From positions 62,001-126,000 of IMG/VR virus record IMGVR_UViG_3300044733_004704: DNA of 64,000 nt; one strand, 5' to 3'. This document shows positions 1 to 64,000 of this stretch, piece after piece. Position 1 is the first letter of the stretch. The number at the start of each line of letters is the position of its first letter. The notes under the pieces are model-generated. The model was not told where the DNA came from. It searched no databases and was given only the letters and a program-made list of their open reading frames with translations. Both the position numbers and the translations under genes were made by a program. The stretch is from a virus.

Positions 1-848
1 CCCATGTGTTGAAAACTATAATCATAACGACTGTTTGGTTTTAAACCAGTAATATTTGTAATCAAATTAAAGTTATTCAAAGTAACAGAGTCTAGATCTA
101 TGCTGTCTGGTAAAGTTATTACAGGTTTTGGTAAACAATTGTCGCATTCAACAGTTATCTTAGGTCCTATGATAGGTTCAATAAAATATGAACTATCTAA
201 AGACATTTGAAGATTAGTGTAATATTTATCACATTGCTCTTGTCCAATTTTATTGGAATATCCGGATCCTATTACCACATTATCACAATCTTCATATCCG
301 CAAAATGCGAAGTCTGTTCTTAGTGAGTATGATTTGTTGTTTGATGTGGTAAAAGTACCGGATACTAATTGTAAATCTATAGGATAATTAGATCCAATAT
401 CTAAAAATCTATACGAATAAGTTGTATATGGTTTTAATCCAGAAATATCTACATTGATTGTTGATTCGTTGGTGCCTTTAAGTTCAAACCAGCTTAATTG
501 TGGAGATATCGTTGGGATAGCTGCACATCCAGAACAGATTACTTTAGTAACATTTGTATATATTGGGGCATTAAGAACATCAGATGTTATACGAAGCCTA
601 ATATCTGCAAATGGATCATAACCAACTTGATAAGTGCCAGAATTATAAACAATATAATTTGAACAGTTAAGATCTTCGCAAAAATAAATATCCGTATTTA
701 TAATTGCTGTATTGGTTAAAGAAGAAATCGATCCACTTGCTGGAAAAGCTTTAACGGGCCAATTACTATTGACTCCCTCTACAACAAAATTATATAATTG
801 ATTTGGTAATATGCCAGCAATATTAGTTTTTAAATTATGATGATACAT
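1..848 (-). CDS. NWP-repeat adhesin-like protein, 3' end outside window
   Basis: Open from an ATG at 848 to the window edge (282 codons seen, C-terminus missing). It is built of roughly 100-140-residue units of the same family as the next three genes: an aromatic-rich Y-x-Y strand, an NWPV or NYPI motif followed by P-x-SG, an FC...C pair, and a C-x2-C pair before a proline-rich strand. Two full units and the start of a third are visible. No database family comes to mind; the composition suggests beta-sandwich modules, perhaps disulfide- or metal-stabilised. Lying at the distal end of the tail operon, it is probably a fibre or receptor-binding component. That role is inference. Confidence 0.75.
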   Translation of the reverse strand, partial: MYHHNLKTNIAGILPNQLYNFVVEGVNSNWPVKAFPASGSISSLTNTAIINTDIYFCEDLNCSNYIVYNSGTYQVGYDPFADIRLRITSDVLNAPIYTNVTKVICSGCAAIPTISPQLSWFELKGTNESTINVDISGLKPYTTYSYRFLDIGSNYPIDLQLVSGTFTTSNNKSYSLRTDFAFCGYEDCDNVVIGSGYSNKIGQEQCDKYYTNLQMSLDSSYFIEPIIGPKITVECDNCLPKPVITLPDSIDLDSVTLNNFNLITNITGLKPNSRYDYSFQHM

Positions 849-857
849 TTTAATTCC

Positions 858-2789
858 TTATTTTTCAATATCTAACGTGATAGAAGGTAGAGGTATGCAA
901 TCTTCACAATACACCGTAATGGGCTCACTGAAAAATGCTTTCTGATTAGGATAGCAATTGCTAGTAACAGATAATTGCAAACTAATAAATTTACTATTAT
1001 TACAGGTACTATTTAGTAAAGAATTATAACTTAATACACTAGGAGGCGTTAGAACATTGGATTGATTATTGCACACGCCCGTTGAAGGACAGAATGTTAA
1101 TTGTGTTTTAATATTATGAATTAACGGTTGATTTGTAAAAGAACCAGACACATTGCTCAAAATAACTGGCCAATTTCCATCAATAGCATGATATTGATAC
1201 GTATAAGAGTGTGTATTTATGCAGTTATTAACTTTCATTGAGAAATCATAGCATCCTTTTGTTTGGCTATCTAAGATAACATTATATGTATCATTTACTG
1301 GAGTAATTTCCAAATCAGCTAATTGAATAAAAATTGTTCTATCATCATATACTAAATGATTAGCACATGTGTCTGTTACTTTCAATCTTATATCTTGTGT
1401 TAAGTAATTGGTCTTATATCTTAAAGAATCATATGTTTTAGTAAACGGCGTTGATCCACAAGATCCTGATGGACAACAAAACCATGCCTGAGATAAAATT
1501 TCTTTTGTTTGTGTTTTTGCAACAAAAGATCCCGAGACCGGATATATTTTAATAGGCCAATTGCCTCCCTTTGATTCGAACTGATACGAATAAGTATGCT
1601 CCGATAATAAGTTTGAAAGATTCCCTGTTAAATCAATAGCTGAATCAGCTTGGTATATATTCACAGTATCTAAAACAACAGAATGTCTATTTGGTAAGCA
1701 GTCTTCGCAAACAATAGTAATCGACTGACTAGAAATCGGATTTTCTAAACAATCAGAGTTTATTATCACATTAAATTTAACATATTTATTAATATCACAA
1801 ATGTTATGATTATTTATTATAGTATAATTATTATAATATCCACTTATATCACAAAAGACTAATTTAGGAATAATAGATGTATCAACAGTTTCGTTTGTTG
1901 TGAACGAACCAGAAATACTGTCAAAACCAATAATACTATTCGATTGTATATTTTCTATACTATATTGATAAGTAGAATATGGTTTAAGATTTATTAAATT
2001 TATACCAATATCATATTCATTAGAATTAGTAAGAGTTACATTATTTTCTGTTTCAAAAATAATCCTTGGCCAACAATAATCACAATTTATAGTAGTAGGA
2101 TTACTATATATAGGATTATCTAAACAATCTGATTCTAGTTTTACTCTTAATTTAGCATAAGGATTGGTATCGCATGAAAATATGGATCCTAATGTTGTTG
2201 TGTACGCTGCGCATTCTCCTGTTGTTTCACACAGAGCTATTCTAGATTGTATTGTATCTATATAGTTGTTTGTTGTAATAATTGTTCCGGATAAATTATT
2301 TGATCCTAGTAATGTATTACCTTCTAATAATTCTATAGTATAATTATATGTTGAATTATTATTTAAATTATTAAATGATATATCTAAGTTAACAACATTA
2401 CCAGTATCATTATTTAGTTCTATATTATCTACTGTTTCTATTGAAGGCTCTATCAAACATTCTAGACATTCCACATGTTCAACATCTCCATATAATTTTA
2501 TATTAGAGTATGGTAGATTTAAAACTATTCTAGCATCTACAAATGGAATAATTCCAGAGGAACACGTAGTTGGACTATATGCTAATTTTGTTATTCCAGA
2601 ACATGTTCCAGAAGATGCACAAAAACGTAATGTTGTTTCTATGTCGTAAGAATCTTTTAAAGTATAAAATGATCCGCTTGCAGGAGATGCTACTACTGGC
2701 CAATTTCCGTTAACAGATTCGATACTGTAAGAATAGGTGGTTAGTGGTAATAGATTTTTTAGTGATGTAATAAATTTATGATTTTTCAT
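858..2789 (-). CDS. NWP-repeat adhesin-like protein, five units
   Basis: 643 residues made of about five tandem units of the NWP module. Units 1, 4 and 5 carry NWPV or NWPI followed by SGSF. Units 2 and 3 have lost NWP but keep the SG-T/S-I/F strand, the FC/LC...C pair and the closing C-x2-C (CLEC, CDYC, CEDC). No signal peptide or membrane segment is seen. Spacing to its neighbours is 9 and 14 nt, so it is cotranscribed with them. It is likely a tail-tip or fibre protein, and the divergent central units suggest older duplication than the outer ones. The function is unproven; I recognise no named family. Confidence 0.75.
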   Translation of the reverse strand: MKNHKFITSLKNLLPLTTYSYSIESVNGNWPVVASPASGSFYTLKDSYDIETTLRFCASSGTCSGITKLAYSPTTCSSGIIPFVDARIVLNLPYSNIKLYGDVEHVECLECLIEPSIETVDNIELNNDTGNVVNLDISFNNLNNNSTYNYTIELLEGNTLLGSNNLSGTIITTNNYIDTIQSRIALCETTGECAAYTTTLGSIFSCDTNPYAKLRVKLESDCLDNPIYSNPTTINCDYCWPRIIFETENNVTLTNSNEYDIGINLINLKPYSTYQYSIENIQSNSIIGFDSISGSFTTNETVDTSIIPKLVFCDISGYYNNYTIINNHNICDINKYVKFNVIINSDCLENPISSQSITIVCEDCLPNRHSVVLDTVNIYQADSAIDLTGNLSNLLSEHTYSYQFESKGGNWPIKIYPVSGSFVAKTQTKEILSQAWFCCPSGSCGSTPFTKTYDSLRYKTNYLTQDIRLKVTDTCANHLVYDDRTIFIQLADLEITPVNDTYNVILDSQTKGCYDFSMKVNNCINTHSYTYQYHAIDGNWPVILSNVSGSFTNQPLIHNIKTQLTFCPSTGVCNNQSNVLTPPSVLSYNSLLNSTCNNSKFISLQLSVTSNCYPNQKAFFSEPITVYCEDCIPLPSITLDIEK

Positions 2790-2803
2790 AATAAAATTCC
2801 AGG

Positions 2804-4081
2804 TTAATTCTTAGAGATTGTTGGTAAATTATTAGTGCTTGTATTAATACAATCATCACAGTGTATTTTGAGTAAATTATTGACTAGCAGATTTGTTCCG
2901 GGCTCGTTTTGGGTACTGAGATTGAATTTAATATAAGCAAATTTATCACATTCTGTATTAGTATATAGTTTATTATAATCTATATTATAGCTCAATAAAT
3001 TAGCATCTCCAGAACAAATAGCTTCTGAACCACAAAAAGATAGCTTAAACGGTAATGACGTATCATGGTTATAAGAAGTAGCAAATGAACCAGATATTGG
3101 GCTAATCAATGTTGGCCAATTTGCTCGGTATGTGCTAAAATTATACAAGTATGTTTTGTATGACTCTAGTCCAGAAAGCGACACACTAATGTCTGTGCAA
3201 GGTTTTGTTGTTAGAATATTTTCTGATCCGAATGAGACTTTTGGTGTTGGTATGCAATCATTACAATATACTGATAATGTTTTAGTGTTGTTATTAAAAT
3301 GACAACGATCATTATTATTTATTGTAACATTTAAGGTAATAAACTTATAGTCATTTGAAAAATTGCTAGTATTATATGTCATATATCCATTAATACCAGA
3401 GCATGAAGAATCTCTACAAAAAGTTAAAACACTATCCGCAACATACTCGTGATTAGAAGCTGTAAAAGTTCCGGACGCCGGAGTCACCGTAACTGGCCAA
3501 TTAGAAGTAACTCTACTAAAAGACCATGAGTATTGCTGTCCTGGCATAACATTTAAAAATTTTGTTTGTAACTTAATAACATTCTCAGTAGCTTCTGTTA
3601 ACATTAAAGAATTATTATTTTCATTATTCTTTAGATTAACACCTAGCAAAGACATATCGATAGGTTTCAAACAATCTGTACATTCTATATGTCTGGTATT
3701 GCTATATATATATTCATTACTATTTTTTTCATTAACCTTAACTCTAAGATTAGTAAACAATAAATTATTTTGTAGTCCACAACTATAATCTAGATTAAAT
3801 GGTAAAACATCCGGATTGCCAGAATCACAAACCCCAGTATTTGGACAAAAAATTACCAATGCATCTATTTCTTTTGTTCTGGATGTTGCTATAAATTCTC
3901 CGCTTCTAGGAACAACAACCACAGGCCAGTTACCAGGATTGCCGTCTAATTCTATTTCGTATTCGTATATTATTGTTTTTATAAGCTTATTAATAGTAAA
4001 TTTTGTTGGAACATTATAAGAAGCTGGAGGAGCCGGTGTTTGTGCTGATGGCTCTGTTGAATATATTGAATGGTTTATCAT
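2804..4081 (-). CDS. NWP-repeat adhesin-like protein, three units
   Basis: 425 residues with three NWP units, each following the order Y-x-Y/NWPV-or-NWPT/P-x-SG-x-F/FC...C/C-x2-C-x-P. The closing cysteine motifs read CTDC, CNDC and CDDC. It is paralogous to the genes on both sides and shares their operon (14-nt and 29-nt gaps). The N-terminus is a short Ser/Pro/Ala-rich stretch. It probably contributes to the same adhesive structure as its neighbours, either as alternative or as stacked subunits. This is inferred from position and repeat architecture only. Confidence 0.75.
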   Translation of the reverse strand: MINHSIYSTEPSAQTPAPPASYNVPTKFTINKLIKTIIYEYEIELDGNPGNWPVVVVPRSGEFIATSRTKEIDALVIFCPNTGVCDSGNPDVLPFNLDYSCGLQNNLLFTNLRVKVNEKNSNEYIYSNTRHIECTDCLKPIDMSLLGVNLKNNENNNSLMLTEATENVIKLQTKFLNVMPGQQYSWSFSRVTSNWPVTVTPASGTFTASNHEYVADSVLTFCRDSSCSGINGYMTYNTSNFSNDYKFITLNVTINNNDRCHFNNNTKTLSVYCNDCIPTPKVSFGSENILTTKPCTDISVSLSGLESYKTYLYNFSTYRANWPTLISPISGSFATSYNHDTSLPFKLSFCGSEAICSGDANLLSYNIDYNKLYTNTECDKFAYIKFNLSTQNEPGTNLLVNNLLKIHCDDCINTSTNNLPTISKN

Positions 4082-4110
4082 GTTAATATTTCTTATAAGT
4101 GTTTACGGAA

Positions 4111-5307
4111 TTATACTCTCTTGTATGAGATTTCGAACGGATCACTAACATAATCATAATTAATTAATGAGGCTTGTAAAATTATATTATAAGTAGTAAA
4201 TATTGGTTCATCTGATAAAAACTTTGGATATGTTGGAATATTGTAAGCTGGGATACTAGTATTGTTTGGTGGACATAATCCTGTAGTCGGGCAAAAATAC
4301 ATAGTATTTTTAATTGTATTATCTTCAATTTTAGTAGATGTTACAGTAAAAGTTCCGGAGGTCGGAGTCGCAAAATAGAAAGGCCACTCATTTTTTATGG
4401 TATTAATAACATAACTATATGTTTGACCTAATTCTAAATTAGTAAATGAAAGATTAAAAGAATACGAGGGTATTGGAGCATTGTCGCTGTCTTGCTCTTC
4501 TATATAAGGCTCTCCAATACCTTCAAGCACTAATCTTGGTTTTGGTAAACAATCATCACATCTTACGGTGAATTGATCACTCAAAGATTCTGCACCTTCG
4601 AAAGATTTGGATCTAACAGATAGTTGTAGTGTTGCATAAGGATCCTCTAATTTTTCTATTGTTCCTTCTTCTGGCAGCACGAAAGAAAGCGTATTATCTG
4701 AACATACTCCGGTAGTTGGGCAAAATGATATAGACGCATTGATAAATCCGGTAGATGTGGCTGGTTTAAGTTCTCCAGAAGATGGAGTTGCTACAACTGG
4801 CCAATTACTAGCAACAACTTTCCATTCGTAAGAATATGTTTCGTATGGTCTTAAATTAACAATTTGTGGCCTAAAATTATATTGAAACGAATCTTTAAGA
4901 ACCTTATCTGCTATAGGTGGATCAACACTAGGTAGATCTTCTGCGTCTCCAAAACCTAGAACCAATGTACCATGAGAAGGTATTTTAAGAGGAGCTAAAG
5001 ATGAATCTCTAAGAACTATATAATATGCTGATTTGGATTCGAGTTTTTTAAGTGTGCTGGCTGGATTTGGAGCATATCTATATAATATATTTCCAAATTT
5101 ATCATTTAAAGGATATCTTGTTGTCCAAAAAATAGGAATAGATTCGTCGTTCTGTTGCGCCCCATGAATACTGTCTATAGCCTGCATAATCTGATCCCAC
5201 TCGTTGGATTTAATCGGATTGTTAGCAATTTCGGTATCTTTTTCCATTAGATTCAATGGTTTAGAACCCGCATATATGACTATAGAAAATTTTTTATCAA
5301 TAATCAT
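4111..5307 (-). CDS. NWP-repeat protein with unique N-terminal domain
   Basis: 398 residues. The first ~125 residues are unlike the neighbours and may attach the protein to the tail. Two NWP units follow, one with NWPV and SGEL, one with NEWPF and SGTF, with CDDC between them; the final C-x2-C is missing. It is the first gene of the four-gene NWP cluster and has a RGTGTATW late-promoter-type motif 34 nt upstream, so the cluster may form its own transcription unit. It is probably the anchoring member of the adhesin family. The role is inferred. Confidence 0.72.
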   Translation of the reverse strand: MIIDKKFSIVIYAGSKPLNLMEKDTEIANNPIKSNEWDQIMQAIDSIHGAQQNDESIPIFWTTRYPLNDKFGNILYRYAPNPASTLKKLESKSAYYIVLRDSSLAPLKIPSHGTLVLGFGDAEDLPSVDPPIADKVLKDSFQYNFRPQIVNLRPYETYSYEWKVVASNWPVVATPSSGELKPATSTGFINASISFCPTTGVCSDNTLSFVLPEEGTIEKLEDPYATLQLSVRSKSFEGAESLSDQFTVRCDDCLPKPRLVLEGIGEPYIEEQDSDNAPIPSYSFNLSFTNLELGQTYSYVINTIKNEWPFYFATPTSGTFTVTSTKIEDNTIKNTMYFCPTTGLCPPNNTSIPAYNIPTYPKFLSDEPIFTTYNIILQASLINYDYVSDPFEISYKRV

Positions 5308-5341
5308 TATTTATTCTCTAAATTTAAGTGTTTCATATAAA

Positions 5342-5349
5342 TATACACC
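5342..5349 (-). promoter_or_regulatory. Late promoter-type motif before NWP cluster
   Basis: Minus strand reads GGTGTATATTTATATG, 34 nt before the ATG at 5307. One of seven RGTGTATW motifs found in front of late blocks. Confidence 0.5.
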
Positions 5350-5359
5350 AAATCATTAT

Positions 5360-6289
5360 TTATATAGTTGACAAACATATAGAGTCATTTACAACTCTAT
5401 TTGCTCCATAAATATCTACTAATCCAGGAATCGGAACAGGAGAGTTTTCGCCAACTAGTGCATCAAAATTTTTAATATTGAGCAATATAGAAATATTGTC
5501 GTCATTTATACCACTATATTTAATAAATTGAGCAACAACTCTATCTCTAAAGGAGAAGGTCCAATTGTTGTCCTTATCGAGAACCAAAAACCTGTTATTG
5601 AATTCTATCTCGGCAAGATCAGCTGGTGTAGGACAACTTACTATTTGAGTAAACGTATACTGTCCTGCTGCGGAATCGTAGGAAAGATTAGAACTGAGAA
5701 CAAAATCAAAAGGAAAAAGCTCCATTTCTGCTCTGTTGCCATCTATAAAACCATAGATACTAACTTGTTGATCTGCTGGTATGCCTGGTCCAGTAACAGA
5801 CATTCTGGTTAATAACAAACTTACGGCATCCACAGACTCATCGGTGCGAATTCTTAAAACTCTTCCATTATTTGGTCCTCTTTTTTCTAAGCTAGATAAT
5901 ATAGATCCATTTAATTTTACTACTTTATTTGGTGAACAAATAACTAAGATATAATCAGTATATAATATATTGTTATATATATCTTTAACATTTAATCTAA
6001 TCAAACTCTGAGTTTCTGCTTTATGGATAGATTTAATACTAATTCCTATTTGAATACTATCTTTAATAGATGATTTTAGATAAGATTCTTGAGCTGGATT
6101 ATTATTCGAGTCTGGTGTGAATATTATTTCAGCCGGGGGATGAAGAGGCAATCGTGCGGCAACATCAAAACTAACTATATATCTATCTAATATGGGTACG
6201 GATGTTTCTGGAGGTGGAGGAAATGTTAATAAAAATCCTTTATCTCCCTCTTCCAAACTAACATTGATTTTTTTAATATCATTACTCAT
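5360..6289 (-). CDS. Tail-associated protein, unknown
   Basis: 309 residues, predominantly beta-type sequence without recognisable motifs. The start overlaps the stop of the upstream gene by 4 nt (ATGA), typical of translational coupling with the 187-residue protein at 6286-6849. It lies between FN3/FGE-type tail proteins and the NWP cluster, so a tail-tip or fibre-connector role is plausible. I do not recognise a family. Confidence 0.65.
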   Translation of the reverse strand: MSNDIKKINVSLEEGDKGFLLTFPPPPETSVPILDRYIVSFDVAARLPLHPPAEIIFTPDSNNNPAQESYLKSSIKDSIQIGISIKSIHKAETQSLIRLNVKDIYNNILYTDYILVICSPNKVVKLNGSILSSLEKRGPNNGRVLRIRTDESVDAVSLLLTRMSVTGPGIPADQQVSIYGFIDGNRAEMELFPFDFVLSSNLSYDSAAGQYTFTQIVSCPTPADLAEIEFNNRFLVLDKDNNWTFSFRDRVVAQFIKYSGINDDNISILLNIKNFDALVGENSPVPIPGLVDIYGANRVVNDSICLSTI

Positions 6290-6849
6290 ATATTACCTTC
6301 GAGGCACTTGATTGTTAATATCTTTTCGCCACCGCGTATAATTTTATTACTTAAATTATCATATACTGCGAATTGAAATAAACTTATGCTATTATAATTA
6401 GTATCAGTTATAGAAATAGTAGCTGGTATTGTAGCTCTTCTATATGTTCGTTCTTCTCCATTTTCGGTTTCTGTGTATGTTACAAAACTTGGAGATGATA
6501 AAGAGATATTTTGAGGTAATGTATTTTGAGTTAATTCTGTTAAGACAAAATTATAATCAAATGGTGCTGGTTTAAGTTTGTCCACTGTTATTGTAAATAA
6601 TCCACCCGCACAACAGAAGTTGTTTATAAGATAGTTGGGTGGAACCACTGCTGTATTTTCATAAAAAAATAAAATTTCTGGTATTGGTTCAAAACAAATT
6701 TTTTGACTTATAAACTCCACAATACTACCATCTGTTAACTTTGTGTATAATCTACCAGTAGTGCTATTAATAACCAATTCTCCGACATCAACCTGATCTG
6801 CGGCCGGGAATCCTGATTCTTCTATATCTCTTTTCAGTAATAATTTCAT
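6286..6849 (-). CDS. Short fibre/attachment protein with Mtd-N-like start
   Basis: 187 residues. The N-terminal ~50 residues follow the pattern seen at the start of many phage fibres (GELVINSTTGRLYTK, then a hydrophobic strand), related to the Mtd N-terminal domain type that also opens the proteins at 40150 and 42957. The rest is beta-rich and contains an FCCAGG segment. It is coupled by 4-nt overlap to the following 309-residue gene. It is probably a small fibre or adaptor protein; confidence is higher for the N-terminal resemblance than for any specific role. Confidence 0.6.
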   Translation of the reverse strand: MKLLLKRDIEESGFPAADQVDVGELVINSTTGRLYTKLTDGSIVEFISQKICFEPIPEILFFYENTAVVPPNYLINNFCCAGGLFTITVDKLKPAPFDYNFVLTELTQNTLPQNISLSSPSFVTYTETENGEERTYRRATIPATISITDTNYNSISLFQFAVYDNLSNKIIRGGEKILTIKCLEGNI

Positions 6850-6861
6850 TTAAATTCTCCT

Positions 6862-9414
6862 CTAAACAGCACATATTCCAGTAAATAATATAACACCAAA
6901 ATCAAAATTAGTCAATTCATCATTTTTCTTATTCTCTTCTTCTTCTAAGTCTGGATCTTCTAATAAAACACCTGTAGTATATACATAATTATACGCACTT
7001 TTACCATTATTAGTGTTAATAGCGCTAATTCTATACAGATAATTTGTAATACCATCCAGGCCTGTTTCATTATGAGAGCTATCTTCATTGTACGGAATAA
7101 ACGCTATATTAAACCAACTAGATCCACCATCTGTTGATTCTTCTATTAGATATCCACTAGCACCATATGATCCCCATGAATTAGTCGGTGTCCAAGATAG
7201 ATCAACATCAGATATTGTAAGAGTATCTATTTTTCTAGTAACAGTAAAATTTGTTGGACTCTGAGGAAGACCCGTGTTGCTCACAAAAGTGATATCGGTA
7301 GCCTCAGAATAAGGACCAATACCAACTCCATTTTGTGCAGCTACTCTAAAAATAGCTGGGGCAGCAACCTGTGTTATTGTAGCCGATGTTTGAGTATTAA
7401 AACCCCTAAGAACACCGATTGTTTCGTTAGGTACATCTATCCAGTTTTCTCCATTATTATGAGATAGTTGTATTAGATAATTAAGTATTGCTGATCTACC
7501 ATCACTAACTGGCGCGTCCCAGCGAATAGAGTGCTCATTATTTCCAACTCCACCATAACCATTAGCTATTCCGGCCACGCCGGACGGAGCGTCTGGTATA
7601 ATAGGATTAACTCTTGGAGTTCTTGATACTATCTGACCTTCCGAATTTACTGTTAATAAAGCATTTCTTATATATTTCCCTTTATTATCTACAGCTGGTT
7701 TTGGTCTAAGAAATATATCCTCTGTAATAATACTTTTACTATATGTATGACCACTAATCGTCACATCGGCATAAGCTATCAATTCTCCATTACCACTTGG
7801 TATTGATCCCATTTTATACGGATCATTAGTTTTTATACAAACCTTACCGGCGCGATCAAAACCCCAGCCTATCGGATGTGTTTTGGCTCTATCTATAAAC
7901 TTACTATATATTACGCCACTCGGTGATCCACTAACGCTATTAGGAACACTAGCGTCCACACGGAAAACAGGTGTTAGTCCTTGTGGTAGAAAATTATCAT
8001 TAAGATCAAAGATACTATTATAGTTATTAAAGTTTGTATTTTCTTTTCCATAAATAACAAAATCTATATCCTCTCCTAGCATATTAAAAGCAGTATGGAT
8101 ACTTGGTCTTATACTAAGATTATTAATTGTAGAAGGTTTAAATCTTAATGGAATAGTAATAGGTGTTTCTAACAGAGTTCCATCGTCTTGTGTTTCTATT
8201 GTACCAATAGCATCTATTTCTTCATTTTGGTTGTTAGTATATGTTATATTATCTGTAGCATTTGGTTCCAATTGCATAGGAAAATAACCGCCTTTTGTAA
8301 CAGAAAATAGTAGCACATTTGCTCCTATCGCCCCTGAGCCTATTCCTTCTGGTTCTTCGGGAGCTATCTCTATTTCATAGGCTGGTACCGCGCCTTCGTT
8401 AGCAGGACCATTTGGATCGATAATGCTTACGGTTTTTAAACTTTCCTCAAAATTAAATTCTGCTTCGATCTTTTCTTGGCTAGAAGCTTTCGCTACGAAA
8501 GCAAATTTGGTATATCCTACAATAATATCTCCTATAGCAGTTTCAACACATAAAGTGTCTGAACCGGTACCCAATTCATTCGCAAGAATTTCTGTATCAG
8601 ATCCTATCGCCGGATACGGCGACCATGATCTGTTTGTCTTATAAATATATAGCCGACCATTTCTTATTAAAGCCGGTCTTTTAGGATATCTAATCCAGTT
8701 TATACCTATTCTTTCTAATCCTTCTAGTGGTGCATCGACACTATAATTTTCTCTTAGATAAACTGCCGGTTTCCATTCGGCTGGTTCTCCTGAGCCAGCA
8801 TGTGTGAGTATGAATCCTCTATAAGAATCCAAATTATTATTTGGTCCAAGATTTATTCCAGAATTAGCATAAATAATAGTATTTGCTGTTATGGTTGCTG
8901 GTGTTATGACTGGCGGTTCAGAAGCGTCTGTTTCTTCTGGTTTTAGTATAAGCCCATCAAATGAAGAAAGATTTGCCAAATCAACTATTTCTCCGGCTTC
9001 ATAATGTGGCGGAACAACATATAAAGGACCGCCAGGATTAGCGGATGGGAATTTTAAAATATTATTTCCACTATCATATGTTATGATATCTGTTGCCAAA
9101 ATATTATCATCGTCAATTTTTACAGCTATACCGCCAGTCACACCCGGATAGAAAGGCAAAGGATTACCTAAATTATCTATTTTGGAATATTCTACAGAAC
9201 TAAGATTTATACTTCTTAGTCCGCTAACATCAACAAAAGATGGACTTATTAATCTAATTCCACTATTTGCTACTAAGTACATTGTTCCACTAGCAGCTAG
9301 ACTAACATCTTTACTACTTAATAGATTATAATATACTCCATCTACTTTTTTATTTCCTGTTTGTAATCTTACTCCAGACCAGTTTCTGGGACTAAGAATA
9401 TTATACCATAACAT
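6862..9414 (-). CDS. Tail protein with two fibronectin type III domains
   Basis: 850 residues. The N-terminal ~600 residues are beta-rich fibre-like sequence. Residues ~608-715 and ~717-825 form two FN3 domains, recognisable from the PxAPxG start, W-x-P strand, Y-x-I/V-x-x-S and Y-x-Y-R-I/V-x-A-x-N motifs. FN3 modules are common on phage tails and are thought to bind cell-surface carbohydrate. A tail of acidic residues follows. It sits 13 nt downstream of the FGE-like gene, with which it shares a segment (SVTKGGYF/L near 'VRPKTETVFN'-type sequence), suggesting related fibre scaffolds. Likely a tail-tip or fibre protein. Confidence 0.7.
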   Translation of the reverse strand: MLWYNILSPRNWSGVRLQTGNKKVDGVYYNLLSSKDVSLAASGTMYLVANSGIRLISPSFVDVSGLRSINLSSVEYSKIDNLGNPLPFYPGVTGGIAVKIDDDNILATDIITYDSGNNILKFPSANPGGPLYVVPPHYEAGEIVDLANLSSFDGLILKPEETDASEPPVITPATITANTIIYANSGINLGPNNNLDSYRGFILTHAGSGEPAEWKPAVYLRENYSVDAPLEGLERIGINWIRYPKRPALIRNGRLYIYKTNRSWSPYPAIGSDTEILANELGTGSDTLCVETAIGDIIVGYTKFAFVAKASSQEKIEAEFNFEESLKTVSIIDPNGPANEGAVPAYEIEIAPEEPEGIGSGAIGANVLLFSVTKGGYFPMQLEPNATDNITYTNNQNEEIDAIGTIETQDDGTLLETPITIPLRFKPSTINNLSIRPSIHTAFNMLGEDIDFVIYGKENTNFNNYNSIFDLNDNFLPQGLTPVFRVDASVPNSVSGSPSGVIYSKFIDRAKTHPIGWGFDRAGKVCIKTNDPYKMGSIPSGNGELIAYADVTISGHTYSKSIITEDIFLRPKPAVDNKGKYIRNALLTVNSEGQIVSRTPRVNPIIPDAPSGVAGIANGYGGVGNNEHSIRWDAPVSDGRSAILNYLIQLSHNNGENWIDVPNETIGVLRGFNTQTSATITQVAAPAIFRVAAQNGVGIGPYSEATDITFVSNTGLPQSPTNFTVTRKIDTLTISDVDLSWTPTNSWGSYGASGYLIEESTDGGSSWFNIAFIPYNEDSSHNETGLDGITNYLYRISAINTNNGKSAYNYVYTTGVLLEDPDLEEEENKKNDELTNFDFGVILFTGICAV

Positions 9415-9427
9415 ATAAACTCCTCAC

Positions 9428-12400
9428 TTAGAATAAACCGGGTCTACCATCGTCTCGACACCAATGCGGAATATTATTTGTAGCAATTAAATTTTCATCT
9501 TCACAATCTGCTTCGTTTTCTGTTCCATCCGCATTAACAATGGGAGGCGGATTAGTTTCGCCATATATACCACCTCCACCACCCCAACTCGATGAAGTAT
9601 TATTATTCCAGAATGTATCGCTATTGATACCTCCGACATCTGTGCTTAACGGAGGTATTACGCCAGCCGCTTGTTGTTCTATAGTGTCGGCGGTAAGATC
9701 TGGTACGAATCCAATATCTTTCAATGAGGATCTAACGGTGCCGTCTCTTACAAAAATCTTATCAACCACCAACCAACCACTAACAGTTAAATTAGCTAAA
9801 ACTTGTTTTGGTGGATCGGTACTGTTTTCAGATAACAATTCTGTTGCTACAACATACGGCTCAAAAGTACCCATTGTAATAGCTGGTGAACCACTAACAA
9901 AGATTGATTCCTGGTATTCGAAATACGCAGCTTTATGCCATTGGTTAAAGCTGGGTAAGAAATACTTTCTATTATTATTAGCTGTTATATAATAAGTACT
10001 ACCAGCTAATAGTATTGTATATGCACCATCATTAATAATACTATTTGCATCATTTGAACTAACTTCTTCCGGAGCGTCATTATGTAACCAATTAATAAAT
10101 TGCAAGCTATTAATATAATTAACATAATTAACAGGTTTATCTTCCATATTTGGTTTTATTGAATATTCAAATACTAAACCATTAGTAGATCTTAGTATAC
10201 CCCCATTTTGAGCATTTGTCATATTTGGATTATATAATCCGGTAGTAACAGGATCTCCAACAGTGGTTGCTACACTATTTAAGAATTGAACATATTGCTT
10301 ATTAGTAACCTCGTATCTGCCTATACGATAATTTTTATCCACAACACCAAGATTTGGAATAATAATATTTTGATAAGTATTGTTAGAAAATTGTAAGTAC
10401 AGATCCTTTGTATCTGCTATATTATTCTCATTAATAATATTTACAAAACTTAAATTTAAACTTGAACTATTTGATATATTGGCATTATCAACTAGATTAC
10501 TAATGCTAGCTACTCTAAAACCAACGTAATCGTATCCGGAAATAATCGGAAATTGCTGTATTCCTCTTAAATAGATAGAATCAGCATCCGGAGATACGCT
10601 GCCAGTAACAGGTGTTCTGTAGGATCCGCCAGCAGCATATTCTAATGTTACTATACCATCCGTAATATCGGACTCTATCCACTCTGCAACATTACCATTT
10701 TGATCATATGTTCCATAATAACTACTCTTACCATTAGTACCAACAGAAGATAGTATACCACTAAATAAATTATTAGTTAAGCTATAGTTATAATTAGCTG
10801 TGCTAAAATTATTAGTTAAACCGCTACCAACAGTATTTATTACAATAGGTTTTATATTATCGTCTTTAGTGGCAAAATTATAATATGTTCCAGAAACCGT
10901 TGTGATAGATCCTACACTAGCATGTACTTTTAGTGCTGGTCTAATATCAGCACCATAAACTGTAAAATCAATATCTTTTTGAGCAGTATTAAAGACTGTC
11001 TCCGTTTTTGGTCTTACGCTAAGAATATTCGATGTGCTATCCGATGAAGATTCAGAAGAAAATTTTTGAATTGTTAAATAGCCACCCTTTGTTACTGAAG
11101 CAATAGTAATATTATTAATTTCATTGGTAGAAACATTTTGATCTAAAATTATTTCTGTTATGAAAGCTTCGTTGGTTACTAAGGATGTTATATTCCTATA
11201 TATAGAACTATTACTAGTAATAATTTCTACCTGATCTCCAACACTAAATTCTTCTATTGGAGTATCCTCAGATAAAATAACTTGTTTTAAACACACACTA
11301 GCTATTTTTGGAGTATATTTGTTCCAGGTTATATCTTTTTCTGTTAGAAAATAATCATCTAAATCATATAATCCAACAAGATTGTTGGTACTGTCTGTGG
11401 TTAAAAATTTATTGCCAGATATATTATTGAAGATTAAGCCATTATTTCCACTATTAACTGTTATACCATTAATCGGAACAATAGTCTTATTATTAGATAT
11501 GGTCAACAAACTACTAGTTGCTATATTGGGTAGTGTTATGGTATTAGAACTAATATTATTAGCAGATAAAGTGCCGTTACTGGTGATGGATCCCGTACCC
11601 AAAAGTAGTGAATTATAGTCTAAAGATATGCTTCTATTGGTATTATTAAGCGTTATATATGTATTAGATGTTCCAATAGTACTTAGAGTAGATGATCTAA
11701 TATCAATATTATCACCAGAAATATTTATATTACCATTATTATTAATATTTATTCTTTTATTGTTACTATAACCAAGATTAATACTATCTAAGCTTCCGGA
11801 CACTAGTGGCTGTTGACTCGAACCAGAACTAACAGTCAATACCAACCCACCATTACCGTTGGTAGTGTCAGATGCTATACTATATATGGTTGCATAATCT
11901 TTTTGATTATTATTAACATCTCTTCCAGCTAAGTTTAATATAGAACATACTCCACCATTACTAAGTGATGATGGTTTGTGATAAACTGTTAATTTTGCTG
12001 GTTGACAAGTTGTTCTATTTTCCAGTCTTAATATTTCACTGCAACTATAATTTACAACATGAAAAATAGTTTGTGGTCTGGATCCTGATGGAATATTTAT
12101 ACCAACCCTACCATCATAACTAAAGAAAAGATTTCGATACGGTTGTCCACTGCCATAAACTATAAAATCACTCGGTTGCAAATCTTGATTAAATATTGTG
12201 TTTGCTGAACCGGATGTTGGTATAACAGTATGGGCCAAAGATTCTGAGCTTGATCCTAATAATAATTTATTAGTATTTCCAGAACTCCAATACAATTCTG
12301 AGCCTAATAAGCCATTGGATCCATCATTATATTGAAAAGAATATGCTGCTCCACCAGGATTACTTAACGACGAAAAAGAGTCATCTGATAACGAAGCAAA

Positions 12401-12997
12401 ATTTAATTGATCATTTTGATTAAGAGAGTACCATGCTTGTCCATCGCAAACCAGCCTGGTTGATGTGCTTGTTGACTCAAAAATTAAACCATCACAATCT
12501 CTAATTATTATGTTGTGAGCAGAAGACAGTGCTTTGATATCTATAACAATATTTCTAGCTTTTTTAGGGTCTGGTAATACACAATCAATATTTTTATCAT
12601 TGTTATCTACCAAATAAATGCTTGTTACATTATCGATAGTAAAATGATCGTTCTTAACAATAACATTATTAAAACTACTATTAAAATTATTATTATTTAC
12701 AAAAAGATAAAACTCATTTTCATTACCAATAAAATTAACTGGTTTGTTATTATTTGATGAATTTGTAACCTCTATTCTTTTAACTACTAATAAACCATCA
12801 CTATACTGTATTTCGCCAACTCCGGTTTCCCATTTGTATCCATCTTTAATATTACGAATTAAGTATGGAATAAAATATCCAATAGTATCTTGTTCTAATG
12901 CTTTATAGCCATTAATAGCATTATGCTGAATAAAAGTGTTATTACTAACAGAACAAAGAAATCCTATGTTATTAAATATTTTAGTAATTTTATTCAT
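9428..12997 (-). CDS. Tail fibre with circularly permuted FGE/C-type-lectin-like domain
   Basis: 1189 residues. The N-terminal ~650 residues are Asn/Ser-rich fibre repeats including one VGINIPSG-type turn. Residues ~730-1030 hold both halves of a formylglycine-generating-enzyme (FGE-sulfatase) type domain, but in reversed order: the usual C-terminal half (GTYDQNGNVAEW ... GFRVAS, ~760-830) comes before the usual N-terminal half (RIGRYEVTNKQYVQFLN ... LPSFNQWHKAAYFE, ~888-1028). There is no cysteine in the GNVAEW half, so an adhesin rather than an enzyme is likely. A Gly/Trp-rich C-terminus follows. It starts 7 nt after the tape measure gene ends. Probable receptor-binding tail-tip protein. 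Confidence 0.75.
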   Translation of the reverse strand: MNKITKIFNNIGFLCSVSNNTFIQHNAINGYKALEQDTIGYFIPYLIRNIKDGYKWETGVGEIQYSDGLLVVKRIEVTNSSNNNKPVNFIGNENEFYLFVNNNNFNSSFNNVIVKNDHFTIDNVTSIYLVDNNDKNIDCVLPDPKKARNIVIDIKALSSAHNIIIRDCDGLIFESTSTSTRLVCDGQAWYSLNQNDQLNFASLSDDSFSSLSNPGGAAYSFQYNDGSNGLLGSELYWSSGNTNKLLLGSSSESLAHTVIPTSGSANTIFNQDLQPSDFIVYGSGQPYRNLFFSYDGRVGINIPSGSRPQTIFHVVNYSCSEILRLENRTTCQPAKLTVYHKPSSLSNGGVCSILNLAGRDVNNNQKDYATIYSIASDTTNGNGGLVLTVSSGSSQQPLVSGSLDSINLGYSNNKRININNNGNINISGDNIDIRSSTLSTIGTSNTYITLNNTNRSISLDYNSLLLGTGSITSNGTLSANNISSNTITLPNIATSSLLTISNNKTIVPINGITVNSGNNGLIFNNISGNKFLTTDSTNNLVGLYDLDDYFLTEKDITWNKYTPKIASVCLKQVILSEDTPIEEFSVGDQVEIITSNSSIYRNITSLVTNEAFITEIILDQNVSTNEINNITIASVTKGGYLTIQKFSSESSSDSTSNILSVRPKTETVFNTAQKDIDFTVYGADIRPALKVHASVGSITTVSGTYYNFATKDDNIKPIVINTVGSGLTNNFSTANYNYSLTNNLFSGILSSVGTNGKSSYYGTYDQNGNVAEWIESDITDGIVTLEYAAGGSYRTPVTGSVSPDADSIYLRGIQQFPIISGYDYVGFRVASISNLVDNANISNSSSLNLSFVNIINENNIADTKDLYLQFSNNTYQNIIIPNLGVVDKNYRIGRYEVTNKQYVQFLNSVATTVGDPVTTGLYNPNMTNAQNGGILRSTNGLVFEYSIKPNMEDKPVNYVNYINSLQFINWLHNDAPEEVSSNDANSIINDGAYTILLAGSTYYITANNNRKYFLPSFNQWHKAAYFEYQESIFVSGSPAITMGTFEPYVVATELLSENSTDPPKQVLANLTVSGWLVVDKIFVRDGTVRSSLKDIGFVPDLTADTIEQQAAGVIPPLSTDVGGINSDTFWNNNTSSSWGGGGGIYGETNPPPIVNADGTENEADCEDENLIATNNIPHWCRDDGRPGLF

Positions 12998-13003
12998 ATT
13001 AGC

Positions 13004-16000
13004 CTATGCAATATCATTAGGGTTAATATCTATATCAAAGTTGATAGTATTATTTTCTGGATTTTTAGCTTTTAGATCTTGGAAAGCGGATCTTATAGCA
13101 GATATGGCTATTCCTGCCATGTCTGGTCGTAATTGATTCAAAACTGTGTCTCCGTTGATAGTAACAACAACATCGTGTTTTCCTGTGATAGTAATTTGTG
13201 GAGGTATATAAATATTACTAAGTATATTGGCGATATTATTTAATCTATTAACAAAATTATCAATACTAGAAATATCACCGCCACTGTTAGATACACCACC
13301 AGAGCTATTGTTTGGTTGTTTTAGTGCCGAAACAGCTTTATTGAAAGCTTCTGTTATACTACTAGAAACAGATACCATAATATTGTTCATAAAAGAGGTA
13401 AAATCGAAACCGGATCCGGCCGGTGTTCCTCCTCCGCCTTCTCTGTATAGTGGCAAATAGCCACCACCGCTAAGATAGTTTACAATACCTCCTCTGCTAT
13501 AATTCCCATTATTAATAGCTTCAAGGACTGGTCTGTATTTTTGAGTCGAAGCTCTGTTAATAACAAATTCACCAGGAGTTAGCATGGCCGGAACAGTATC
13601 TGTTCCTTTTGGTCTAAAATTAATAAAGCTCCCATTGCTAGCGTATACTATACCTCCACGAGCAAGAGCTTGTTGGTTTTCTGGTTTTTGTTCTTCTGTT
13701 TTAGACTCTTGTATTCTAACTGTTATTAAATCTTTCATTCTGTTAGTGTCTGGTAATTCGCCATATTTATCTGCGGTTAATAACTTATGATGCTGAATAT
13801 AATTATCTTTATTCCCAATAGTTGTAACAGGATCTTCTAAATTCCTATCACCACCAGCTGTAGTATTTGGTTTGGGGGCATTACCATTGAGAGCATCTAA
13901 ACTGCCTTGTAACATATCATTATTTAATCCAGCATTTAATAAAGTGTCTTGCGCCGTGTACCATGGTTTAAGACCCTCTGCTGCTGCTGCAAATTCTGAT
14001 AAATTATTTTTAGTAAAATAATCGGATAAAACCTTAAGATAGCTCTGTCGTTTTTCGCTATTTTCAAATAAATTTTCTGGAGCTAATCCTATACGTTCAA
14101 CATCCTGAATAGTTTTAGGATTTTTTATATTATCAGATTTTATTTCTGTTTTATTACCATCTTTATCAACAGTATACAGCTTTGTTTTTGATGCTTCCAG
14201 ATCTAAACTTTTTAATGAATCTTCTGGTATTTCTCCACTGGCATTTTTACTAATAGCTATAGCCTTTTCTCTTGCTATAATTTGTTTAATTCCATCTGCA
14301 TCAACTGTTCCCTTTTCAACATCAACACCAAAAGTTTTCAAATATGCCACAGTAGCCGGTATTCTGCTTTCTGCATCTTTACCTATACCTCCTGGTTGAT
14401 ATAATTCGCTAAATAGTGCTCTCCAAGCGTTAATTTCTGCCCATTGAGGAGATTTATTATCTATTTTTTTGAGATAATTATTTAAATATCCAGCAACACC
14501 TCCAACGTCTTCTATCTTTGTTATACTAGGAACTCCGATTCCGTAGGCGCTCAATGTAGTAGATGCAATTCTCTGTATTTCTTGTGCTAATTTTGTTCTT
14601 GTTGCTGTTGTAAATGCGCTTTCTGCTGTTGATAATTTTTTGAATCTATCTCCTGTGACTTTTGAGGCTCTTTCTTTAGTCAACTCCATTTCTTTAGCTT
14701 TTATTCTTTCGTCTCTTGCTTTTTGGTATTCTGTAGCATCAATAGTCATACTTTCTAAAATAGGATTCGTGCCATCACTAGACGGTATAATATATGGTTT
14801 AATATCTTCTGGTAAATCTTTAATTACTCTAAATTCGCTTGGATCAACACTGCTGATACCTCCTATATATTGTCCATTCAATTTTAAGCTTGATAAAGAT
14901 CCAAATTCTTCATTAACTGGAGGCATCTCTCCTGTATCAGTATTCCATGATGGTAATCTAGCACCTAAATATTCATTAAGACTTGTTCCAGCATACAGTA
15001 TCGGCTTCTCTGTATTGTATAATGGATTTAATTTTGGATCTCCAGCTTTTGGTGGAATATAAGTATATTCATAAGGGCTACCATAGTTTCGCGATGTTGT
15101 ATTTAATAGGTTACCTGTTATAGTTTTTGCTGGAATAAAAAATCGACCACCAGCAGATCCAATGGGTGTTTCTGTTACCTTAAATAAAGCATCTCCAGCT
15201 TCTGTGTTAAATTCTTTTTGTGCTAATTTTAAATTACTCACATCTAATTTTGTATCATTTGTAATCCATGGAAATTGACGTTTGTTGTCAGTGTTTGGTT
15301 GATTATTGACTATAGGGATAATACTTATTGTATCATTCCAATTGGACATGGCTGTGTTATCTTCTACTGCTTTCTGATAATTCGGATCTGATTGAATGGT
15401 ATTCCATTTTTCTTCTGCCATATTATATAATGTTATTGGCTTCTTAACAAAATCCGGATCGCCGATAGACGTATGAAATATTCTATTCTTATACAAAGCA
15501 TCTAATGAGGCTAGTGTTTCTTTGTTATAAATAGAGGCATCGGACTCTACGGTAGAAGTATCAACTTTCTCACCGGCTCCTTCTCCAGGATCTAGTATCT
15601 TATCATCAAAAAGACTAAGAGCCTTAAGAGCCTGTCGAGTTTTTTGTATAACTTGTATCGTATTATTGACTAAATCAACTTTATTATGAGAGTCTAAATT
15701 ATCTTGTTGTAAATCTTTACCAGCTAATACTCGAGGAGGAGTATTTACATACGCTGCAAACTTTGCTGGTGAATCCGCTAATGTAAATGGCGACACTCCC
15801 TCAAAGCCAACACCTCCTTGTTTAAGGATACGTGGTATTTCATCAAATATACCCCAATAGGATTTCTCATTGTCTTGTATAAGATCTTCAACTACCTTTA
15901 GATAGGAGTATCCCTTATAGTCTCCGTCGCGACGAGTACGTCTTTTTGGTTTTCTTGAAAAATTAGGAGAAATATTTGGCAATGGCTCCGTATTGATCTC

Positions 16001-19000
16001 TTTAATAAATGTTTCTATTTTGGTATTTCCGGATGGTCCTTCCATAAGTTTAGTATATAATGATTGATAGCCCAAGATCAGGTCTGTAAACTCACCATCT
16101 TTTCCATTTTTATATATGTCAGATTTGGTTAATTGTTTTTCTGATCCGATAATACTATCAATATCTTGTATTCCCCAAAATAAACTTTTTTGATATTTTG
16201 GTAATTCAGCTTTTTTAGTTCCAGTGATTGAACCATAATTATTATATAATGTACCAATTTTTTCTCCAAGATATATTCTTTCAAAAGATTCACCAATGCC
16301 GGACTTGCCTCTATTTCCAACAGCAATAAAATTATCTGTTTGAATTGTTCCTAATTTTTTAAAGTCTTTATCACCATATTGTTCTAAAATAGGTAGTTTT
16401 AATTTAGTAGCCTGTTCTGCATTTTTAGCTGTTTTTTGTTTTTCTGTTGATTGGCTAACGGCTTCTTGTAATTTAGGCGCATCGTCATCTTTTCCGGTTC
16501 CGGCGGTTGCTACTCCTCCAGCTAAAACATATCCTCCCTCATTGTAGTATCTTACTTTTCCACCATTACTATATTTTTTACTATTAATATTTTGTAATAA
16601 TGGAAGATTAGCTTTTGTTGCTGCTCGATTAACCACAAACTCTCCGGGAGTCAACATTGCAGGAACAGTATCAGTTCCTTTTGGAGCAAAATCAATAGCT
16701 CTGCCCATTGATGCGTATATTACGCCTCCTTTGCGTTTGTTTTGAGCAGGAATAGGGTCTTTTCCTTCTTCGTCTCTTTTACCTACGATCTCGACCAATT
16801 TTTGTATATTGTCTCTTATATCATTAAATACTTGTTGATCGAAAGTTAAAGGAACACTACTAATTGCTGTTGCTAGTTTTGTTGCTGCTATTTCTGCGGT
16901 ATTCTCGCTCATCATCCTTTGTAGTTCACCTAATATATCATTAGCTTGTGTTTGTTTAGCCAAACTTTCTCTATAAACACTAATAGCTTCTGCCATTTGA
17001 GGATCCCCTTCGGGATTTCTTAAACTATCCAAAACTGATTGAAAAGTACTATCTATACCAACACCGCTTTCTTTAAGCATACTTTCTAACACATTAGCTT
17101 TTAATTCATTTTGTTGCTGTCCATCTCCTAATAGTGGAGCAAGCATATTAAAAGCCTGTAAACTTTCACCTCTTTGTTCTGCTGTGCTACCAACATTTAA
17201 TCCGCCTCTCATATTATTATTTAATCGTCCTATTGAAGCATTTAATCTGGCTAATTCTTCCGGATTAGAAGTTACCATTTTTTCTATAAGATTAGCTCCG
17301 GCTTGTCTTCTAGCTTGTACCTCTTGAATTTTAGCTAAAGCTGCTTGTGCTAAATCGGTACTGTCCGCCATTTGTTTTAATGCATCAATATTTTCTCTAA
17401 GAGCCACGTTAGTGTTTCTTAGTCGATTTTGCATAACGGCGAATTCGTCTTTTGCGGCCGGACCTCTATTGCCAGCATTATCAGCAGCTGTTTGTAATGT
17501 TCGTCTTTGAGCTTCTAAATTCACAACGTTTCTACCAATATCACCAGGATTTGTTAATCCTCCTGTCATAGATCTTATTGGCGCTTCTGTTACATTTCTT
17601 GTTTCTGTTAAAGATACTGTTTGCCCTAATGTTTTAGCTAGTTCCATAGCTCCTTTAGCTTGAACCTCGCTAGCTTTTCTCATCCTATTATTAGCTTCTA
17701 TCTGAAAATCAACCATTTGATTCATAGCTTGAGCATACTCATTAAGATTCTTTTGATAAAATTCCATAGCTTTAACAGCTAATTCTTGTGCTCTTTGTGC
17801 TGAGCTAATAGCTTTTGCAAAAGCGGGAACTTCTTCTGTTATCTGATCAAAGTTTAATCTTGTATCTTCTCCGCCTCTTTCGCTTCTTATCTTTTCAAAA
17901 GCTAATTTAGTTTGTCCTGCTAACTTATCTGCTATATTAGGAGGTAATCCTAAATCTTTTAATTGAGCATCTAGAGCATTTCTAATATTTGACGCTATTC
18001 CTTCTGTGCTACCTGTTGGATTAGCCTGAACAGAACGATTGATAGTACTCATTACCGTACTTTCTAACTTATCTCCAAGTCCCAATAGTGGCCTAACAAG
18101 ATCAGCTTGAGATCCAAAAAATCCTGCTGCTTGATCAAAAGCTGCTCCTTGCTCTTGTCCTGAATATGCTCTTGGATTTTGTAACACATTAATACTGTCG
18201 AGCATAACATCTCCAGCCTTAGCATTTCCGCTTAAAGCTGCTGCTGATAATTCTGCTGAACGAGAAAGTTTACTTAATTCAAAGTCTGTTTTATTTATGG
18301 CCTGTTCCATCCCATTAAACATTCTTTCCAAACTTGTTGCAAAATTATTGGTTTGTCTACCTAGTTTCTCAAACTCAATTTGTTTCATACTATTTTTCAT
18401 ATTAACACTAGCAACTCTGTTAGCTTCGGATGTTGTTATTTCTTTGATAATAGCGCTTTTGCGTTGTTCTGATATGTTTCTATCATTCTCTATCAACATA
18501 ATTTGTTCATTGATTTTCGGATTCATTCTAGCAAGAACTTCAGCTGATTGATTACCAGCAGCATTTAATTCAGCAAGAATAGTATCCATGTCCATACCGG
18601 ACCGAAGTTTATTTTCGAACTGTTTTAATATATTTTGGCCTTGTGGCTGAACCTTTTGAGCTGTTTCAACGGCCTTTTCTGGTGCAATTCTGCCTATTGC
18701 CGCTTGTTGAGCATTATTAGAAAATACAGATGAGATATAGCTTCCAATACCTTCTTTTTCCAATATCATACTTCTACCAGCAGCCTGCGAACCACCATCA
18801 AGATCTAATAGATTAGCCCACATTGCTTTTGGAACTTTTAAATCAGTTTCAAGATTTTTCATCAACTGTTTGGATCCGTAACTTAATTCACTATCAATTT
18901 TACTAAGAAAATCTATATTAGTAGTATCTTTTTCAAATTGTGCAAATAGGTCGCTTACTCTACTTAAACTTTCGTCTACTCTTTTTTGACTTGTTTGTAA

Positions 19001-22000
19001 ATCAAACTCTCTAGCAGCATTATATGCTTCTTTAAAACCAGCTGCTATGGCAACTGCCCCACCCGCTAACGATGCTCCGACTAAAGCCATAGGACTTGCT
19101 ATAAAACCCATTATCTTAGGAGCTAAACTAGTGGCTACTTTACCTATACCGCCTCCCATTCCTTGCATAGTATCTAAAACAAATTTTATACCTCCTGGTA
19201 ATTGACTTAGAGAAGCTCCTAATGTACTGACGGTACTAGCTACGCTACTTATACCAGTACTAAGAACAGCAGTATCTTTATTTTCCGACCCTCCTAATGA
19301 TTTGATAGTAGACGATATGACAGATCCTATTCCACCAATAGCTAAACTAGTTTTAGCCAATGTAGACGCCATTTTTTGAGCAGCTGCTACGTTCTTGTCG
19401 TAAAGATTACTTGCTGCTAATTCGGCAGAACTTGCTAGTTTTTGCAAAGCTTCCTCAGGAATACCCAAACTAACGCTAAGTTTTTGGGTTGCTGATTGTA
19501 AAGCTGTTGCATCTGTTGATGATTGTTTGAATGCTTCTTGTAATTCTTGCGAATTATTAATAATATCAACAAATGTTTTATCGGTATCCCCCATACTTGC
19601 TGCTAAATCATCAATTATAGTTGTTATTTGAGACGATTCAAGATTTGTTCCAAGATCAGCTAATTGTTTAGCTAATTGTTCTTTAGCTTTAGTAATTTTA
19701 TCTTCATCTCCACTGTTAATATCTCCTCGTAAACTAACAGCAGTTTCATTAAACTTACTAATTTTACCAGGAGCTGATTTTTGTAGATCTTTAGCAAGAT
19801 TCAAAATATTTTGTTTAAGATTACTTTGATACTGTGATAGTGTTTGTCCGTTTTGTTCTGCTTTGAGTCTCATGAGTTCTAATGCGTCAGCCGCTCTTGT
19901 AGCAGCTGCTGCTTTGGCTTTGTCTGCCTCGGCGGCAAGATCATTGTTTTTTGATACTTGTGCAATAATACTATTTAAATCAGTACCTTCTCCTAAGCCC
20001 GGAACATTAAATGCTTGTAGTCCTCTGGAACTAATTGTTTCATTAAGTGCTTGTTGTCTTGCTTCTGGTGCTGACGGAGCTTCTGGCCCTAAAGCATTGC
20101 TAAAATCTTGTTCCATAATATCAACTGATCTAGCATCAATTTCTTGTTGTAGTCCGGATATATATTCTGCTGTAGACTGATTAGCTTCTTTAGCTTTTTG
20201 TGCTAATAATTCTTGTAATATTGCTTGTTGTTGAGCAGCTTTATTAGCCTGTATGGTAGCATCAGCAGCCTGAAATTTTGATCTGGCGTCATCCTGAATA
20301 GCCTGTTTATCTTCTTTAGACGATGCTCCTCTATATACTGGATCGTATTCGGATTTAATATTTTGTTTAGTTTCTATTCTTTGAGCAATTGCTTCGTTTT
20401 CTGCTGCTGCTAGTTTTTGCTCGGCAGATTTTGGTACGGGAGGCGGCGTTCTTGGTAAAGAAGTTTTGGGGGTTGTTGAAGTGTCGTCGGGATCGGGCGG
20501 GATTTGAGGACTCGGTGGAGTAACCGCATATGTTGTGGCTGATTTTGGCGGCTCTATAGGAGCAGAATTTTGGTATGCGTCTATTCCTTTATTTAAAGCA
20601 TCAATATAATTCGTCATAATAGCATCAATTTCTGCCGCGCTTTTTCCTTGTTTAGCCAAAGACACGGCTACTGCACGATAGCTTTGCATCATCAAACTAG
20701 CATCTTCTACTGTTCCATTGATAGTACTAAAATATCTATCTAAAGCGTTTGCTAAAACCGGAGCCACTTTGTCTATCTCTTGCCAGGCCGAATAACCATT
20801 ACTTATGATTTGTTCTGTGGTTCTAAAACTGTCTGCTAATAATATTGCGCTTGTCTTTAGAAATCCAAGATCGGGCACTGGCGCCTGAATACCAGTTGCA
20901 TGTTTTCTATAAGAAACCTTGTCACCATCTTTGAATTTTCTTACTCCAACAGCACCACCACTATTTAAACCTAATGCTTTAGTTGCCTTTTCTCTTATAA
21001 CAAAACTACCTACAGGCAGATTTGTTGGTATACTATCACTGGTTCCGTTTCCGGGGCCCTTAAATACGCTAATACCTCCTTCACTGAACTCTGTCATACC
21101 ATTTTTATCAGCTTGATTCATACGTTCTAATTTTCCATAGCCAATTTGTTTAGCAAGTTTGGGTGGCACAAAAGCCTCTCCGTTACTGACTAGAGCAGGA
21201 ACTGATCCTCCGCCTTTAAGTTTGCTAATTAATCCACCAACTGATAGTTTTTGTCTACTTATTCCGGCGCCTCCCAATAAGTCATCCAGAGTACTATCCA
21301 AAATTCCACTTAAATTTTCATCCAACAATGGTAATTTTTGTACTAGTGTTGTTAAAAATTCTTCTTTACCATTATCTTCATATTTATCTATAACATCTTG
21401 ACTTATTTTACCTCTTAATAAAATATCATTAACTCTAGGATTCAGTGGCTTGAAAGCTTTAGCATTTGTGGTGGACTGTGTTTCGGCCCAAGTTTTTCTT
21501 AATTCTGGAACATATTCCGGATCACTATTAACATATTTTTCAAATGACTCTTTTTTAGCGGAGCCTATCATTAAACTGCTTAGTCCACTAAGTTTATAAC
21601 TTCTTCCATAAGCAACATCAGCACTATTATATCCAGTATTTCCCACCAAAGCATCAAAAGCATCGGCCACATCATCATTATTTCCACTAAATAAACTAGC
21701 AACTTTGGCCTTGTATGCTTCAAATGATTGAGCATTTTTAGTTCTAAGACTATTAAAAAGTTGATGAGTTAATTCATGATATAAAATACTATAATCTTGA
21801 CGTTGACTTGTATTAAACGGATTAGTCGCTATACCAACGCTACCACGACCACTCTGGTTTGCAGATTGTAATCTAGATTCTTTTGCAGCTTTAATAGCCA
21901 CATTATTTTTATCAATAAGAGATCTTTGTTGTTTTTGTAAATCTTCTAATTCTGCTCTTAGTTTTTCTGTTAGAGCCACATCATAACCAAAACTACCATC

Positions 22001-25000
22001 TTCATATGTTGTAACAGAAGTTTTGATTGTTTTTAATATTTGTTTCTTTTTTTCTTCTATTAGTTTAGTATATCCAAATAAATCTTGTTTATCTTGTTCA
22101 GTATAACCATATGGTGTCAGGTCCACTCCTTGTAGTCCTCTGGTTCCTGGGCCAGAAGGATCCTTGTTAAATAGTGCTGTAGCAGGATAATTAACACCAA
22201 AATCTAACTGAGTTGGTATAGCAGACAAGAAGTCTGTGGGTGGTAATCCTATGACTCGTGCAAATTGTCCCATTCTTTCAAAAACTGTATTTCTACTTAT
22301 TTTATCCTTAAACGAATTTATGAATAGTTCTCTACTAAAAGGAGATTCGTATCCTTTTTGTACAGCCTCTTCGTCTACAATCATTCTTTCATTACCAGGA
22401 TACGTTGAAAAAACCTTCTCCATTTGTTCTTGTTCTAATAATTTTTCCATTTCCCGAACATAAGCATTACTTATTCTTTTGGGAAATTTAAATGATCCAG
22501 AGCCAATTGTTGCTGCTCCTCCTTTAGCATAGGCTTGTGGATTTTCTGTAAAGTATCTACTAAATTCTTCTCTGGCTTTTGAAAAACTGTCTCCATCCAA
22601 AGTTCTTTTTACTTCTGTTTCAATATTCGGAGGTAATCCAAAAAGTTGAGCACCTCTACCTAGTCCTTGTGGAAAATCAATCGCCCTATTTCTTTGTAAA
22701 GCATCAACATTTATATTATAGCCCAATAATTGTGATAGTGCCGCTTCTAACATACCTCCTTCAATATTAGATTGTCCAAATTTTTCTTCTGCTGGTCCTT
22801 TAAGTTCTGGAACTTCACCATAACGAAAAGTGCTTTTACCAGCAGCCATTGTTGCTCTAATATTTTCTTCACTATCATCGATTAATTTTTCGGCTGCTGC
22901 AACATTAGCAGCTTTAGCTTTTGCTATATTTGTTCCTAATCCTTGACTAACTCCAGTAACATCTTGTTCTAAATAGGGTAATCCAAATCTATTAAGAGTA
23001 GATGCTATAATATCTGCTGTACTTTGAGGACGAGCCGTTAAGATGCGACTATACATCCTAACATATCCAGGATTTTTTTGTTCTATACTAGCCAATCTTT
23101 TAGCTAGTGAGGTTGGTCTAGCTTGGGCTAGACTTTCCATAACTTTTTTTCTATCCGAATAGGCTGGTAAATCTTCTTTACCATTTTCATCTAGCATTTT
23201 TGTTCCAAGAGCTAATGTTTCATCAAAATCTATTGCTAATGGTTGAATTGGCCCCTGAATATTTCTATTACCTAATCCGCCTAATGCTGCCGTATCTTGA
23301 ATATCTTCAGCAAATTTTTGACGAGTAGCTCTATTAGCCTCTTGCATAGCTTCTATTTGTGGTAAAAAGCTAGATTGAAATCCTCTAACATAACCATAAA
23401 TTTCTCTACCATCTTCCAACTTCCAGTCTGAAAAATCTTTATTATAATCTAATGGAAATAATCCGGCAATTGCAACTTTTCTCATGGCTGCTTCTTTTGC
23501 TTCTCTAGCAGCATCTGTTTTTCCTGTCTTAGCTAGCGCCCTATTTATAAATTTAATAGCTTTTTCTATGTTTTTACCGGCTCTAATATTACTAGCATTC
23601 AATATAGAGCTAATCTCTCTTTCTCCAGCTCCTAATCCTAGTATTTTTTTAACTCCGCTAGCATCTCCAAAACTGGATAATTGTTCTAAAATTACAGTTT
23701 CAATAGATTTTTTTTCTTTAGCAGCTATGTTTTCTACTGTTCCGCCAACCGCAAACCTTCGTCTTGCTGCTTTTTGATCACCATAAACCATGCGTTTACC
23801 AACCGGACCACGCGAAGCTTGTGTTGCTAATTTTCCTCTTTTTATAAACTCTCTAATAGTTTCTTCATCTTTGAGTTCATCAAATCTCATACTCTGAAGA
23901 CCGCCGATAGCATCATATCTAGCAACTGGAAATCCATTTAAAACACCAACAGAAGATGATTTTTCTGAAAATAGTTTTTTAAATAATGGCAACTGTGATC
24001 TAGATGATTCTAAATTAGCAATAATTTTATCAGCACGAGCCTCATCAATTATCATAGAATTAGAAATTGATTTTGATATAAGTTGTTCATCGCTCCCATA
24101 AAATTCGCCCAAAAGAGTTCTTATAGTTGATAATTTAGATTGTAGCGCTTCTCCTCCGCCAGCAAATTTTTTAATTAATCCACCAGAATTTAATAGTTCT
24201 TTATATGCTCCGGATCTAGACTGTGTTCTAGTCCTCTGTAGTCCTGTTGCACCGCTTACATATGACGATCCAAATTTTGATGGTTTGAATAATAGATCGA
24301 TATAACTAGATTCCTCTAAATTATCTTGAGTTATAATCCTCTTTAAGCTGTCTAGCTCACTATCAATATCAAAACTAGAAATACTTGGAAATTCTGATGG
24401 CGGTGGATTATTTTTATTTGTATATTGTTTTGTTGGTAAAGATTTTATAGCAGTAACGAGTTGTTGTCTTGTATCTTTTTTATCATTTTTAGGCAATCTA
24501 CCATATTGCCCAACAAACAAAGAATCTTCTGATGTTGCTATAAAATTAGCTAAATCATTTTGACTAACTAAATTAGGATTATTGGCTCTAAGAGCTTGAT
24601 TCCAATTTGATGGTAAATTTAATATAACTCTATCTTTAATTCTAAGTTGCATTTTTTTAATCAAATTATTAAAATCAAAATCTCCTGATTCTAATTGTTG
24701 TTTTGTTACTCCGGCATTGTCGTATGCAGAAGCGAAAAACTCTTTACTTCTATAATTTCTTGCATAATTTTGTAGATTTTTTTTACTTATTTGTATATCA
24801 GATCCTATATGAGATTTATTAAGAGTATTATTTTGCGGAACGATTTTTCTAACTTGATCTCCTTTAGCATATCTATTCATTCTTACCAAATTACCTCTTC
24901 CATACTTATTAACAGCACGATTGCTCATTACTACTTCGCCCGGCTCTAACAATGCTGGAACTTTGTCTCCTCTTCCGTTACCAGGAACACTTCCTCCTTT

Positions 25001-27244
25001 AGAGAAACCCAAAATACGACCACCGCCACTAGCAGTAGTTGGTCCACCGCCTCCGCCGAAATCTTTTCTATCTAAAGTAGCATCTAAATTAACCAAAGCA
25101 GCATAAACATTTTCTAGAGAACTATTATTACTAGATAAAGTATTCGTATTATTTTGTAGTGTTGTATTATAGGTAGATAAACTATTACTAATAGCATTAA
25201 AATTAGTATTAAAAGTATTGATACCAGCAGACAATTCCTGTATAGCGGTAGTATCTATTCCGGAAGATTTGTTTTTTTCATTTTGTATTTGTTGAATTCT
25301 TATTTTTTTTTCTGTACTATTTAGTGTTTTATCAGTTCTAATATTTCTAATTTGTTGGGCTTGAATTTTTCTTTGTGTAGGATCCTGACCAGAATCTGTC
25401 GATGTTAACTTTTGATTATTAATAGTATCATTTAAAGTTGATATAGACGATATCAAATTAGTAACTAATGATGGATCTATAACTTGTTCTTTTTCTTTTG
25501 AACTTAGATCAATTAAGGATTGTATTGTTGTAGTAAGAGACGTAAGCTTATCAGAAATACCATTCAAAGCTTCTGTATTCTTTTCAATATCTCTACTAGT
25601 TTGTTCTGTTTTAGCTCCAACTAAACTACTACCCAAATTACTGCCTATAGATCTTGCTATTCCGGGTTGTTCTTCTCCCTCTTGTCCTTTTGGTACTTTC
25701 TTTAATCCTCCTATAAAACCACCAGCAAATTGAGTAATACCTCGTAAGCTAGCCCCTGCTCCTAATATTGCTAATGCTGGTAGTACTCCTTTTAATGCGC
25801 TAGTAATTTTTATTAAACCACTTGCAAATCCTAAAGCGCCTCTAGCAAGAGTTTGGAATGTGTCGCTTTGACCTAAACTTCTAATTAAACTTAAAAATTC
25901 TTCTCTTACTTTAGCTATTTGATTAGCAAGACTTAATTGAGCTTTTAATGCGTCTGCTGCTAAACTACCCTGACCAGCTTGTGCGACTTTTAGGGCCTCC
26001 TGCGCTGTTGCAAACTGTTGAATTAATGGGATAACTTTGCCAATCTGTCTGAATCCACCAAGCTCTTCAACAATTTGACTAAATTTTATATCTCTAGGAT
26101 CAATTCTATTTAATCCTTCGCTAAGTAATTGTACCGCTTTATATGCTCCAACAAATTTTCCTTCGGCATCTGTTAGTGTTACTCCAAAGTCTCTTAATGC
26201 ATCTATTGTTCCTTGTCTTTGAATACGAGTAAAAATAGTTCTTAAACCGGTAGCAATAGTTTCTGCGCTTTCGCGTGTTGTAGCACGAACACTTGTAAAA
26301 ACAGCAATAAACTCATTTAGAGCATCTGTTCCTTCGCTTACTCCTTTGCTGGCATTTGCAAACACACCACCAGTACGTTGAATAGCAGCAATAATATCAC
26401 TAGACTCAACAGCAAATGCTGCCGCAACACTATTAACACTACCCAATGCTTTTTCTAGTTCTTTGGCACTAATACCAAACTGTCTCATTAATGCAATAGA
26501 ACCTTCTACTGTTTGATTAATATCGTCAAAACTTGGAGCAAGGCTACTACGGGCTAATGCCTCTAATGCTGCTCTAGTTTCTGTTGCACTTAAACCAGCC
26601 TGTGCTAAGGTGCTAGAAACCTGAACTAAACTATCAGAGCTAACACCAAGATTGATAGATAGTCTAGTAATTTCATTTTGTAGATCTTGTAATCCTTCGG
26701 CATTTTTGCCAGTTACTTGTTGTAATTTTACTAATTCTTTATCAAACTCTATAAAGCTTTTTAAACCATTATTAATTGCTCTATTAAGACTAAAAAAGAC
26801 TCCTGTTACAGCACTAAATGCTGCGAAACGACGAACGGCCAAGGCGCTTTGACGACCAAACTCTTCCATCTCTGTTCTTGCTACGCTAACATTTTTAGCT
26901 GTTTTAGTAAGAGATGATCCAACATTATCTGCGCTTTTTGTTGTTTTGTCTAAATTAGATGATAATTTATTAGAAGAACCACTAATAGATGTGACACTTT
27001 GACCAAAACTCTTTATGGCAGAAGAGGCTGCTCTGGCATTGGTTGACACATTAGCTAGATTGGCATTTAATTCTTGTAACGACTTACTTAACCTCGAAGT
27101 ATTATTTATGCTTGCTGGATCAATATTAAATTTTATATCACCAGTAATAGTTCCTAGTTGTTTTTTAACATCCGAAACTATCTGTCTAACATTTGATGGT
27201 CCACGCAAATTTAATTGTGCGGTTAGATTAAAGGCTTGTGCCAT
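13004..27244 (-). CDS. Giant tail tape measure protein with embedded HAD and HExxH domains
   Basis: 4746 residues. Residues ~140-500 match the tape-measure core of phage tails (Ala/Gln/Leu-rich helices followed by a hydrophobic GALGFASGL/LPALAILGAG segment). Further helical coiled-coil blocks and membrane-like segments (around 2650-2740) follow. Five glycine-flanked modules with a P-G-E-F/V-V-x-N-R type core recur near residues 750, 2010, 2070, 3530 and 4555. Two enzyme-like insertions are visible: an HAD-type domain (DxDxT at 1339-1343, T1403, K1442/K1444, DD 1456-1457) and a zinc-peptidase motif HELTH (H1823, E1824, H1827) with E1961/E1962 as third-ligand candidates. The protein sets tail length and is ejected ahead of DNA; the insertions may act in the envelope during entry. 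Confidence 0.93.
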   Translation of the reverse strand: MAQAFNLTAQLNLRGPSNVRQIVSDVKKQLGTITGDIKFNIDPASINNTSRLSKSLQELNANLANVSTNARAASSAIKSFGQSVTSISGSSNKLSSNLDKTTKSADNVGSSLTKTAKNVSVARTEMEEFGRQSALAVRRFAAFSAVTGVFFSLNRAINNGLKSFIEFDKELVKLQQVTGKNAEGLQDLQNEITRLSINLGVSSDSLVQVSSTLAQAGLSATETRAALEALARSSLAPSFDDINQTVEGSIALMRQFGISAKELEKALGSVNSVAAAFAVESSDIIAAIQRTGGVFANASKGVSEGTDALNEFIAVFTSVRATTRESAETIATGLRTIFTRIQRQGTIDALRDFGVTLTDAEGKFVGAYKAVQLLSEGLNRIDPRDIKFSQIVEELGGFRQIGKVIPLIQQFATAQEALKVAQAGQGSLAADALKAQLSLANQIAKVREEFLSLIRSLGQSDTFQTLARGALGFASGLIKITSALKGVLPALAILGAGASLRGITQFAGGFIGGLKKVPKGQEGEEQPGIARSIGSNLGSSLVGAKTEQTSRDIEKNTEALNGISDKLTSLTTTIQSLIDLSSKEKEQVIDPSLVTNLISSISTLNDTINNQKLTSTDSGQDPTQRKIQAQQIRNIRTDKTLNSTEKKIRIQQIQNEKNKSSGIDTTAIQELSAGINTFNTNFNAISNSLSTYNTTLQNNTNTLSSNNSSLENVYAALVNLDATLDRKDFGGGGGPTTASGGGRILGFSKGGSVPGNGRGDKVPALLEPGEVVMSNRAVNKYGRGNLVRMNRYAKGDQVRKIVPQNNTLNKSHIGSDIQISKKNLQNYARNYRSKEFFASAYDNAGVTKQQLESGDFDFNNLIKKMQLRIKDRVILNLPSNWNQALRANNPNLVSQNDLANFIATSEDSLFVGQYGRLPKNDKKDTRQQLVTAIKSLPTKQYTNKNNPPPSEFPSISSFDIDSELDSLKRIITQDNLEESSYIDLLFKPSKFGSSYVSGATGLQRTRTQSRSGAYKELLNSGGLIKKFAGGGEALQSKLSTIRTLLGEFYGSDEQLISKSISNSMIIDEARADKIIANLESSRSQLPLFKKLFSEKSSSVGVLNGFPVARYDAIGGLQSMRFDELKDEETIREFIKRGKLATQASRGPVGKRMVYGDQKAARRRFAVGGTVENIAAKEKKSIETVILEQLSSFGDASGVKKILGLGAGEREISSILNASNIRAGKNIEKAIKFINRALAKTGKTDAAREAKEAAMRKVAIAGLFPLDYNKDFSDWKLEDGREIYGYVRGFQSSFLPQIEAMQEANRATRQKFAEDIQDTAALGGLGNRNIQGPIQPLAIDFDETLALGTKMLDENGKEDLPAYSDRKKVMESLAQARPTSLAKRLASIEQKNPGYVRMYSRILTARPQSTADIIASTLNRFGLPYLEQDVTGVSQGLGTNIAKAKAANVAAAEKLIDDSEENIRATMAAGKSTFRYGEVPELKGPAEEKFGQSNIEGGMLEAALSQLLGYNINVDALQRNRAIDFPQGLGRGAQLFGLPPNIETEVKRTLDGDSFSKAREEFSRYFTENPQAYAKGGAATIGSGSFKFPKRISNAYVREMEKLLEQEQMEKVFSTYPGNERMIVDEEAVQKGYESPFSRELFINSFKDKISRNTVFERMGQFARVIGLPPTDFLSAIPTQLDFGVNYPATALFNKDPSGPGTRGLQGVDLTPYGYTEQDKQDLFGYTKLIEEKKKQILKTIKTSVTTYEDGSFGYDVALTEKLRAELEDLQKQQRSLIDKNNVAIKAAKESRLQSANQSGRGSVGIATNPFNTSQRQDYSILYHELTHQLFNSLRTKNAQSFEAYKAKVASLFSGNNDDVADAFDALVGNTGYNSADVAYGRSYKLSGLSSLMIGSAKKESFEKYVNSDPEYVPELRKTWAETQSTTNAKAFKPLNPRVNDILLRGKISQDVIDKYEDNGKEEFLTTLVQKLPLLDENLSGILDSTLDDLLGGAGISRQKLSVGGLISKLKGGGSVPALVSNGEAFVPPKLAKQIGYGKLERMNQADKNGMTEFSEGGISVFKGPGNGTSDSIPTNLPVGSFVIREKATKALGLNSGGAVGVRKFKDGDKVSYRKHATGIQAPVPDLGFLKTSAILLADSFRTTEQIISNGYSAWQEIDKVAPVLANALDRYFSTINGTVEDASLMMQSYRAVAVSLAKQGKSAAEIDAIMTNYIDALNKGIDAYQNSAPIEPPKSATTYAVTPPSPQIPPDPDDTSTTPKTSLPRTPPPVPKSAEQKLAAAENEAIAQRIETKQNIKSEYDPVYRGASSKEDKQAIQDDARSKFQAADATIQANKAAQQQAILQELLAQKAKEANQSTAEYISGLQQEIDARSVDIMEQDFSNALGPEAPSAPEARQQALNETISSRGLQAFNVPGLGEGTDLNSIIAQVSKNNDLAAEADKAKAAAATRAADALELMRLKAEQNGQTLSQYQSNLKQNILNLAKDLQKSAPGKISKFNETAVSLRGDINSGDEDKITKAKEQLAKQLADLGTNLESSQITTIIDDLAASMGDTDKTFVDIINNSQELQEAFKQSSTDATALQSATQKLSVSLGIPEEALQKLASSAELAASNLYDKNVAAAQKMASTLAKTSLAIGGIGSVISSTIKSLGGSENKDTAVLSTGISSVASTVSTLGASLSQLPGGIKFVLDTMQGMGGGIGKVATSLAPKIMGFIASPMALVGASLAGGAVAIAAGFKEAYNAAREFDLQTSQKRVDESLSRVSDLFAQFEKDTTNIDFLSKIDSELSYGSKQLMKNLETDLKVPKAMWANLLDLDGGSQAAGRSMILEKEGIGSYISSVFSNNAQQAAIGRIAPEKAVETAQKVQPQGQNILKQFENKLRSGMDMDTILAELNAAGNQSAEVLARMNPKINEQIMLIENDRNISEQRKSAIIKEITTSEANRVASVNMKNSMKQIEFEKLGRQTNNFATSLERMFNGMEQAINKTDFELSKLSRSAELSAAALSGNAKAGDVMLDSINVLQNPRAYSGQEQGAAFDQAAGFFGSQADLVRPLLGLGDKLESTVMSTINRSVQANPTGSTEGIASNIRNALDAQLKDLGLPPNIADKLAGQTKLAFEKIRSERGGEDTRLNFDQITEEVPAFAKAISSAQRAQELAVKAMEFYQKNLNEYAQAMNQMVDFQIEANNRMRKASEVQAKGAMELAKTLGQTVSLTETRNVTEAPIRSMTGGLTNPGDIGRNVVNLEAQRRTLQTAADNAGNRGPAAKDEFAVMQNRLRNTNVALRENIDALKQMADSTDLAQAALAKIQEVQARRQAGANLIEKMVTSNPEELARLNASIGRLNNNMRGGLNVGSTAEQRGESLQAFNMLAPLLGDGQQQNELKANVLESMLKESGVGIDSTFQSVLDSLRNPEGDPQMAEAISVYRESLAKQTQANDILGELQRMMSENTAEIAATKLATAISSVPLTFDQQVFNDIRDNIQKLVEIVGKRDEEGKDPIPAQNKRKGGVIYASMGRAIDFAPKGTDTVPAMLTPGEFVVNRAATKANLPLLQNINSKKYSNGGKVRYYNEGGYVLAGGVATAGTGKDDDAPKLQEAVSQSTEKQKTAKNAEQATKLKLPILEQYGDKDFKKLGTIQTDNFIAVGNRGKSGIGESFERIYLGEKIGTLYNNYGSITGTKKAELPKYQKSLFWGIQDIDSIIGSEKQLTKSDIYKNGKDGEFTDLILGYQSLYTKLMEGPSGNTKIETFIKEINTEPLPNISPNFSRKPKRRTRRDGDYKGYSYLKVVEDLIQDNEKSYWGIFDEIPRILKQGGVGFEGVSPFTLADSPAKFAAYVNTPPRVLAGKDLQQDNLDSHNKVDLVNNTIQVIQKTRQALKALSLFDDKILDPGEGAGEKVDTSTVESDASIYNKETLASLDALYKNRIFHTSIGDPDFVKKPITLYNMAEEKWNTIQSDPNYQKAVEDNTAMSNWNDTISIIPIVNNQPNTDNKRQFPWITNDTKLDVSNLKLAQKEFNTEAGDALFKVTETPIGSAGGRFFIPAKTITGNLLNTTSRNYGSPYEYTYIPPKAGDPKLNPLYNTEKPILYAGTSLNEYLGARLPSWNTDTGEMPPVNEEFGSLSSLKLNGQYIGGISSVDPSEFRVIKDLPEDIKPYIIPSSDGTNPILESMTIDATEYQKARDERIKAKEMELTKERASKVTGDRFKKLSTAESAFTTATRTKLAQEIQRIASTTLSAYGIGVPSITKIEDVGGVAGYLNNYLKKIDNKSPQWAEINAWRALFSELYQPGGIGKDAESRIPATVAYLKTFGVDVEKGTVDADGIKQIIAREKAIAISKNASGEIPEDSLKSLDLEASKTKLYTVDKDGNKTEIKSDNIKNPKTIQDVERIGLAPENLFENSEKRQSYLKVLSDYFTKNNLSEFAAAAEGLKPWYTAQDTLLNAGLNNDMLQGSLDALNGNAPKPNTTAGGDRNLEDPVTTIGNKDNYIQHHKLLTADKYGELPDTNRMKDLITVRIQESKTEEQKPENQQALARGGIVYASNGSFINFRPKGTDTVPAMLTPGEFVINRASTQKYRPVLEAINNGNYSRGGIVNYLSGGGYLPLYREGGGGTPAGSGFDFTSFMNNIMVSVSSSITEAFNKAVSALKQPNNSSGGVSNSGGDISSIDNFVNRLNNIANILSNIYIPPQITITGKHDVVVTINGDTVLNQLRPDMAGIAISAIRSAFQDLKAKNPENNTINFDIDINPNDIA

Positions 27245-27276
27245 AATAGATCAAATTCCTAGGTAAAGATAAAAAT

Positions 27277-27310
27277 ATTCCCCGATTAGAATTTCTTCTA
27301 GCCGGGGAAT
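27277..27310 (-). terminator. Stem-loop with U-tail in tape-measure leader
   Basis: 8-bp arm ATTCCCCG/CGGGGAAT plus an inner 5-bp arm TAGAA/TTCTA with a 2x2 internal mismatch; the minus-strand transcript continues ATTTTTAT. It lies between the chaperone-like gene and the tape measure, downstream of a late-promoter motif, so it could be an attenuator or a terminator for the upstream unit. Confidence 0.6.
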
Positions 27311-27327
27311 AATATAACCCAGTATAA

Positions 27328-27335
27328 TATACACT
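27328..27335 (-). promoter_or_regulatory. Late promoter-type motif before tape measure
   Basis: Minus strand reads AGTGTATATTATACTG just after the stop of the 302-residue gene, 83 nt before the tape measure ATG. Same motif class as the other six. Confidence 0.45.
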
Positions 27336-27341
27336 AATTTA

Positions 27342-28250
27342 TTAATTTGTTGAAACTGTTTGTTCTGTTGGTGCAGAAACTTGGGGTTGGGTATCAACCG
27401 CTTGGGAAACTGCTTCAACAGATGGTTCAACTTTATCATCTTTGGGTTGTTCCTCATCTAAAATAATTGGATTTCCATTTTCATCAAGGAATGGTTGACT
27501 ATCAACAAGATACTCTCCATCTTTGTCTACTTTGTTACCGAACTTATCAACAAAGTTACCCTCTTCATCAATAAATCTACCACTCTCATCTATTAGTCTG
27601 CCTTCTCTATCTATTAGCCTACCCTTTTTGTCTACCAAGCGTAATTTCTCATCAATAAATTTAAATTTCTTTAAAAATTTATTTTCTGGTAAATTAGTTT
27701 CATAGTCATTATCTAAGCCATATAACATGTTAGCCAAATTTTGAGCACCCATTATAGCAACCTTCTCGGTTGAGCTATTTAGATACTCTTCCATATTTTT
27801 ATATACTGGTTGTTTAGTATCATTATACACCAAACAAACACTTACTAAATAATTAAATCTACTATTATCAGCTTGACCTTCTGCGCTATGATTATCCAAG
27901 CTGGTACGAACACTAATAAGATCTCGTATTTCATCACGAATACTCTTCATTTTAATAGCTAGGTCTTTAGCTTCATTTAAACTAAAACCGCCTTTAGCCA
28001 AGCGTTTTTCGCCCTCTAGAAGCTCTCGTTGAAGCTCTGTAAATTTAGCTTGTTTTTCGTCATTCCATAGTCCCTGATCTTCTAATAGATCATCGAGTTT
28101 AGCTCTTACAACACTTTTACTTTTAATAGCATCTGTAAAAGCCTGATTATAAATTTTTTGAGCTTCTCTCTGGTTATCTAATGTTGGGCTTCGAACCAAA
28201 TATTCTTTTTCAACACCGTCTACTTCTAATTTAAATGTTTTTGTCTTCAT
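27342..28250 (-). CDS. Tail assembly chaperone-like protein with octapeptide repeats
   Basis: 302 residues directly upstream of the tape measure, the usual place of tail assembly chaperones. The N-terminal ~150 residues (EYLVRSPTLDNQREAQ..., charged helices) resemble the N-terminus of the 341-residue protein at 28537, so the two are likely paralogues. Residues ~195-250 are seven to eight imperfect 8-residue repeats of type G-x-h-[IV]-D-x-x-G, followed by an acidic Gln/Pro-rich C-terminus. It overlaps the preceding 95-residue gene by 4 nt (ATGA). The chaperone role is inferred from position; the repeat region may be a flexible interaction surface. Confidence 0.6.
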   Translation of the reverse strand: MKTKTFKLEVDGVEKEYLVRSPTLDNQREAQKIYNQAFTDAIKSKSVVRAKLDDLLEDQGLWNDEKQAKFTELQRELLEGEKRLAKGGFSLNEAKDLAIKMKSIRDEIRDLISVRTSLDNHSAEGQADNSRFNYLVSVCLVYNDTKQPVYKNMEEYLNSSTEKVAIMGAQNLANMLYGLDNDYETNLPENKFLKKFKFIDEKLRLVDKKGRLIDREGRLIDESGRFIDEEGNFVDKFGNKVDKDGEYLVDSQPFLDENGNPIILDEEQPKDDKVEPSVEAVSQAVDTQPQVSAPTEQTVSTN

Positions 28251-28534
28251 ACATCCTTCTCCTGTTTAAGATTAAATTTATAGGTATACTTACTATTTGT
28301 TTTATTTTGTGATAAAAATTTTTTTAAATCATCTAGTGCTGCTCGTGCTTGTTTATTGCCATTATTTAGTATGCTATTTCTGGTAAATTCCCAAGCGTCC
28401 CATACCGGACTATTGTCTGGTTCATTTTCCCAAACATGACCGAAATTATCTTCGAATCTTGCTAATGCTCCAATCATAGTGGTTTGAAATCTTTTATATA
28501 TATTATCTAGTAATTGTTGTTCATCATGAGTCAT
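28247..28534 (-). CDS. Small tail-module protein, unknown
   Basis: 95 residues, mostly helical, charged, with a Trp-containing centre (VWENEPDNSPVWDAW) and a lysine-rich end. It lies between two paralogous chaperone-like genes, 2 nt after one and overlapping the next by 4 nt, so it is translated with them. I recognise no family; a chaperone partner or minor tail protein is possible. Confidence 0.6.
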   Translation of the reverse strand: MTHDEQQLLDNIYKRFQTTMIGALARFEDNFGHVWENEPDNSPVWDAWEFTRNSILNNGNKQARAALDDLKKFLSQNKTNSKYTYKFNLKQEKDV

Positions 28535-28536
28535 AT

Positions 28537-29562
28537 TTATTTCCTATTTTTATTTTGTTGATTAAGTTGATTTCTTAGATCCATCTGTACATCTGGTAAT
28601 TTGCTTTCTTCTGTTATTCCAAACTTATTAACATGAGATATTTTACTTCTCATTTTATTTAATCCTTCCATATTATTTAAACCAATAATTTCTTCTGCTT
28701 CTTGTTGGTTATTTGCGAATAAGAAAACTTCCTGGGCATTTTTAAGCTTAGGATTCAAAGTATCTATCTGATGTTGCTTTTTTTCTTTTTCTATTTTACG
28801 TCTTTGAGTTATCATCCATCCATCTAAAGCGTCGTTATCTTCAATAACTTCATCACTTGGACATTCTGGATGTTCATAAACTCTGTCATACATTTGACTA
28901 ATACCAATTAGTGTTCTTTGATCATCTGATAGTTGATTTTCGAATAAGTTATTTTTTTTAGTATTCCAATACGATCTCCAAATATTACTTCTTGCTAATT
29001 TTTTAAAATCCTCTAAAGATATAGAGTATTTATTTAGTTCATTAACAATAGTATTAAATAACAGATAGTTATTATTATTATTCTTATTATCAAATACTAA
29101 ATTATTATTTTTATATAGCGTTTGAGTAATAATAAATTCGTTTTTTATACTATTAGCATATCCTTCTAATGTATTAGAATACAGCTCTTCTTTTTTGCTT
29201 AAAATAGAATTTAACTGTTTTTTATAACTATCTAGATTTTTTTTGATATTTTTTCTTTTATCTGTTAATTTAAATGCGCTATAGTAGTCTACTTTAGCAT
29301 TGTCTATTTTTTTTTCAATATCCTTAATTATCATAGATGTATCTTTTGTCCATAAATTTAAATATATCAGTAGGTTGTCTAAATTGTCCTCTCTTAACCA
29401 ATCATTGTATTTTTCATCGTTAATAATATTATTGTATAATATTTGAGCTTCATATTTTAAATCTATAGTTGCTGATCGTAATATGTATTTATCATTATTG
29501 ATGTAAAATATTAAATATCCATTAAAAATTCTATATAGTAATAATTCAAGATCCTCATTCAT
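28537..29562 (-). CDS. Tail assembly chaperone-like paralogue
   Basis: 341 residues, Asn/Lys-rich, strongly helical. The N-terminus (KYILRSATIDLKYEAQILY) parallels that of the 302-residue protein at 27342 (EYLVRSPTLDNQREAQKIY), followed by a similar alternation of charged helices; the two look like diverged duplicates. The middle contains a long coiled-coil (residues ~85-130), the end a basic EKEKKQHQ stretch. It overlaps the 49-residue gene upstream by 8 nt. Being between tail tube and tape measure suggests a tail assembly function; this is positional inference. Confidence 0.6.
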   Translation of the reverse strand: MNEDLELLLYRIFNGYLIFYINNDKYILRSATIDLKYEAQILYNNIINDEKYNDWLREDNLDNLLIYLNLWTKDTSMIIKDIEKKIDNAKVDYYSAFKLTDKRKNIKKNLDSYKKQLNSILSKKEELYSNTLEGYANSIKNEFIITQTLYKNNNLVFDNKNNNNNYLLFNTIVNELNKYSISLEDFKKLARSNIWRSYWNTKKNNLFENQLSDDQRTLIGISQMYDRVYEHPECPSDEVIEDNDALDGWMITQRRKIEKEKKQHQIDTLNPKLKNAQEVFLFANNQQEAEEIIGLNNMEGLNKMRSKISHVNKFGITEESKLPDVQMDLRNQLNQQNKNRK

Positions 29563-29704
29563 CCGAACTTTCTGAACTAATATTCTTTAAATTTTGAATC
29601 TGATTTTCCTTGTCCTGAAGTTGCTGTCGCATAATTTCTAATACCTTTTGGGTATTATACATATCAACATACAACTTACCTATAATATTAAACAATTCGT
29701 CCAT
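29555..29704 (-). CDS. 49-residue coiled-coil peptide
   Basis: Short gene starting at ATG 29704 and ending TGA at 29557-29555, overlapping the start of the 341-residue gene by 8 nt. The product begins MDELFNIIGKLYVDM and continues with a Gln/Glu/Lys/Leu heptad-like helix, ending in an acidic Ser-rich tail. It fills exactly the gap between the tail-tube gene and the chaperone-like genes, and the overlap argues it is translated. Function unknown; perhaps a small oligomeric assembly factor. Confidence 0.55.
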   Translation of the reverse strand: MDELFNIIGKLYVDMYNTQKVLEIMRQQLQDKENQIQNLKNISSESSDE

Positions 29705-29733
29705 ACATCCATTTCCGTAACTATCGAATCGTA

Positions 29734-30843
29734 TCAGTCACCGAGAATGTTAGCATCATCAACAGCATCTACCCAACTAGCAGCTTTAAACGAACCACTA
29801 GCATCAACAACAAACTTGTTAAAAGTCTGATAACTATAGGTTACGGTAGCATTATCTCCACCAGCTTCTCCACCAGTATAGTTAACACTAGTAAGTTTAT
29901 TTTTATTACCAATATCAATGATTAAAGCATCATTAATACCACTACCGCACATAACAATTTTAACAGATTTATCTTGGAGATTTTTGTAAACAACATCGCA
30001 TCCAACTTGGCCAGCAAAATCTTTGCCTTCTACAAAATCGCCACTAGAAGCAACAATTTCAAATTCACTAGTTACTTCTACTGGAAATGTTACATAACGA
30101 TAGTATGGAGCCATAGCACCAAGTTCGTTAATAGCTTCGCGACCAAGATCCATACTAATAGTAACATTTTGTAGGTATGGCATTGTTCTGCCTGCTGGAA
30201 TTGGAATACCTCCACCAGCACCTGTTGGAACAACGCTTGCTTCGCTGTTAAACTTGTAACGACGACCAATAGCTGGTGCTGTCATACTGCCGGTTGCAAA
30301 AGATGTTTGGGCAAATGCATCAACAGCTCCGCCGAGAACACTAGTACCACTATTCCAATATTTGTTATTACCAACAAGAGTAACATCTTCTGTAGCATTA
30401 CCGTCTACCGGAATGGTAAAACTAACACTACTAAGATACATACCAGAGCAATCCACATAAGCTGATGGAGTTCCTGTGGCAGACGCTTGAGTATCATCAA
30501 ATATACTCAATCTAAAATTAACTCTGTTATTGGCTAAGGCAACAAGCTCTTTGTTGACAGCAGAGTCTATTCCGCCATTACCACCCATACAAAGAAGATA
30601 CAAAGGTGGTGTTCCATCAATAACCTTATTCATAGTTACTTCTACTTCTGGAACATCTTCAACGTTTTCATATAGTTCGATTTGGCCTAGTTGAAAAACT
30701 TGTTCCAAACCGAAATTTGTTGTGATTCCGGCACTTTGTACGCCTCTTGGAAAATACCAGTTACTATAAACAAGAGACCCCGTGTCATTTTGAGGTTTTA
30801 GGGCCACGGCTTGAGTTGCATAAAAAATTCTATTTTGTGCCAT
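29734..30843 (-). CDS. Major tail tube protein (probable)
   Basis: 369 residues, beta-rich, Gly/Ala/Val-rich, with a MAQNRIFYATQAVAL start typical of abundant virion proteins. Codons are more GC-ending than in the fibre genes, consistent with high expression. It is preceded by a RGTGTATW late-promoter motif 42 nt upstream and lies immediately before chaperone-like genes and the tape measure, the standard position of a tail tube gene. No sheath gene is adjacent. The C-terminal ~75 residues may form an Ig-like surface domain. The assignment rests on context and general character. Confidence 0.7.
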   Translation of the reverse strand: MAQNRIFYATQAVALKPQNDTGSLVYSNWYFPRGVQSAGITTNFGLEQVFQLGQIELYENVEDVPEVEVTMNKVIDGTPPLYLLCMGGNGGIDSAVNKELVALANNRVNFRLSIFDDTQASATGTPSAYVDCSGMYLSSVSFTIPVDGNATEDVTLVGNNKYWNSGTSVLGGAVDAFAQTSFATGSMTAPAIGRRYKFNSEASVVPTGAGGGIPIPAGRTMPYLQNVTISMDLGREAINELGAMAPYYRYVTFPVEVTSEFEIVASSGDFVEGKDFAGQVGCDVVYKNLQDKSVKIVMCGSGINDALIIDIGNKNKLTSVNYTGGEAGGDNATVTYSYQTFNKFVVDASGSFKAASWVDAVDDANILGD

Positions 30844-30885
30844 TGAAGAATCTCCATTATATGGGATATTGTATTGGTATTAAGT

Positions 30886-30893
30886 AATACACC
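30886..30893 (-). promoter_or_regulatory. Late promoter-type motif before tail tube gene
   Basis: Minus strand reads GGTGTATTACTTAATA in the 64-nt intergenic gap, 42 nt before the tail tube ATG at 30843. Confidence 0.55.
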
Positions 30894-30907
30894 TTTTTTT
30901 AATTAAA

Positions 30908-31834
30908 CTAGGGAAAAATTTCTATTGACCATCTAACTATGCCATTGTATAATGAGCTGCTCAAACTATTTAATTCTCCAATGGTACTATCCTTTATAGT
31001 ACACCAATAGTTAGAAAAATTCTGTGAGATAAATGAATAATTATATCCGCTAGGATTGATATTACCAAATCTATTTAGAGCATAGCGATTATTTTTAACT
31101 ACTTCAGAAATATCATATAAACTTAATGTTTTGTCTTTTTGGTGAATTAAAATATCTATTAAGGTATTGCGCTGATTAGCATTTTCACTATAAACGTGTA
31201 AAAATACATCTTGTATAATTATATTATCATATGTACCTAATTGTCTAGGAATCTGAACAGTTCTTGGTATTAATTCTACTATTATGGCTGGAAGTTGAAC
31301 TCTATGAACACTGGTTATGCTAAAGTCTTGTTTATTAAAATTAGATGGATTATAGGTTTCTTTTTGTACTTCTTTCCACCAAATATTATCACTACTTTTA
31401 TATACTTGAACATATCTATACGAATAATTGGCCAAAATAGAACTTTTAGGTGATACAGGATTATTAAAAACTATTTGACCAAGAGGATAATTAACATTGT
31501 ATCCGTAATTTCCGCTGCCTGTTGGGGCGGGCAAAAAAGTATTATTTAGATAAATACCAGAAAATGCTATAGGACTACCACTTTCATAAACAATACCGCT
31601 TTCGTATATCCAGTCTTTGCGCGGCGATTGCCATACTTTATCTTTTAACGATGGATCCTCAGCGTTTTTTAGAATATGAAAAGATCCACCTGAGATTCCA
31701 CTTGTTGGAATATTAACATTAACAAATCCTCCAATATGTAAAAACGACCAATCTAAAAAACTTTTTACATTATCTTCTAATAATGATATACGATGTTTAT
31801 TGGTAATGGATGATACATTATGAAAAGTTGTCAT
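30908..31834 (-). CDS. Neck/tail-completion structural protein, unknown family
   Basis: 308 residues of beta-type sequence with GIVYESGSPIAFSGIYLN and a YPLGQIVFNNPV strand, then RVQLPAIIVELIPR. It is translationally coupled (4-nt overlap) to the 218-residue gene upstream. Located between connector-type genes and the tail tube, it is likely a head-tail joining or tail terminator component. I recall similar proteins annotated only as virion structural proteins, so no specific role is claimed. Confidence 0.55.
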   Translation of the reverse strand: MTTFHNVSSITNKHRISLLEDNVKSFLDWSFLHIGGFVNVNIPTSGISGGSFHILKNAEDPSLKDKVWQSPRKDWIYESGIVYESGSPIAFSGIYLNNTFLPAPTGSGNYGYNVNYPLGQIVFNNPVSPKSSILANYSYRYVQVYKSSDNIWWKEVQKETYNPSNFNKQDFSITSVHRVQLPAIIVELIPRTVQIPRQLGTYDNIIIQDVFLHVYSENANQRNTLIDILIHQKDKTLSLYDISEVVKNNRYALNRFGNINPSGYNYSFISQNFSNYWCTIKDSTIGELNSLSSSLYNGIVRWSIEIFP

Positions 31835-32487
31835 AAACTATTTTCTAAATTAGATTGAATAATTTGACCTATAGCTTTTTCTATTTTGCTGATTGCTCTT
31901 GTTGTCCAGTTATTTTCTGGTGTGCCACTAAAATTTGATGGTACTCTCCAACTAGAATCGGACTTAATCATGATCGCTAATCCACTACGAGATCTAGAAC
32001 TACTACTATAGTTTACACTATAATTTTGTACTAAAGACTCGTTTCCTTTTAATAATAACCATTCTAGCCACGGTAAAGAATAGTCTCCTTTTCTATCTAC
32101 TACACTAGCAATATCTGTATATATAATTCCATTAATATCATCACTTTTAATCATTGTAAAAATAAAACCACCAGATAAACCATTACCAGTAGTTTTAATA
32201 GGGTTTTCTTTTATCTGAATAGTATTAACCATTGCTTCTATAACTTTATCAACAGATTCTGGGTCGCTTATACCAAGCTCTGCTCGTAATGTACCAGCTT
32301 TTAATGAAGCATATTCTGGTTCACCGATAAGAGCTTCTTTAACCAAATTTTTAATTTCCAGAGTAATTTTAGGCAAAATTTTTTGTATGTGTTTAGAAAT
32401 TTGATCTTTTAAATTTTCAAGAATAACTTTAGTAATATCTATATTTTTATCAATTAGATCCAAGGAAAATTTCATTTCTTTTTCCAT
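31831..32487 (-). CDS. Neck protein candidate
   Basis: 218 residues. N-terminal helices (residues ~10-60) precede a beta domain with LPWLEWLLLKGNE and WRVPSNFSGTPENNW motifs. These resemble neck/tail-completion proteins I recall from marine myo- and siphophages, though not firmly. The start lies 16 nt inside the preceding zinc-ribbon gene, and the stop overlaps the next start by 4 nt, so it belongs to a tightly coupled connector operon (33423 down to 30908). Confidence 0.55.
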   Translation of the reverse strand: MEKEMKFSLDLIDKNIDITKVILENLKDQISKHIQKILPKITLEIKNLVKEALIGEPEYASLKAGTLRAELGISDPESVDKVIEAMVNTIQIKENPIKTTGNGLSGGFIFTMIKSDDINGIIYTDIASVVDRKGDYSLPWLEWLLLKGNESLVQNYSVNYSSSSRSRSGLAIMIKSDSSWRVPSNFSGTPENNWTTRAISKIEKAIGQIIQSNLENSL

Positions 32488-33005
32488 AATGTTAAAATAT
32501 ATCTATTATCACCAAATCCCAAAGGCTCTGGATCGCTTGCTCTTTCGTACTTAAAATGACCAATATTAGATAAATTATTATCAAATGCTATTTCACTAGC
32601 ATTCTTTATTTTGCTTAATAAATTAATATTACATAAGCTTTGTATTGATCCATCTGGAATATTTACAACTTTAGAATTAATATTTAAGAAATATTTGCTA
32701 TCAAAGATAAAAGCTAAATAAATAGTTTCGCTAGAGCTAGAACCTTTAAGTGTTCCTTGACCAACACAAACAGGACAAACACCACCTTCCGGAAAGCTTG
32801 CTGGTCCAGTACCATTATAAATATTACTAGATAATAATGAAATAGGATCAAAAATACAATTATTACAGTATGTGGTTGTTATCTGATTATCAAAAAATAT
32901 TTTGCATGGTAGAGATAGAGCATTGTTTTCTAGTAAACTATCTATGGCATTATTAAAAGTATTTTTCAGTTCTTTAGAAATAATACCACTAAAAGGATTT
33001 GTCAT
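32472..33005 (-). CDS. Zinc-ribbon structural protein in connector operon
   Basis: 177 residues with two cysteine pairs: C-x2-C in YCNNC near residue 50, and CPVCVGQG near residue 85, the latter like the C-x2-C-x-G-x-G knuckles of DnaJ. A zinc-binding ribbon is therefore likely. It overlaps genes on both sides (4 and 16 nt). Its position in the neck/connector operon suggests a head-tail junction component or assembly factor; the function is otherwise unknown. Confidence 0.6.
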   Translation of the reverse strand: MTNPFSGIISKELKNTFNNAIDSLLENNALSLPCKIFFDNQITTTYCNNCIFDPISLLSSNIYNGTGPASFPEGGVCPVCVGQGTLKGSSSSETIYLAFIFDSKYFLNINSKVVNIPDGSIQSLCNINLLSKIKNASEIAFDNNLSNIGHFKYERASDPEPLGFGDNRYILTLWKKK

Positions 33006-33199
33006 GATTGTATCACTAGGGTCTCAATTGCGCTATCGTTTATTGTTAAAATAGATTTTATTAACAAAAAATTATTAATACTATTAGATTCGTTAACGGT
33101 TATGGTGTGAGAAATATTATTAACATTATTAATATTTAATGTTTTATATACTATATTAAGAACATTGCTGCTAGTTTCATCCAAAAGATTGATTATCAT
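33002..33199 (-). CDS. Small protein in connector operon
   Basis: 65 residues, Asn/Ile/Ser-rich, with no recognisable motif. Both ends overlap neighbours by 4 nt (ATGA), which supports that it is a real translated gene. It may be a small structural or assembly protein. No family recognised. Confidence 0.5.
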   Translation of the reverse strand: MIINLLDETSSNVLNIVYKTLNINNVNNISHTITVNESNSINNFLLIKSILTINDSAIETLVIQS

Positions 33200-33423
33200 A
33201 CTGATTTTGGCTCACCGGCTAAACCAGGACCAGAAGGAGCATAAGGGGCTAAAGGATCAAGTATAGAAGCTATACATAGTTCTGCCCAATTAACCGCCTC
33301 TGCATGGGTACTCCATGATGTGCCGTTGGGCCAATTGGGTTGGTATATAACAGGAGTATTATTGCCAGACACATATATACTGACAGCAAAAGAATTATTA
33401 TTTATTGTATAAGTTAGATTCAT
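33196..33423 (-). CDS. Small protein in connector operon
   Basis: 75 residues: a beta-type N-terminus, a Trp-rich middle (WPNGTSWSTHAEAVNWAE) and a Pro/Gly-rich end. The middle resembles short phage proteins with a helix 'W-x-x-x-x-E-A-x-x-W'. It overlaps the following gene by 4 nt and follows the propeller gene by 14 nt. Role unknown. Confidence 0.55.
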   Translation of the reverse strand: MNLTYTINNNSFAVSIYVSGNNTPVIYQPNWPNGTSWSTHAEAVNWAELCIASILDPLAPYAPSGPGLAGEPKSV

Positions 33424-33437
33424 AATTTAGCCTTTTA

Positions 33438-34763
33438 TTAAGAGTTAAAAACTATACTATTCCAGTTATTATTACTAATGGATCTTTGTGTCCATGTTGT
33501 ACCGTTTGTGGATGTTATAACTATAGCACCGCTACTAATAGCAACAAAATTATTATTTCCATAAGCAATATCTGTCCAAGATGCATTAATAGCTAATCCT
33601 TGGGTCCAATTTATACCATCTGTAGAATACGCTGTTAATGCGCTGTTTGTTACCAAAACGACATATGTTCCATTTCCATATGATACACATTTCCATAATA
33701 ATGAATCTGGTAGTGTTCCGGTACTCCAATTAATACCATCAGAACTATATAACATGGTTGTTGTATTATTGCCAACAAGAATAAATTTACCATTAGCATA
33801 AATAATATCGGTCCAATCTTTTGTTTCAGGAAGTGCTCTTTGAGTCCATGTTATTCCATCTGATGATGTGGCTATCACAGAAGAATTGCTAGATATGGCT
33901 ACATATGTACTATTACCATATGCTGCTGTTATCCAATTAGCATTTGGTAAGATAAAAGAACTCCATGATATTAGATCATAACTATATAGTCCTGTTGAAC
34001 TGTTTGCAAACACAAGATATTTACCATCGCCATAGATGGTTTTAGTAAATTGATTATTTGGATGAACAATATTATATGTATTATCTGACCAATTAATTCC
34101 ATTGCTAGACGTATCATAATTTGAACTATTACTAGCTAATGCAAAATAACCATTATTACTATATGATAAACTTATCCAATTTCTATTATTGCTGAAACTA
34201 CCACTGGTCCATGATGCTCCGTCACTACTTCTAGCATTAGCGGTTGTGGTACCAGCCGAAGCCACGAATAAAGGACCAATCGGTGTTACCGATGGTGTTG
34301 GGGTGGGTGTCAGTGTTGAGGTAAGAGTTGGAGTATTTGTTGGAGTAGGAGTAGGCGTTTCTGTATTAGAAGGAGTAATTGACGGTGTTGGCGTAGGTGT
34401 TTCTGTATTAGATGGTGTTACTGTTGGTGTTTCTGTACTAGACGGTGTTATTGTGAGAGTTTGTGTGTTTGAAGGTGTTACCGTCGGTGTTTCTGTGTTA
34501 GTAGGAGTAACGGATGGTGTTACAGTTGGTGTTTGTGTGTTTGATGGTGTTACGGTTGGTGTTTGAGAAACAACGACTCCGCTATTGCAACATAACCAAT
34601 AATAATTAGGATCATTAAAATTATTACTATATAAATTTTGTATACTTGCTAATTCTGGATCTGTGTCTTTGCTAGTATCTAATACTTGAAAAGAATTTGC
34701 TATTTTAATAGTGGTACGACCATTATTAATAGGATTAGTGTTTATAGATTTGTCTATATTCAT
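33438..34763 (-). CDS. Asp-box beta-propeller adhesin with PT-rich stalk
   Basis: 441 residues in three parts. Residues 1-63 are probably an attachment domain. Residues ~64-160 are a Pro/Thr/Ser stalk of [12 protein letters not shown] type repeats. Residues ~170-441 carry seven S-x-D/N-G-x-x-W motifs ([49 protein letters not shown]) separated by aromatic YGNxxYV strands, the pattern of Asp-box (BNR, sialidase-type) propellers. No catalytic residues of sialidases are recognised, so carbohydrate binding on a capsid or neck fibre is more likely than hydrolysis. Confidence 0.75.
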
Positions 34764-34786
34764 TGTATTATATTTCTTTGAAAGGA

Positions 34787-35785
34787 TTAAATATTACTAT
34801 CATATGTTATAACTAGTTTCCAAGAATCAATATTTCCACTACTAGTTGGATCAGTATCTTTTATAATAAGATTCCATACACCGGTTACAGAACTATTAAA
34901 TAAATGATCAAAATTACTATTTAGAGATTCATTATTATAGTTAACAATGGATGTTTTATCATAAATTCTACAAGTTTGACCATTAGATATATTATGTAAA
35001 TATTTATTACTATCAGCTTTGTTACTAAACATAAAACTAAAATTATTGGAATAATTCGGTATTTTGTGATTAGCAGATAGTAGTATTTTATCTCCGCTTG
35101 GTGGAGACAACAACAAAACCAAGTCTGTTACGTTGGAGTGATTTAGTTTGTTAATAGCCAGTTCTATATTAGATATGATTCCTGTATTCGTAACATTAAC
35201 AGAACCGCTTGTTGTAGACAAATCATTAATAGTTAAACCACTGCCATTATAAACTACAGAAAATAGATCTAGTGGACCACAATCATATGGTAAACAAAAA
35301 TCTGTTTGTTCTGTAACAGTTGGTGTTGGTGTTGGTATATTGCTGCCTGTGGTTGTTGGTAAATTGGTTGTTTGTACAACCAAAGGATCCAAACTAATTG
35401 CACAATTAGGATCAATAGTTAAATTTCTATCTATTAGATTGATACTTCCTTGAGACAATCTAACATTATTAAGTTTAATGGTTCCGACATTTTTAACATC
35501 AAGATCATAAACCGCTGTTAAAAAATTAAAAGATTTTGTATGATCCGCACTAAATTTTATTACTATAGTTCCGAGATTATCTCCTGTTATGCTCCATCCA
35601 TCAACATCATAATTAGCTAATGCTTGACTAGAATATTTTCTAATAGATCCGTCGTCGCCTAGTATGCCAAATTCGACACACTTATTACTAAGATTTATCG
35701 GGTCGCCGGAACTGTTATTATATACAAAATTAATCTGAAAATCAGATCCTTTTTCTATTGGAAAATTATAATTAACAGCTACCAT
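34787..35785 (-). CDS. Surface protein with C-terminal proprotein-convertase P-type domain
   Basis: 332 residues. Residues 1-125 form a beta domain ([13 protein letters not shown]...YDLDV) that is paralogous to the whole 134-residue protein at 44831. A short PTPTPTVT linker follows. Residues ~175-330 match the P/Homo-B domain pattern: [21 protein letters not shown], LLSPPSG, F near residue 255, VWNLIIKD and GNIDSWKL. P domains are jelly-roll modules found next to proteases and on surface proteins. No protease accompanies it here, so it probably serves as a decoration or binding module. Confidence 0.72.
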
Positions 35786-35797
35786 AGAATTATTCCA

Positions 35798-36316
35798 TTA
35801 ACTATAAAGGTCTCTAGCATGATCACCAGGATATCGTAAATAACTCGGATCAAAATTATTACCAACAAACGGACTAAGAATACCCCGTAGTAAGCTAGTA
35901 TTACCTATTTCATAATCAAGTTTTAGATCCTCATACATTTTACAAGGACCATTAACTAAAAGAAATTGATAAGAGCTATTTCCACCAACACTAATATTAG
36001 CTGGTCCTAAAGCGGCTCTGATACCCTCTGTAGCGGCCCGTGTGCGTAAACTACTTTGATCTAAAAAGCAAGACGATTTTAATGCTATAAAACTAATAAA
36101 ATCTACATCTTTATTTTCTAAAAGAGTAGGATCAGGAATTATATCAGGATTGATAATATTAATACTATATTCGTTATTTAAATTAACTTCTCTTGTAACG
36201 TATTGAGCCGCTACAACTATTAGTTGCTGGATTCTTTCGTCACTATATGTTGGATTATCACTAAGATCATTAATTAAACTACGAACTATAATTGGTATTT
36301 CTAGCTGCCAGCTCAT
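35798..36316 (-). CDS. Head-tail connector/adaptor protein
   Basis: 172 residues. The mainly helical N-terminus (SLINDLSDNPTYSDERIQQLIVVAAQYV) with later DFISFIALKSSCF resembles gp6-type head-tail adaptors and connector proteins of cyanophages that I recall. The start is preceded by AGGGGA 6 nt upstream. A RGTGTATW motif lies 30 nt before the ATG. The gene stands between the capsid/fibre genes and the neck operon, which suits a portal-bound adaptor. The exact family is not certain. Confidence 0.6.
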   Translation of the reverse strand: MSWQLEIPIIVRSLINDLSDNPTYSDERIQQLIVVAAQYVTREVNLNNEYSINIINPDIIPDPTLLENKDVDFISFIALKSSCFLDQSSLRTRAATEGIRAALGPANISVGGNSSYQFLLVNGPCKMYEDLKLDYEIGNTSLLRGILSPFVGNNFDPSYLRYPGDHARDLYS

Positions 36317-36346
36317 AGGGTATCCCCTGAAGGTTAGTATTTAACT

Positions 36347-36354
36347 TATACACC
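36347..36354 (-). promoter_or_regulatory. Late promoter-type motif before connector gene
   Basis: Minus strand reads GGTGTATAAGTTAAAT in a 69-nt gap, 30 nt before the ATG at 36316. Confidence 0.55.
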
Positions 36355-36385
36355 ATTTTATAGGTAGCAACTAGCTTAATACGCT

Positions 36386-36571
36386 TCAGGTCGGAGCTGG
36401 TGAATTTGATCCAACTTTATTATTTTGTTCAGTTAAATTCTTGCTTATAGAACTTAGTTTCTCATAAAGTTGACCAATAGCTACCAAATCTTGGGCCTTA
36501 AAAACGCCTCTTTGAGTAGCAAGATCAATAACCACCATAAGATTCTGAATATCACCTTGATTTAATTCCAT
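36386..36571 (-). CDS. Small helical virion-associated protein
   Basis: 61 residues: two helices (GDIQNLMVVIDLATQRGVF, then QDLVAIGQLYEKLSSI) and a Ser/Pro tail. I recall short cyanophage virion proteins with the same 'Q-x-D-I-Q...DxAxQRGxF...E/D-L-x-x-V/I-GxLYxKL' pattern, annotated only as structural. It is spaced 11 nt from the preceding gene. Probable minor structural protein. Confidence 0.6.
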   Translation of the reverse strand: MELNQGDIQNLMVVIDLATQRGVFKAQDLVAIGQLYEKLSSISKNLTEQNNKVGSNSPAPT

Positions 36572-36582
36572 AATTTTTCCCC

Positions 36583-36906
36583 TTATTCTGGACTGTTAAT
36601 TGGAGCAATAACACCCTGTTCTGCTCCTGCTTTTCCTATATATAATAGTAATGATTGCACTATATTTGCAAGGTCACTATCTTCTACGCTTTTGCTTAAT
36701 AAATTATCAATAACTAACCAAGTTCCGTTATCTCCCGGCATATATTCTGCCACACCATCAAATACTCCAAATTTTTTCAAACGAACTCTAGCAGTAGCCT
36801 CACCGCCCAAAGTTCCCGCACTAATAATTATTTCTTCAACCCATAATTTATCATATGTTTTTGCTGGAACTGTGGATACTATTGCTGGACTTAAAACTGG
36901 TAACAT
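36583..36906 (-). CDS. Small structural protein, unknown
   Basis: 107 residues of beta-type sequence with EEIIISAGTLGGEATARVRLKKF and YMPGDNGTWLVIDNL segments, then a helical C-terminus. It starts 1 nt after the stop of the large S74 fibre (36908) and is followed closely by the 61-residue gene, so it is cotranscribed with the fibre genes. It may be a fibre-attachment or capsid protein. No family recognised. Confidence 0.55.
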   Translation of the reverse strand: MLPVLSPAIVSTVPAKTYDKLWVEEIIISAGTLGGEATARVRLKKFGVFDGVAEYMPGDNGTWLVIDNLLSKSVEDSDLANIVQSLLLYIGKAGAEQGVIAPINSPE

Positions 36907-36907
36907 A

Positions 36908-39900
36908 TTAATTTCCTTCTAGTATGGATAAACGATCTTTTAAATTATTAATTATAATTTGTTGATCTTGTATAGCTTTAATTAAAAGAGCAACCATATT
37001 ACCATAATGTATGGAATCTGGTCTATTTTCATTATCATATTGTACAAATTCTGTTAATCCTATTTTATCTACTTCTTCAGCAATTAAACCACCAAATATT
37101 TTATTACCATCATTATAGCTTTTAAATATTACGCTTTTTAATTGTAAAACTTCATTTAGTCCATGAGTGGCATCATTTACATCGGTTTTATATCTTAATG
37201 ATGATGTTGATCTATATAAAAATCCATCGCTACCAACCACCATATTAGCAGCAGTGGCGGTTGTATTATTGTATGGAGAAACCGCTGCTGTACCAGTATT
37301 TATGGCCCCATCATCTCTGGTATATAAAAGAGCTGCTCCACTACTATTCGAAATATAAAAAGAAACTGTTGAACTAGTAGCTCCAGATCCTCTTACCTCA
37401 AAACGATATGTTGGCGATACACCAATGCCAGTATTACCACCAAAATAATTTTTACCAGTATGTTCTACATATATACCCCACCTATTGGTAACTGTAGCAC
37501 CAGAACTAGCATCACTACAATAAATATCGAAAGCATTTGTTATTGTTCCAGCGGCTCTCCATAGTATATGTTGTATTCCAATTGCTGTTGTAGTTACTGG
37601 AGAAACAGCAGAAGTATTATAATGACCATATTGATTATATATACCATATAATGTACTTAATGTGCCAATATCATTAGTTAATGCATAATTACGTAGATTA
37701 TTATTAGCTATACCAATACTACTACCACTATTTGTTATTCCAGAATTAATCTTAAAATATGTATTTATAGCTACATTTCTGATAGCATAATTACCATTAG
37801 TTGTAGCATAACTATATGTGGCGCTTGATAGATTATCTCCAGTATTGGTATTGGTAAAATCTTTTATAGCTACTAAAGATGGATTTGTAGTATACGAATC
37901 TGTTCTTGTTCCACCCCCAATAACTAATTTATAATCATTAGAAGGAGATGCTCCTAGTCCAGTATTACCGCCACTTTGTACTGTTAGTAATGTGCTGTCA
38001 CCAGCTCCATAACCACTATTTTCTATTAATTTTAGAGATCTTGTCCCACTTGAAGCATCGTTTTGCCATGCAAAGCCACCCTTTCCATTAACATCAATTT
38101 GAATAGCGGCTTTGCCAGTACCTCCACTAGTTGTTTGTAAACCTTGTGTTGTTATCAGTCCGTCGCTAGCTGTTGTATAGGATAATATACGACCTCTAAT
38201 ATCAACTTTAAATCCACTACTGACTGAATTTGTTCCTATTCCAACATTTCCAGACGCATCGATACGTAATCTTTCAGTATCATTTGTCCAAAAAACAAGA
38301 GGAATATTTGCTCTTTGACGAATGTGCGATGCTATTGTTCCACCATATATCTCTAAATCGCAGGCAGCGCTAGCTTGTGATAATATACGAAGTCCGGGAG
38401 CATTAGCATTAGAAATAACGATACCGCCATTCGGATTTGCAAAAGATGGACTATTAGTTCCTATTCCAACATTTCCACTGGAATCAATTCGCATAGCTTC
38501 TTGAAATCCAGCCCTCATGAATCTAATAGCACCAGTAGTATTACTACCACCAAGACCAACAACCATATTACTACCATCAATTAACTCAAGAACTCTAGTT
38601 TCATTATTACATTGATCAATTAAAGTGGCATTGTTTTGAGCGTCATCATGAAGTATTATTTCTCCACCATTTTCGTTATAGTTAAATCTATGAGAAATTG
38701 ACCCACTGTTTAGTTTAAAATCAATATTATTACTTGCTGTGATTCTAATCTTTTCTGTAGCAGCACTATTAGATCCGCTAGTAACAAATATTGTCATTCC
38801 ATCAAAATAATCAGCATTAATACGCCCCATTTCTACATTAGATCTTCTAAAACTGATTCCAGCACCATTAGAAAATCCACCACTAACTTCAGCAATAATG
38901 ACCTGTTCTTCTGATGTTGTTGTATTCAACACATGCAAATGAGATGAAGGGCTACTTGTTCCTATGCCAACATTTCCATCACTAGTTATTCTCATTCTTT
39001 CTATTGGAGTACTAGTATTTGCTCCACCACTAGTAGTACGAAATACTAATGACGCATTAAAACTAGGAACATCTATTGCTAATATATCAGCACCCCAACC
39101 AGTAGTATAAATATTATGTTTAAATCTAATTCCAGCGAATGATTGACTTGTTCCAACAGTGCCGTCTAATAGTAAAGTGGCTTTTTCAGAATTTGATGTT
39201 GCGCTTGAAAATACAGAAAGAGGAAGAGTTGGACTACTAGTTCCTATCCCAACATTTCCAGAACTATCAATAACAAATGGCGAAGTATCACCAGTAACAT
39301 CATTAACAACAAAACAGTTTCCAGTACCATCATGAGTAATAGTAAGAGGTACATTTGTGCCGCTAGAACTAATTGTAACACCAGTTGAGAAAACTGTAGC
39401 GGCGGTAAATGTTTTAGCTCCGCTAATAGTTTGAACGCCAGTTGTTCGCACAACCGTACTATCAACAGCTATACTATCCGCACTAACACTTATTCCATCG
39501 CCCTGACCGATATGTATTGTTCTGTTCGCAACAAGGCTTCCACCACCAGCCAAACCACTTCCTGCCGTAATTGTTATCCCATCCCAAGCAGCTTCTATGG
39601 CCCCTCTAGCAGCTGATAGAGACTCTCCTTCTGGATGTAATGCGTAGAAAAAATAATTCAACAAATATCCGTCCAATGAATAGTACTCACCACCCAAATT
39701 AAAATATATCTGAGACGTATAATGCGTATGAGTATTTAATTGTGTTTGTATAGAGCTTGCTACTCCTTTAACATAACTCAATTCTGTAAGTGAAGGATAA
39801 GTACTAGTACTAAGAGAAACAACATTTTTATTAGCATCAAAACTTGCTACTCTACTAGCTGTTTGATTAGATATAGCTAATCCACTAGCGAAATTTCCAC

Positions 39901-40138
39901 TACCAGTTACATTTAATAAGCTTCCATCAAAAGATAAATTACTTTCAGCATTAATTCCAACCGTCGAGCCGGTGCTAGTGAGTATTCTATTATCACCACT
40001 ATTAGCAATGGTCGGCAGTAATCCACTAACACTACTATTAAAATTACTATTATTAATATTTAAAGTAGTAAAATATCCACTAACTGCTGTTATTGTTCCA
40101 CTAGTAGTTAAATCATGATCATTAAAATTAATACTCAT
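36908..40138 (-). CDS. Tail/side fibre with C-terminal S74 self-cleaving chaperone domain
   Basis: 1076 residues. The shaft contains many 'D/S-x-S-GNVGIGT-x-S-P/V' repeats typical of phage fibre shafts. The last ~100 residues match the intramolecular chaperone (Peptidase S74) family: SSLRYKTDV with a Ser-x4-Lys pair, NEVLQLKSVIFK, GGLIAEEVDKIG and a C-terminal coiled coil (IKAIQDQQIIINNLKDRLS). Such domains trimerise the fibre and then cut themselves off. The N-terminus (INFNDHDLTTSGTITAVSGYF) resembles that of neighbouring fibres. Likely a trimeric receptor-binding or head fibre. Confidence 0.88.
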   Translation of the reverse strand: MSINFNDHDLTTSGTITAVSGYFTTLNINNSNFNSSVSGLLPTIANSGDNRILTSTGSTVGINAESNLSFDGSLLNVTGSGNFASGLAISNQTASRVASFDANKNVVSLSTSTYPSLTELSYVKGVASSIQTQLNTHTHYTSQIYFNLGGEYYSLDGYLLNYFFYALHPEGESLSAARGAIEAAWDGITITAGSGLAGGGSLVANRTIHIGQGDGISVSADSIAVDSTVVRTTGVQTISGAKTFTAATVFSTGVTISSSGTNVPLTITHDGTGNCFVVNDVTGDTSPFVIDSSGNVGIGTSSPTLPLSVFSSATSNSEKATLLLDGTVGTSQSFAGIRFKHNIYTTGWGADILAIDVPSFNASLVFRTTSGGANTSTPIERMRITSDGNVGIGTSSPSSHLHVLNTTTSEEQVIIAEVSGGFSNGAGISFRRSNVEMGRINADYFDGMTIFVTSGSNSAATEKIRITASNNIDFKLNSGSISHRFNYNENGGEIILHDDAQNNATLIDQCNNETRVLELIDGSNMVVGLGGSNTTGAIRFMRAGFQEAMRIDSSGNVGIGTNSPSFANPNGGIVISNANAPGLRILSQASAACDLEIYGGTIASHIRQRANIPLVFWTNDTERLRIDASGNVGIGTNSVSSGFKVDIRGRILSYTTASDGLITTQGLQTTSGGTGKAAIQIDVNGKGGFAWQNDASSGTRSLKLIENSGYGAGDSTLLTVQSGGNTGLGASPSNDYKLVIGGGTRTDSYTTNPSLVAIKDFTNTNTGDNLSSATYSYATTNGNYAIRNVAINTYFKINSGITNSGSSIGIANNNLRNYALTNDIGTLSTLYGIYNQYGHYNTSAVSPVTTTAIGIQHILWRAAGTITNAFDIYCSDASSGATVTNRWGIYVEHTGKNYFGGNTGIGVSPTYRFEVRGSGATSSTVSFYISNSSGAALLYTRDDGAINTGTAAVSPYNNTTATAANMVVGSDGFLYRSTSSLRYKTDVNDATHGLNEVLQLKSVIFKSYNDGNKIFGGLIAEEVDKIGLTEFVQYDNENRPDSIHYGNMVALLIKAIQDQQIIINNLKDRLSILEGN

Positions 40139-40149
40139 AAATATCTCTG

Positions 40150-42924
40150 TTATGGAATAAAGTTATATTTTTGTCCACCCATATAAGGTGGAGTAACTGT
40201 TGGTGTGGGCGTTGGTGTTTTTGTTACAGTATTTGTGACCGTTGGTGTTGTTGTAGGAGTTATAGTTGGTGTGGTTGTGACAGAAGGAGTGGGAGTTGGA
40301 CTGGAAGCCACTCCACTATAAATTGTTTGAACCAAATCTACTCCTGCTGTCCAAAGAATATTATTACTATTTAATCCATTAACATTAATATCTAAGCTAT
40401 ATGTTCCGGTATTGGCCACAACAGTTGCTGTTACTCCATTAAGACTGCTATCAATAAAGTTTTCTTCTATAAGTGATCCAACCAATGATGTTGTTGAGCT
40501 ATTTCTTTTAATACACCCTCTAAAATTCCAACTAGCAGCACCCTCATTGGTACTACTAAAACAATTTAAATTAATACTAAAATTCCATACGCTATTTGAT
40601 GATAATACTAATTTAGAACTTACTCCATCGGTATATAGAGTTGTTGAACTATTATCTGATGTGCTATTTCTAACAGTAAGCGAGCTTTTTTGAGAATCAC
40701 CAGTAATATTAAAATAGCCATTACTCAATCCTAAGTTTCCGTACGGATCGGTTGTGCCAATTCCTAATTTATTTCCACTAGATAAAAATATTAATCCGCT
40801 TTCGGCATCTATTCCTGTGCTACTTCCATCACTAGTTAGTAATCTATTATCAGAGTAATTATTTATTGATACTCCACCAGCCGATCCAGTATATGCTATA
40901 TTGATTATATTACTACTATCATTATAACTAATATTAATTCCACTAATTCCAACTAGTAAATCATTTACTCTATCATCAACAGCCTCATCCCAGTTAGTAA
41001 TATCGCTATTTGTATGAGTGTGACCACTTAAACTTACGCCAGTACCATTAACTTGTAAACTTTGAGTAAAATTACCGCTAGGAGCGCTAATACTTCCAGT
41101 AAAAGTTGCTCCACTCAGACTTGCTTTACCAGCTAAAGTATTTGTAATCGTTGTGCTAAAATTAGCATCGTTTCCTAGCGCTGCTGCTAACTCATTCAAA
41201 GTATCCAGGGTAGATGGCGCAGAATTTACAAGATTACTAATTTCTGTTCTTACAAATGAGGTACTAGCTATTTGATTAGTATTTGTACCACTAGTTGCTG
41301 TTGGAACTAATGGAACTCCTGTAAAAGTTGGACTATTATTAAATACTAATAATCCAGAACCAGTCTCATCGGATATTACTGAACTTAATTGAGACGATGT
41401 AGTATTTGCAAATTGATTTAATGTTCCTGTTAACGGAGCATATATACCATTAACCAAACCACTAACAGATGAGTTAAAATTAGTTATATCACTAGAACTA
41501 TGAGTATGACCACTAAGACTAACTCCAATATTATTAACGGCTAGATTTGTAAAATTTCCACTAGTAGAATTTATTAGCCCATTAGACGTAAGTCCATTAA
41601 CAAAATTATGAATTGCATTAACTGTTCTATTATTATCCACATGTAAATATTGAGAGTGATCATCATCACCTAGCCCGAACAAACTTCCGTGATCATTCTG
41701 AGTAACTCCAGCAATAGTGCTAATTACGGCTACTCGTATATCAAGAATACTAAGTAAAGTACATTTGGGAACATTTGTATAATCACTGTCACCAGCAAAT
41801 ATTAATCGATAAAGAGGTTTAACTTCGCTTAATGGAAGATTAGTAAGATTAACATCACTCCAAGAGTTATTGCTCTCAGCCGATCCTTGATTGCTATCAA
41901 TTCTTTGACCCATAATACTAATTATAGGATCATCAATCTGATTAGTTGCAAGAATCCATGCTGCAAAGTATCTTGTTTGTCCACCGGGACTAACATCGGG
42001 AATTGTCCAATTGCCACCAGTTAATAAGTTATATTGTGGTCCATTAGCGCCATATTTAACAGGATAGTCTGTTGCGGTATTCTTAACCCACTGACCAGTA
42101 GTTCCTTGGTGATAATAAACGGGAATTTGAGCAATCGGACTTAACTCTTGACAGAACGGATCAGTACTAGAACTATCAGTAATATTTATTTCAATATCTT
42201 CTTGATAAAGAGTACCGTTGCCAATTGATATGGTTGCATGACTATTGCTAGACCCATCTCCGCCTAAAACATAATTACCAATGCTCAAACCGTCAACATA
42301 TTGTGCGCCAAAAGTATAATGAATCCACTTGTGGGTGCTAGTGTCCATCACAATACCATGACGTTCTTCAGCAAAGAAAGTCATTTGTCCACTAGGACCA
42401 ACTCCACTATTCCAAGCCACATATGCGATAGGAATATCAGTAGAAAAATCAAAGCTTGTAGTTTTATTTGATATTTGATTATTAATAGTGTCAAAATGAA
42501 TATAATTAATTTGGGTAAGATTTGGTATAGTTAAACTATCACCACTAGTTTTAACAACTTTAATACCCTTATTATAATAACTATATGAACTTCCTGTGGG
42601 TTCTATTGTAAATATGTTTCCACTAACACTAATTCTACTATCAGTTCTATTAACAAATCCTTGAGGTTGTTGACTGTCAACATGGACTAAGTTTGTAGAA
42701 GCAACGGTATAAATACCACTATTATTAGTTATAGATATATCATATCCAGCCGCTATATTCTGATTGACTCCACTAAGCTGTGTCCAAACCGAAATACCAT
42801 CACCTATCTTAAAGATTTTATTAGTTAAATCATATCCTGGTTCACCGCTAGCTAATACTGGATTAGCACTACTCCATTCTGTACTGGAGCCTTTTCTGAA
42901 TAGAATATAATCATTTACTGGCAT
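40150..42924 (-). CDS. Fibre protein with Mtd-N-type start and PT-rich tail
   Basis: 924 residues. Residues ~8-50 (LFRKGSSTEWSSANPVLASGE, then KIFKIGDGISVW) match the N-terminal domain type of Mtd-like fibres. The middle has repeated 'LxVNxxGVSLSGHTHSSSDITN' shaft units. The last ~50 residues are a Pro/Thr-rich tail like the stalk in the propeller protein at 33438, ending in MGGQKYNF. It lies 11 nt before the S74 fibre. Probably a structural fibre whose PT tail links to another module. Confidence 0.75.
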   Translation of the reverse strand: MPVNDYILFRKGSSTEWSSANPVLASGEPGYDLTNKIFKIGDGISVWTQLSGVNQNIAAGYDISITNNSGIYTVASTNLVHVDSQQPQGFVNRTDSRISVSGNIFTIEPTGSSYSYYNKGIKVVKTSGDSLTIPNLTQINYIHFDTINNQISNKTTSFDFSTDIPIAYVAWNSGVGPSGQMTFFAEERHGIVMDTSTHKWIHYTFGAQYVDGLSIGNYVLGGDGSSNSHATISIGNGTLYQEDIEINITDSSSTDPFCQELSPIAQIPVYYHQGTTGQWVKNTATDYPVKYGANGPQYNLLTGGNWTIPDVSPGGQTRYFAAWILATNQIDDPIISIMGQRIDSNQGSAESNNSWSDVNLTNLPLSEVKPLYRLIFAGDSDYTNVPKCTLLSILDIRVAVISTIAGVTQNDHGSLFGLGDDDHSQYLHVDNNRTVNAIHNFVNGLTSNGLINSTSGNFTNLAVNNIGVSLSGHTHSSSDITNFNSSVSGLVNGIYAPLTGTLNQFANTTSSQLSSVISDETGSGLLVFNNSPTFTGVPLVPTATSGTNTNQIASTSFVRTEISNLVNSAPSTLDTLNELAAALGNDANFSTTITNTLAGKASLSGATFTGSISAPSGNFTQSLQVNGTGVSLSGHTHTNSDITNWDEAVDDRVNDLLVGISGINISYNDSSNIINIAYTGSAGGVSINNYSDNRLLTSDGSSTGIDAESGLIFLSSGNKLGIGTTDPYGNLGLSNGYFNITGDSQKSSLTVRNSTSDNSSTTLYTDGVSSKLVLSSNSVWNFSINLNCFSSTNEGAASWNFRGCIKRNSSTTSLVGSLIEENFIDSSLNGVTATVVANTGTYSLDINVNGLNSNNILWTAGVDLVQTIYSGVASSPTPTPSVTTTPTITPTTTPTVTNTVTKTPTPTPTVTPPYMGGQKYNFIP

Positions 42925-42956
42925 AAAATATCCTCAAAATCTACCAGTATTATAAA

Positions 42957-44582
42957 TTATGGAGAGCCACCATCAATTATAGCATAGTATATATAAGTTG
43001 GATTAAGAGCACTAACACCACTAATTCTTGTTAATCCATCAATAACACTGCTAGTTTGACCAAGATTAATATTAGTGCTACCTAAAGTTATTCCACTACT
43101 AGCTAATTTAGTCACAGCAATAGCGGCACTAGCATTAATATCTTCATTTACTATAGTACCATTAACAATTTTAGCACTAGTAACAGTGTTATCAGATAGT
43201 GTTGTACTAATACTTAGTGTTCCATTACCAAGATCTGTTAATGTTACACTACTACTTCCGGTAACATCTCCAGTTAATGTTCCAGTAATAATTGGGTCGG
43301 GTAATCCTGTTAAGCTAGCAAAATTTCGATAATAACTACCATGCTCTCCATCTAACAAATCAGCATTTAGATTAGTAACCAAGTCTGTAGATGTTACTTG
43401 TAAACTATCGCTAATAAAATCACCAGACGTATAAACATTTCCACCAGTAAATTCCCATCTATTATCACTAATATCCCATACTATGCTACGAGCAATAGTG
43501 TTATCATGATCATAAACTTGCAAACCGCCTTGAGTTTCAGCACCAGATACATTAACTTGAATTATATTATCTCCAATATCAACAGTGGTACTATTTACTG
43601 TTGTGGTTGTACCTTGAACAGTAAGATCTCCACCAACAATAACATTACCAGTTGTAGTTATACTACCAATTCCATTAATATTTTTATTACCATCTAATAC
43701 AACAGCTCGATTAGAGCTAGCGGTACCAGCAACAACACCAGAAAGATATGCTAATTCACCAGTAGTAACAATGCTACTAGCATCGGTTATATTGCTCCAT
43801 ACATGAGTATGATTTAATAATGAATATCCACTAGTATGAATTGTTAAAGTATCTGTTCCACTATTATAATTTAGTACAACTCCAGTACCAGCAGCAAGAG
43901 TCGTATCTACTTGATCGCTTACTGCACTAGCAAAATCTGTAATTAAAGATGATGGAATGCCAGTAACGCCGATTGTTAATGTATTACCACCATCATCATA
44001 AGTCCAGGCTACTCCACTACCATTTCTTAAAAATCCGCTTGATCCAGCATTAGTTCCAATAGCATCTTGAGACGCTTCACCAAAATCTGTTATATCAGAG
44101 CTAGAGTGGGTATGGTTGAGTAATGAATATCCACTAACATTAATGCTAACAAAATTACTAGCATCGTCATAATTTATAACTACCCCGGTGCCATTTCTTA
44201 AAAATCCTGTAGTTAAATGGTCACCACTAGCAACAATATCTTGAACTTGTTCTTCACTAACAGAAGCAGCGGTAACTCTAGCATCAACAGCAGCATTAAA
44301 ATCATTAATTTGTGAAGATAATATTCCGGTAACACTAACTGTTACGGGTGTTCCTGTTGTGGCAGAAAAGCTAATACCGATACCGCTAGTTCCTACAAGA
44401 TCACTACTATTAGGTAATATGCTAGCATAAGGTAGACTATTCCATGCTGTTAATCCATCTCCTATTTTATACTTTCTAAGTGATGTGTCTAAGCCCCATT
44501 CGCCAGCACTTAGTGTTGGATTAGCGCTGATCCATTCGCTTGTTGTTCCTCTACGAACTTGAAGTAATGTTTGAACTGCCAT
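42957..44582 (-). CDS. Fibre protein with Mtd-N-type domain
   Basis: 541 residues. The N-terminus (LQVRRGTTSEWISANPTLSA, then KYKIGDGLTAWNSLPYA) is a clear Mtd-N-type fibre attachment domain. The shaft contains repeated 'SGYSLLNHTHSSSDITDF' and 'GDLTVQGTTTTVNSTTVDIGDN' units common in phage fibres. The C-terminus ends DGGSP; the next gene's product ends DCGSP. It is probably the proximal partner of the two large fibres downstream. Confidence 0.75.
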   Translation of the reverse strand: MAVQTLLQVRRGTTSEWISANPTLSAGEWGLDTSLRKYKIGDGLTAWNSLPYASILPNSSDLVGTSGIGISFSATTGTPVTVSVTGILSSQINDFNAAVDARVTAASVSEEQVQDIVASGDHLTTGFLRNGTGVVINYDDASNFVSINVSGYSLLNHTHSSSDITDFGEASQDAIGTNAGSSGFLRNGSGVAWTYDDGGNTLTIGVTGIPSSLITDFASAVSDQVDTTLAAGTGVVLNYNSGTDTLTIHTSGYSLLNHTHVWSNITDASSIVTTGELAYLSGVVAGTASSNRAVVLDGNKNINGIGSITTTGNVIVGGDLTVQGTTTTVNSTTVDIGDNIIQVNVSGAETQGGLQVYDHDNTIARSIVWDISDNRWEFTGGNVYTSGDFISDSLQVTSTDLVTNLNADLLDGEHGSYYRNFASLTGLPDPIITGTLTGDVTGSSSVTLTDLGNGTLSISTTLSDNTVTSAKIVNGTIVNEDINASAAIAVTKLASSGITLGSTNINLGQTSSVIDGLTRISGVSALNPTYIYYAIIDGGSP

Positions 44583-44606
44583 AGTAATTAACCCTTTATG
44601 TTATAA

Positions 44607-44834
44607 TTATGGTGAGCCGCAATCTATTTCATAGCTATCTATAAAATTTGCTAAATAATTATCTAATCCAATAACATCACTAGCATAAACTATTGTTGCT
44701 GAATATCCAGAAACTATTTCAACGCTTCTGTCGCTACTAGTTTCAATTTCTAAATTATTTAATATGTTCCCAACAGTGGTTTCAATTTCCACTATATTTT
44801 TAGTGTCAAAAATTTCTATAGTAAAATCGCTCAA
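44607..44834 (-). CDS. Small fibre-associated protein
   Basis: 75 residues, acidic, beta-type, no clear motif; it ends in DCGSP like the fibre downstream (DGGSP). It is coupled by 4-nt overlap to the Ig-like 134-residue gene before it and lies 24 nt before the fibre. Possibly a fibre adaptor; function unknown. Confidence 0.5.
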   Translation of the reverse strand: MSDFTIEIFDTKNIVEIETTVGNILNNLEIETSSDRSVEIVSGYSATIVYASDVIGLDNYLANFIDSYEIDCGSP

Positions 44835-45235
44835 GTGTCACACTCCAATAACGAAGATGATTGACTAAATCGTTTAACAATATTAATTGTGCCGTATATT
44901 AATCGTATAATATATTTACCACCGCCAACATATAAATCGTCATCGCTTTGTAATTCCAAATCATATTTTGCAGCATTAAACGTGAAACTATTGGTGGTGC
45001 TAGCCGGTATCATAAGGGTTATTTTACCAATTAATGGCTCTATACTAAATTTATATACACTATAATCTATATTCTCTGTGCTAAAAGTTTGAGTAAGATT
45101 AGTGTTAGTTTTCCATGTTAATCGCGCACACCAATTTGTAAGATCAATAGGATTTCCATTATCATCTTTATAAACCAAACTTAGCTTAAAAGAACTTCCT
45201 TGTTCTATACTAAAATCGTATTTTGATGCGGCCAT
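44831..45235 (-). CDS. Ig-like small structural protein
   Basis: 134 residues with the same plan as the N-terminal domain of the 332-residue protein at 34787: a 'F-S/P-I-E-Q/K-G-S-x-F' start, 'GNPIDLTN', a Trp/Cys strand, and 'F-x-A-x-Y-D-L-E/D' near the end. It is therefore a stand-alone copy of a capsid- or fibre-attachment domain. The SD (AAGGA) sits in a potential 5-bp hairpin (AAGGAaaaTCCTT) right before the ATG. A late-promoter motif lies 47 nt upstream, making this the first gene of the fibre operon. Confidence 0.6.
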   Translation of the reverse strand: MAASKYDFSIEQGSSFKLSLVYKDDNGNPIDLTNWCARLTWKTNTNLTQTFSTENIDYSVYKFSIEPLIGKITLMIPASTTNSFTFNAAKYDLELQSDDDLYVGGGKYIIRLIYGTINIVKRFSQSSSLLECDT

Positions 45236-45282
45236 TAAGGATTTTCCTTATGGTAATTATGCTAGAATAATGATAAAATTAT

Positions 45283-45290
45283 TATACACC
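45283..45290 (-). promoter_or_regulatory. Late promoter-type motif before fibre operon
   Basis: Minus strand reads GGTGTATAATAATTTT, 47 nt before the ATG at 45235. A weak hairpin (AAAGCT/AGCTTT, 45293-45309) at the end of the homing endonuclease gene lies just upstream. Confidence 0.55.
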
Positions 45291-45296
45291 ATAAAG

Positions 45297-46997
45297 CTAT
45301 TTTAGCTTTAATAGGTATTTTGCTTGGCCACAATCATAAATCTTAAAAAGATCGTTGTTATATCCACTATTACCGGGAAATTTTAGTCTATGAAAAGTTT
45401 GGAATCCATCCGTCCATCTGAAACTAGGATAAATATGAATATAATCAAAACCTAAATTTTTTAAATAATGACCTCTACCATATCTCTTGTCTATAAAAGT
45501 CATAATAGTATCGGGTTGTTTATCTTTAATCGCGAAGTTTAATAGTTTACTAAAAGCACCAGTTATGCTATAAAATTTACTATTACAAAATCGACTAATT
45601 TCATAATCATTATTTTTATTTCTTTTGAGTCTCAGGGCTGCTACTATCTCGTCCTTAAAGCTTAAAACATATGTTGTTCCACGGCCCTTTCCCATTAAAT
45701 GATTGGTTTCAAAATAAACATCAGACTCTTTATCATTGATTTTATCTAAATCACACTTTCTTGCAAATACCTTATTTGATCTCCCCAGTCTGTTCAATAC
45801 CATGCTTTTAACAATCTCAAATTTATCTCTGATTTCATCCTCTCTAAAAAACAAACTATCATAATTAGTATTTTCATAGGATATTTTTTTATTTATGTGA
45901 TAATCGTCATCTCTACAGTTATCGCTATGCCAGTATAGTCCATCTACTTCTACGATTAAATTATCTATTATAAAATCAGGAATATAAGTTTTATCATTAA
46001 TATTTAATCTAGTATGAATCTTATAATTTAATTCACTCTCATCTAAAAAGCTTTTAAATCTTAGTTCTAAACTTGAGTAACTATCTGTTCTATACATATT
46101 TTTGGCAACATCGAAGCCGTACTGATTAATTAGTTGATTAAATCTACTCAAACAATAACCCGTTTTTTCTGCCCAAAAAGAAGCTCCTTTACCGTCAAAT
46201 AATCTGGCGTTACCATTAATTATCATAGTGTTTACTATTTTAGTTTTAACATCAGGATGTTGGGTAGCATGAGAGTATCCATATTTATCTAAATTAGTAT
46301 TTTTGATCTTATCCTGAATTACTGGAGACTGAGAAACATTTTCACATCCATATTTATTTAAGTTAGTAATTTTAACTCTTTGTTTCATTTCATTACTTTG
46401 CATATGATGATCTTTACCATATTTGGTTCTCATAGTTTCTACAATTTTACTTTTAATATCATCATTAGCAAATGGATTATCGTGTCCATATTTAATTAAG
46501 TTAGTATTTTTTCTTTTCTCTAAAAATTGTTCTTTATAATTTTCTCCATATTTTTCCTTAAAAGTTTTTTCTTTCTTTTTCTGTAAATCTCCATAAGTAT
46601 CGATATTTTGAAGATTTAGATACCTTGTTAATGAGGTTTTTGGAATATTTAGTTTTTTACTAATATGAACTATGCTATAATTTTGAGCTAATAAATCCAT
46701 AATACTTTCTTTATGCTGTTCTATATTATAATCTGATAGTTTTTCTTTTACATCTTGTCTTTGAGCCGAGTTTTTAACTCCATGCTTTAATAAACTAAGC
46801 TCCTCTCTTTTCTTAAATTTACATTTGATACAACAATCTTTGTTTAGTTCTTTATTTTGAAGATTACGAGCTTTGTAGGATTTGTCAAATGTATTATTAC
46901 AATAATCACAAATTACTACTATCTTTTTGCTTGATCCGGAGCTAAGGGACTCTATTGAGTATCCGTATTTTTGTAGTGTTTTTGTATTTTCTAACAT
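45297..46997 (-). CDS. Free-standing homing endonuclease, Vsr/PD-(D/E)xK-like
   Basis: 566 residues. An N-terminal treble-clef-like cysteine region (CDYC, CCIKC) is followed by an HTH (residues ~95-130), then about five 'KYG...H/N...K-x-K' repeats (residues ~149-290) as in large phage homing endonucleases of the Hef/DUF7487 type. A nuclease domain at ~310-365 has the order E-x-x-x-K, YIPDFII, VEVDGLYWHSD, resembling Vsr-type folds. The C-terminus may be a further DNA-binding domain. The gene interrupts the late block between capsid and fibre genes, has its own TTGACA-N16-TATTAT promoter and an AAGGAG SD, and follows a terminator, all features of a selfish insertion. Confidence 0.8.
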   Translation of the reverse strand: MLENTKTLQKYGYSIESLSSGSSKKIVVICDYCNNTFDKSYKARNLQNKELNKDCCIKCKFKKREELSLLKHGVKNSAQRQDVKEKLSDYNIEQHKESIMDLLAQNYSIVHISKKLNIPKTSLTRYLNLQNIDTYGDLQKKKEKTFKEKYGENYKEQFLEKRKNTNLIKYGHDNPFANDDIKSKIVETMRTKYGKDHHMQSNEMKQRVKITNLNKYGCENVSQSPVIQDKIKNTNLDKYGYSHATQHPDVKTKIVNTMIINGNARLFDGKGASFWAEKTGYCLSRFNQLINQYGFDVAKNMYRTDSYSSLELRFKSFLDESELNYKIHTRLNINDKTYIPDFIIDNLIVEVDGLYWHSDNCRDDDYHINKKISYENTNYDSLFFREDEIRDKFEIVKSMVLNRLGRSNKVFARKCDLDKINDKESDVYFETNHLMGKGRGTTYVLSFKDEIVAALRLKRNKNNDYEISRFCNSKFYSITGAFSKLLNFAIKDKQPDTIMTFIDKRYGRGHYLKNLGFDYIHIYPSFRWTDGFQTFHRLKFPGNSGYNNDLFKIYDCGQAKYLLKLK

Positions 46998-47016
46998 AGT
47001 TTCTCCTTGTTTACTT

Positions 47017-47044
47017 ATAATAAAGCAAATCCTTTGTTTGTCAA
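47017..47044 (-). promoter_or_regulatory. Sigma-70-type promoter of homing endonuclease
   Basis: Minus strand TTGACA (47044-47039), 16-bp spacer, TATTAT (47022-47017), 19 nt before the ATG at 46997, with AAGGAG in between. Confidence 0.75.
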
Positions 47045-47068
47045 AGCATAGGGTCCTATTGTGTATAC

Positions 47069-47096
47069 AAAATAAGGGCTGGCAGAGCCAACCCTT
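47069..47096 (-). terminator. Rho-independent terminator after major capsid gene
   Basis: Minus-strand stem AAGGGTTGGC/GCCAGCCCTT with a TCT loop (one G-U pair), followed by ATTTTG. It lies 26 nt after the capsid stop and isolates the capsid transcription unit from the homing endonuclease. Confidence 0.8.
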
Positions 47097-47122
47097 AAAT
47101 TGTTAACGTGAAAAACTAGATA

Positions 47123-48133
47123 TTATAGTGAGCCAATCAATACTCTACGATTATCTAGTACAGCAAAGCCAAGTTCGGCCCAGCCGTAGAAACCTGCTCG
47201 TTTCTGACGATGTAGTGTTTCATCTTCGAAGATTTGAACTTCTTGACGAATTGGCATAACGAAACTGTCGTTCTTGCGAAGATCAAGACCCACAACAACT
47301 TCTGTATCACTTCCTGGCATACTAGCGCCAAGAGTTGATGTGTAGAATAGTTGATATTCTTGACCAACGCCCAATTCGTCTAGGTCATGAAGATTAACAC
47401 CAAATACTCGATTAAGAGCACCATCAGCAGCAGTGTAGATTTCTCTACGAGTAACTTCGTCAACTTGATCAACACCCCAGTTACGGATATCTTCCATAGC
47501 TTCTGGAGAAACATAAAGATCAGTTAACATACCTCTGTTATTGGAGGTCGAGTTACCACCACCATTACGTCTCATAACAGTTTTCATCAAGCTAACAAGA
47601 CGCTTGGTAAACTGACTAGCGTTGGCGTCACTGTCATAAACAACAATGTTGCGATCAACACCAGCGGCCAATAGTGTGTGCCAGCCATCATCATTCATCT
47701 TCTTGACAAATGAGGCTTCTAGCACTTCCATAGCACGACCAACAACGTCCCAACGAGCATCACGAGCATACTTTAAGAGATAATCAATGCTGGCACCAAC
47801 ATCATATGTTGGAACCATAACATAATCACCCTCAACATGACGCTCTGGAATATAACCGTGGTTAGGAATTGTGTAGGCCACAAAGTCCTTCTCGGTACCA
47901 GGAGCTAAGAAATCAAGAGGAAACTCTGGTGTGGCACTTTGATCAAGACGAATTGGTTCAAAGATACCATCAAGAACATCACCATTAAGAACGCCCTGAC
48001 GAAGAGGTAGTTCTAGGGCTTTTGCAAATTCGGCATTAGCTGCTAAAGCAACCTCTCGTTGAGCTGATCCAGAACGCTTTAGTAAATCACTAAGTTCTGG
48101 AGTTGGTTGAAATTTTTCAGTTTTGGCTGACAT
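47123..48133 (-). CDS. Major capsid protein
   Basis: 336 residues; the HK97-type capsid fold is expected from position (after protease/scaffold and decoration genes) and from the alpha/beta composition, with a charged helical N-terminus that could be a short delta region, a helix WDVVGRAMEVLEASFVKKM, and a C-terminal GWAELGFAVLDNRRV strand. Codons are clearly more GC-ending than in the fibre genes, as expected for the most abundant protein. The SD is GGAGAA. Terminated by a strong hairpin. I am confident of the role, not of the exact family. Confidence 0.85.
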   Translation of the reverse strand: MSAKTEKFQPTPELSDLLKRSGSAQREVALAANAEFAKALELPLRQGVLNGDVLDGIFEPIRLDQSATPEFPLDFLAPGTEKDFVAYTIPNHGYIPERHVEGDYVMVPTYDVGASIDYLLKYARDARWDVVGRAMEVLEASFVKKMNDDGWHTLLAAGVDRNIVVYDSDANASQFTKRLVSLMKTVMRRNGGGNSTSNNRGMLTDLYVSPEAMEDIRNWGVDQVDEVTRREIYTAADGALNRVFGVNLHDLDELGVGQEYQLFYTSTLGASMPGSDTEVVVGLDLRKNDSFVMPIRQEVQIFEDETLHRQKRAGFYGWAELGFAVLDNRRVLIGSL

Positions 48134-48156
48134 ATTTATTTCTCCGTGTATGAAAA

Positions 48157-48615
48157 TTATAGGTTAACTGATACTTTAGCATAGCCGTCAGTGTCTTTGC
48201 CGCTTAAGAACTGACCAACTTTAACAGCATTGGTACTACTTGTACCGATCAAGCCACTAGCACCAACATAAGCATCTGTTCCAGCGGATGGAGTGATGCC
48301 AGCAACTAACATATTTGTTGTAACTTGGCCGTTACGCAATAGTGTTACTTTGCCACCGACCTGAACCTCGTCTTTGTGCCAATTGATGTGTTGGCGAGTA
48401 AGATCAAGATTCACAACATCATTAAGTAGAACGCCTACTGGCTTCGCACCAGATGCCACAGCGGCGTAAGCAACAACAGCATTGGCATCATCCATAGATA
48501 CGCCAACACCAGTTGTTAAAGTTACAGCGCTAACAACACCACCGCGCTCTGCTGTAGTAGCCATGAAAAAAGAGATATCTGTTAATAATTCGATACGATC
48601 AGGTTTTAGAGCCAT
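48157..48615 (-). CDS. Head decoration/stabilisation protein
   Basis: 152 residues, beta-type, small and Ala/Gly/Val-rich (TLTTGVGVSMDDANAVVAYAAVASGAK in sense of composition; key strand KVTLLRNGQV). It directly precedes the capsid gene with the same GGAGAA SD and the same GC-ending codon choice, the usual setting of trimeric gpD-like or cyanophage-type decoration proteins. No unique motif is recognised, so the role is positional. Confidence 0.7.
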   Translation of the reverse strand: MALKPDRIELLTDISFFMATTAERGGVVSAVTLTTGVGVSMDDANAVVAYAAVASGAKPVGVLLNDVVNLDLTRQHINWHKDEVQVGGKVTLLRNGQVTTNMLVAGITPSAGTDAYVGASGLIGTSSTNAVKVGQFLSGKDTDGYAKVSVNL

Positions 48616-48637
48616 TTTTAGTTCTCCGTATAAGAAT

Positions 48638-49402
48638 TTACTTGGATTTTTTGCCTAACTTACTGTAAACAAACTCAACAAGAGCTGCACGAGTGGTATT
48701 TTCTTCTTCTTCAGAAGAATCTGAGCCAACTGTTAAATCAATAGCGCTTTCTGTTTCAACATTATCTAGATCAGAAGCACTTACTTTGGGTTCAACAACC
48801 TCTTCTGCTTCTGCAACTTCTTCTGCTTTCATTTTCATTTTCATAGCGTCTTCTTTTTTCATCTTCATAGCAGCAAAAAGAGTTGCCATAGCATCAAATG
48901 CTTCGTCTTCGATATTTTCATATTTTTCAACAAAAGCCAGAGCAGCATCTTCTTCGACGCCATTATCTACAAGGGCAGCTTTTCTTTTGGTCATTTTTTC
49001 TTTCTTGACCATTTCTGCTTCTTTTGTTTTATAAGCAGCGACTGTTTCGTTGGCGCTATCAAGTTCTGCTTTCATTTTCTTCATTTCTTCTTCTTTTTTC
49101 TTCATCTCTTCATTTTTCATTGCAATAGCTTCTGAAAGTTCTGAGATTTGTGCTTCTAATGAAGTTTTGAGTGCTAAAAGCTCTTCTGAAGCAGAAGCTT
49201 TGACTTCTTCGATTTCTTTTTTCATAGCAGTTTCTCTTTCTGTGAATTCGTTAGTTTGGGTTTGTAATTGAGATTCTAGTGCAATATTTTTTTCGGTTAA
49301 TGAATTAACAGATGCGTTAGCTTCAGCTACAGCCTCTTGACAAGAAGTTTCCATAGCCACCAATTTGTTTTTGATTTCAGTTACATCTTGTTCTACACTC
49401 AT
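48638..49402 (-). CDS. Nested scaffold protein from internal start
   Basis: Same frame as the protease-scaffold gene, starting at ATG 49402 (codon 278; MSVEQDVTEIKNK). GGAGA lies 8 nt upstream, the same SD as the capsid and decoration genes, whereas the full-length gene start has a weaker AAAGG. The 254-residue product would be the pure coiled-coil scaffold, analogous to lambda Nu3 inside C. Needed in excess over protease, so a strong internal start makes sense. Inferred, not shown. Confidence 0.6.
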   Translation of the reverse strand: MSVEQDVTEIKNKLVAMETSCQEAVAEANASVNSLTEKNIALESQLQTQTNEFTERETAMKKEIEEVKASASEELLALKTSLEAQISELSEAIAMKNEEMKKKEEEMKKMKAELDSANETVAAYKTKEAEMVKKEKMTKRKAALVDNGVEEDAALAFVEKYENIEDEAFDAMATLFAAMKMKKEDAMKMKMKAEEVAEAEEVVEPKVSASDLDNVETESAIDLTVGSDSSEEEENTTRAALVEFVYSKLGKKSK

Positions 49403-50233
49403 TGTATTATTCTCCATTTGATTATTCAATCGAATACTTATTACACCTAAATTTTCATTTTCGTTATTTTTTTCTTGAAGATTATCAATTTTTTTATTTT
49501 CTTCAAAAAGATTCTTATTAAAAATTATACTATCTTCGTTTGCTGGTTTGTCAACAAATCCTTTACCAGTAAAGGTAATATTTCTTAAAACTCTACCAAT
49601 TTTATAATCATTATTTTCGCCTTTACCGCCATATGCTCTAAGATATTTTGTTAAATAAGCTGTCTCATCGCTTCTGCTCAATACTTTATATTCATTAGTT
49701 TGTTTATTAACTACCCCATAATCAAAACCTTTAAAAAAGCATTCCATACTAACAAACTTAGTACCATTTTGAATTTCACTAATTAATTTTTCTGATCTCT
49801 CTCTAAGTTCGGAAGTACTAAATCCCTTGTATATAACAGAGCCTGTAAGGATGTGGAACTTATTTGGTAAATTTTCTACCGGGGTTTCTGGATCTATTAA
49901 TAGCCCATCCTCGGTGATAGGCCAATTTGATATTATATGACCAACAATTAAACTTTCGTTGTGCTCTAGATTTGTGGGTTTGTGTTCTGGAGTATGTTTA
50001 GCGTTCCATACCTCGTACTTATCAAATACATCATCATTTTTATTCCATGATGAAGTTACTAGAATAGATTGAACATAAAAAAGATCACTATCATCGTAGG
50101 ATGCTAAACTTTTAAATGATTTAGATGATAATCTGAGAGAGCATGGCTCTGCAACACTAGCATAAGCAATAGAAGACGAGGCTAATATTTTTGATGTTAA
50201 GCCATCTTCTTGTTCTTGTGGATATATTATCAT
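48638..50233 (-). CDS. Prohead protease fused to scaffold
   Basis: 531 residues. Residues ~1-235 look like a prohead serine protease of the herpes/HK97 type: His candidates in HTPEHKPTNLEHNE, Ser in FVSMECFF, and a core ending GKGFVDKPANE. Residues ~278-531 are a long charged coiled coil (Glu/Lys/Ala/Met) ending in an acidic segment and a helical tail LVEFVYSKLGKK, as in scaffold proteins that bind the capsid. The fused order protease-scaffold is known in several phages. A strong internal start makes a separate scaffold likely (see 48638-49402). Preceded by a late-promoter motif 38 nt upstream. Confidence 0.8.
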   Translation of the reverse strand: MIIYPQEQEDGLTSKILASSSIAYASVAEPCSLRLSSKSFKSLASYDDSDLFYVQSILVTSSWNKNDDVFDKYEVWNAKHTPEHKPTNLEHNESLIVGHIISNWPITEDGLLIDPETPVENLPNKFHILTGSVIYKGFSTSELRERSEKLISEIQNGTKFVSMECFFKGFDYGVVNKQTNEYKVLSRSDETAYLTKYLRAYGGKGENNDYKIGRVLRNITFTGKGFVDKPANEDSIIFNKNLFEENKKIDNLQEKNNENENLGVISIRLNNQMENNTMSVEQDVTEIKNKLVAMETSCQEAVAEANASVNSLTEKNIALESQLQTQTNEFTERETAMKKEIEEVKASASEELLALKTSLEAQISELSEAIAMKNEEMKKKEEEMKKMKAELDSANETVAAYKTKEAEMVKKEKMTKRKAALVDNGVEEDAALAFVEKYENIEDEAFDAMATLFAAMKMKKEDAMKMKMKAEEVAEAEEVVEPKVSASDLDNVETESAIDLTVGSDSSEEEENTTRAALVEFVYSKLGKKSK

Positions 50234-50260
50234 TATAAACCTTTCAAAAAGATTTGATTA

Positions 50261-52462
50261 TTATTTTGTACTATACACCATTGTGTAAAAAGATGATTTG
50301 GCTTGTTTAATTTCATCAACCGTTAATTCTCTGGATAGTTCTAGCTTAACCAAATTTAACCAATTATAAAAAGTTTTAGTGTCATTACTAGTTGATGCTG
50401 ATAAATATTCTGTTATATTATCTTCATTAAGTTTAGCAAAAGGTTGTGTTTGAAAAAGAATGTTCGTTTTGATTTTCTCTAATTCTTCATTTTCAGCATT
50501 AGATAAACTTCTTAAATTTTTCTTATCAAAATATTCTAAAATTAATGGATTAATTATAGAACTAATCTTATCTTGTGCAGAAGATGACCATATTAGGAGT
50601 TTAGCGCCGGTTTGGGGCGAAAATGTTCTGTCTTTTCTTTTTTCAGTATCTTTTGAAAGTTTGGGTCTGCCTTCGCCTGCTTCTTTCGGCAACGATTCCG
50701 AGGACGGATCGTTAGCCACCTTGGGTGCTCCAAAAGGAGACTTTACTTGTTCTGCTTTTTGTTCTAATGCTGTTTTTTCGCTTGGTTTTTTCTTTGGTAA
50801 ATCTAATCCTACTTGACTTGGTGTTACAATTCCTAGTTGTAAAGATATTTTCTTAAGAGCGTTTTCAAATTGAGGATCATGCCACGGACCAGCTTTTTGT
50901 ACCATTCTTTCGGAATCTCTTTCTTTTCTTTCTCTATTAAGTCTTGATTTTTCCATATCTGGATCGAAACCAAATTTGGTCTGCAATAACTCATCACTAA
51001 TAAGACTTCTATCTGCTAGTTGTATTAATAGTGCCTTCTCTGCGTCTTCGTTACTTAGATCCATTCTATCAAATTCTATTTTAGCCGGATACCTAAAACC
51101 CATAGCTTTTTGTACAATTTCTATTTCGCCTTCCCAAAATTTAACCAACATATCTCTACCATATTGTAGTCTTTGTGTTAAGGTTTTTAGACTAATAAAA
51201 TTATTAGTAGTTCCTGCTGCTCCGAATGTGCCAGTAAGTGTTGGAGGAATTCCCAAACCAGCATAGATAGCATTTAAATGAGGAGTATATTTACCTTCTC
51301 CAAGAAAATTATGAACATTAGTATTACTTTCTAACAATTCAATATCTGGACCCCAAACCAAATCCATTGTACCACCACCAACATTGTTTCCTAAAATTTG
51401 TGCTAGTTTGGCTGTTGCTGCTTTTGTTGGAGCAATTTTATGTTCTAAATTACCTAATTTGAAAATTCTAATATTACTTATAGCGCCATCTAAAGCAGCC
51501 ATATCTGCTAATTTTAATTTCTCAATAACAGTAATATCATCCATAATAGCATATATCATAGGATATGCCCATGCTTGCCAATCGTCTTTTTTGTAATGAA
51601 AAACTAATGTCTTTTCAGGATCCAATGGATATGGTCTTTTAGTTTTAGCTGCTAATACTATTGCTTCTGGAAGAAGAGATACTACTTGTTTTTCTGCTTC
51701 TGTTTTTGGATTATTAATATTTTTTCTAAAAGTAGCTGGTAAAACTAATTCATATCTTTTTTCACTAACAAATGAAGACAAAGACCCGGCAGCACTCTCA
51801 ACATAAACTGGGTCTATAAAAGTATATCTCCAAGGAATTTCTTTTTTTTCTATCTTAAATTGATCCATCTGCTTGACGTTAAGATCAGGAGATCCAATAG
51901 CTTTATATAGATTATCAGTAACTTTTAATGATATTTTGGCTGTTTGTTTATGAATAACAATATTGCCTGTTTTGTATAGATTGTTTAAAAATCTTTCGCT
52001 ACGATCTTTGCCATTAATTTTTTTGAACCACTGTCTATAAAATCTTTCTATTCTTTTATTTTTATGAACTAATTTAATACCATGTACAGCAAAATCGCCC
52101 ATAAGATCGATAACATTTTTTACCAAACCAACACGATGATAAATATCTTCTGCTCTTCGGATAACTAGTTTAATCCTTTTAGGAACAGCTTCGTCTGGTC
52201 TAAAAGCATAGTAGTCATTACGGGTTAATCCTGGACGGCCACCAGTATCACCATCTAAATTAGAAAAATCTATACTATATCTTCTACCACCGCCAAAAGC
52301 TGCTGTAGAATTTTGAATTCCTGTAAACTCATCTAGAGATTCTGATGATCTTTTAAGAGCATCTTGTTTGCTAGATAAATCCTCTCCCCATGTGACATAA
52401 GCATCCTCTCCTATAGATGATGCATTTTTAATAACGTCTTCTTTATTTGGTTTTCTGGGCAT
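50261..52462 (-). CDS. Portal protein
   Basis: 733 residues between large terminase and protease genes. The N-terminal ~90 residues are polar; the core has portal-like features (RRAEDIYHRVGLVKNVIDLM, FYRQWFKKIN, RYTFIDPVYVE, then PHLNAIYAGLGIPPTLTG and LKTLTQRLQYGRDMLVKFW). The C-terminus (residues ~520-733) is extended, with a Lys/Glu/Pro-rich linker (PKKKPSEKTALEQ) and a final helical domain. It forms the dodecameric DNA gate of the head. A late-promoter motif lies 45 nt upstream; its own last codons contain the next such motif. Confidence 0.88.
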   Translation of the reverse strand: MPRKPNKEDVIKNASSIGEDAYVTWGEDLSSKQDALKRSSESLDEFTGIQNSTAAFGGGRRYSIDFSNLDGDTGGRPGLTRNDYYAFRPDEAVPKRIKLVIRRAEDIYHRVGLVKNVIDLMGDFAVHGIKLVHKNKRIERFYRQWFKKINGKDRSERFLNNLYKTGNIVIHKQTAKISLKVTDNLYKAIGSPDLNVKQMDQFKIEKKEIPWRYTFIDPVYVESAAGSLSSFVSEKRYELVLPATFRKNINNPKTEAEKQVVSLLPEAIVLAAKTKRPYPLDPEKTLVFHYKKDDWQAWAYPMIYAIMDDITVIEKLKLADMAALDGAISNIRIFKLGNLEHKIAPTKAATAKLAQILGNNVGGGTMDLVWGPDIELLESNTNVHNFLGEGKYTPHLNAIYAGLGIPPTLTGTFGAAGTTNNFISLKTLTQRLQYGRDMLVKFWEGEIEIVQKAMGFRYPAKIEFDRMDLSNEDAEKALLIQLADRSLISDELLQTKFGFDPDMEKSRLNRERKERDSERMVQKAGPWHDPQFENALKKISLQLGIVTPSQVGLDLPKKKPSEKTALEQKAEQVKSPFGAPKVANDPSSESLPKEAGEGRPKLSKDTEKRKDRTFSPQTGAKLLIWSSSAQDKISSIINPLILEYFDKKNLRSLSNAENEELEKIKTNILFQTQPFAKLNEDNITEYLSASTSNDTKTFYNWLNLVKLELSRELTVDEIKQAKSSFYTMVYSTK
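50272..50279 (-). promoter_or_regulatory. Late promoter-type motif before protease-scaffold gene
   Basis: Minus strand reads GGTGTATAGTACAAAA inside the last codons of the portal gene, 38 nt before the ATG at 50233. Confidence 0.5.
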
Positions 52463-52507
52463 ATATTTATTTCTAATGTAATAGTAATGCTATTTGATTA
52501 CTTTAAT

Positions 52508-52515
52508 AATACACT
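52508..52515 (-). promoter_or_regulatory. Late promoter-type motif before portal gene
   Basis: Minus strand reads AGTGTATTATTAAAGT in the gap after the terminase stop, 45 nt before the portal ATG. Confidence 0.5.
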
Positions 52516-52516
52516 T

Positions 52517-54544
52517 TTATCTATAAATTCCTTGATAAATATCATCATCATTAACGTTTGACGTGAACCATTCTGGACCTTTGTATAACTTATTGCTTTG
52601 TTGATTAACTAGATCTTTACTATTTCCGCCAACAATATCATAATTTGGAGACTGTAAAGTCCTATTTAATTGTCTAGCTATCATATTAGCTATTAGTAAT
52701 GAGCTATATCGGTCTTTTCGTAATCTTCCTTTTTTACCATTTGGTAATTTTACTTCCGGAGTATCCCATCTGTCTCTTGCTTGTGGACCAGTACTAGTTT
52801 GAGTCATAACTATAGTTGTTAATTCATTTTTAAGTTCTTCTATTTCTAGTATGCATTCACTAACACTATCATACAATGGATTTAAATCGTCGTCTAAGAT
52901 ATTTTTTCCTTCTTTTTCCATAGCAAGACCAAGTGTAAGATTATCAAAACGTGGAAATAGTAATATTTTATCCTCTAGATCTTTTCTTAATCCATGATTA
53001 GCTTGACTTGTCCAATCTGCCTTTGCAAATTGCACTAGTTCCAGAATGTGTAGACCTTGTTGAGAATCAGTATCTTTTGCTTTGTCATAATCAATAATTG
53101 GCCATATTAGTTGTTCATTATCTTGAAGCTTACCAGGATCATGTAAAGCTTCTTCTATTGCAACACCACCTCCTTGAGCATCCATCCCTATCCTAATAGG
53201 AGGAAAGGTTTTCATAAGATCTCTAATTTTTCTAGAACAAAAACTATAAAAGTCATATTCTTGTGCTAGTCCAACCTTTTGTCTTTCTTTAAAATTATTT
53301 CTATTTGTTGCCCAACAATATACTATTCTAGAATGATCCGGATGAACTTCTAATATTACTATGCTAAAATTATCTTGTTCACTAGCAGGGTCGATACCAT
53401 AAACATAATGTAAATTAGGATTACCTTGAGTTATAGCGTCAAAAACTACTGGCTTGTTGCCAATTGTTATTGCTGGATAATCTTTTGTAACACAACTTTC
53501 TATCAAACTTCTTCTAAAAAATCCCTGACTGTCATTCACAAAACACGCAGCATATTCCATATTATATATACCAACATGAATAGTAGCTTTTGCTCTACTT
53601 ACTTGTTTATCATCCATAAATCCTTTAGGTATTAATTCATATGGTATGCGAATAATACTATAATCTTTCCAATTAAAATTTGGTGGAATTTCTCCATTAA
53701 AAATTTCTCGTAGTTTTCTTTCTTCTCCTTTACTTTCTATAATACTTTTATATCTTTTCCAGTACTGAGCAAAATGCTTGAAACCATAGTCTGCTGTTCC
53801 GCTTATTACTGCTTGATTATTAATTCTTCTAGAAATAGTATCTAGTTCTTCGCTCCATACTCCTGCTAATTTCATAGCTGCTTTTTTAGCTTCTTCTTTA
53901 ACGTTCTGAATTGGACTGGCGCTAACAGCAGCGAAACCAGAAACCACCGTCTCATAAATATCTGGAGATATACTGCTAAACTCATCCGCTAAAATAATAT
54001 GAGCGCGTAAACCTCTAATTTTATCACCATTACCTAAAGGGATAGCAATGGCCCAACTATCTCCTAGTCTTATAGTACATCTATCAACATCTCGTCGTGG
54101 ACCATCTTCATTGCCATTAAATATACTTCTTAAAATAGGACTATTTTTCCACATATTTTCCATATACTCAAAGATAATTTTGCTTTGTCTAAAAGCAGCG
54201 CCAACTATAACCACCTTGGTACCTGGATAGAAAGCGCACTTTAGTACCGCATAAAGAGCCAACAAAAAGCTTTTACTAAAACCACGACTACCAATAAGCA
54301 TAGGAAAAGGACGATTCCACATTTCTTGTAGAACCATAGTCTGCATAGGGTGTAGTTCTATATTAAAAATAAGTTTACAAGTTGATCCTATGTAATAAGG
54401 ATTTCTTAAAATTCTTAATAGATGCAAGTCTGGATTTTCTATATCTTCCTTGGTCCTATGAATCATGGGATTATTAGGAATACTAAGAGCGCTTACGTCT
54501 CCTAATCCAAGCCAAGCATTATCAAAACTTTTAAAATCAACCAT
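52517..54544 (-). CDS. Terminase large subunit
   Basis: 675 residues. The ATPase has Walker A at G85-S92 (GSRGFSKS), Walker B at 183-188 (IILADE) and a following GTADYGFKH segment. The RNase-H-like nuclease has its first acidic strand in YGIDPASEQDNFSIV and a second in RIGMDAQGGGVAIEE. It packages DNA into the prohead through the portal. The start overlaps the previous gene by 8 nt, so it is the last gene of the early/middle operon that begins at 58.4 kb; the late motif just after its stop starts the head block. Confidence 0.95.
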   Translation of the reverse strand: MVDFKSFDNAWLGLGDVSALSIPNNPMIHRTKEDIENPDLHLLRILRNPYYIGSTCKLIFNIELHPMQTMVLQEMWNRPFPMLIGSRGFSKSFLLALYAVLKCAFYPGTKVVIVGAAFRQSKIIFEYMENMWKNSPILRSIFNGNEDGPRRDVDRCTIRLGDSWAIAIPLGNGDKIRGLRAHIILADEFSSISPDIYETVVSGFAAVSASPIQNVKEEAKKAAMKLAGVWSEELDTISRRINNQAVISGTADYGFKHFAQYWKRYKSIIESKGEERKLREIFNGEIPPNFNWKDYSIIRIPYELIPKGFMDDKQVSRAKATIHVGIYNMEYAACFVNDSQGFFRRSLIESCVTKDYPAITIGNKPVVFDAITQGNPNLHYVYGIDPASEQDNFSIVILEVHPDHSRIVYCWATNRNNFKERQKVGLAQEYDFYSFCSRKIRDLMKTFPPIRIGMDAQGGGVAIEEALHDPGKLQDNEQLIWPIIDYDKAKDTDSQQGLHILELVQFAKADWTSQANHGLRKDLEDKILLFPRFDNLTLGLAMEKEGKNILDDDLNPLYDSVSECILEIEELKNELTTIVMTQTSTGPQARDRWDTPEVKLPNGKKGRLRKDRYSSLLIANMIARQLNRTLQSPNYDIVGGNSKDLVNQQSNKLYKGPEWFTSNVNDDDIYQGIYR

Positions 54545-55109
54545 TATTTGTTTGTTTCATTAATCTTTTTGAGGTGTTTATTGCTCTTTTTACTATCATA
54601 GATGCTACAGACTCAATATATGGCAAATTTCTTTTTGAGCTTTCTTCTTTTAGCCAACCTAGTATGGTTGGTAAATTTTGTTCACACCAGTCTGATCCTT
54701 TTTCATTCATCTCTATAGCATGATGTCTACAAGAACAATTGGGAGTGCTCTTTATTCCTAAACTACTTATCATACTTGTTAATATAGTTCCTGGGCCATT
54801 AGGAAATTCTTCTAAGGTTTTGGGAAATTTGCTTCTGAGCTTGGTCGCAGTATCGTCTTTAATACTATCGTATAATAGTTGTTCTAGCGTGGATCTATTA
54901 ACGTCACCGAGCTTCTCATAATCGATACCATTTGCAATAATGAATGAACCAGGAATATTTCTAACAGTAGCTGATACTACTTTATTGGTTGGGTTATCAT
55001 GATAAGTAACGTCTAAATAATCCATAACTAATGGTGGTGGATTAATTAATTGATTATTTTGATCAGTATACGGTGGCGGATAGATAGTGACTGAATTTTC
55101 AAGTTTCAT
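54537..55109 (-). CDS. Cys/His (GPGT...C-x-C) protein, copy 1
   Basis: 190 residues, paralogous to the protein at 60150. The shared core reads GPGTILTSMISSLGI, then C-x-C-x2-H-A-x2-MNE-x-G-x-DWCEQN, then GWLKEES-x-R-x-LP. The C-x-C/H/C set suggests a small zinc site. I recall short proteins with this signature from planctomycete genomes and their phages, without known function. The first ~100 residues are beta-type. It sits immediately before the terminase with 8-nt overlap, hinting at a packaging or DNA role. Confidence 0.65.
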   Translation of the reverse strand: MKLENSVTIYPPPYTDQNNQLINPPPLVMDYLDVTYHDNPTNKVVSATVRNIPGSFIIANGIDYEKLGDVNRSTLEQLLYDSIKDDTATKLRSKFPKTLEEFPNGPGTILTSMISSLGIKSTPNCSCRHHAIEMNEKGSDWCEQNLPTILGWLKEESSKRNLPYIESVASMIVKRAINTSKRLMKQTNNG

Positions 55110-55587
55110 TTTGGTTCTCCTTTGGCTTATTATTTATAAGATAAATCCTTTTAATAACATATTCTGCTACTTTTTCTGCATTAGATGCATTATTACAAAA
55201 TAATACTTTAATGTCGTATTTAAGTTGCCAATCTAATATATTCTTCATTATAAATGCTGGAGTAATTCTAACTTTATCCCACATTCTTTTTGGTAGATTT
55301 GATCCTACTGGATAGTTTAACACATCATTCATGCTAAATTCTAATAGGAAAAATGAATATTTAAGTTGGCTCATTCTATGTACAACATCTTTGAACCGTG
55401 GTTCAATAATATTATTAGCAATTTCATTTATACTCTTTTTACGTTCTATAGCAAAAACGTCCTGAAGACCTTCTATACTATAATCGCCAGTATCTAATTT
55501 TTTATTAGCAACTACATAATCCTCAAAAGACCACGGTTGTTGCTCTCTGGTATCTATTATGATCGTAAAGTCTTCATTATTTATCAT
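55099..55587 (-). CDS. ERCC4/XPF-type nuclease domain protein
   Basis: 162 residues. IIIDTREQQPW near the start and VFAIERKKSINE ~35 residues later are the D-T-R-E-Q and E-R-K motifs of ERCC4-type nucleases, which cut branched DNA. The rest is helical and matches the compact single-domain phage versions, without the (HhH)2 domain. It overlaps the HNH gene and the Cys/His gene by about 11 nt each. Likely a branch-resolving or recombination nuclease supporting packaging. Confidence 0.82.
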   Translation of the reverse strand: MINNEDFTIIIDTREQQPWSFEDYVVANKKLDTGDYSIEGLQDVFAIERKKSINEIANNIIEPRFKDVVHRMSQLKYSFFLLEFSMNDVLNYPVGSNLPKRMWDKVRITPAFIMKNILDWQLKYDIKVLFCNNASNAEKVAEYVIKRIYLINNKPKENQNET

Positions 55588-55855
55588 TTGATTTTTTATT
55601 ATCAGATATTAATTTGCTAAAAACTGCTTCGTATGCGTTTTCGTTTCCTTCTATAAGAGAGTGATGAAATTTACACAAAGTGATTCCGTTATTTATATTA
55701 TATCTCAAATCAACGCTATCAACCCATCTTTTGATATGGTGAACATGTAATTTTTTAGATGCTAAACATCCTGGCCATTGACATTTGTATTGATCTCGTT
55801 TTTTAACCTCTTGTCTAAAAGTTTTGTATAATGGATCGTTATAATTTCTAAACAT
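55577..55855 (-). CDS. HNH endonuclease
   Basis: 92 residues from ATG 55855 (an upstream GTG would add 7 residues inside the previous gene). The HNH motif is complete: C-x4-C-like YKCQWPGCLASK, LHVHHIKRW, N-N-GITLCKFHHSLI. Small HNH proteins near terminases assist packaging cleavage in HK97-type phages. It overlaps the dehydratase stop by 8 nt. It could alternatively be a solitary mobile HNH gene, but the tight coupling favours the packaging role. Confidence 0.8.
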   Translation of the reverse strand: MFRNYNDPLYKTFRQEVKKRDQYKCQWPGCLASKKLHVHHIKRWVDSVDLRYNINNGITLCKFHHSLIEGNENAYEAVFSKLISDNKKSNDK

Positions 55856-56840
55856 TAGCGTAAACTTTAATATCACTTTGTATCATTTCGCTAACTAAAT
55901 CATCAAAAGAAGTTGATGGAATCCATCCTAGTACTTTTTGAGCCTTAAGAGATCGGCCGCATAAATAGTCAACTTCTGCTGGTCGATATAATGACGGATC
56001 AATTTCTACATATTGTTTGTAGTCTAGATCCACACTCTCAAAAGATTTGATAACAAAATTTAATACGCTATGAGTTTGACCGGTACAAATAACAAAGTCG
56101 TCAGGAACATCTTGCTGTAGCATCAAATACATAGCATATACATAATCTTTAGCATGACCCCAATCTCTGTAAGCTTGAAGATTGCCCAGTTTTAAATTGT
56201 CTGATGTTTTATTGTTAACTAATTGGCCAATATATTTGGTAACTTTTCGCGTTAGAAAATTTTCACCACGACGCGGACTTTCATGATTAAATAGTATGCC
56301 GCTAGTAGCAAAGATATTATAGGCGTCACGATATATGCGTACCAAATTGTGACTAGCAACTTTGCTAACAGCATACGGACTTTGTGGAATTAATGGAGTA
56401 TTTTCATCTTGATATTTGTTATTGTTTTTATCCACGCTATAATTTTTACCAAACATTTCGCTAGTGCTAGCTTGATAATATTTTGTAGCAGATGATGTGG
56501 TTCTTATACCCTCTAAAATATGTAAAACTCCCATGGTATTAATATCAAAAGTTGTGGAGGGCTGGTGAAAACTGGTTCCCACATGACTCATAGCGGCCAA
56601 GTTATAGAATTCGTCTGGTTCGTATTGTTTTAATATGGATAGTATTACTGAAGGATCTGTAAGATCAAATTCTAAAAGAGTTAAATTAGGATGATCTACT
56701 ATGCTGGATATTCTTTCAAAATGGTACGAACTACTACGTCGATATAATCCAATAACCTTGTAGTCTTTTTCTAATAATAGTTCGGCCAGATAGCTGCCGT
56801 CTTGACCAGTAATGCCTGTTATTATAGCTGTTTTATTCAT
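55848..56840 (-). CDS. gmd: GDP-mannose 4,6-dehydratase
   Basis: 330 residues. Rossmann NADP site GITGQDG (residues 9-15), then NLAAMSHVGTSF, catalytic T126 and E128 (STSEMFG), Y156 and K160 (PYAVSK), and the NHESPRRGENF and RPAEVDYLCG signatures of GMD. It converts GDP-D-mannose to GDP-4-keto-6-deoxymannose in the cytoplasm. The reductase for the next step lies at 58815. Start and stop overlap neighbours (8 nt each). Likely for altering host surface glycan or decorating the virion; length is slightly below cellular GMDs. Confidence 0.95.
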   Translation of the reverse strand: MNKTAIITGITGQDGSYLAELLLEKDYKVIGLYRRSSSYHFERISSIVDHPNLTLLEFDLTDPSVILSILKQYEPDEFYNLAAMSHVGTSFHQPSTTFDINTMGVLHILEGIRTTSSATKYYQASTSEMFGKNYSVDKNNNKYQDENTPLIPQSPYAVSKVASHNLVRIYRDAYNIFATSGILFNHESPRRGENFLTRKVTKYIGQLVNNKTSDNLKLGNLQAYRDWGHAKDYVYAMYLMLQQDVPDDFVICTGQTHSVLNFVIKSFESVDLDYKQYVEIDPSLYRPAEVDYLCGRSLKAQKVLGWIPSTSFDDLVSEMIQSDIKVYANV

Positions 56841-57663
56841 TGTGATTTTCCATAAATTCTGGTGTTAGTAATGGTACGTCCACAGTGTCGTCTTGATAAG
56901 TGTGATATTGTTGCATTCTTTCTTTGGCTCCGATTGCTGCCATTCCAAGAATTTCCATTTCTTTGCCTTCTTTTTCTCTTACTATTTCGTCTTCTAGCAT
57001 TCGTATTAAACCAACCCAACTACTTTTACCATCTTCTATTCTTTTTATTCTTTGTTCCCTAGTAGCTTTAAGATCTTTGCTAATTTTTTGTTGTTCGTTA
57101 AGAAGTTTGGTATATTCATTAGTGTAATTAGCGATACTGTTGCGGGCAAACGACAATTGAGTTTCGAGATTAGCCAATTTCGGTATATCTCTTTGATCCT
57201 CACTTTTTTCATACTCTTTGTCCACAAGCTTCTGTAATTTTTCAGTTTCGCTAATGTGTCTTTTTCGTTCTTTCATGCTGCGATTAATTAATATATCAAT
57301 AGTGATAAATTGTTTAATTTGCAACTCTTCTGCTGGTAAAACATCTTCTCTAAACTGTTTTATTAGTCCAACCCAGGTATCTTCAAAGTATTGGAGTTCG
57401 CCGCTGTCCGCATCAAATTGACGTGTAATTTCTACCCAAAAGGTTTTGCTATGTAATTTATCTTTTAGAGTTTCATAAGCCGCTTTGTCTTCTGGATCAA
57501 TTAGTAAATTATTTTCATTAATATATCGCTTAATTGGTCCTTCGTGACGATTAAGATTAGAGGCTATAGCATCTATGCTTAATAAATTAACATTCTCACG
57601 AATATAAGCTTCTTCATCTAAACTTAGTTGTCCTCGTTTTTTGGGAATTCTGCTGTTTTCCAA
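56833..57663 (-). CDS. HTH plus coiled-coil protein, candidate small terminase
   Basis: 276 residues from a TTG start at 57663, chosen because GGAGG lies 7 nt upstream and no other start precedes the conserved part. Residues ~15-50 form an HTH-like domain (EEAYIRENVNLLSIDAIASNLNRHEG style pattern, here in residues ~17-42); residues ~130-230 form a long coiled coil. HTH followed by a coiled-coil oligomerisation region is the plan of small terminase subunits, none of which is otherwise seen here. The ends overlap both neighbours (8 and 40 nt). The terminase assignment is inference. Confidence 0.55.
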   Translation of the reverse strand: MENSRIPKKRGQLSLDEEAYIRENVNLLSIDAIASNLNRHEGPIKRYINENNLLIDPEDKAAYETLKDKLHSKTFWVEITRQFDADSGELQYFEDTWVGLIKQFREDVLPAEELQIKQFITIDILINRSMKERKRHISETEKLQKLVDKEYEKSEDQRDIPKLANLETQLSFARNSIANYTNEYTKLLNEQQKISKDLKATREQRIKRIEDGKSSWVGLIRMLEDEIVREKEGKEMEILGMAAIGAKERMQQYHTYQDDTVDVPLLTPEFMENHNE

Positions 57664-58265
57664 TTGTGTTCCTCCATTATTTCCATAATATGTTTTTTAA
57701 GCTTGTTAAGATCGGACTTGTTAATTTTTTGATTGTGTTTTAGTTTTAGATAACTTTCTCTATATTCTGAGCGGATATTTTTGTCAAGAAAATTAACCAT
57801 CTCGTTGTGCTCGTGAGAACCATTAGGTGACGATGCTAAATTTAAGTCTTCAAAATAAGATGGTTTAGCAATATTCTTTTTAGCATCATTTCGTTTGGCC
57901 CACGAAGCGTATGGTTCGCATTCCTTTTTGTCAATAAATTTAGAGCACTGATTGTTAGAAACTTTATAAGTAGCATCGTATAGTGGACACGTTAAACAAG
58001 GCTTGTCGGGTCTTTGGTAGTTGTTTCTCTTGTAGTTAAATAATCGATTTCGCACATGAGTCCACAAAAAGTTTTCAAGGGGCCTTTTGTGATCATAATT
58101 TTTTAATCCTTCTAGTGCAAATATGGCCGCTTGTTGTTTCATATCCTCTATGCTATGATAGCCGAATTTAAATTTGTGAGCTAATCTTTTAGTAATTTTG
58201 TCTAAAACGGCTAAAAATTCGTCGTCACTCACCGCTTTGATGGTTTGATTTGTTTTTTTCTTCAT
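57624..58265 (-). CDS. gp55-like late RNA polymerase sigma factor
   Basis: 213 residues. Residues ~28-85 are a sigma region 2-like helix set (RLAHKFKFGYHSIEDMKQQ, FALEGLKNYDHKR, FLWTHVRNRLFNYKR) as in T4 gp55 and cyanophage late sigma factors. A cysteine cluster C90, C93, C107, C116 follows, probably a zinc knuckle. The C-terminus is helical and lysine-rich. It probably directs host polymerase to the RGTGTATW late promoters. The ATG overlaps the upstream gene by 41 nt; a GTG at V12 would reduce this to 8 nt, so the start is uncertain. Confidence 0.72.
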   Translation of the reverse strand: MKKKTNQTIKAVSDDEFLAVLDKITKRLAHKFKFGYHSIEDMKQQAAIFALEGLKNYDHKRPLENFLWTHVRNRLFNYKRNNYQRPDKPCLTCPLYDATYKVSNNQCSKFIDKKECEPYASWAKRNDAKKNIAKPSYFEDLNLASSPNGSHEHNEMVNFLDKNIRSEYRESYLKLKHNQKINKSDLNKLKKHIMEIMEEHNWKTAEFPKNEDN

Positions 58266-58401
58266 TATTTAATAGAGTAGTTATGTCGTCTCCGTCTGGT
58301 AAATTAAGATCATTTTGAATTTGTTCAATTATTGATCCTGATGCTTTGACCGATAAGATCGAGGATGTAAGATTGGTAATATTAGAATCAAAATTAATCA
58401 T
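58225..58401 (-). CDS. Small first gene of early/middle operon
   Basis: 58 residues from ATG 58401 (AGGGG 7 nt upstream; a more distal ATG at 58428 lacks an SD). Ser/Asn/Leu-rich, helical, no recognised motif. It begins the minus-strand operon driven by the TTGACA-N16-TATTAT promoter and overlaps the sigma gene by 41 nt. Function unknown. Confidence 0.5.
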   Translation of the reverse strand: MINFDSNITNLTSSILSVKASGSIIEQIQNDLNLPDGDDITTLLNNEEKNKSNHQSGE

Positions 58402-58437
58402 ATTGAGCCCCTTGCTTAAAAGAACCAAAACTATAAT

Positions 58438-58465
58438 ATAATAGAGTTGATCATCACATTGTCAA
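58438..58465 (-). promoter_or_regulatory. Sigma-70-type promoter of sigma/terminase operon
   Basis: Minus strand TTGACA (58465-58460), 16-bp spacer, TATTAT (58443-58438). On the plus strand the same 90-nt gap holds TATAAT copies (58432, 58437) that could serve the divergent HTH gene, but no good -35 is placed for them. Confidence 0.75.
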
Positions 58466-58491
58466 TATTTACACTATATGGGGAGAATAAA

Positions 58492-58728
58492 ATGAGCTAC
58501 AGAAAATGGGGTCAGGTTGAATTGGATTTTATCCGTGATAATTTTAATGTTATTTCCGATGATGAGATTGCTGTACGATTGAGTCAAATAACAAATAGCA
58601 GTATTACTACTCCTATGGTGCGACGACAAAGGCGCAAGCTTGGTATTCAAAAGCCACGAGGTCGTCAACCAAAGAACAAAAACGCCTCAATGCCCGCATC
58701 GTTTGCATCATCAAATGATAATGGTTGA
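58492..58728 (+). CDS. Small HTH DNA-binding protein
   Basis: 78 residues from ATG 58492 with GGGGAGA 6 nt upstream (longer reading to 58447 lacks an SD). The W-x-x-E-x-x-FI-x-x-N start, SDDEIAVRL helix and VRRQRRKLGI recognition-type helix followed by a basic KPRGRQPK tail look like a compact Myb/HTH repressor. The N-terminal pattern recalls the HTH of the 276-residue protein at 56833. Ends in a Ser/Asn-rich tail and is followed by a strong terminator. Probably a transcription regulator at this divergent promoter. Confidence 0.6.
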   Translation: MSYRKWGQVELDFIRDNFNVISDDEIAVRLSQITNSSITTPMVRRQRRKLGIQKPRGRQPKNKNASMPASFASSNDNG

Positions 58729-58761
58729 ACATAAAGTTTTAAATTAGATCATTATAAAATT

Positions 58762-58785
58762 GGGGCATTAAGTTGCCCCTTTTTT
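58762..58785 (+). terminator. Rho-independent terminator after HTH gene
   Basis: GGGGCA/TGCCCC stem with a 6-nt loop followed by six T residues; 33 nt after the HTH stop codon. Confidence 0.88.
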
Positions 58786-58814
58786 ATTTAACCATATAGC
58801 ATAAGGAAAATAAT

Positions 58815-59732
58815 ATGAAAGTTTTAGTTACTGGTGGCAATGGATTTTTAGGGTCTAGAATTATGAAAGTTCTAAAAGACCAAGGTTATGATGCTTCAAC
58901 ATTCAGATCACGAAATTTTGATTTGTGTAATCCTAGACAAACTAAGGATGCTTTTGATAGATATCGGCCAGATGCTGTGATACACTGTGCTGCTGTGGTT
59001 GGTGGAATAGGTGCGAATAGGGTTAATCCAGGATCATTTTTTTATCAAAACATGATGATGGGATTAAATGTTATTGAAAATTGTAGAATTTTTGATGTAC
59101 AAAAGGTTGTGCAGATAGGAACGGTTTGTAGTTATCCTAAATATACTCCGGTTCCTTTTAGTGAAGATGGTTTGTGGGACGGCTATCCTGAAGAAACTAA
59201 TGCTCCGTACGGAATAGCTAAAAAAGCTCTTTATGTTATGGTAGAAGCTTATAAAAATCAATATAATCTAAATGGTTGCGTATTGGTTCCTTGTAATTTA
59301 TATGGGCCAAATGATAATTTTGATCCTGGTAGTAGTCATGTTATTCCGGCTTTGATTAAAAAGTTTATTGATGCAAAACAAAATAACGATACCGAGGTAG
59401 AATGTTGGGGAAGCGGAAGTGCCACACGAGAATTTTTATATGTGGATGATGCTGCTGAAGCTATAGTAAAAAGCTTGAGTGTGGATACTGATACTAAGCC
59501 TATTAATTTGGGCGGTGGTATTGAAATAACAATAAAAGATTTAGCAGAAAAAATAAAAGCACTTGTTGGATATAACGGAAATATAGCTTGGAATAGTGAT
59601 CAGCCAGATGGTCAACCACGAAGATTTTTGGACGTGTCACGCGCCAAAAAGATATTAGATTGGGAACCAAAGGTAAGTTTTGATGCTGGATTAAAAGAAA
59701 CTATAGAGTGGTATGGGGCTAATAAAAAATGA
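58815..59732 (+). CDS. fcl: GDP-L-fucose synthase
   Basis: 305 residues. NADP site GGNGFLGS (7-14), AAVVGGI, catalytic S106, Y132 and K136 (TVCSYPK, PYGIAKK), NLYGPNDNFD, and REFLYVDDAAEA match GDP-fucose synthase (WcaG/GER). It epimerises and reduces the GMD product to GDP-L-fucose. AAGGA lies 9 nt before the ATG. It sits on the opposite strand from gmd, about 2 kb away, and is coupled by 4-nt overlap to an acetyltransferase. Confidence 0.94.
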   Translation: MKVLVTGGNGFLGSRIMKVLKDQGYDASTFRSRNFDLCNPRQTKDAFDRYRPDAVIHCAAVVGGIGANRVNPGSFFYQNMMMGLNVIENCRIFDVQKVVQIGTVCSYPKYTPVPFSEDGLWDGYPEETNAPYGIAKKALYVMVEAYKNQYNLNGCVLVPCNLYGPNDNFDPGSSHVIPALIKKFIDAKQNNDTEVECWGSGSATREFLYVDDAAEAIVKSLSVDTDTKPINLGGGIEITIKDLAEKIKALVGYNGNIAWNSDQPDGQPRRFLDVSRAKKILDWEPKVSFDAGLKETIEWYGANKK

Positions 59733-60148
59733 ATATTAAACTTTTAGAAGCTACGGACAATATACAAGATTATATAGATTGTGTTAAAGACCTAAATAAT
59801 CATTGTACTAAGTTGAGTTCAATAGAAGATATTAAATATGTATTAGAGAACAGACCATCTAATATACTAACTTTTGTTATGGTAAACGACGATAGTAGGA
59901 TAGTATCAACAGCTACTGTTATTATGGAACAAAAGTTAAGATATCAAAATTTATGTATGCATATAGAAGATGTTGGTACCCATCCTAGCTTTAGAAATGC
60001 TGGATACGCATCAACTATTATTAAATATTGTATAGATTTAGCAAAAAATAAAGACTGTTATAGAATAAAATTAAGTTGTGAAAATAATCTAGTAGATTTT
60101 TATAAAAAACTAGGATTTAAAATTCACGGTAATTTTATGTTTATGTAA
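59729..60148 (+). CDS. GNAT acetyltransferase, GNA1-like
   Basis: 139 residues. HIEDVGTHPSFRNAGYAS is the beta4/alpha3 acetyl-CoA region (R-N-A-G-Y-A replacing Q/R-x-x-G-x-G/A), followed by IIKYCIDLAKNKDCYRIKLSC and FYKKLGFK. The 'IEDV-x-x-HPS-x-R' form is characteristic of glucosamine-6-phosphate N-acetyltransferases. Translationally coupled to fcl (ATGA), so probably another sugar-modifying step. The substrate is inferred from resemblance and context only. Confidence 0.8.
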   Translation: MNIKLLEATDNIQDYIDCVKDLNNHCTKLSSIEDIKYVLENRPSNILTFVMVNDDSRIVSTATVIMEQKLRYQNLCMHIEDVGTHPSFRNAGYASTIIKYCIDLAKNKDCYRIKLSCENNLVDFYKKLGFKIHGNFMFM

Positions 60149-60149
60149 T

Positions 60150-60749
60150 TTACTCTTTGTCTAAATCTTCATCGTTGTCTGGTACTGGTTGATTAGCTAA
60201 TAGTTTGCGAGACTTCTTAATAGCTCTAGTTACCATTATTCTACCGATCATATCAACAAATGGTAATCCTCGTCGTTTAGCTTCGTCTCTTAGCCAACCA
60301 ACAATAGTATCAATGTTTTGTTCGCACCAATCGTTACCTTGTTCGTTCATTGCTAGAGCATGTCTTTTGCATGAACAACTATCACTCATATGAATACCAA
60401 GACTTTTTATCATTGTGGACAATACTGTGCCAGGAGAGTGTGGATTTTCTTCCATTGTTGGATTAAACAATTTTCTCAAAACCTTACTAGGATTGTCTCC
60501 TAATAGAAATTTGATTCTATCATTAAGTTGTTTTTTTGTCCAATCTCCAAGTTCGTCGTACTCATGGTCAGAATATAGAATTAGCGGCAAATCAAATTTT
60601 TCTATATCAACATGAATTGTTCTGTCTTGTGGATTATCTACATATGTAATATATAAAGTGTCTGTTTGTATGGGTTCAGGATGAGTTATTTTGCCGCTAT
60701 GATCAGAGTATGGTGGTGGCTGAACACTTATTTTGCTATCTAGTTTCAT
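60150..60749 (-). CDS. Cys/His (GPGT...C-x-C) protein, copy 2
   Basis: 199 residues, paralogue of the protein at 54537: same PPPYSDH start, GPGT/SPGT-VLSTMIKSLGI, C-x-C-x2-H-A-x2-MNE-x-G-x-DWCEQN and GWLRDEA-x-RRGLPF. It ends with an acidic tail (DNDEDLDKE). It is transcribed alone from a TTGACA-N16-TATTAT promoter and converges with the acetyltransferase gene, with 1 nt between stops. The small zinc site is inferred; function unknown. Confidence 0.65.
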   Translation of the reverse strand: MKLDSKISVQPPPYSDHSGKITHPEPIQTDTLYITYVDNPQDRTIHVDIEKFDLPLILYSDHEYDELGDWTKKQLNDRIKFLLGDNPSKVLRKLFNPTMEENPHSPGTVLSTMIKSLGIHMSDSCSCKRHALAMNEQGNDWCEQNIDTIVGWLRDEAKRRGLPFVDMIGRIMVTRAIKKSRKLLANQPVPDNDEDLDKE

Positions 60750-60790
60750 GATTTAGTATTCCTATGATATAAGAATTGATACTTTAGTAT

Positions 60791-60818
60791 ATAATAATTG
60801 CTTAGAATCTAGTGTCAA
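60791..60818 (-). promoter_or_regulatory. Sigma-70-type promoter of Cys/His copy 2
   Basis: Minus strand TTGACA (60818-60813), 16-bp spacer, TATTAT (60796-60791), 41 nt before the ATG at 60749. Same layout as the promoters at 47.0 and 58.4 kb. Confidence 0.75.
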
Positions 60819-60970
60819 TATAAAATTTATTATTAGTAAATAGGATGATCATTATAGTTTAGGTAAGACATTTATGTTGGTTTTGGCTTACTATGTTTAG
60901 ACCACCGCCGGTTTTCTGCAAAATCTGTGCCAAACCAAAAGAAAATGAAAAAACCCCCCTACTGAGCGGG
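60819..60970. other. Gene-free boundary between late/middle and cassette regions
   Basis: About 150 nt without a gene, the left part of a 338-nt gene-free stretch up to the leader at 61157. Base composition switches from AT-rich to GC-richer around 60.95 kb. A minus-strand hairpin-like CCC...GGG (60953-60972) followed by a T6 run could terminate leftward transcription; weak. Confidence 0.4.
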
Positions 60971-60974
60971 TGAC

Positions 60975-61015
60975 GCAAAATGCTGTGCAAAATGCTACAG
61001 TGTGACGCAAAATGC
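60975..61015 (+). repeat. Three GCAAAATGC iterons, module 1
   Basis: GCAAAATGC at 60975, 60987 and 61007; two of them sit in TGACGCAAAATGCTACAG. The arms GCA/TGC are palindromic around AAA, so each could be a protein-binding half or full site. The same array precedes module 2. Confidence 0.75.
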
Positions 61016-61035
61016 TACAGTGATCCTTACCCCCG

Positions 61036-61048
61036 TCTCAAATTGAGA
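61036..61048. promoter_or_regulatory. Palindromic operator-like site, module 1
   Basis: TCTCAAATTGAGA inside a longer conserved CCCCCGTCTCAAA(T/A)TGAGAATG block, 21 nt after the third iteron and 58 nt before the TGGCA box, exactly as in module 2. Confidence 0.65.
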
Positions 61049-61105
61049 ATGCTGTAACCCTATATTTTTCAAGGGGTTATGGAAAATCGTATTTTTTTTC
61101 TCGAA

Positions 61106-61121
61106 TGGCACGACATTCGCA
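61106..61121 (+). promoter_or_regulatory. Module 1 promoter, sigma-54-like -24/-12
   Basis: TGGCACGACATTCGCA: GG and GC separated by 10 nt as in sigma-54 sites; one mismatch in the TTGC part. Followed by TATATG, so a sigma-70 reading is also possible. 36 nt before the first cassette ATG. Confidence 0.4.
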
Positions 61122-61156
61122 TATATGTATGGCAACAAAGAAAGAGAGAAAGAAAA

Positions 61157-61387
61157 ATGGAAAACCTTATCGTCCTCAACACCGTTTCTGAACTTCGTGA
61201 TCTGATCAATACCACGACGATGACCACGTTTGTTGGTCGCGTTGCTTTTGCAATGGATCTTCTGGAAAGTGTTCGCCAGAATGACAACATGATCGAAATC
61301 AATCATGAGTTGGGATTCTGCGATGATGGTGGATTCATCCAGATTGATGAGATGGGTTATGTGGTCGATGATTATGCGATCCAGTGA
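61157..61387 (+). CDS. Cassette protein 1a (76 aa)
   Basis: 76 residues from ATG 61157, chosen because it follows the conserved polypurine leader AAAGAAAGAGAGAAAG; a longer reading to 61079 would run through the promoter. Helical first half (TVSELRDLINTT, FAMDLLESVRQ), acidic beta-type second half ending VVDDYAIQ. Codons favour CTG, CGT, GTT and ATC, unlike the structural genes. First gene of module 1. No family recognised; a small early protein acting on the host is likely from context. Confidence 0.65.
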   Translation: MENLIVLNTVSELRDLINTTTMTTFVGRVAFAMDLLESVRQNDNMIEINHELGFCDDGGFIQIDEMGYVVDDYAIQ

Positions 61388-61389
61388 TT

Positions 61390-61431
61390 CCCTATAAGGG
61401 GGGTTGTGGCGGAAGAAAAGTTTGGTAGAAT
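61390..61431 (+). repeat. Stem-loop plus promoter unit 1 (PeSL-like)
   Basis: Hairpin CCCtataaGGG (61390-61400) directly after the stop of 1a, then TTGTGG (61404-61409), 16-bp spacer ending AAAGTTTGG, and TAGAAT (61426-61431). Same arrangement at 62350 and 63443. Confidence 0.75.
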
Positions 61432-61454
61432 CCTAGAAAGAAAGAGAGAAAAAG

Positions 61455-61640
61455 ATGGTTTACAATGTTGGTGATAGGTTGAGTGTGGTCTATAGCACTG
61501 GCGAATCGTTCACTGGTGAACTGGTTAGCGTTCGTGAGATTCCGAACAAGGGAACGTTGATTCTGGTCAACGATGATACGGTGGGCTATCGGTCCATGTA
61601 TGCCGACAAGGTTGTGAGCGTGATCGTGGAGAATGTTTGA
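61455..61640 (+). CDS. Cassette protein 1b, small beta-barrel-like (61 aa)
   Basis: 61 residues, nearly all beta strands (VGDRLSVVYSTGESFTGELVSVREI, GTLILVND, KVVSVIVENV), suggesting an SH3- or Tudor-like mini-barrel. Leader AGAAAGAAAGAGAG just before the ATG. Its TGA is followed without gap by the ATG of 1c (TGAATG), so the two are translated together. Function unknown. Confidence 0.65.
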   Translation: MVYNVGDRLSVVYSTGESFTGELVSVREIPNKGTLILVNDDTVGYRSMYADKVVSVIVENV

Positions 61641-61847
61641 ATGGATACTAACTACTTTCAATCATCGTTCGAGAGTATGGAAACGAGTACCATACGATTG
61701 TGGCTCCACGAAGCCCAAGTACGACTGCCCCATGAGAGCGGTAGCGTTCGTGAAATACTGAAAGAAGGTATACGTGCGTCTGCTCGTGAACTGTTGTTCA
61801 GGTATCGAGAGGATATGAAAAGAATCTTTTCAAAAAACTCGACGTAA
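61641..61847 (+). CDS. Cassette protein 1c, helical basic (68 aa)
   Basis: 68 residues, helical and basic (LHEAQVRLPHESGSVREILKEGIRASARELLFRYREDMKRI). It starts directly after the stop of 1b. Its last codons and stop (TCG ACG TAA) are already part of the ~95-bp repeated element, so element and gene end are fused here. Function unknown. Confidence 0.6.
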   Translation: MDTNYFQSSFESMETSTIRLWLHEAQVRLPHESGSVREILKEGIRASARELLFRYREDMKRIFSKNST

Positions 61848-61932
61848 ACCCTTGATATGTAAGGACTTACGGCGAAATTGGGCCGCCATTTTTGACGTAA
61901 CTCCTTATGGTTCAAGCACTTACGGCGACCCC
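61838..61932 (+). repeat. Structured ~95-bp module-end element, copy 1
   Basis: Begins CTCGACGTAAA/C and ends ACTTACGGCGA. Contains GTAAGGACTTA in the middle of the first half, a central GC block and a second GACGTAA...CTTACG half. Near-identical in layout to copies at 63043 and 63809. Confidence 0.85.
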
Positions 61933-61944
61933 AAAGGTAGTGTA

Positions 61945-61985
61945 GCAAAATGCTGTAGCAAAATGCGTCACCTGTAGCAAAATGC
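61945..61985 (+). repeat. Three GCAAAATGC iterons, module 2
   Basis: GCAAAATGC at 61945, 61958 and 61977; flanks CTGTAGC...GCGTCA are the mirror of the module 1 flanks around the same core. Confidence 0.75.
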
Positions 61986-62005
61986 CTCACCTTGGCACAC
62001 CCCCG

Positions 62006-62018
62006 TCTCAAAATGAGA
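62006..62018. promoter_or_regulatory. Palindromic operator-like site, module 2
   Basis: TCTCAAAATGAGA, same block and same spacings (21 nt to last iteron, 58 nt to TGGCA box) as module 1. Confidence 0.65.
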
Positions 62019-62075
62019 ATGATGTAAAGTATTGTGGCGTAATGACTTAGGAAGAAAAAAAGATTTTTTGGTGAA

Positions 62076-62091
62076 TGGCATGGGAAGTGCA
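62076..62091 (+). promoter_or_regulatory. Module 2 promoter, sigma-54-like spacing
   Basis: TGGCATGGGAAGTGCA: GG and GC 10 nt apart; preceded by GAA as in module 1 (GAATGGCA) and followed by TATATAG. Shared GAATGGCA-N8-GCAT layout defines the promoter whichever sigma reads it. Confidence 0.4.
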
Positions 62092-62125
62092 TTATATAGA
62101 GACAAGAAAGAAAGAGAGAAAGAGA

Positions 62126-62344
62126 ATGAGAATGAGTCGTTATAGTTCAGCCCTTCGGTCCTATCGTGATGAGCGGTCTAACCGCCATCGTCATGTTCGT
62201 ACTAACCTGTGGATCGTTTACCAGAATGGTAAGCGTATCGGCAAGGTTGGTGGAATCAGTGAGGGTGAAGCCCTTGCAAAGATTCCGCAGTCCTATAAGG
62301 ACAACGGTCCTATCGAACTGGAAAGGGTCGTGATCGAAGAGTGA
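62126..62344 (+). CDS. Cassette protein 2a, basic (72 aa)
   Basis: 72 residues (or 70 from the second ATG at 62132) after the leader AGAAAGAAAGAGAGAAAGAG. Very basic N-terminus (RYSSALRSYRDERSNRHRHVR), then a beta strand NLWIVYQNGKRIGKVGG and an acidic end ERVVIEE. Might bind nucleic acid or a host protein. Optimised CGT/ATC/GGT codons. First gene of module 2; function unknown. Confidence 0.65.
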   Translation: MRMSRYSSALRSYRDERSNRHRHVRTNLWIVYQNGKRIGKVGGISEGEALAKIPQSYKDNGPIELERVVIEE

Positions 62345-62349
62345 TCCTT

Positions 62350-62391
62350 CCCCACAAGGGGGGTTGTGGTGGCGGAAAAGTTTGGTAGACT
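62350..62391 (+). repeat. Stem-loop plus promoter unit 2 (PeSL-like)
   Basis: Hairpin CCCCacaaGGGG (62350-62361), TTGTGG (62364-62369), 16-bp spacer with AAAAGTTTGG, TAGACT (62386-62391). Begins 6 nt after the stop of 2a. Confidence 0.75.
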
Positions 62392-62416
62392 CACAGAATC
62401 ACTAGGAGAAAAAGAG

Positions 62417-62734
62417 ATGGAAAAGTTTCGAATCGTTGAAGAATACAAGCGTACAGTTCGTGGTATCTTCTATGGTATGGCGATCCCTTGCGAAAAGCGT
62501 ACCGCTGATGGTGGTATGATTACCAGTGAGAAGGTATTGAAGTTCAATCGTTCAGCATTGCGAAAGATTGGCAAGCGTAGGATCGAAAAGGTTGATCCTC
62601 GCATAGTAGGTGGCGAGGATCGTATGCGTTTCCCCGTTGGCAAGCCCGGTTCCCCCGAAAGACTGGTTGCTCTTGCAGAGCAGTATGCTAGTTTAGCAGA
62701 TGACGAGATGAGTCCCTTTATTGGAGATGAGTGA
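62417..62734 (+). CDS. Cassette protein 2b (105 aa)
   Basis: 105 residues from ATG 62417 with AGGAGA 8 nt upstream; a longer reading to 62366 would include the promoter. Basic centre (RSALRKIGKRRIEKVDPRIVGG), then RMRFPVGKPGSPERLVALAEQYA and an acidic end. The largest of the cassette genes. No recognised domain. Confidence 0.65.
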   Translation: MEKFRIVEEYKRTVRGIFYGMAIPCEKRTADGGMITSEKVLKFNRSALRKIGKRRIEKVDPRIVGGEDRMRFPVGKPGSPERLVALAEQYASLADDEMSPFIGDE

Positions 62735-62738
62735 GTAT

Positions 62739-62813
62739 ATGTTCACTGCGCTTTTGTTCACCCTGTCATACGTTGGCTTTCTGTATTGTATGCTAACTGC
62801 GGAAAAATCTTGA
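62739..62813 (+). CDS. Cassette peptide 2c, 24-aa membrane peptide
   Basis: Short gene ATG 62739 to TGA 62811-62813, 4 nt after the stop of 2b. The product is almost entirely hydrophobic (MFTALLFTLSYVGFLYCMLT) with AEKS at the end: a single membrane-spanning segment. GGAG of the 2b end lies upstream. A second tiny membrane peptide occurs in module 3. Short; codon evidence is limited. Confidence 0.45.
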   Translation: MFTALLFTLSYVGFLYCMLTAEKS

Positions 62814-62844
62814 TCTAAGCCCTTACCTTCTAGATGAGTGAAAC

Positions 62845-63033
62845 ATGACGATTCAGATGGCGGTGGAAAAGACGTTGCTTCGTTTGATTGCGGTTCATGG
62901 TCATTCGGCCATGTATGTATGCGACTTGGGCGGCGATGTTAGTTTGTACACTGTGGGTGGCGTTCACTATGCTATTCGTGATGATGGTACGGCCCACGCT
63001 ATTCACCCGGCCGAGGTATTTCCCACCCTGTAG
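62845..63033 (+). CDS. Cassette protein 2d (62 aa)
   Basis: 62 residues: helix AVEKTLLRLIAVHGH, then beta segments MYVCDLGGDVSLYTVGG and HYAIRDDGTAHAI. SD-like GAGTG precedes the ATG. The last gene of module 2, ten nt before the repeated end element. Function unknown. Confidence 0.6.
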   Translation: MTIQMAVEKTLLRLIAVHGHSAMYVCDLGGDVSLYTVGGVHYAIRDDGTAHAIHPAEVFPTL

Positions 63034-63042
63034 AGGGACGGA

Positions 63043-63137
63043 CTCGACGTAAAGTCTTGAGCCGTAAGGACTTATGGCGAAATCGGGCCCGTAATTTTGA
63101 CGTAAGTGCTTATGAGACAATGACTTACGACAAACTC
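63043..63137 (+). repeat. Structured ~95-bp module-end element, copy 2
   Basis: Second half can fold as CGTAAGT...ACTTACG (7 bp), first half as AAGTC...GACTT; centre CGGGCCCG. Follows the stop of 2d by 9 nt. Confidence 0.85.
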
Positions 63138-63151
63138 TATACCATGATTTT

Positions 63152-63167
63152 TGGCATGAAAATTGCT
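63152..63167 (+). promoter_or_regulatory. Sigma-54-like site in module 3 upstream region
   Basis: TGGCATGAAAATTGCT fits the sigma-54 pattern TGGCAY-R-N4-TTGCW completely. It lies 141 nt before the 3a ATG, further than in modules 1 and 2. Confidence 0.4.
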
Positions 63168-63249
63168 CTAGCATATGGTGTGCCAATATGGAAGAAAATT
63201 ATGAAAAGTTTTGTCAAAATCTCTTGACACAAAAATTTCCAGATTTTTC

Positions 63250-63277
63250 TTGCACCCTAAAGAATCCATGGTATAAT
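63250..63277 (+). promoter_or_regulatory. Module 3 sigma-70-type promoter
   Basis: TTGCAC, 16-bp spacer, TATAAT; 31 nt before the ATG at 63309, with the polypurine leader in between. Confidence 0.8.
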
Positions 63278-63308
63278 GTCGATATAAGAGAAAGAAAGAG
63301 AGAAAGAA

Positions 63309-63452
63309 ATGAGCAAGATTGAAGTTTACTATTCCGATTGCTGTGGTGTTGAGATTGTTGGTGATATCGCTGGTCTCGAATTGTGTCCCCGATGCTGGGA
63401 ACACTGTGACTGCGTTATCGAGGAAATCGACGATCCATCATGCCCCGCCTAA
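63309..63452 (+). CDS. Cassette protein 3a, cysteine-rich mini zinc finger (47 aa)
   Basis: 47 residues from ATG 63309 after GAAAGAAAGAGAGAAAG. Cysteines in SDCCGVE and in LCPRCWEHCDC give two C-x2-C-type pairs suited to one zinc ion; a further Cys near the end (SCPA). The TAA stop lies inside the loop of the next stem-loop. First gene of module 3; likely a small protein-binding zinc finger, role unknown. Confidence 0.62.
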   Translation: MSKIEVYYSDCCGVEIVGDIAGLELCPRCWEHCDCVIEEIDDPSCPA

Positions 63453-63486
63453 TGGGGGTTGATGCGGCGACAAAGTTTGGTAGGAT
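63443..63486 (+). repeat. Stem-loop plus promoter unit 3 (PeSL-like)
   Basis: Hairpin CCCCgcctaatGGGG (63443-63457), TTGATG (63459-63464), 16-bp spacer ending AAAGTTTGG, TAGGAT (63481-63486). Confidence 0.72.
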
Positions 63487-63508
63487 TATAGAAAAGAAAA
63501 GGAAAGAG

Positions 63509-63607
63509 ATGTACAAGGATTTTCTTAGCAATCTGATTGTTTGTTTTCTGCTGTTTTGTTGGGCATATTTGTTCGTTCTGGTTCCCGCGTACTTTTTCTT
63601 TGGATAA
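63509..63607 (+). CDS. Cassette peptide 3b, 32-aa membrane peptide
   Basis: 32 residues from ATG 63509 (leader AGAAAAGAAAAGGAAAGAG) to TAA 63605-63607. After MYKDFLSN the sequence is a continuous hydrophobic span with Trp, Cys and Phe, ending FFFG: one membrane helix. The good leader and promoter position support translation. It may act on the host membrane. Confidence 0.55.
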   Translation: MYKDFLSNLIVCFLLFCWAYLFVLVPAYFFFG

Positions 63608-63613
63608 AATAAT

Positions 63614-63802
63614 ATGAATAGCCTCGATAAAATTCTGTCTGCTATGCGAACTGGCAAGTATGGTAGCGTGGTGGATACTAAGGGTAAGATTCATGTTGGC
63701 ATTATCAATTCACTATTGCGTGAAGATGGCAGTAATAAAAATTGGATTGTAACGGTGAGCAACCGTACAGTTACTGAACAAGTGTTCATTCATGCTAGTT
63801 AG
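63614..63802 (+). CDS. Cassette protein 3c (62 aa)
   Basis: 62 residues: helix SLDKILSAMRTGKYGS, then beta strands VVDTKGKIHVGIINSLL and NWIVTVSNRTVTEQVF. The pattern resembles the small barrel of 1b. It starts 6 nt after the stop of 3b with only GGATAA upstream. Last gene of module 3. Function unknown. Confidence 0.6.
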   Translation: MNSLDKILSAMRTGKYGSVVDTKGKIHVGIINSLLREDGSNKNWIVTVSNRTVTEQVFIHAS

Positions 63803-63808
63803 GATTGT

Positions 63809-63903
63809 CTCGACGTAAAGTCTTGAACCGTAAGGACTTATGGCGAGGCCGGGCAGCCCCCGGCGACGTAACTCCATATGGGACAAGCACTTACGACGAG
63901 TAG
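63809..63903 (+). repeat. Structured ~95-bp module-end element, copy 3
   Basis: Same outer halves as copies 1 and 2; the centre here is a GC stem GCCGGG/CCCGGC. Follows the stop of 3c by 6 nt. Confidence 0.85.
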
Positions 63904-63954
63904 CAGAGCAAACGCTGTGCCGCAAAAAATAATCTTTTTTCTAAGATTTTCTGC

Positions 63955-63982
63955 TTGACAGTGCCGATGATTAGTGTAGAAT
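63955..63982 (+). promoter_or_regulatory. Promoter of a fourth module
   Basis: TTGACA, 16-bp spacer, TAGAAT, at the right edge, 52 nt after element copy 3. The gene it drives lies outside the window. Confidence 0.75.
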
Positions 63983-64000
63983 CCACGCATCACCCCAAGG

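Follow-up and report, generated by a model that had tools for sequence, protein, structure and literature searches.

Organization of the array

The window analysed in this study is a stretch of 64,000 nucleotides from a viral contig of IMG/VR (positions 62,001 to 126,000 of record IMGVR_UViG_3300044733_004704). The right end of the window lies inside an array of tiny genes, and when followed to the right the array reaches the contig end, with seven copies in total of an element of about 93 bp in 8.2 kb. An earlier note on this DNA had described three consecutive modules with ten cargo genes (76, 61, 68, 72, 105, 24, 62, 47, 32 and 62 aa) and the beginning of a fourth module, and all of these were recovered where it had placed them. 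The features are as follows, in window coordinates.

58492..58728, + strand, candidate array regulator: HTH protein of 78 aa with three helices (Myb/homeodomain-like)
60950..60969, + strand, first double-dyad element, only a relic left (AAACCCCCTA remnant); full element there in relative L014
60971..61132, + strand, module 1 regulatory region: GCAAAATGC repeats, CGTCTCAAATTGAGAA block, -24/-12-like TGGCACGACATTCGCA at 61106-61121
61133..61156, + strand, GA-rich leader of module 1, repeat family D3
61157..61387, + strand, cargo gene 1, 76 aa, family 3; 18 matches in array segments, with three promoter types upstream
61388..61455, + strand, stem-loop, P3-type promoter (61404-61431) and leader, repeat family D2; P3 motif AAAGTTTGGTAGAAT in relatives
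61455..61640, + strand, cargo gene 2, 61 aa, family 4
61641..61847, + strand, cargo gene 3, 68 aa, family 5
61837..61929, + strand, double-dyad element copy 1 (nhmmer, R1 model, alignment A1)
61940..62102, + strand, module 2 regulatory region: GCAAAATGC repeats, CGTCTCAAAATGAGAA block, -24/-12-like TGGCATGGGAAGTGCA at 62076-62091
62103..62126, + strand, GA-rich leader of module 2; gene-replacement breakpoint relative to G015, L102 and L010
62126..62344, + strand, cargo gene 4, 72 aa; present in L014, other genes instead in G015, L102 and L010
62348..62415, + strand, stem-loop and P3-type promoter (62364-62391)
62417..62734, + strand, cargo gene 5, 105 aa; member of the most widespread family (family 1, 44 matches)
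62739..62813, + strand, cargo gene 6, 24 aa, found nowhere else
62845..63033, + strand, cargo gene 7, 62 aa, family 7; homologue in L069 adjoins the inserted gene
63042..63134, + strand, double-dyad element copy 2 (nhmmer, R1 model)
63135..63286, + strand, module 3 regulatory region: TTGGCATG-N4-TTGC forward at 63152-63167, inverted copy near 63170, P2-type promoter at 63250-63279
63287..63310, + strand, GA-rich leader of module 3, repeat family D3
63309..63452, + strand, cargo gene 8, 47 aa; near-identical protein in four sister phages
63443..63510, + strand, stem-loop and P3-type promoter (63459-63486), repeat family D2
63509..63607, + strand, cargo gene 9, 32 aa
63614..63802, + strand, cargo gene 10, 62 aa, family 13
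63808..63900, + strand, double-dyad element copy 3 (nhmmer, R1 model)
63955..63982, + strand, module 4 P1-type promoter TTGACAGTGCCGATGATTAGTGTAGAAT; its gene starts at contig position 126010, beyond the window

The repetition of the regulatory parts is real, and the element, the stem-loop/promoter and the GA-rich leader were each found as a repeat family. The element copies (about 88-93 bp) lie at 61837, 63042 and 63808, and the second and third are 80% and 76% identical to the first. The D2 repeat lies at 61388, 62348 and 63443 (79% and 65% identity for the later copies), and the D3 leader at 61133, 61433, 62103 and 63287. The window has 2 exact matches to a strict pattern of the element, where 100 shuffles predict 0.00. 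The proposal that the modules share one order held for the presence of the three modules and their repeats, but module 1 has no intact upstream element, only the relic at about 60950-60969. Relative L014 is 98.7% identical up to the relic and carries the full element where about 10 nt are left in the window's contig. The promoter region, which had also been taken as repeated, differs by module, being -24/-12-like in modules 1 and 2 and of two other types in modules 3 and 4. The ten cargo proteins belong to different sequence families, in agreement with the note's claim that they are not recognisably related across modules.

Genome setting and distribution

The long relatives carry a single array each, which adjoins the terminase block and holds 13-20 element copies across 15-23 kb. 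The left part of the array, about 8 kb, is strongly shuffled, and the right half has a better-conserved gene order. At least 120 element-bearing stretches were found in IMG/VR, and the isolate-phage collection searched gave neither a DNA match nor an element match. The terminase matched distant phages only, below 60% identity and at 22.8-31.4% among the matches listed (Microcystis MaeS and Bacillus Slash/Staley types); the counted organism names included no T4-like phage. The carrier of the array is apparently a lytic, large phage of an uncultured, widespread family. Among MAGs the element pattern turned up in just 6 small contigs, which belong to mixed taxa and identified no host; this number, set against the at least 120 viral stretches, disfavoured the reading of the element as a host operator.

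The 78-aa HTH protein to the left of the array is encoded on the + strand 2.4-4.1 kb upstream of the terminase in almost all relatives whose flanking sequence is long enough. An RRQR motif is invariant in its family, the homologue in G017 has an AT_hook Pfam match, and the AF2 model has a pLDDT above 90 across the three helices. No homologue was found in isolate phages. In the structure search no PDB entry matched significantly (lowest E about 1), so for this protein only the three-helix HTH shape is retained. We infer that it is a candidate regulator of the array. To the right of the window is a gene-free stretch of about 800 nt, in which the Rfam and tRNA scans were empty; its fold z-score was -1.56.

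Promoters and the double-dyad element

The -24/-12 consensus of sigma54-dependent promoters is GG-N10-GC, and modules 1 and 2 carry the -24/-12-like motif TGGCAYG-N5-YGC. In the held-out arrays, TGGCAYR-N5-YGCW was matched 43 times forward and 64 times in reverse, against 0.6 expected per strand; a subset lies 26-38 nt before an ATG and many others are in reverse orientation. The search for phage-encoded sigma54 machinery gave no Sigma54_DBD match and only marginal Sigma54_activat matches, and the host could supply both sigma54 and its enhancer-binding protein. The module 3 promoter (P2) reads TTGCA...CTAAAG...TATAAT, the module 4 promoter (P1) reads TTGACA...CCGAT...TAGAAT, and in the P3 unit a C4/G4 stem-loop directly precedes the promoter. 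Sense-strand sigma70-like promoters number 11-28 per array of at least 7 kb (4 in the two shortest stretches) against 0.15-2.1 in shuffles, and 60.8 kb of structural genes gave 9 such matches on both strands.

The 93-bp element sits ahead of most promoters, and nearly all copies are in one orientation. The element is composed of two dyads 53 bp apart, with four half-sites of the form AA-N4-TT, and from its sequence it looks like a putative double-dyad protein-binding site. Most copies lie 13-60 bp upstream of the promoter in helical phase, with distance peaks at 14, 24-25, 35-36, 47-49, 58 and 79 bp. The periodicity was R=0.68 at 11 bp for 64 distances up to 70 bp, and 104 linkers from held-out contigs gave R=0.59 at 10.5 bp, the phase being similar. 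In the control, the distance from promoter to ATG, R was 0.07-0.13. When the P1 linkers were merged at 65% identity (9 clusters) the phasing was not significant (p=0.19), so part of it may reflect descent. The P2 promoters look less phased. The replicated repeat of the distance every 10.5-11 bp or so suggests an upstream regulatory site which acts in helical phase.

The element might instead be a terminator or an RNA hairpin insulating the modules, a close analogue of the promoter-terminator units of promoter-early stem-loop (PeSL) cassettes, and its dyad symmetry, the inverted repeats detected in it and its place after one unit and ahead of the next unit's promoter would suit such a role. However, no pairing covariation was detected in the dyads (72.8% paired, 72.2% in shuffled sequences), RNAalifold returned no structure for the element, and terminator-like sites in the array were in no excess (6 against a shuffled expectation of 6.5). 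Helical phasing to the downstream promoter is also not needed by a terminator, and we regard this explanation as improbable. A replication, packaging or partition site that falls between modules by chance would agree with 13-20 dyad-rich copies in one region, as in iterons or a packaging zone; with copies dispersed and unclustered over the 15-23 kb, near-uniform in orientation and mostly 13-60 bp upstream of a phased promoter, it appears very improbable.

Gene exchange between close relatives

Among near-identical phages, whole promoter-gene units or individual genes of the array have been gained, lost or replaced, where a gain in one phage may equally be a loss in the other. The earlier note had seen the array as a platform for gaining and swapping small genes, and near-identical relatives do bear out gain, loss and exchange at the repeated regulatory parts, though the exchanged unit is usually smaller than the module of about 1 kb. 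Of the two findings that would have spoken against the platform, neither was made: the gene order varies among relatives, and conserved copies of the repeats occur in many contigs. L067 and L069 are 99.9% identical over 17,155 bp, and L069 has one extra promoter with an 82-aa gene (318 bp). The L067 promoter at this junction is a chimera: its left part corresponds to one L069 promoter and its right part to the following one. One further promoter allele differs within otherwise near-identical DNA. In the comparison of G000 with G015/L102, which differ by an element-by-element deletion, the module between elements 4 and 5 is absent, and the remaining element joins the left part of element 4 to the right part of element 5. 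Whole-gene replacements were found in the sisters of the window's phage. In four sisters gene 8, whose 47-aa protein is 98-100% identical, is preceded by promoters of differing type (P2, P3 or -24/-12-like).

The breakpoints lie mostly in repeated promoter/leader, start-site or element sequence, and chimeric promoters or elements result. The 122 breakpoint edges, which are not 122 events because the breakpoint pairs share ancestry, comprised 72 in promoter/leader sequence, 29 in other intergenic sequence, 12 in the element and 9 inside genes; gene interiors make up 48-65% of the array length. Selection against broken genes would likewise leave breakpoints outside genes. The repeats could be ordinary regulatory duplications that give no help to the usual turnover of accessory genes, only harmless breakpoints surviving; most edges do lie where any recombination would be harmless, the element holds only 12 of the 122, and T4 changes at microhomologies of 6-10 bp without cassettes (PMC9391042). 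Against this, promoter/leader sequence is enriched among the non-coding edges (72 against about 55 expected from lengths), several junctions have direct repeats of roughly 13-73 bp together with chimeric promoters or elements, and a near-identical protein lies behind three promoter types. On balance we find ordinary turnover unlikely.

An integron-like system, in which a dedicated recombinase would move cassettes at the element as a recombination site, is suggested by the array of small-gene cassettes and by a repeated dyad-rich element of attC-like length. But no match to a tyrosine integrase (Phage_integrase, PF00589) or to Resolvase was obtained in ten long contigs, with the PF00589 control recovered 14/14. 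The element is not a preferred breakpoint, its share of the edges not exceeding its share of length, and the best-resolved crossover lies in a promoter. The pairing at the shuffled expectation also argues against the constraint of an attC-style folded hairpin, and we give site-specific recombination hardly any credence. A RecA-like gene is present in 9 of the 10 long contigs.

We consider it likely that the locus is a cassette array in which the promoter-plus-leader units are docking places for tiny accessory genes. Recombination between repeats, homologous or over short homology, would account for the exchange; the phage RecA-like protein or that of the host would perform it, in mixed infection or during replication. 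The element would bind a protein, probably phage-encoded and probably dimeric, at its four half-sites, and the bound protein, lying on the same helix face, may influence RNA polymerase at the neighbouring promoter; a gene landing in the array would then come under common control. The units may be expressed early, with cargo that may aid host takeover or counter host defences. A more specific version can be put forward as a tentative possibility: a docking regulon in which one phage DNA-binding protein (candidate: the HTH/AT-hook protein) would occupy a four-site element phased with about 15-20 promoters, recombined genes would join the early programme, and some slots of the hypervariable half would use promoters of host sigma54 type and tie cargo expression to host physiology. 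The phased double-dyad element yields a testable prediction on co-regulation of such arrays.

Comparison with known systems

How large phages gain and trade tiny anti-host genes is an open question. To our knowledge, PeSLs are the main described mechanism of this trade in large phages, and come from T4-like phages; the cassettes were reportedly described by Arbiol et al. in 2010 and Comeau et al. in 2014. They are the closest known system. The T4-like PeSLs (in part after PMC4503421) are composite early-promoter units that recur in a hyperplastic region, where they separate tiny and mostly uncharacterised genes, and their copies recombine and shuffle genes among close relatives. PeSL mini-circles are reportedly packaged as well. 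The array here likewise has promoter units between tiny genes, the stem-loop and P3 unit being the nearest match, and genes shuffled by recombination between copies in close relatives. The sigma70-like, putatively early promoters between small genes are recognised here by promoter sequence. As to a terminating stem-loop joined to a promoter, P3 has the C4/G4 stem-loop, and terminator-like sites stay at 6 against 6.5. Unlike the PeSL phages, the phage here belongs to an unrelated lineage without an isolate and is by its terminase not a T4-like myovirus; it has the additional 93-bp double-dyad element, phased to the promoter and with no hairpin or terminator signature, and at least three promoter classes per array, in 13-20 serial units beside the terminase block. 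The array shows the PeSL principle in a second phage group, unrelated and widespread, in which the architecture is larger and more ordered and events were captured at 99.9% identity.

In cluster K mycobacteriophages, SAS/ESAS repeats lie where small genes of many families begin, an imperfect 17-bp inverted repeat stands upstream of about half of the SAS, and the sites follow genes across genomes; their function is unproven and gene shuffling at ESAS is not claimed (Pope et al. 2011, PMC3203893). The link of repeated sequences to small genes of many families is shared with the array. The SAS overlaps the ribosome-binding site. The ESAS is a single 17-bp dyad, whereas the element here has two dyads 53 bp apart, with AA-N4-TT half-sites, and lies upstream of a separate promoter. 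The 13-bp SAS consensus GGGATAGGAGCCC gave 0 matches at gene starts with up to 2 mismatches.

Stoperators have the 13-bp consensus GGTGGMTGTCAAG, which gave 0 matches with up to 2 mismatches. In cluster A mycobacteriophages, the stoperators are many repressor-binding sites across the genome (PMC9283540, PMC6550527). Many copies of one protein-binding site, putative here, are common to both systems, but the stoperators are asymmetric 13-bp sites and are not known to form a cassette array.

In archaeal viruses, conserved early regulatory sequences led to anti-defence genes and a virus-encoded HTH regulator, Aca8, is proposed (Bhoobalan-Chitty et al. 2024, PMC11065993). The likeness is that many small dissimilar genes stand behind one highly conserved early promoter module, and the difference is that the promoters are of TATA/BRE type, with no four-site phased element and, in the portion consulted, no cassette exchange shown. 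The labels 'early' and 'host-takeover' for the cargo are given by analogy, and an anti-defence role is suggested solely by analogy with the archaeal viruses. Nearly all cargo families are without known function, and the Pfam and PHROGs searches were mostly empty. The element provides a search key to a cargo pool in which anti-defence or host-inhibiting genes may be sought: from 17 arrays only, heuristic gene calls predicted 588 tiny genes in 251 families, 158 of them singletons.

Extent and occurrence of the array

The window comprises positions 62001-126000 of a 131,022-bp IMG/VR viral record, and the ~1-kb regulatory modules, repeats and ten small ORFs that the earlier note had described near its right end were all found in place in the window sequence. 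Further to the right, four more copies of the element, a ~93-bp double-dyad repeat upstream of most array promoters, carried the array to the contig end. The G+C content rises from ~33% to ~45% on entering the array, and this junction is not an assembly artefact because its array side recurs at 100% identity, across 3,740 bp, in two separate contigs (L006 and L007). The terminase scan gave 80 relatives, the best being 99-100% identical in terminase protein. Searching seven long relatives (G002, G003, G004, G005, G008, G009 and G014) with an element model showed one array of 15-23 kb in each, with 13-20 element copies spaced ~0.5-2.8 kb apart and nearly all in one orientation. A strict element pattern was found in at least 120 stretches of IMG/VR and in six small contigs of bacterial MAGs, and the isolate collection searched gave zero DNA or element matches.

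The element and its candidate binding protein

An alignment of 73 element copies spans 93 bp; it contains one rare insertion, and a few copies lack a single base. Each half carries two AA-N4-TT half-sites 15 bp apart, which make up one dyad, and the two dyads, 53 bp apart, flank a G+C-rich core. A hairpin was considered and rejected: pairing across the dyads in the alignment (72.8%) did not exceed that in shuffles (72.2%), and RNAalifold predicted no structure. Since the letters are conserved and the pairing is not, the element is better read as a putative double-stranded protein-binding site. By proximity, the best candidate for the binding factor is a small HTH protein with an invariant RRQR, which is present in nearly all relatives, several with an AT-hook-like tail, and has no isolate homologue. 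Another protein, encoded nearby, weakly matches sigma70 region 2 and may be a sigma factor of the phage that serves other classes of genes.

Window 58492-58728, three-helix HTH protein, encoded immediately to the left of the array, where the structural genes end, and oriented into the array
Window 57624-58265, protein with weak sigma70 region 2 match

Promoters and their spacing

Three sigma70-like promoter classes were present in the arrays.

P1, TTGACA..CCGATA..TAGAAT, sigma70-like
P2, TTGCA..CTAAAG..TATAAT, sigma70-like
P3, ..AAAGTTTGGTAGAAT, sigma70-like, located behind a small stem-loop

Each array holds 4-28 sense-strand promoters; the opposite strand has 0-3 and shuffled sequence 0.15-2, and terminator-like sites are at chance level. 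Spacings between the end of an element and the promoter group at 14, 24-25, 35-36, 47-49, 58 and 79 bp. This period was replicated, with similar phase and a strong 45-47 class, in 104 non-redundant linkers from contigs held out from discovery, and was absent from the promoter-to-start distance used as control. Phasing was kept when P1 linkers were clustered at 75% identity (34 clusters; 0/5,000 randomisations) and fell below significance at 65% identity (nine clusters; p=0.19), so part of it may be attributable to common descent.

The -24/-12 consensus of sigma54 promoters is TTGGCAY-N5-TTGC. This motif occurs 11+18 times in the arrays versus 0.1 expected per strand, and zero times in 60.8 kb of structural genes; the looser TGGCAYR-N5-YGCW occurs 43+64 times in held-out arrays versus 0.6 expected per strand. 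Some copies lie 26-38 nt upstream of a start codon, at the site otherwise taken by P1 or P2, as in window modules 1-2; others adjoin the element in both orientations and look more like an operator. Neither a phage-encoded sigma54 nor a clear activator was found.

Examples of TGGCAYR-N5-YGCW, often inverted pairs adjoining the element
Window 61106-61121
Window 62076-62091
Window 63152-63185

Shuffling between near-identical phages

The earlier note had also proposed that cargo is swapped by recombination between the repeated parts, and comparison of close relatives showed cargo exchange at such parts. Two stretches of relatives, L067 and L069, are 99.9% identical across 17,155 bp, past which L069 has an additional promoter and 82-aa gene; the L067 promoter at this place is a chimera whose left side comes from the first of these L069 promoters and whose right side comes from the second. 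Another promoter within this near-identical DNA differs in its -35/spacer sequence. G015 and L102 lack the module that separates elements 4 and 5 in the window's phage (G000), and in G015 the leftover element is a base-level hybrid of the two. The same comparisons showed a module 2 gene swapped from its leader up to the next promoter, and single genes present or absent at start-site repeats. The 47-aa gene of module 3 (98-100% identical) follows P2 in G000 and G015, P3 in L010 and a -24/-12-like promoter in L102, and gene 1 (76 aa) has three promoter types upstream among relatives.

In eleven pairs, which share ancestry, 122 event edges were placed: 72 in promoter/leader, 29 in other intergenic DNA, 12 in elements, not above the elements' length share, and 9 within genes, with genes making up 48-65% of array length. 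Selection explains the avoidance of genes, but does not by itself explain the promoter/leader bias within non-coding DNA, though the pairs share ancestry. A RecA-like protein is encoded in nine of ten long contigs and neither a tyrosine integrase nor a resolvase was matched in any of the ten, so exchange would likely proceed by recombination between repeated regulatory sequences. This proposed route resembles that of T4, where short homologies are enough for recombination (PMC9391042).

In the way it works, the array resembles the PeSL cassettes of T4-like phages. The array is not classed among them because its phage is not T4-like by terminase and its main element shows no terminator stem-loop. 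Defining features of SAS/ESAS, stoperators and integrons were likewise not seen, the ten long contigs having no tyrosine integrase match in the case of integrons.

Cargo and layout

The 588 predicted genes of 17 arrays fell into 251 families, 158 of them single-member. With the family 14 gene as a marker, shared neighbours were conserved in 36% of cases on its left side (mean order tau 0.69) and in 68% on its right (0.87), and five relatives (L086, L088, L092, L093 and L094) carry 7-11 tRNA genes per stretch, mostly in the conserved right half. Few of the scanned families had recognisable domains (DUF932, GP88/DUF7227, phosphoribosyltransferase-like, HU and an L7/L12-like stretch). By analogy with PeSL and the other systems compared above, and with archaeal viruses (PMC11065993), the cargo may be expressed early and act against the host. 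An HU-type DNA-binding protein is among the cargo of the L018 and G002 arrays, with three copies in L018, and the family 23 gene of G003 (L086:13016-13396) has a stretch like the ribosomal L7/L12 C-terminal domain, slightly under the Pfam cut-off. Long structural-looking proteins are encoded at window 858-5307 and 33438-42924 and at L005:2507-6625, some with Thr/Pro repeats from many degenerate direct repeats. To the right of the window, immediately after a strong P1, lie ~800 nt without a convincing ORF (L004:7880-8690; contig 129879-130689), with zero Rfam and tRNA matches and a weak folding signal. This stretch contains repeated ACAATACAA separators, and ~280 and ~145 nt of it are missing from G015 and L102, respectively.
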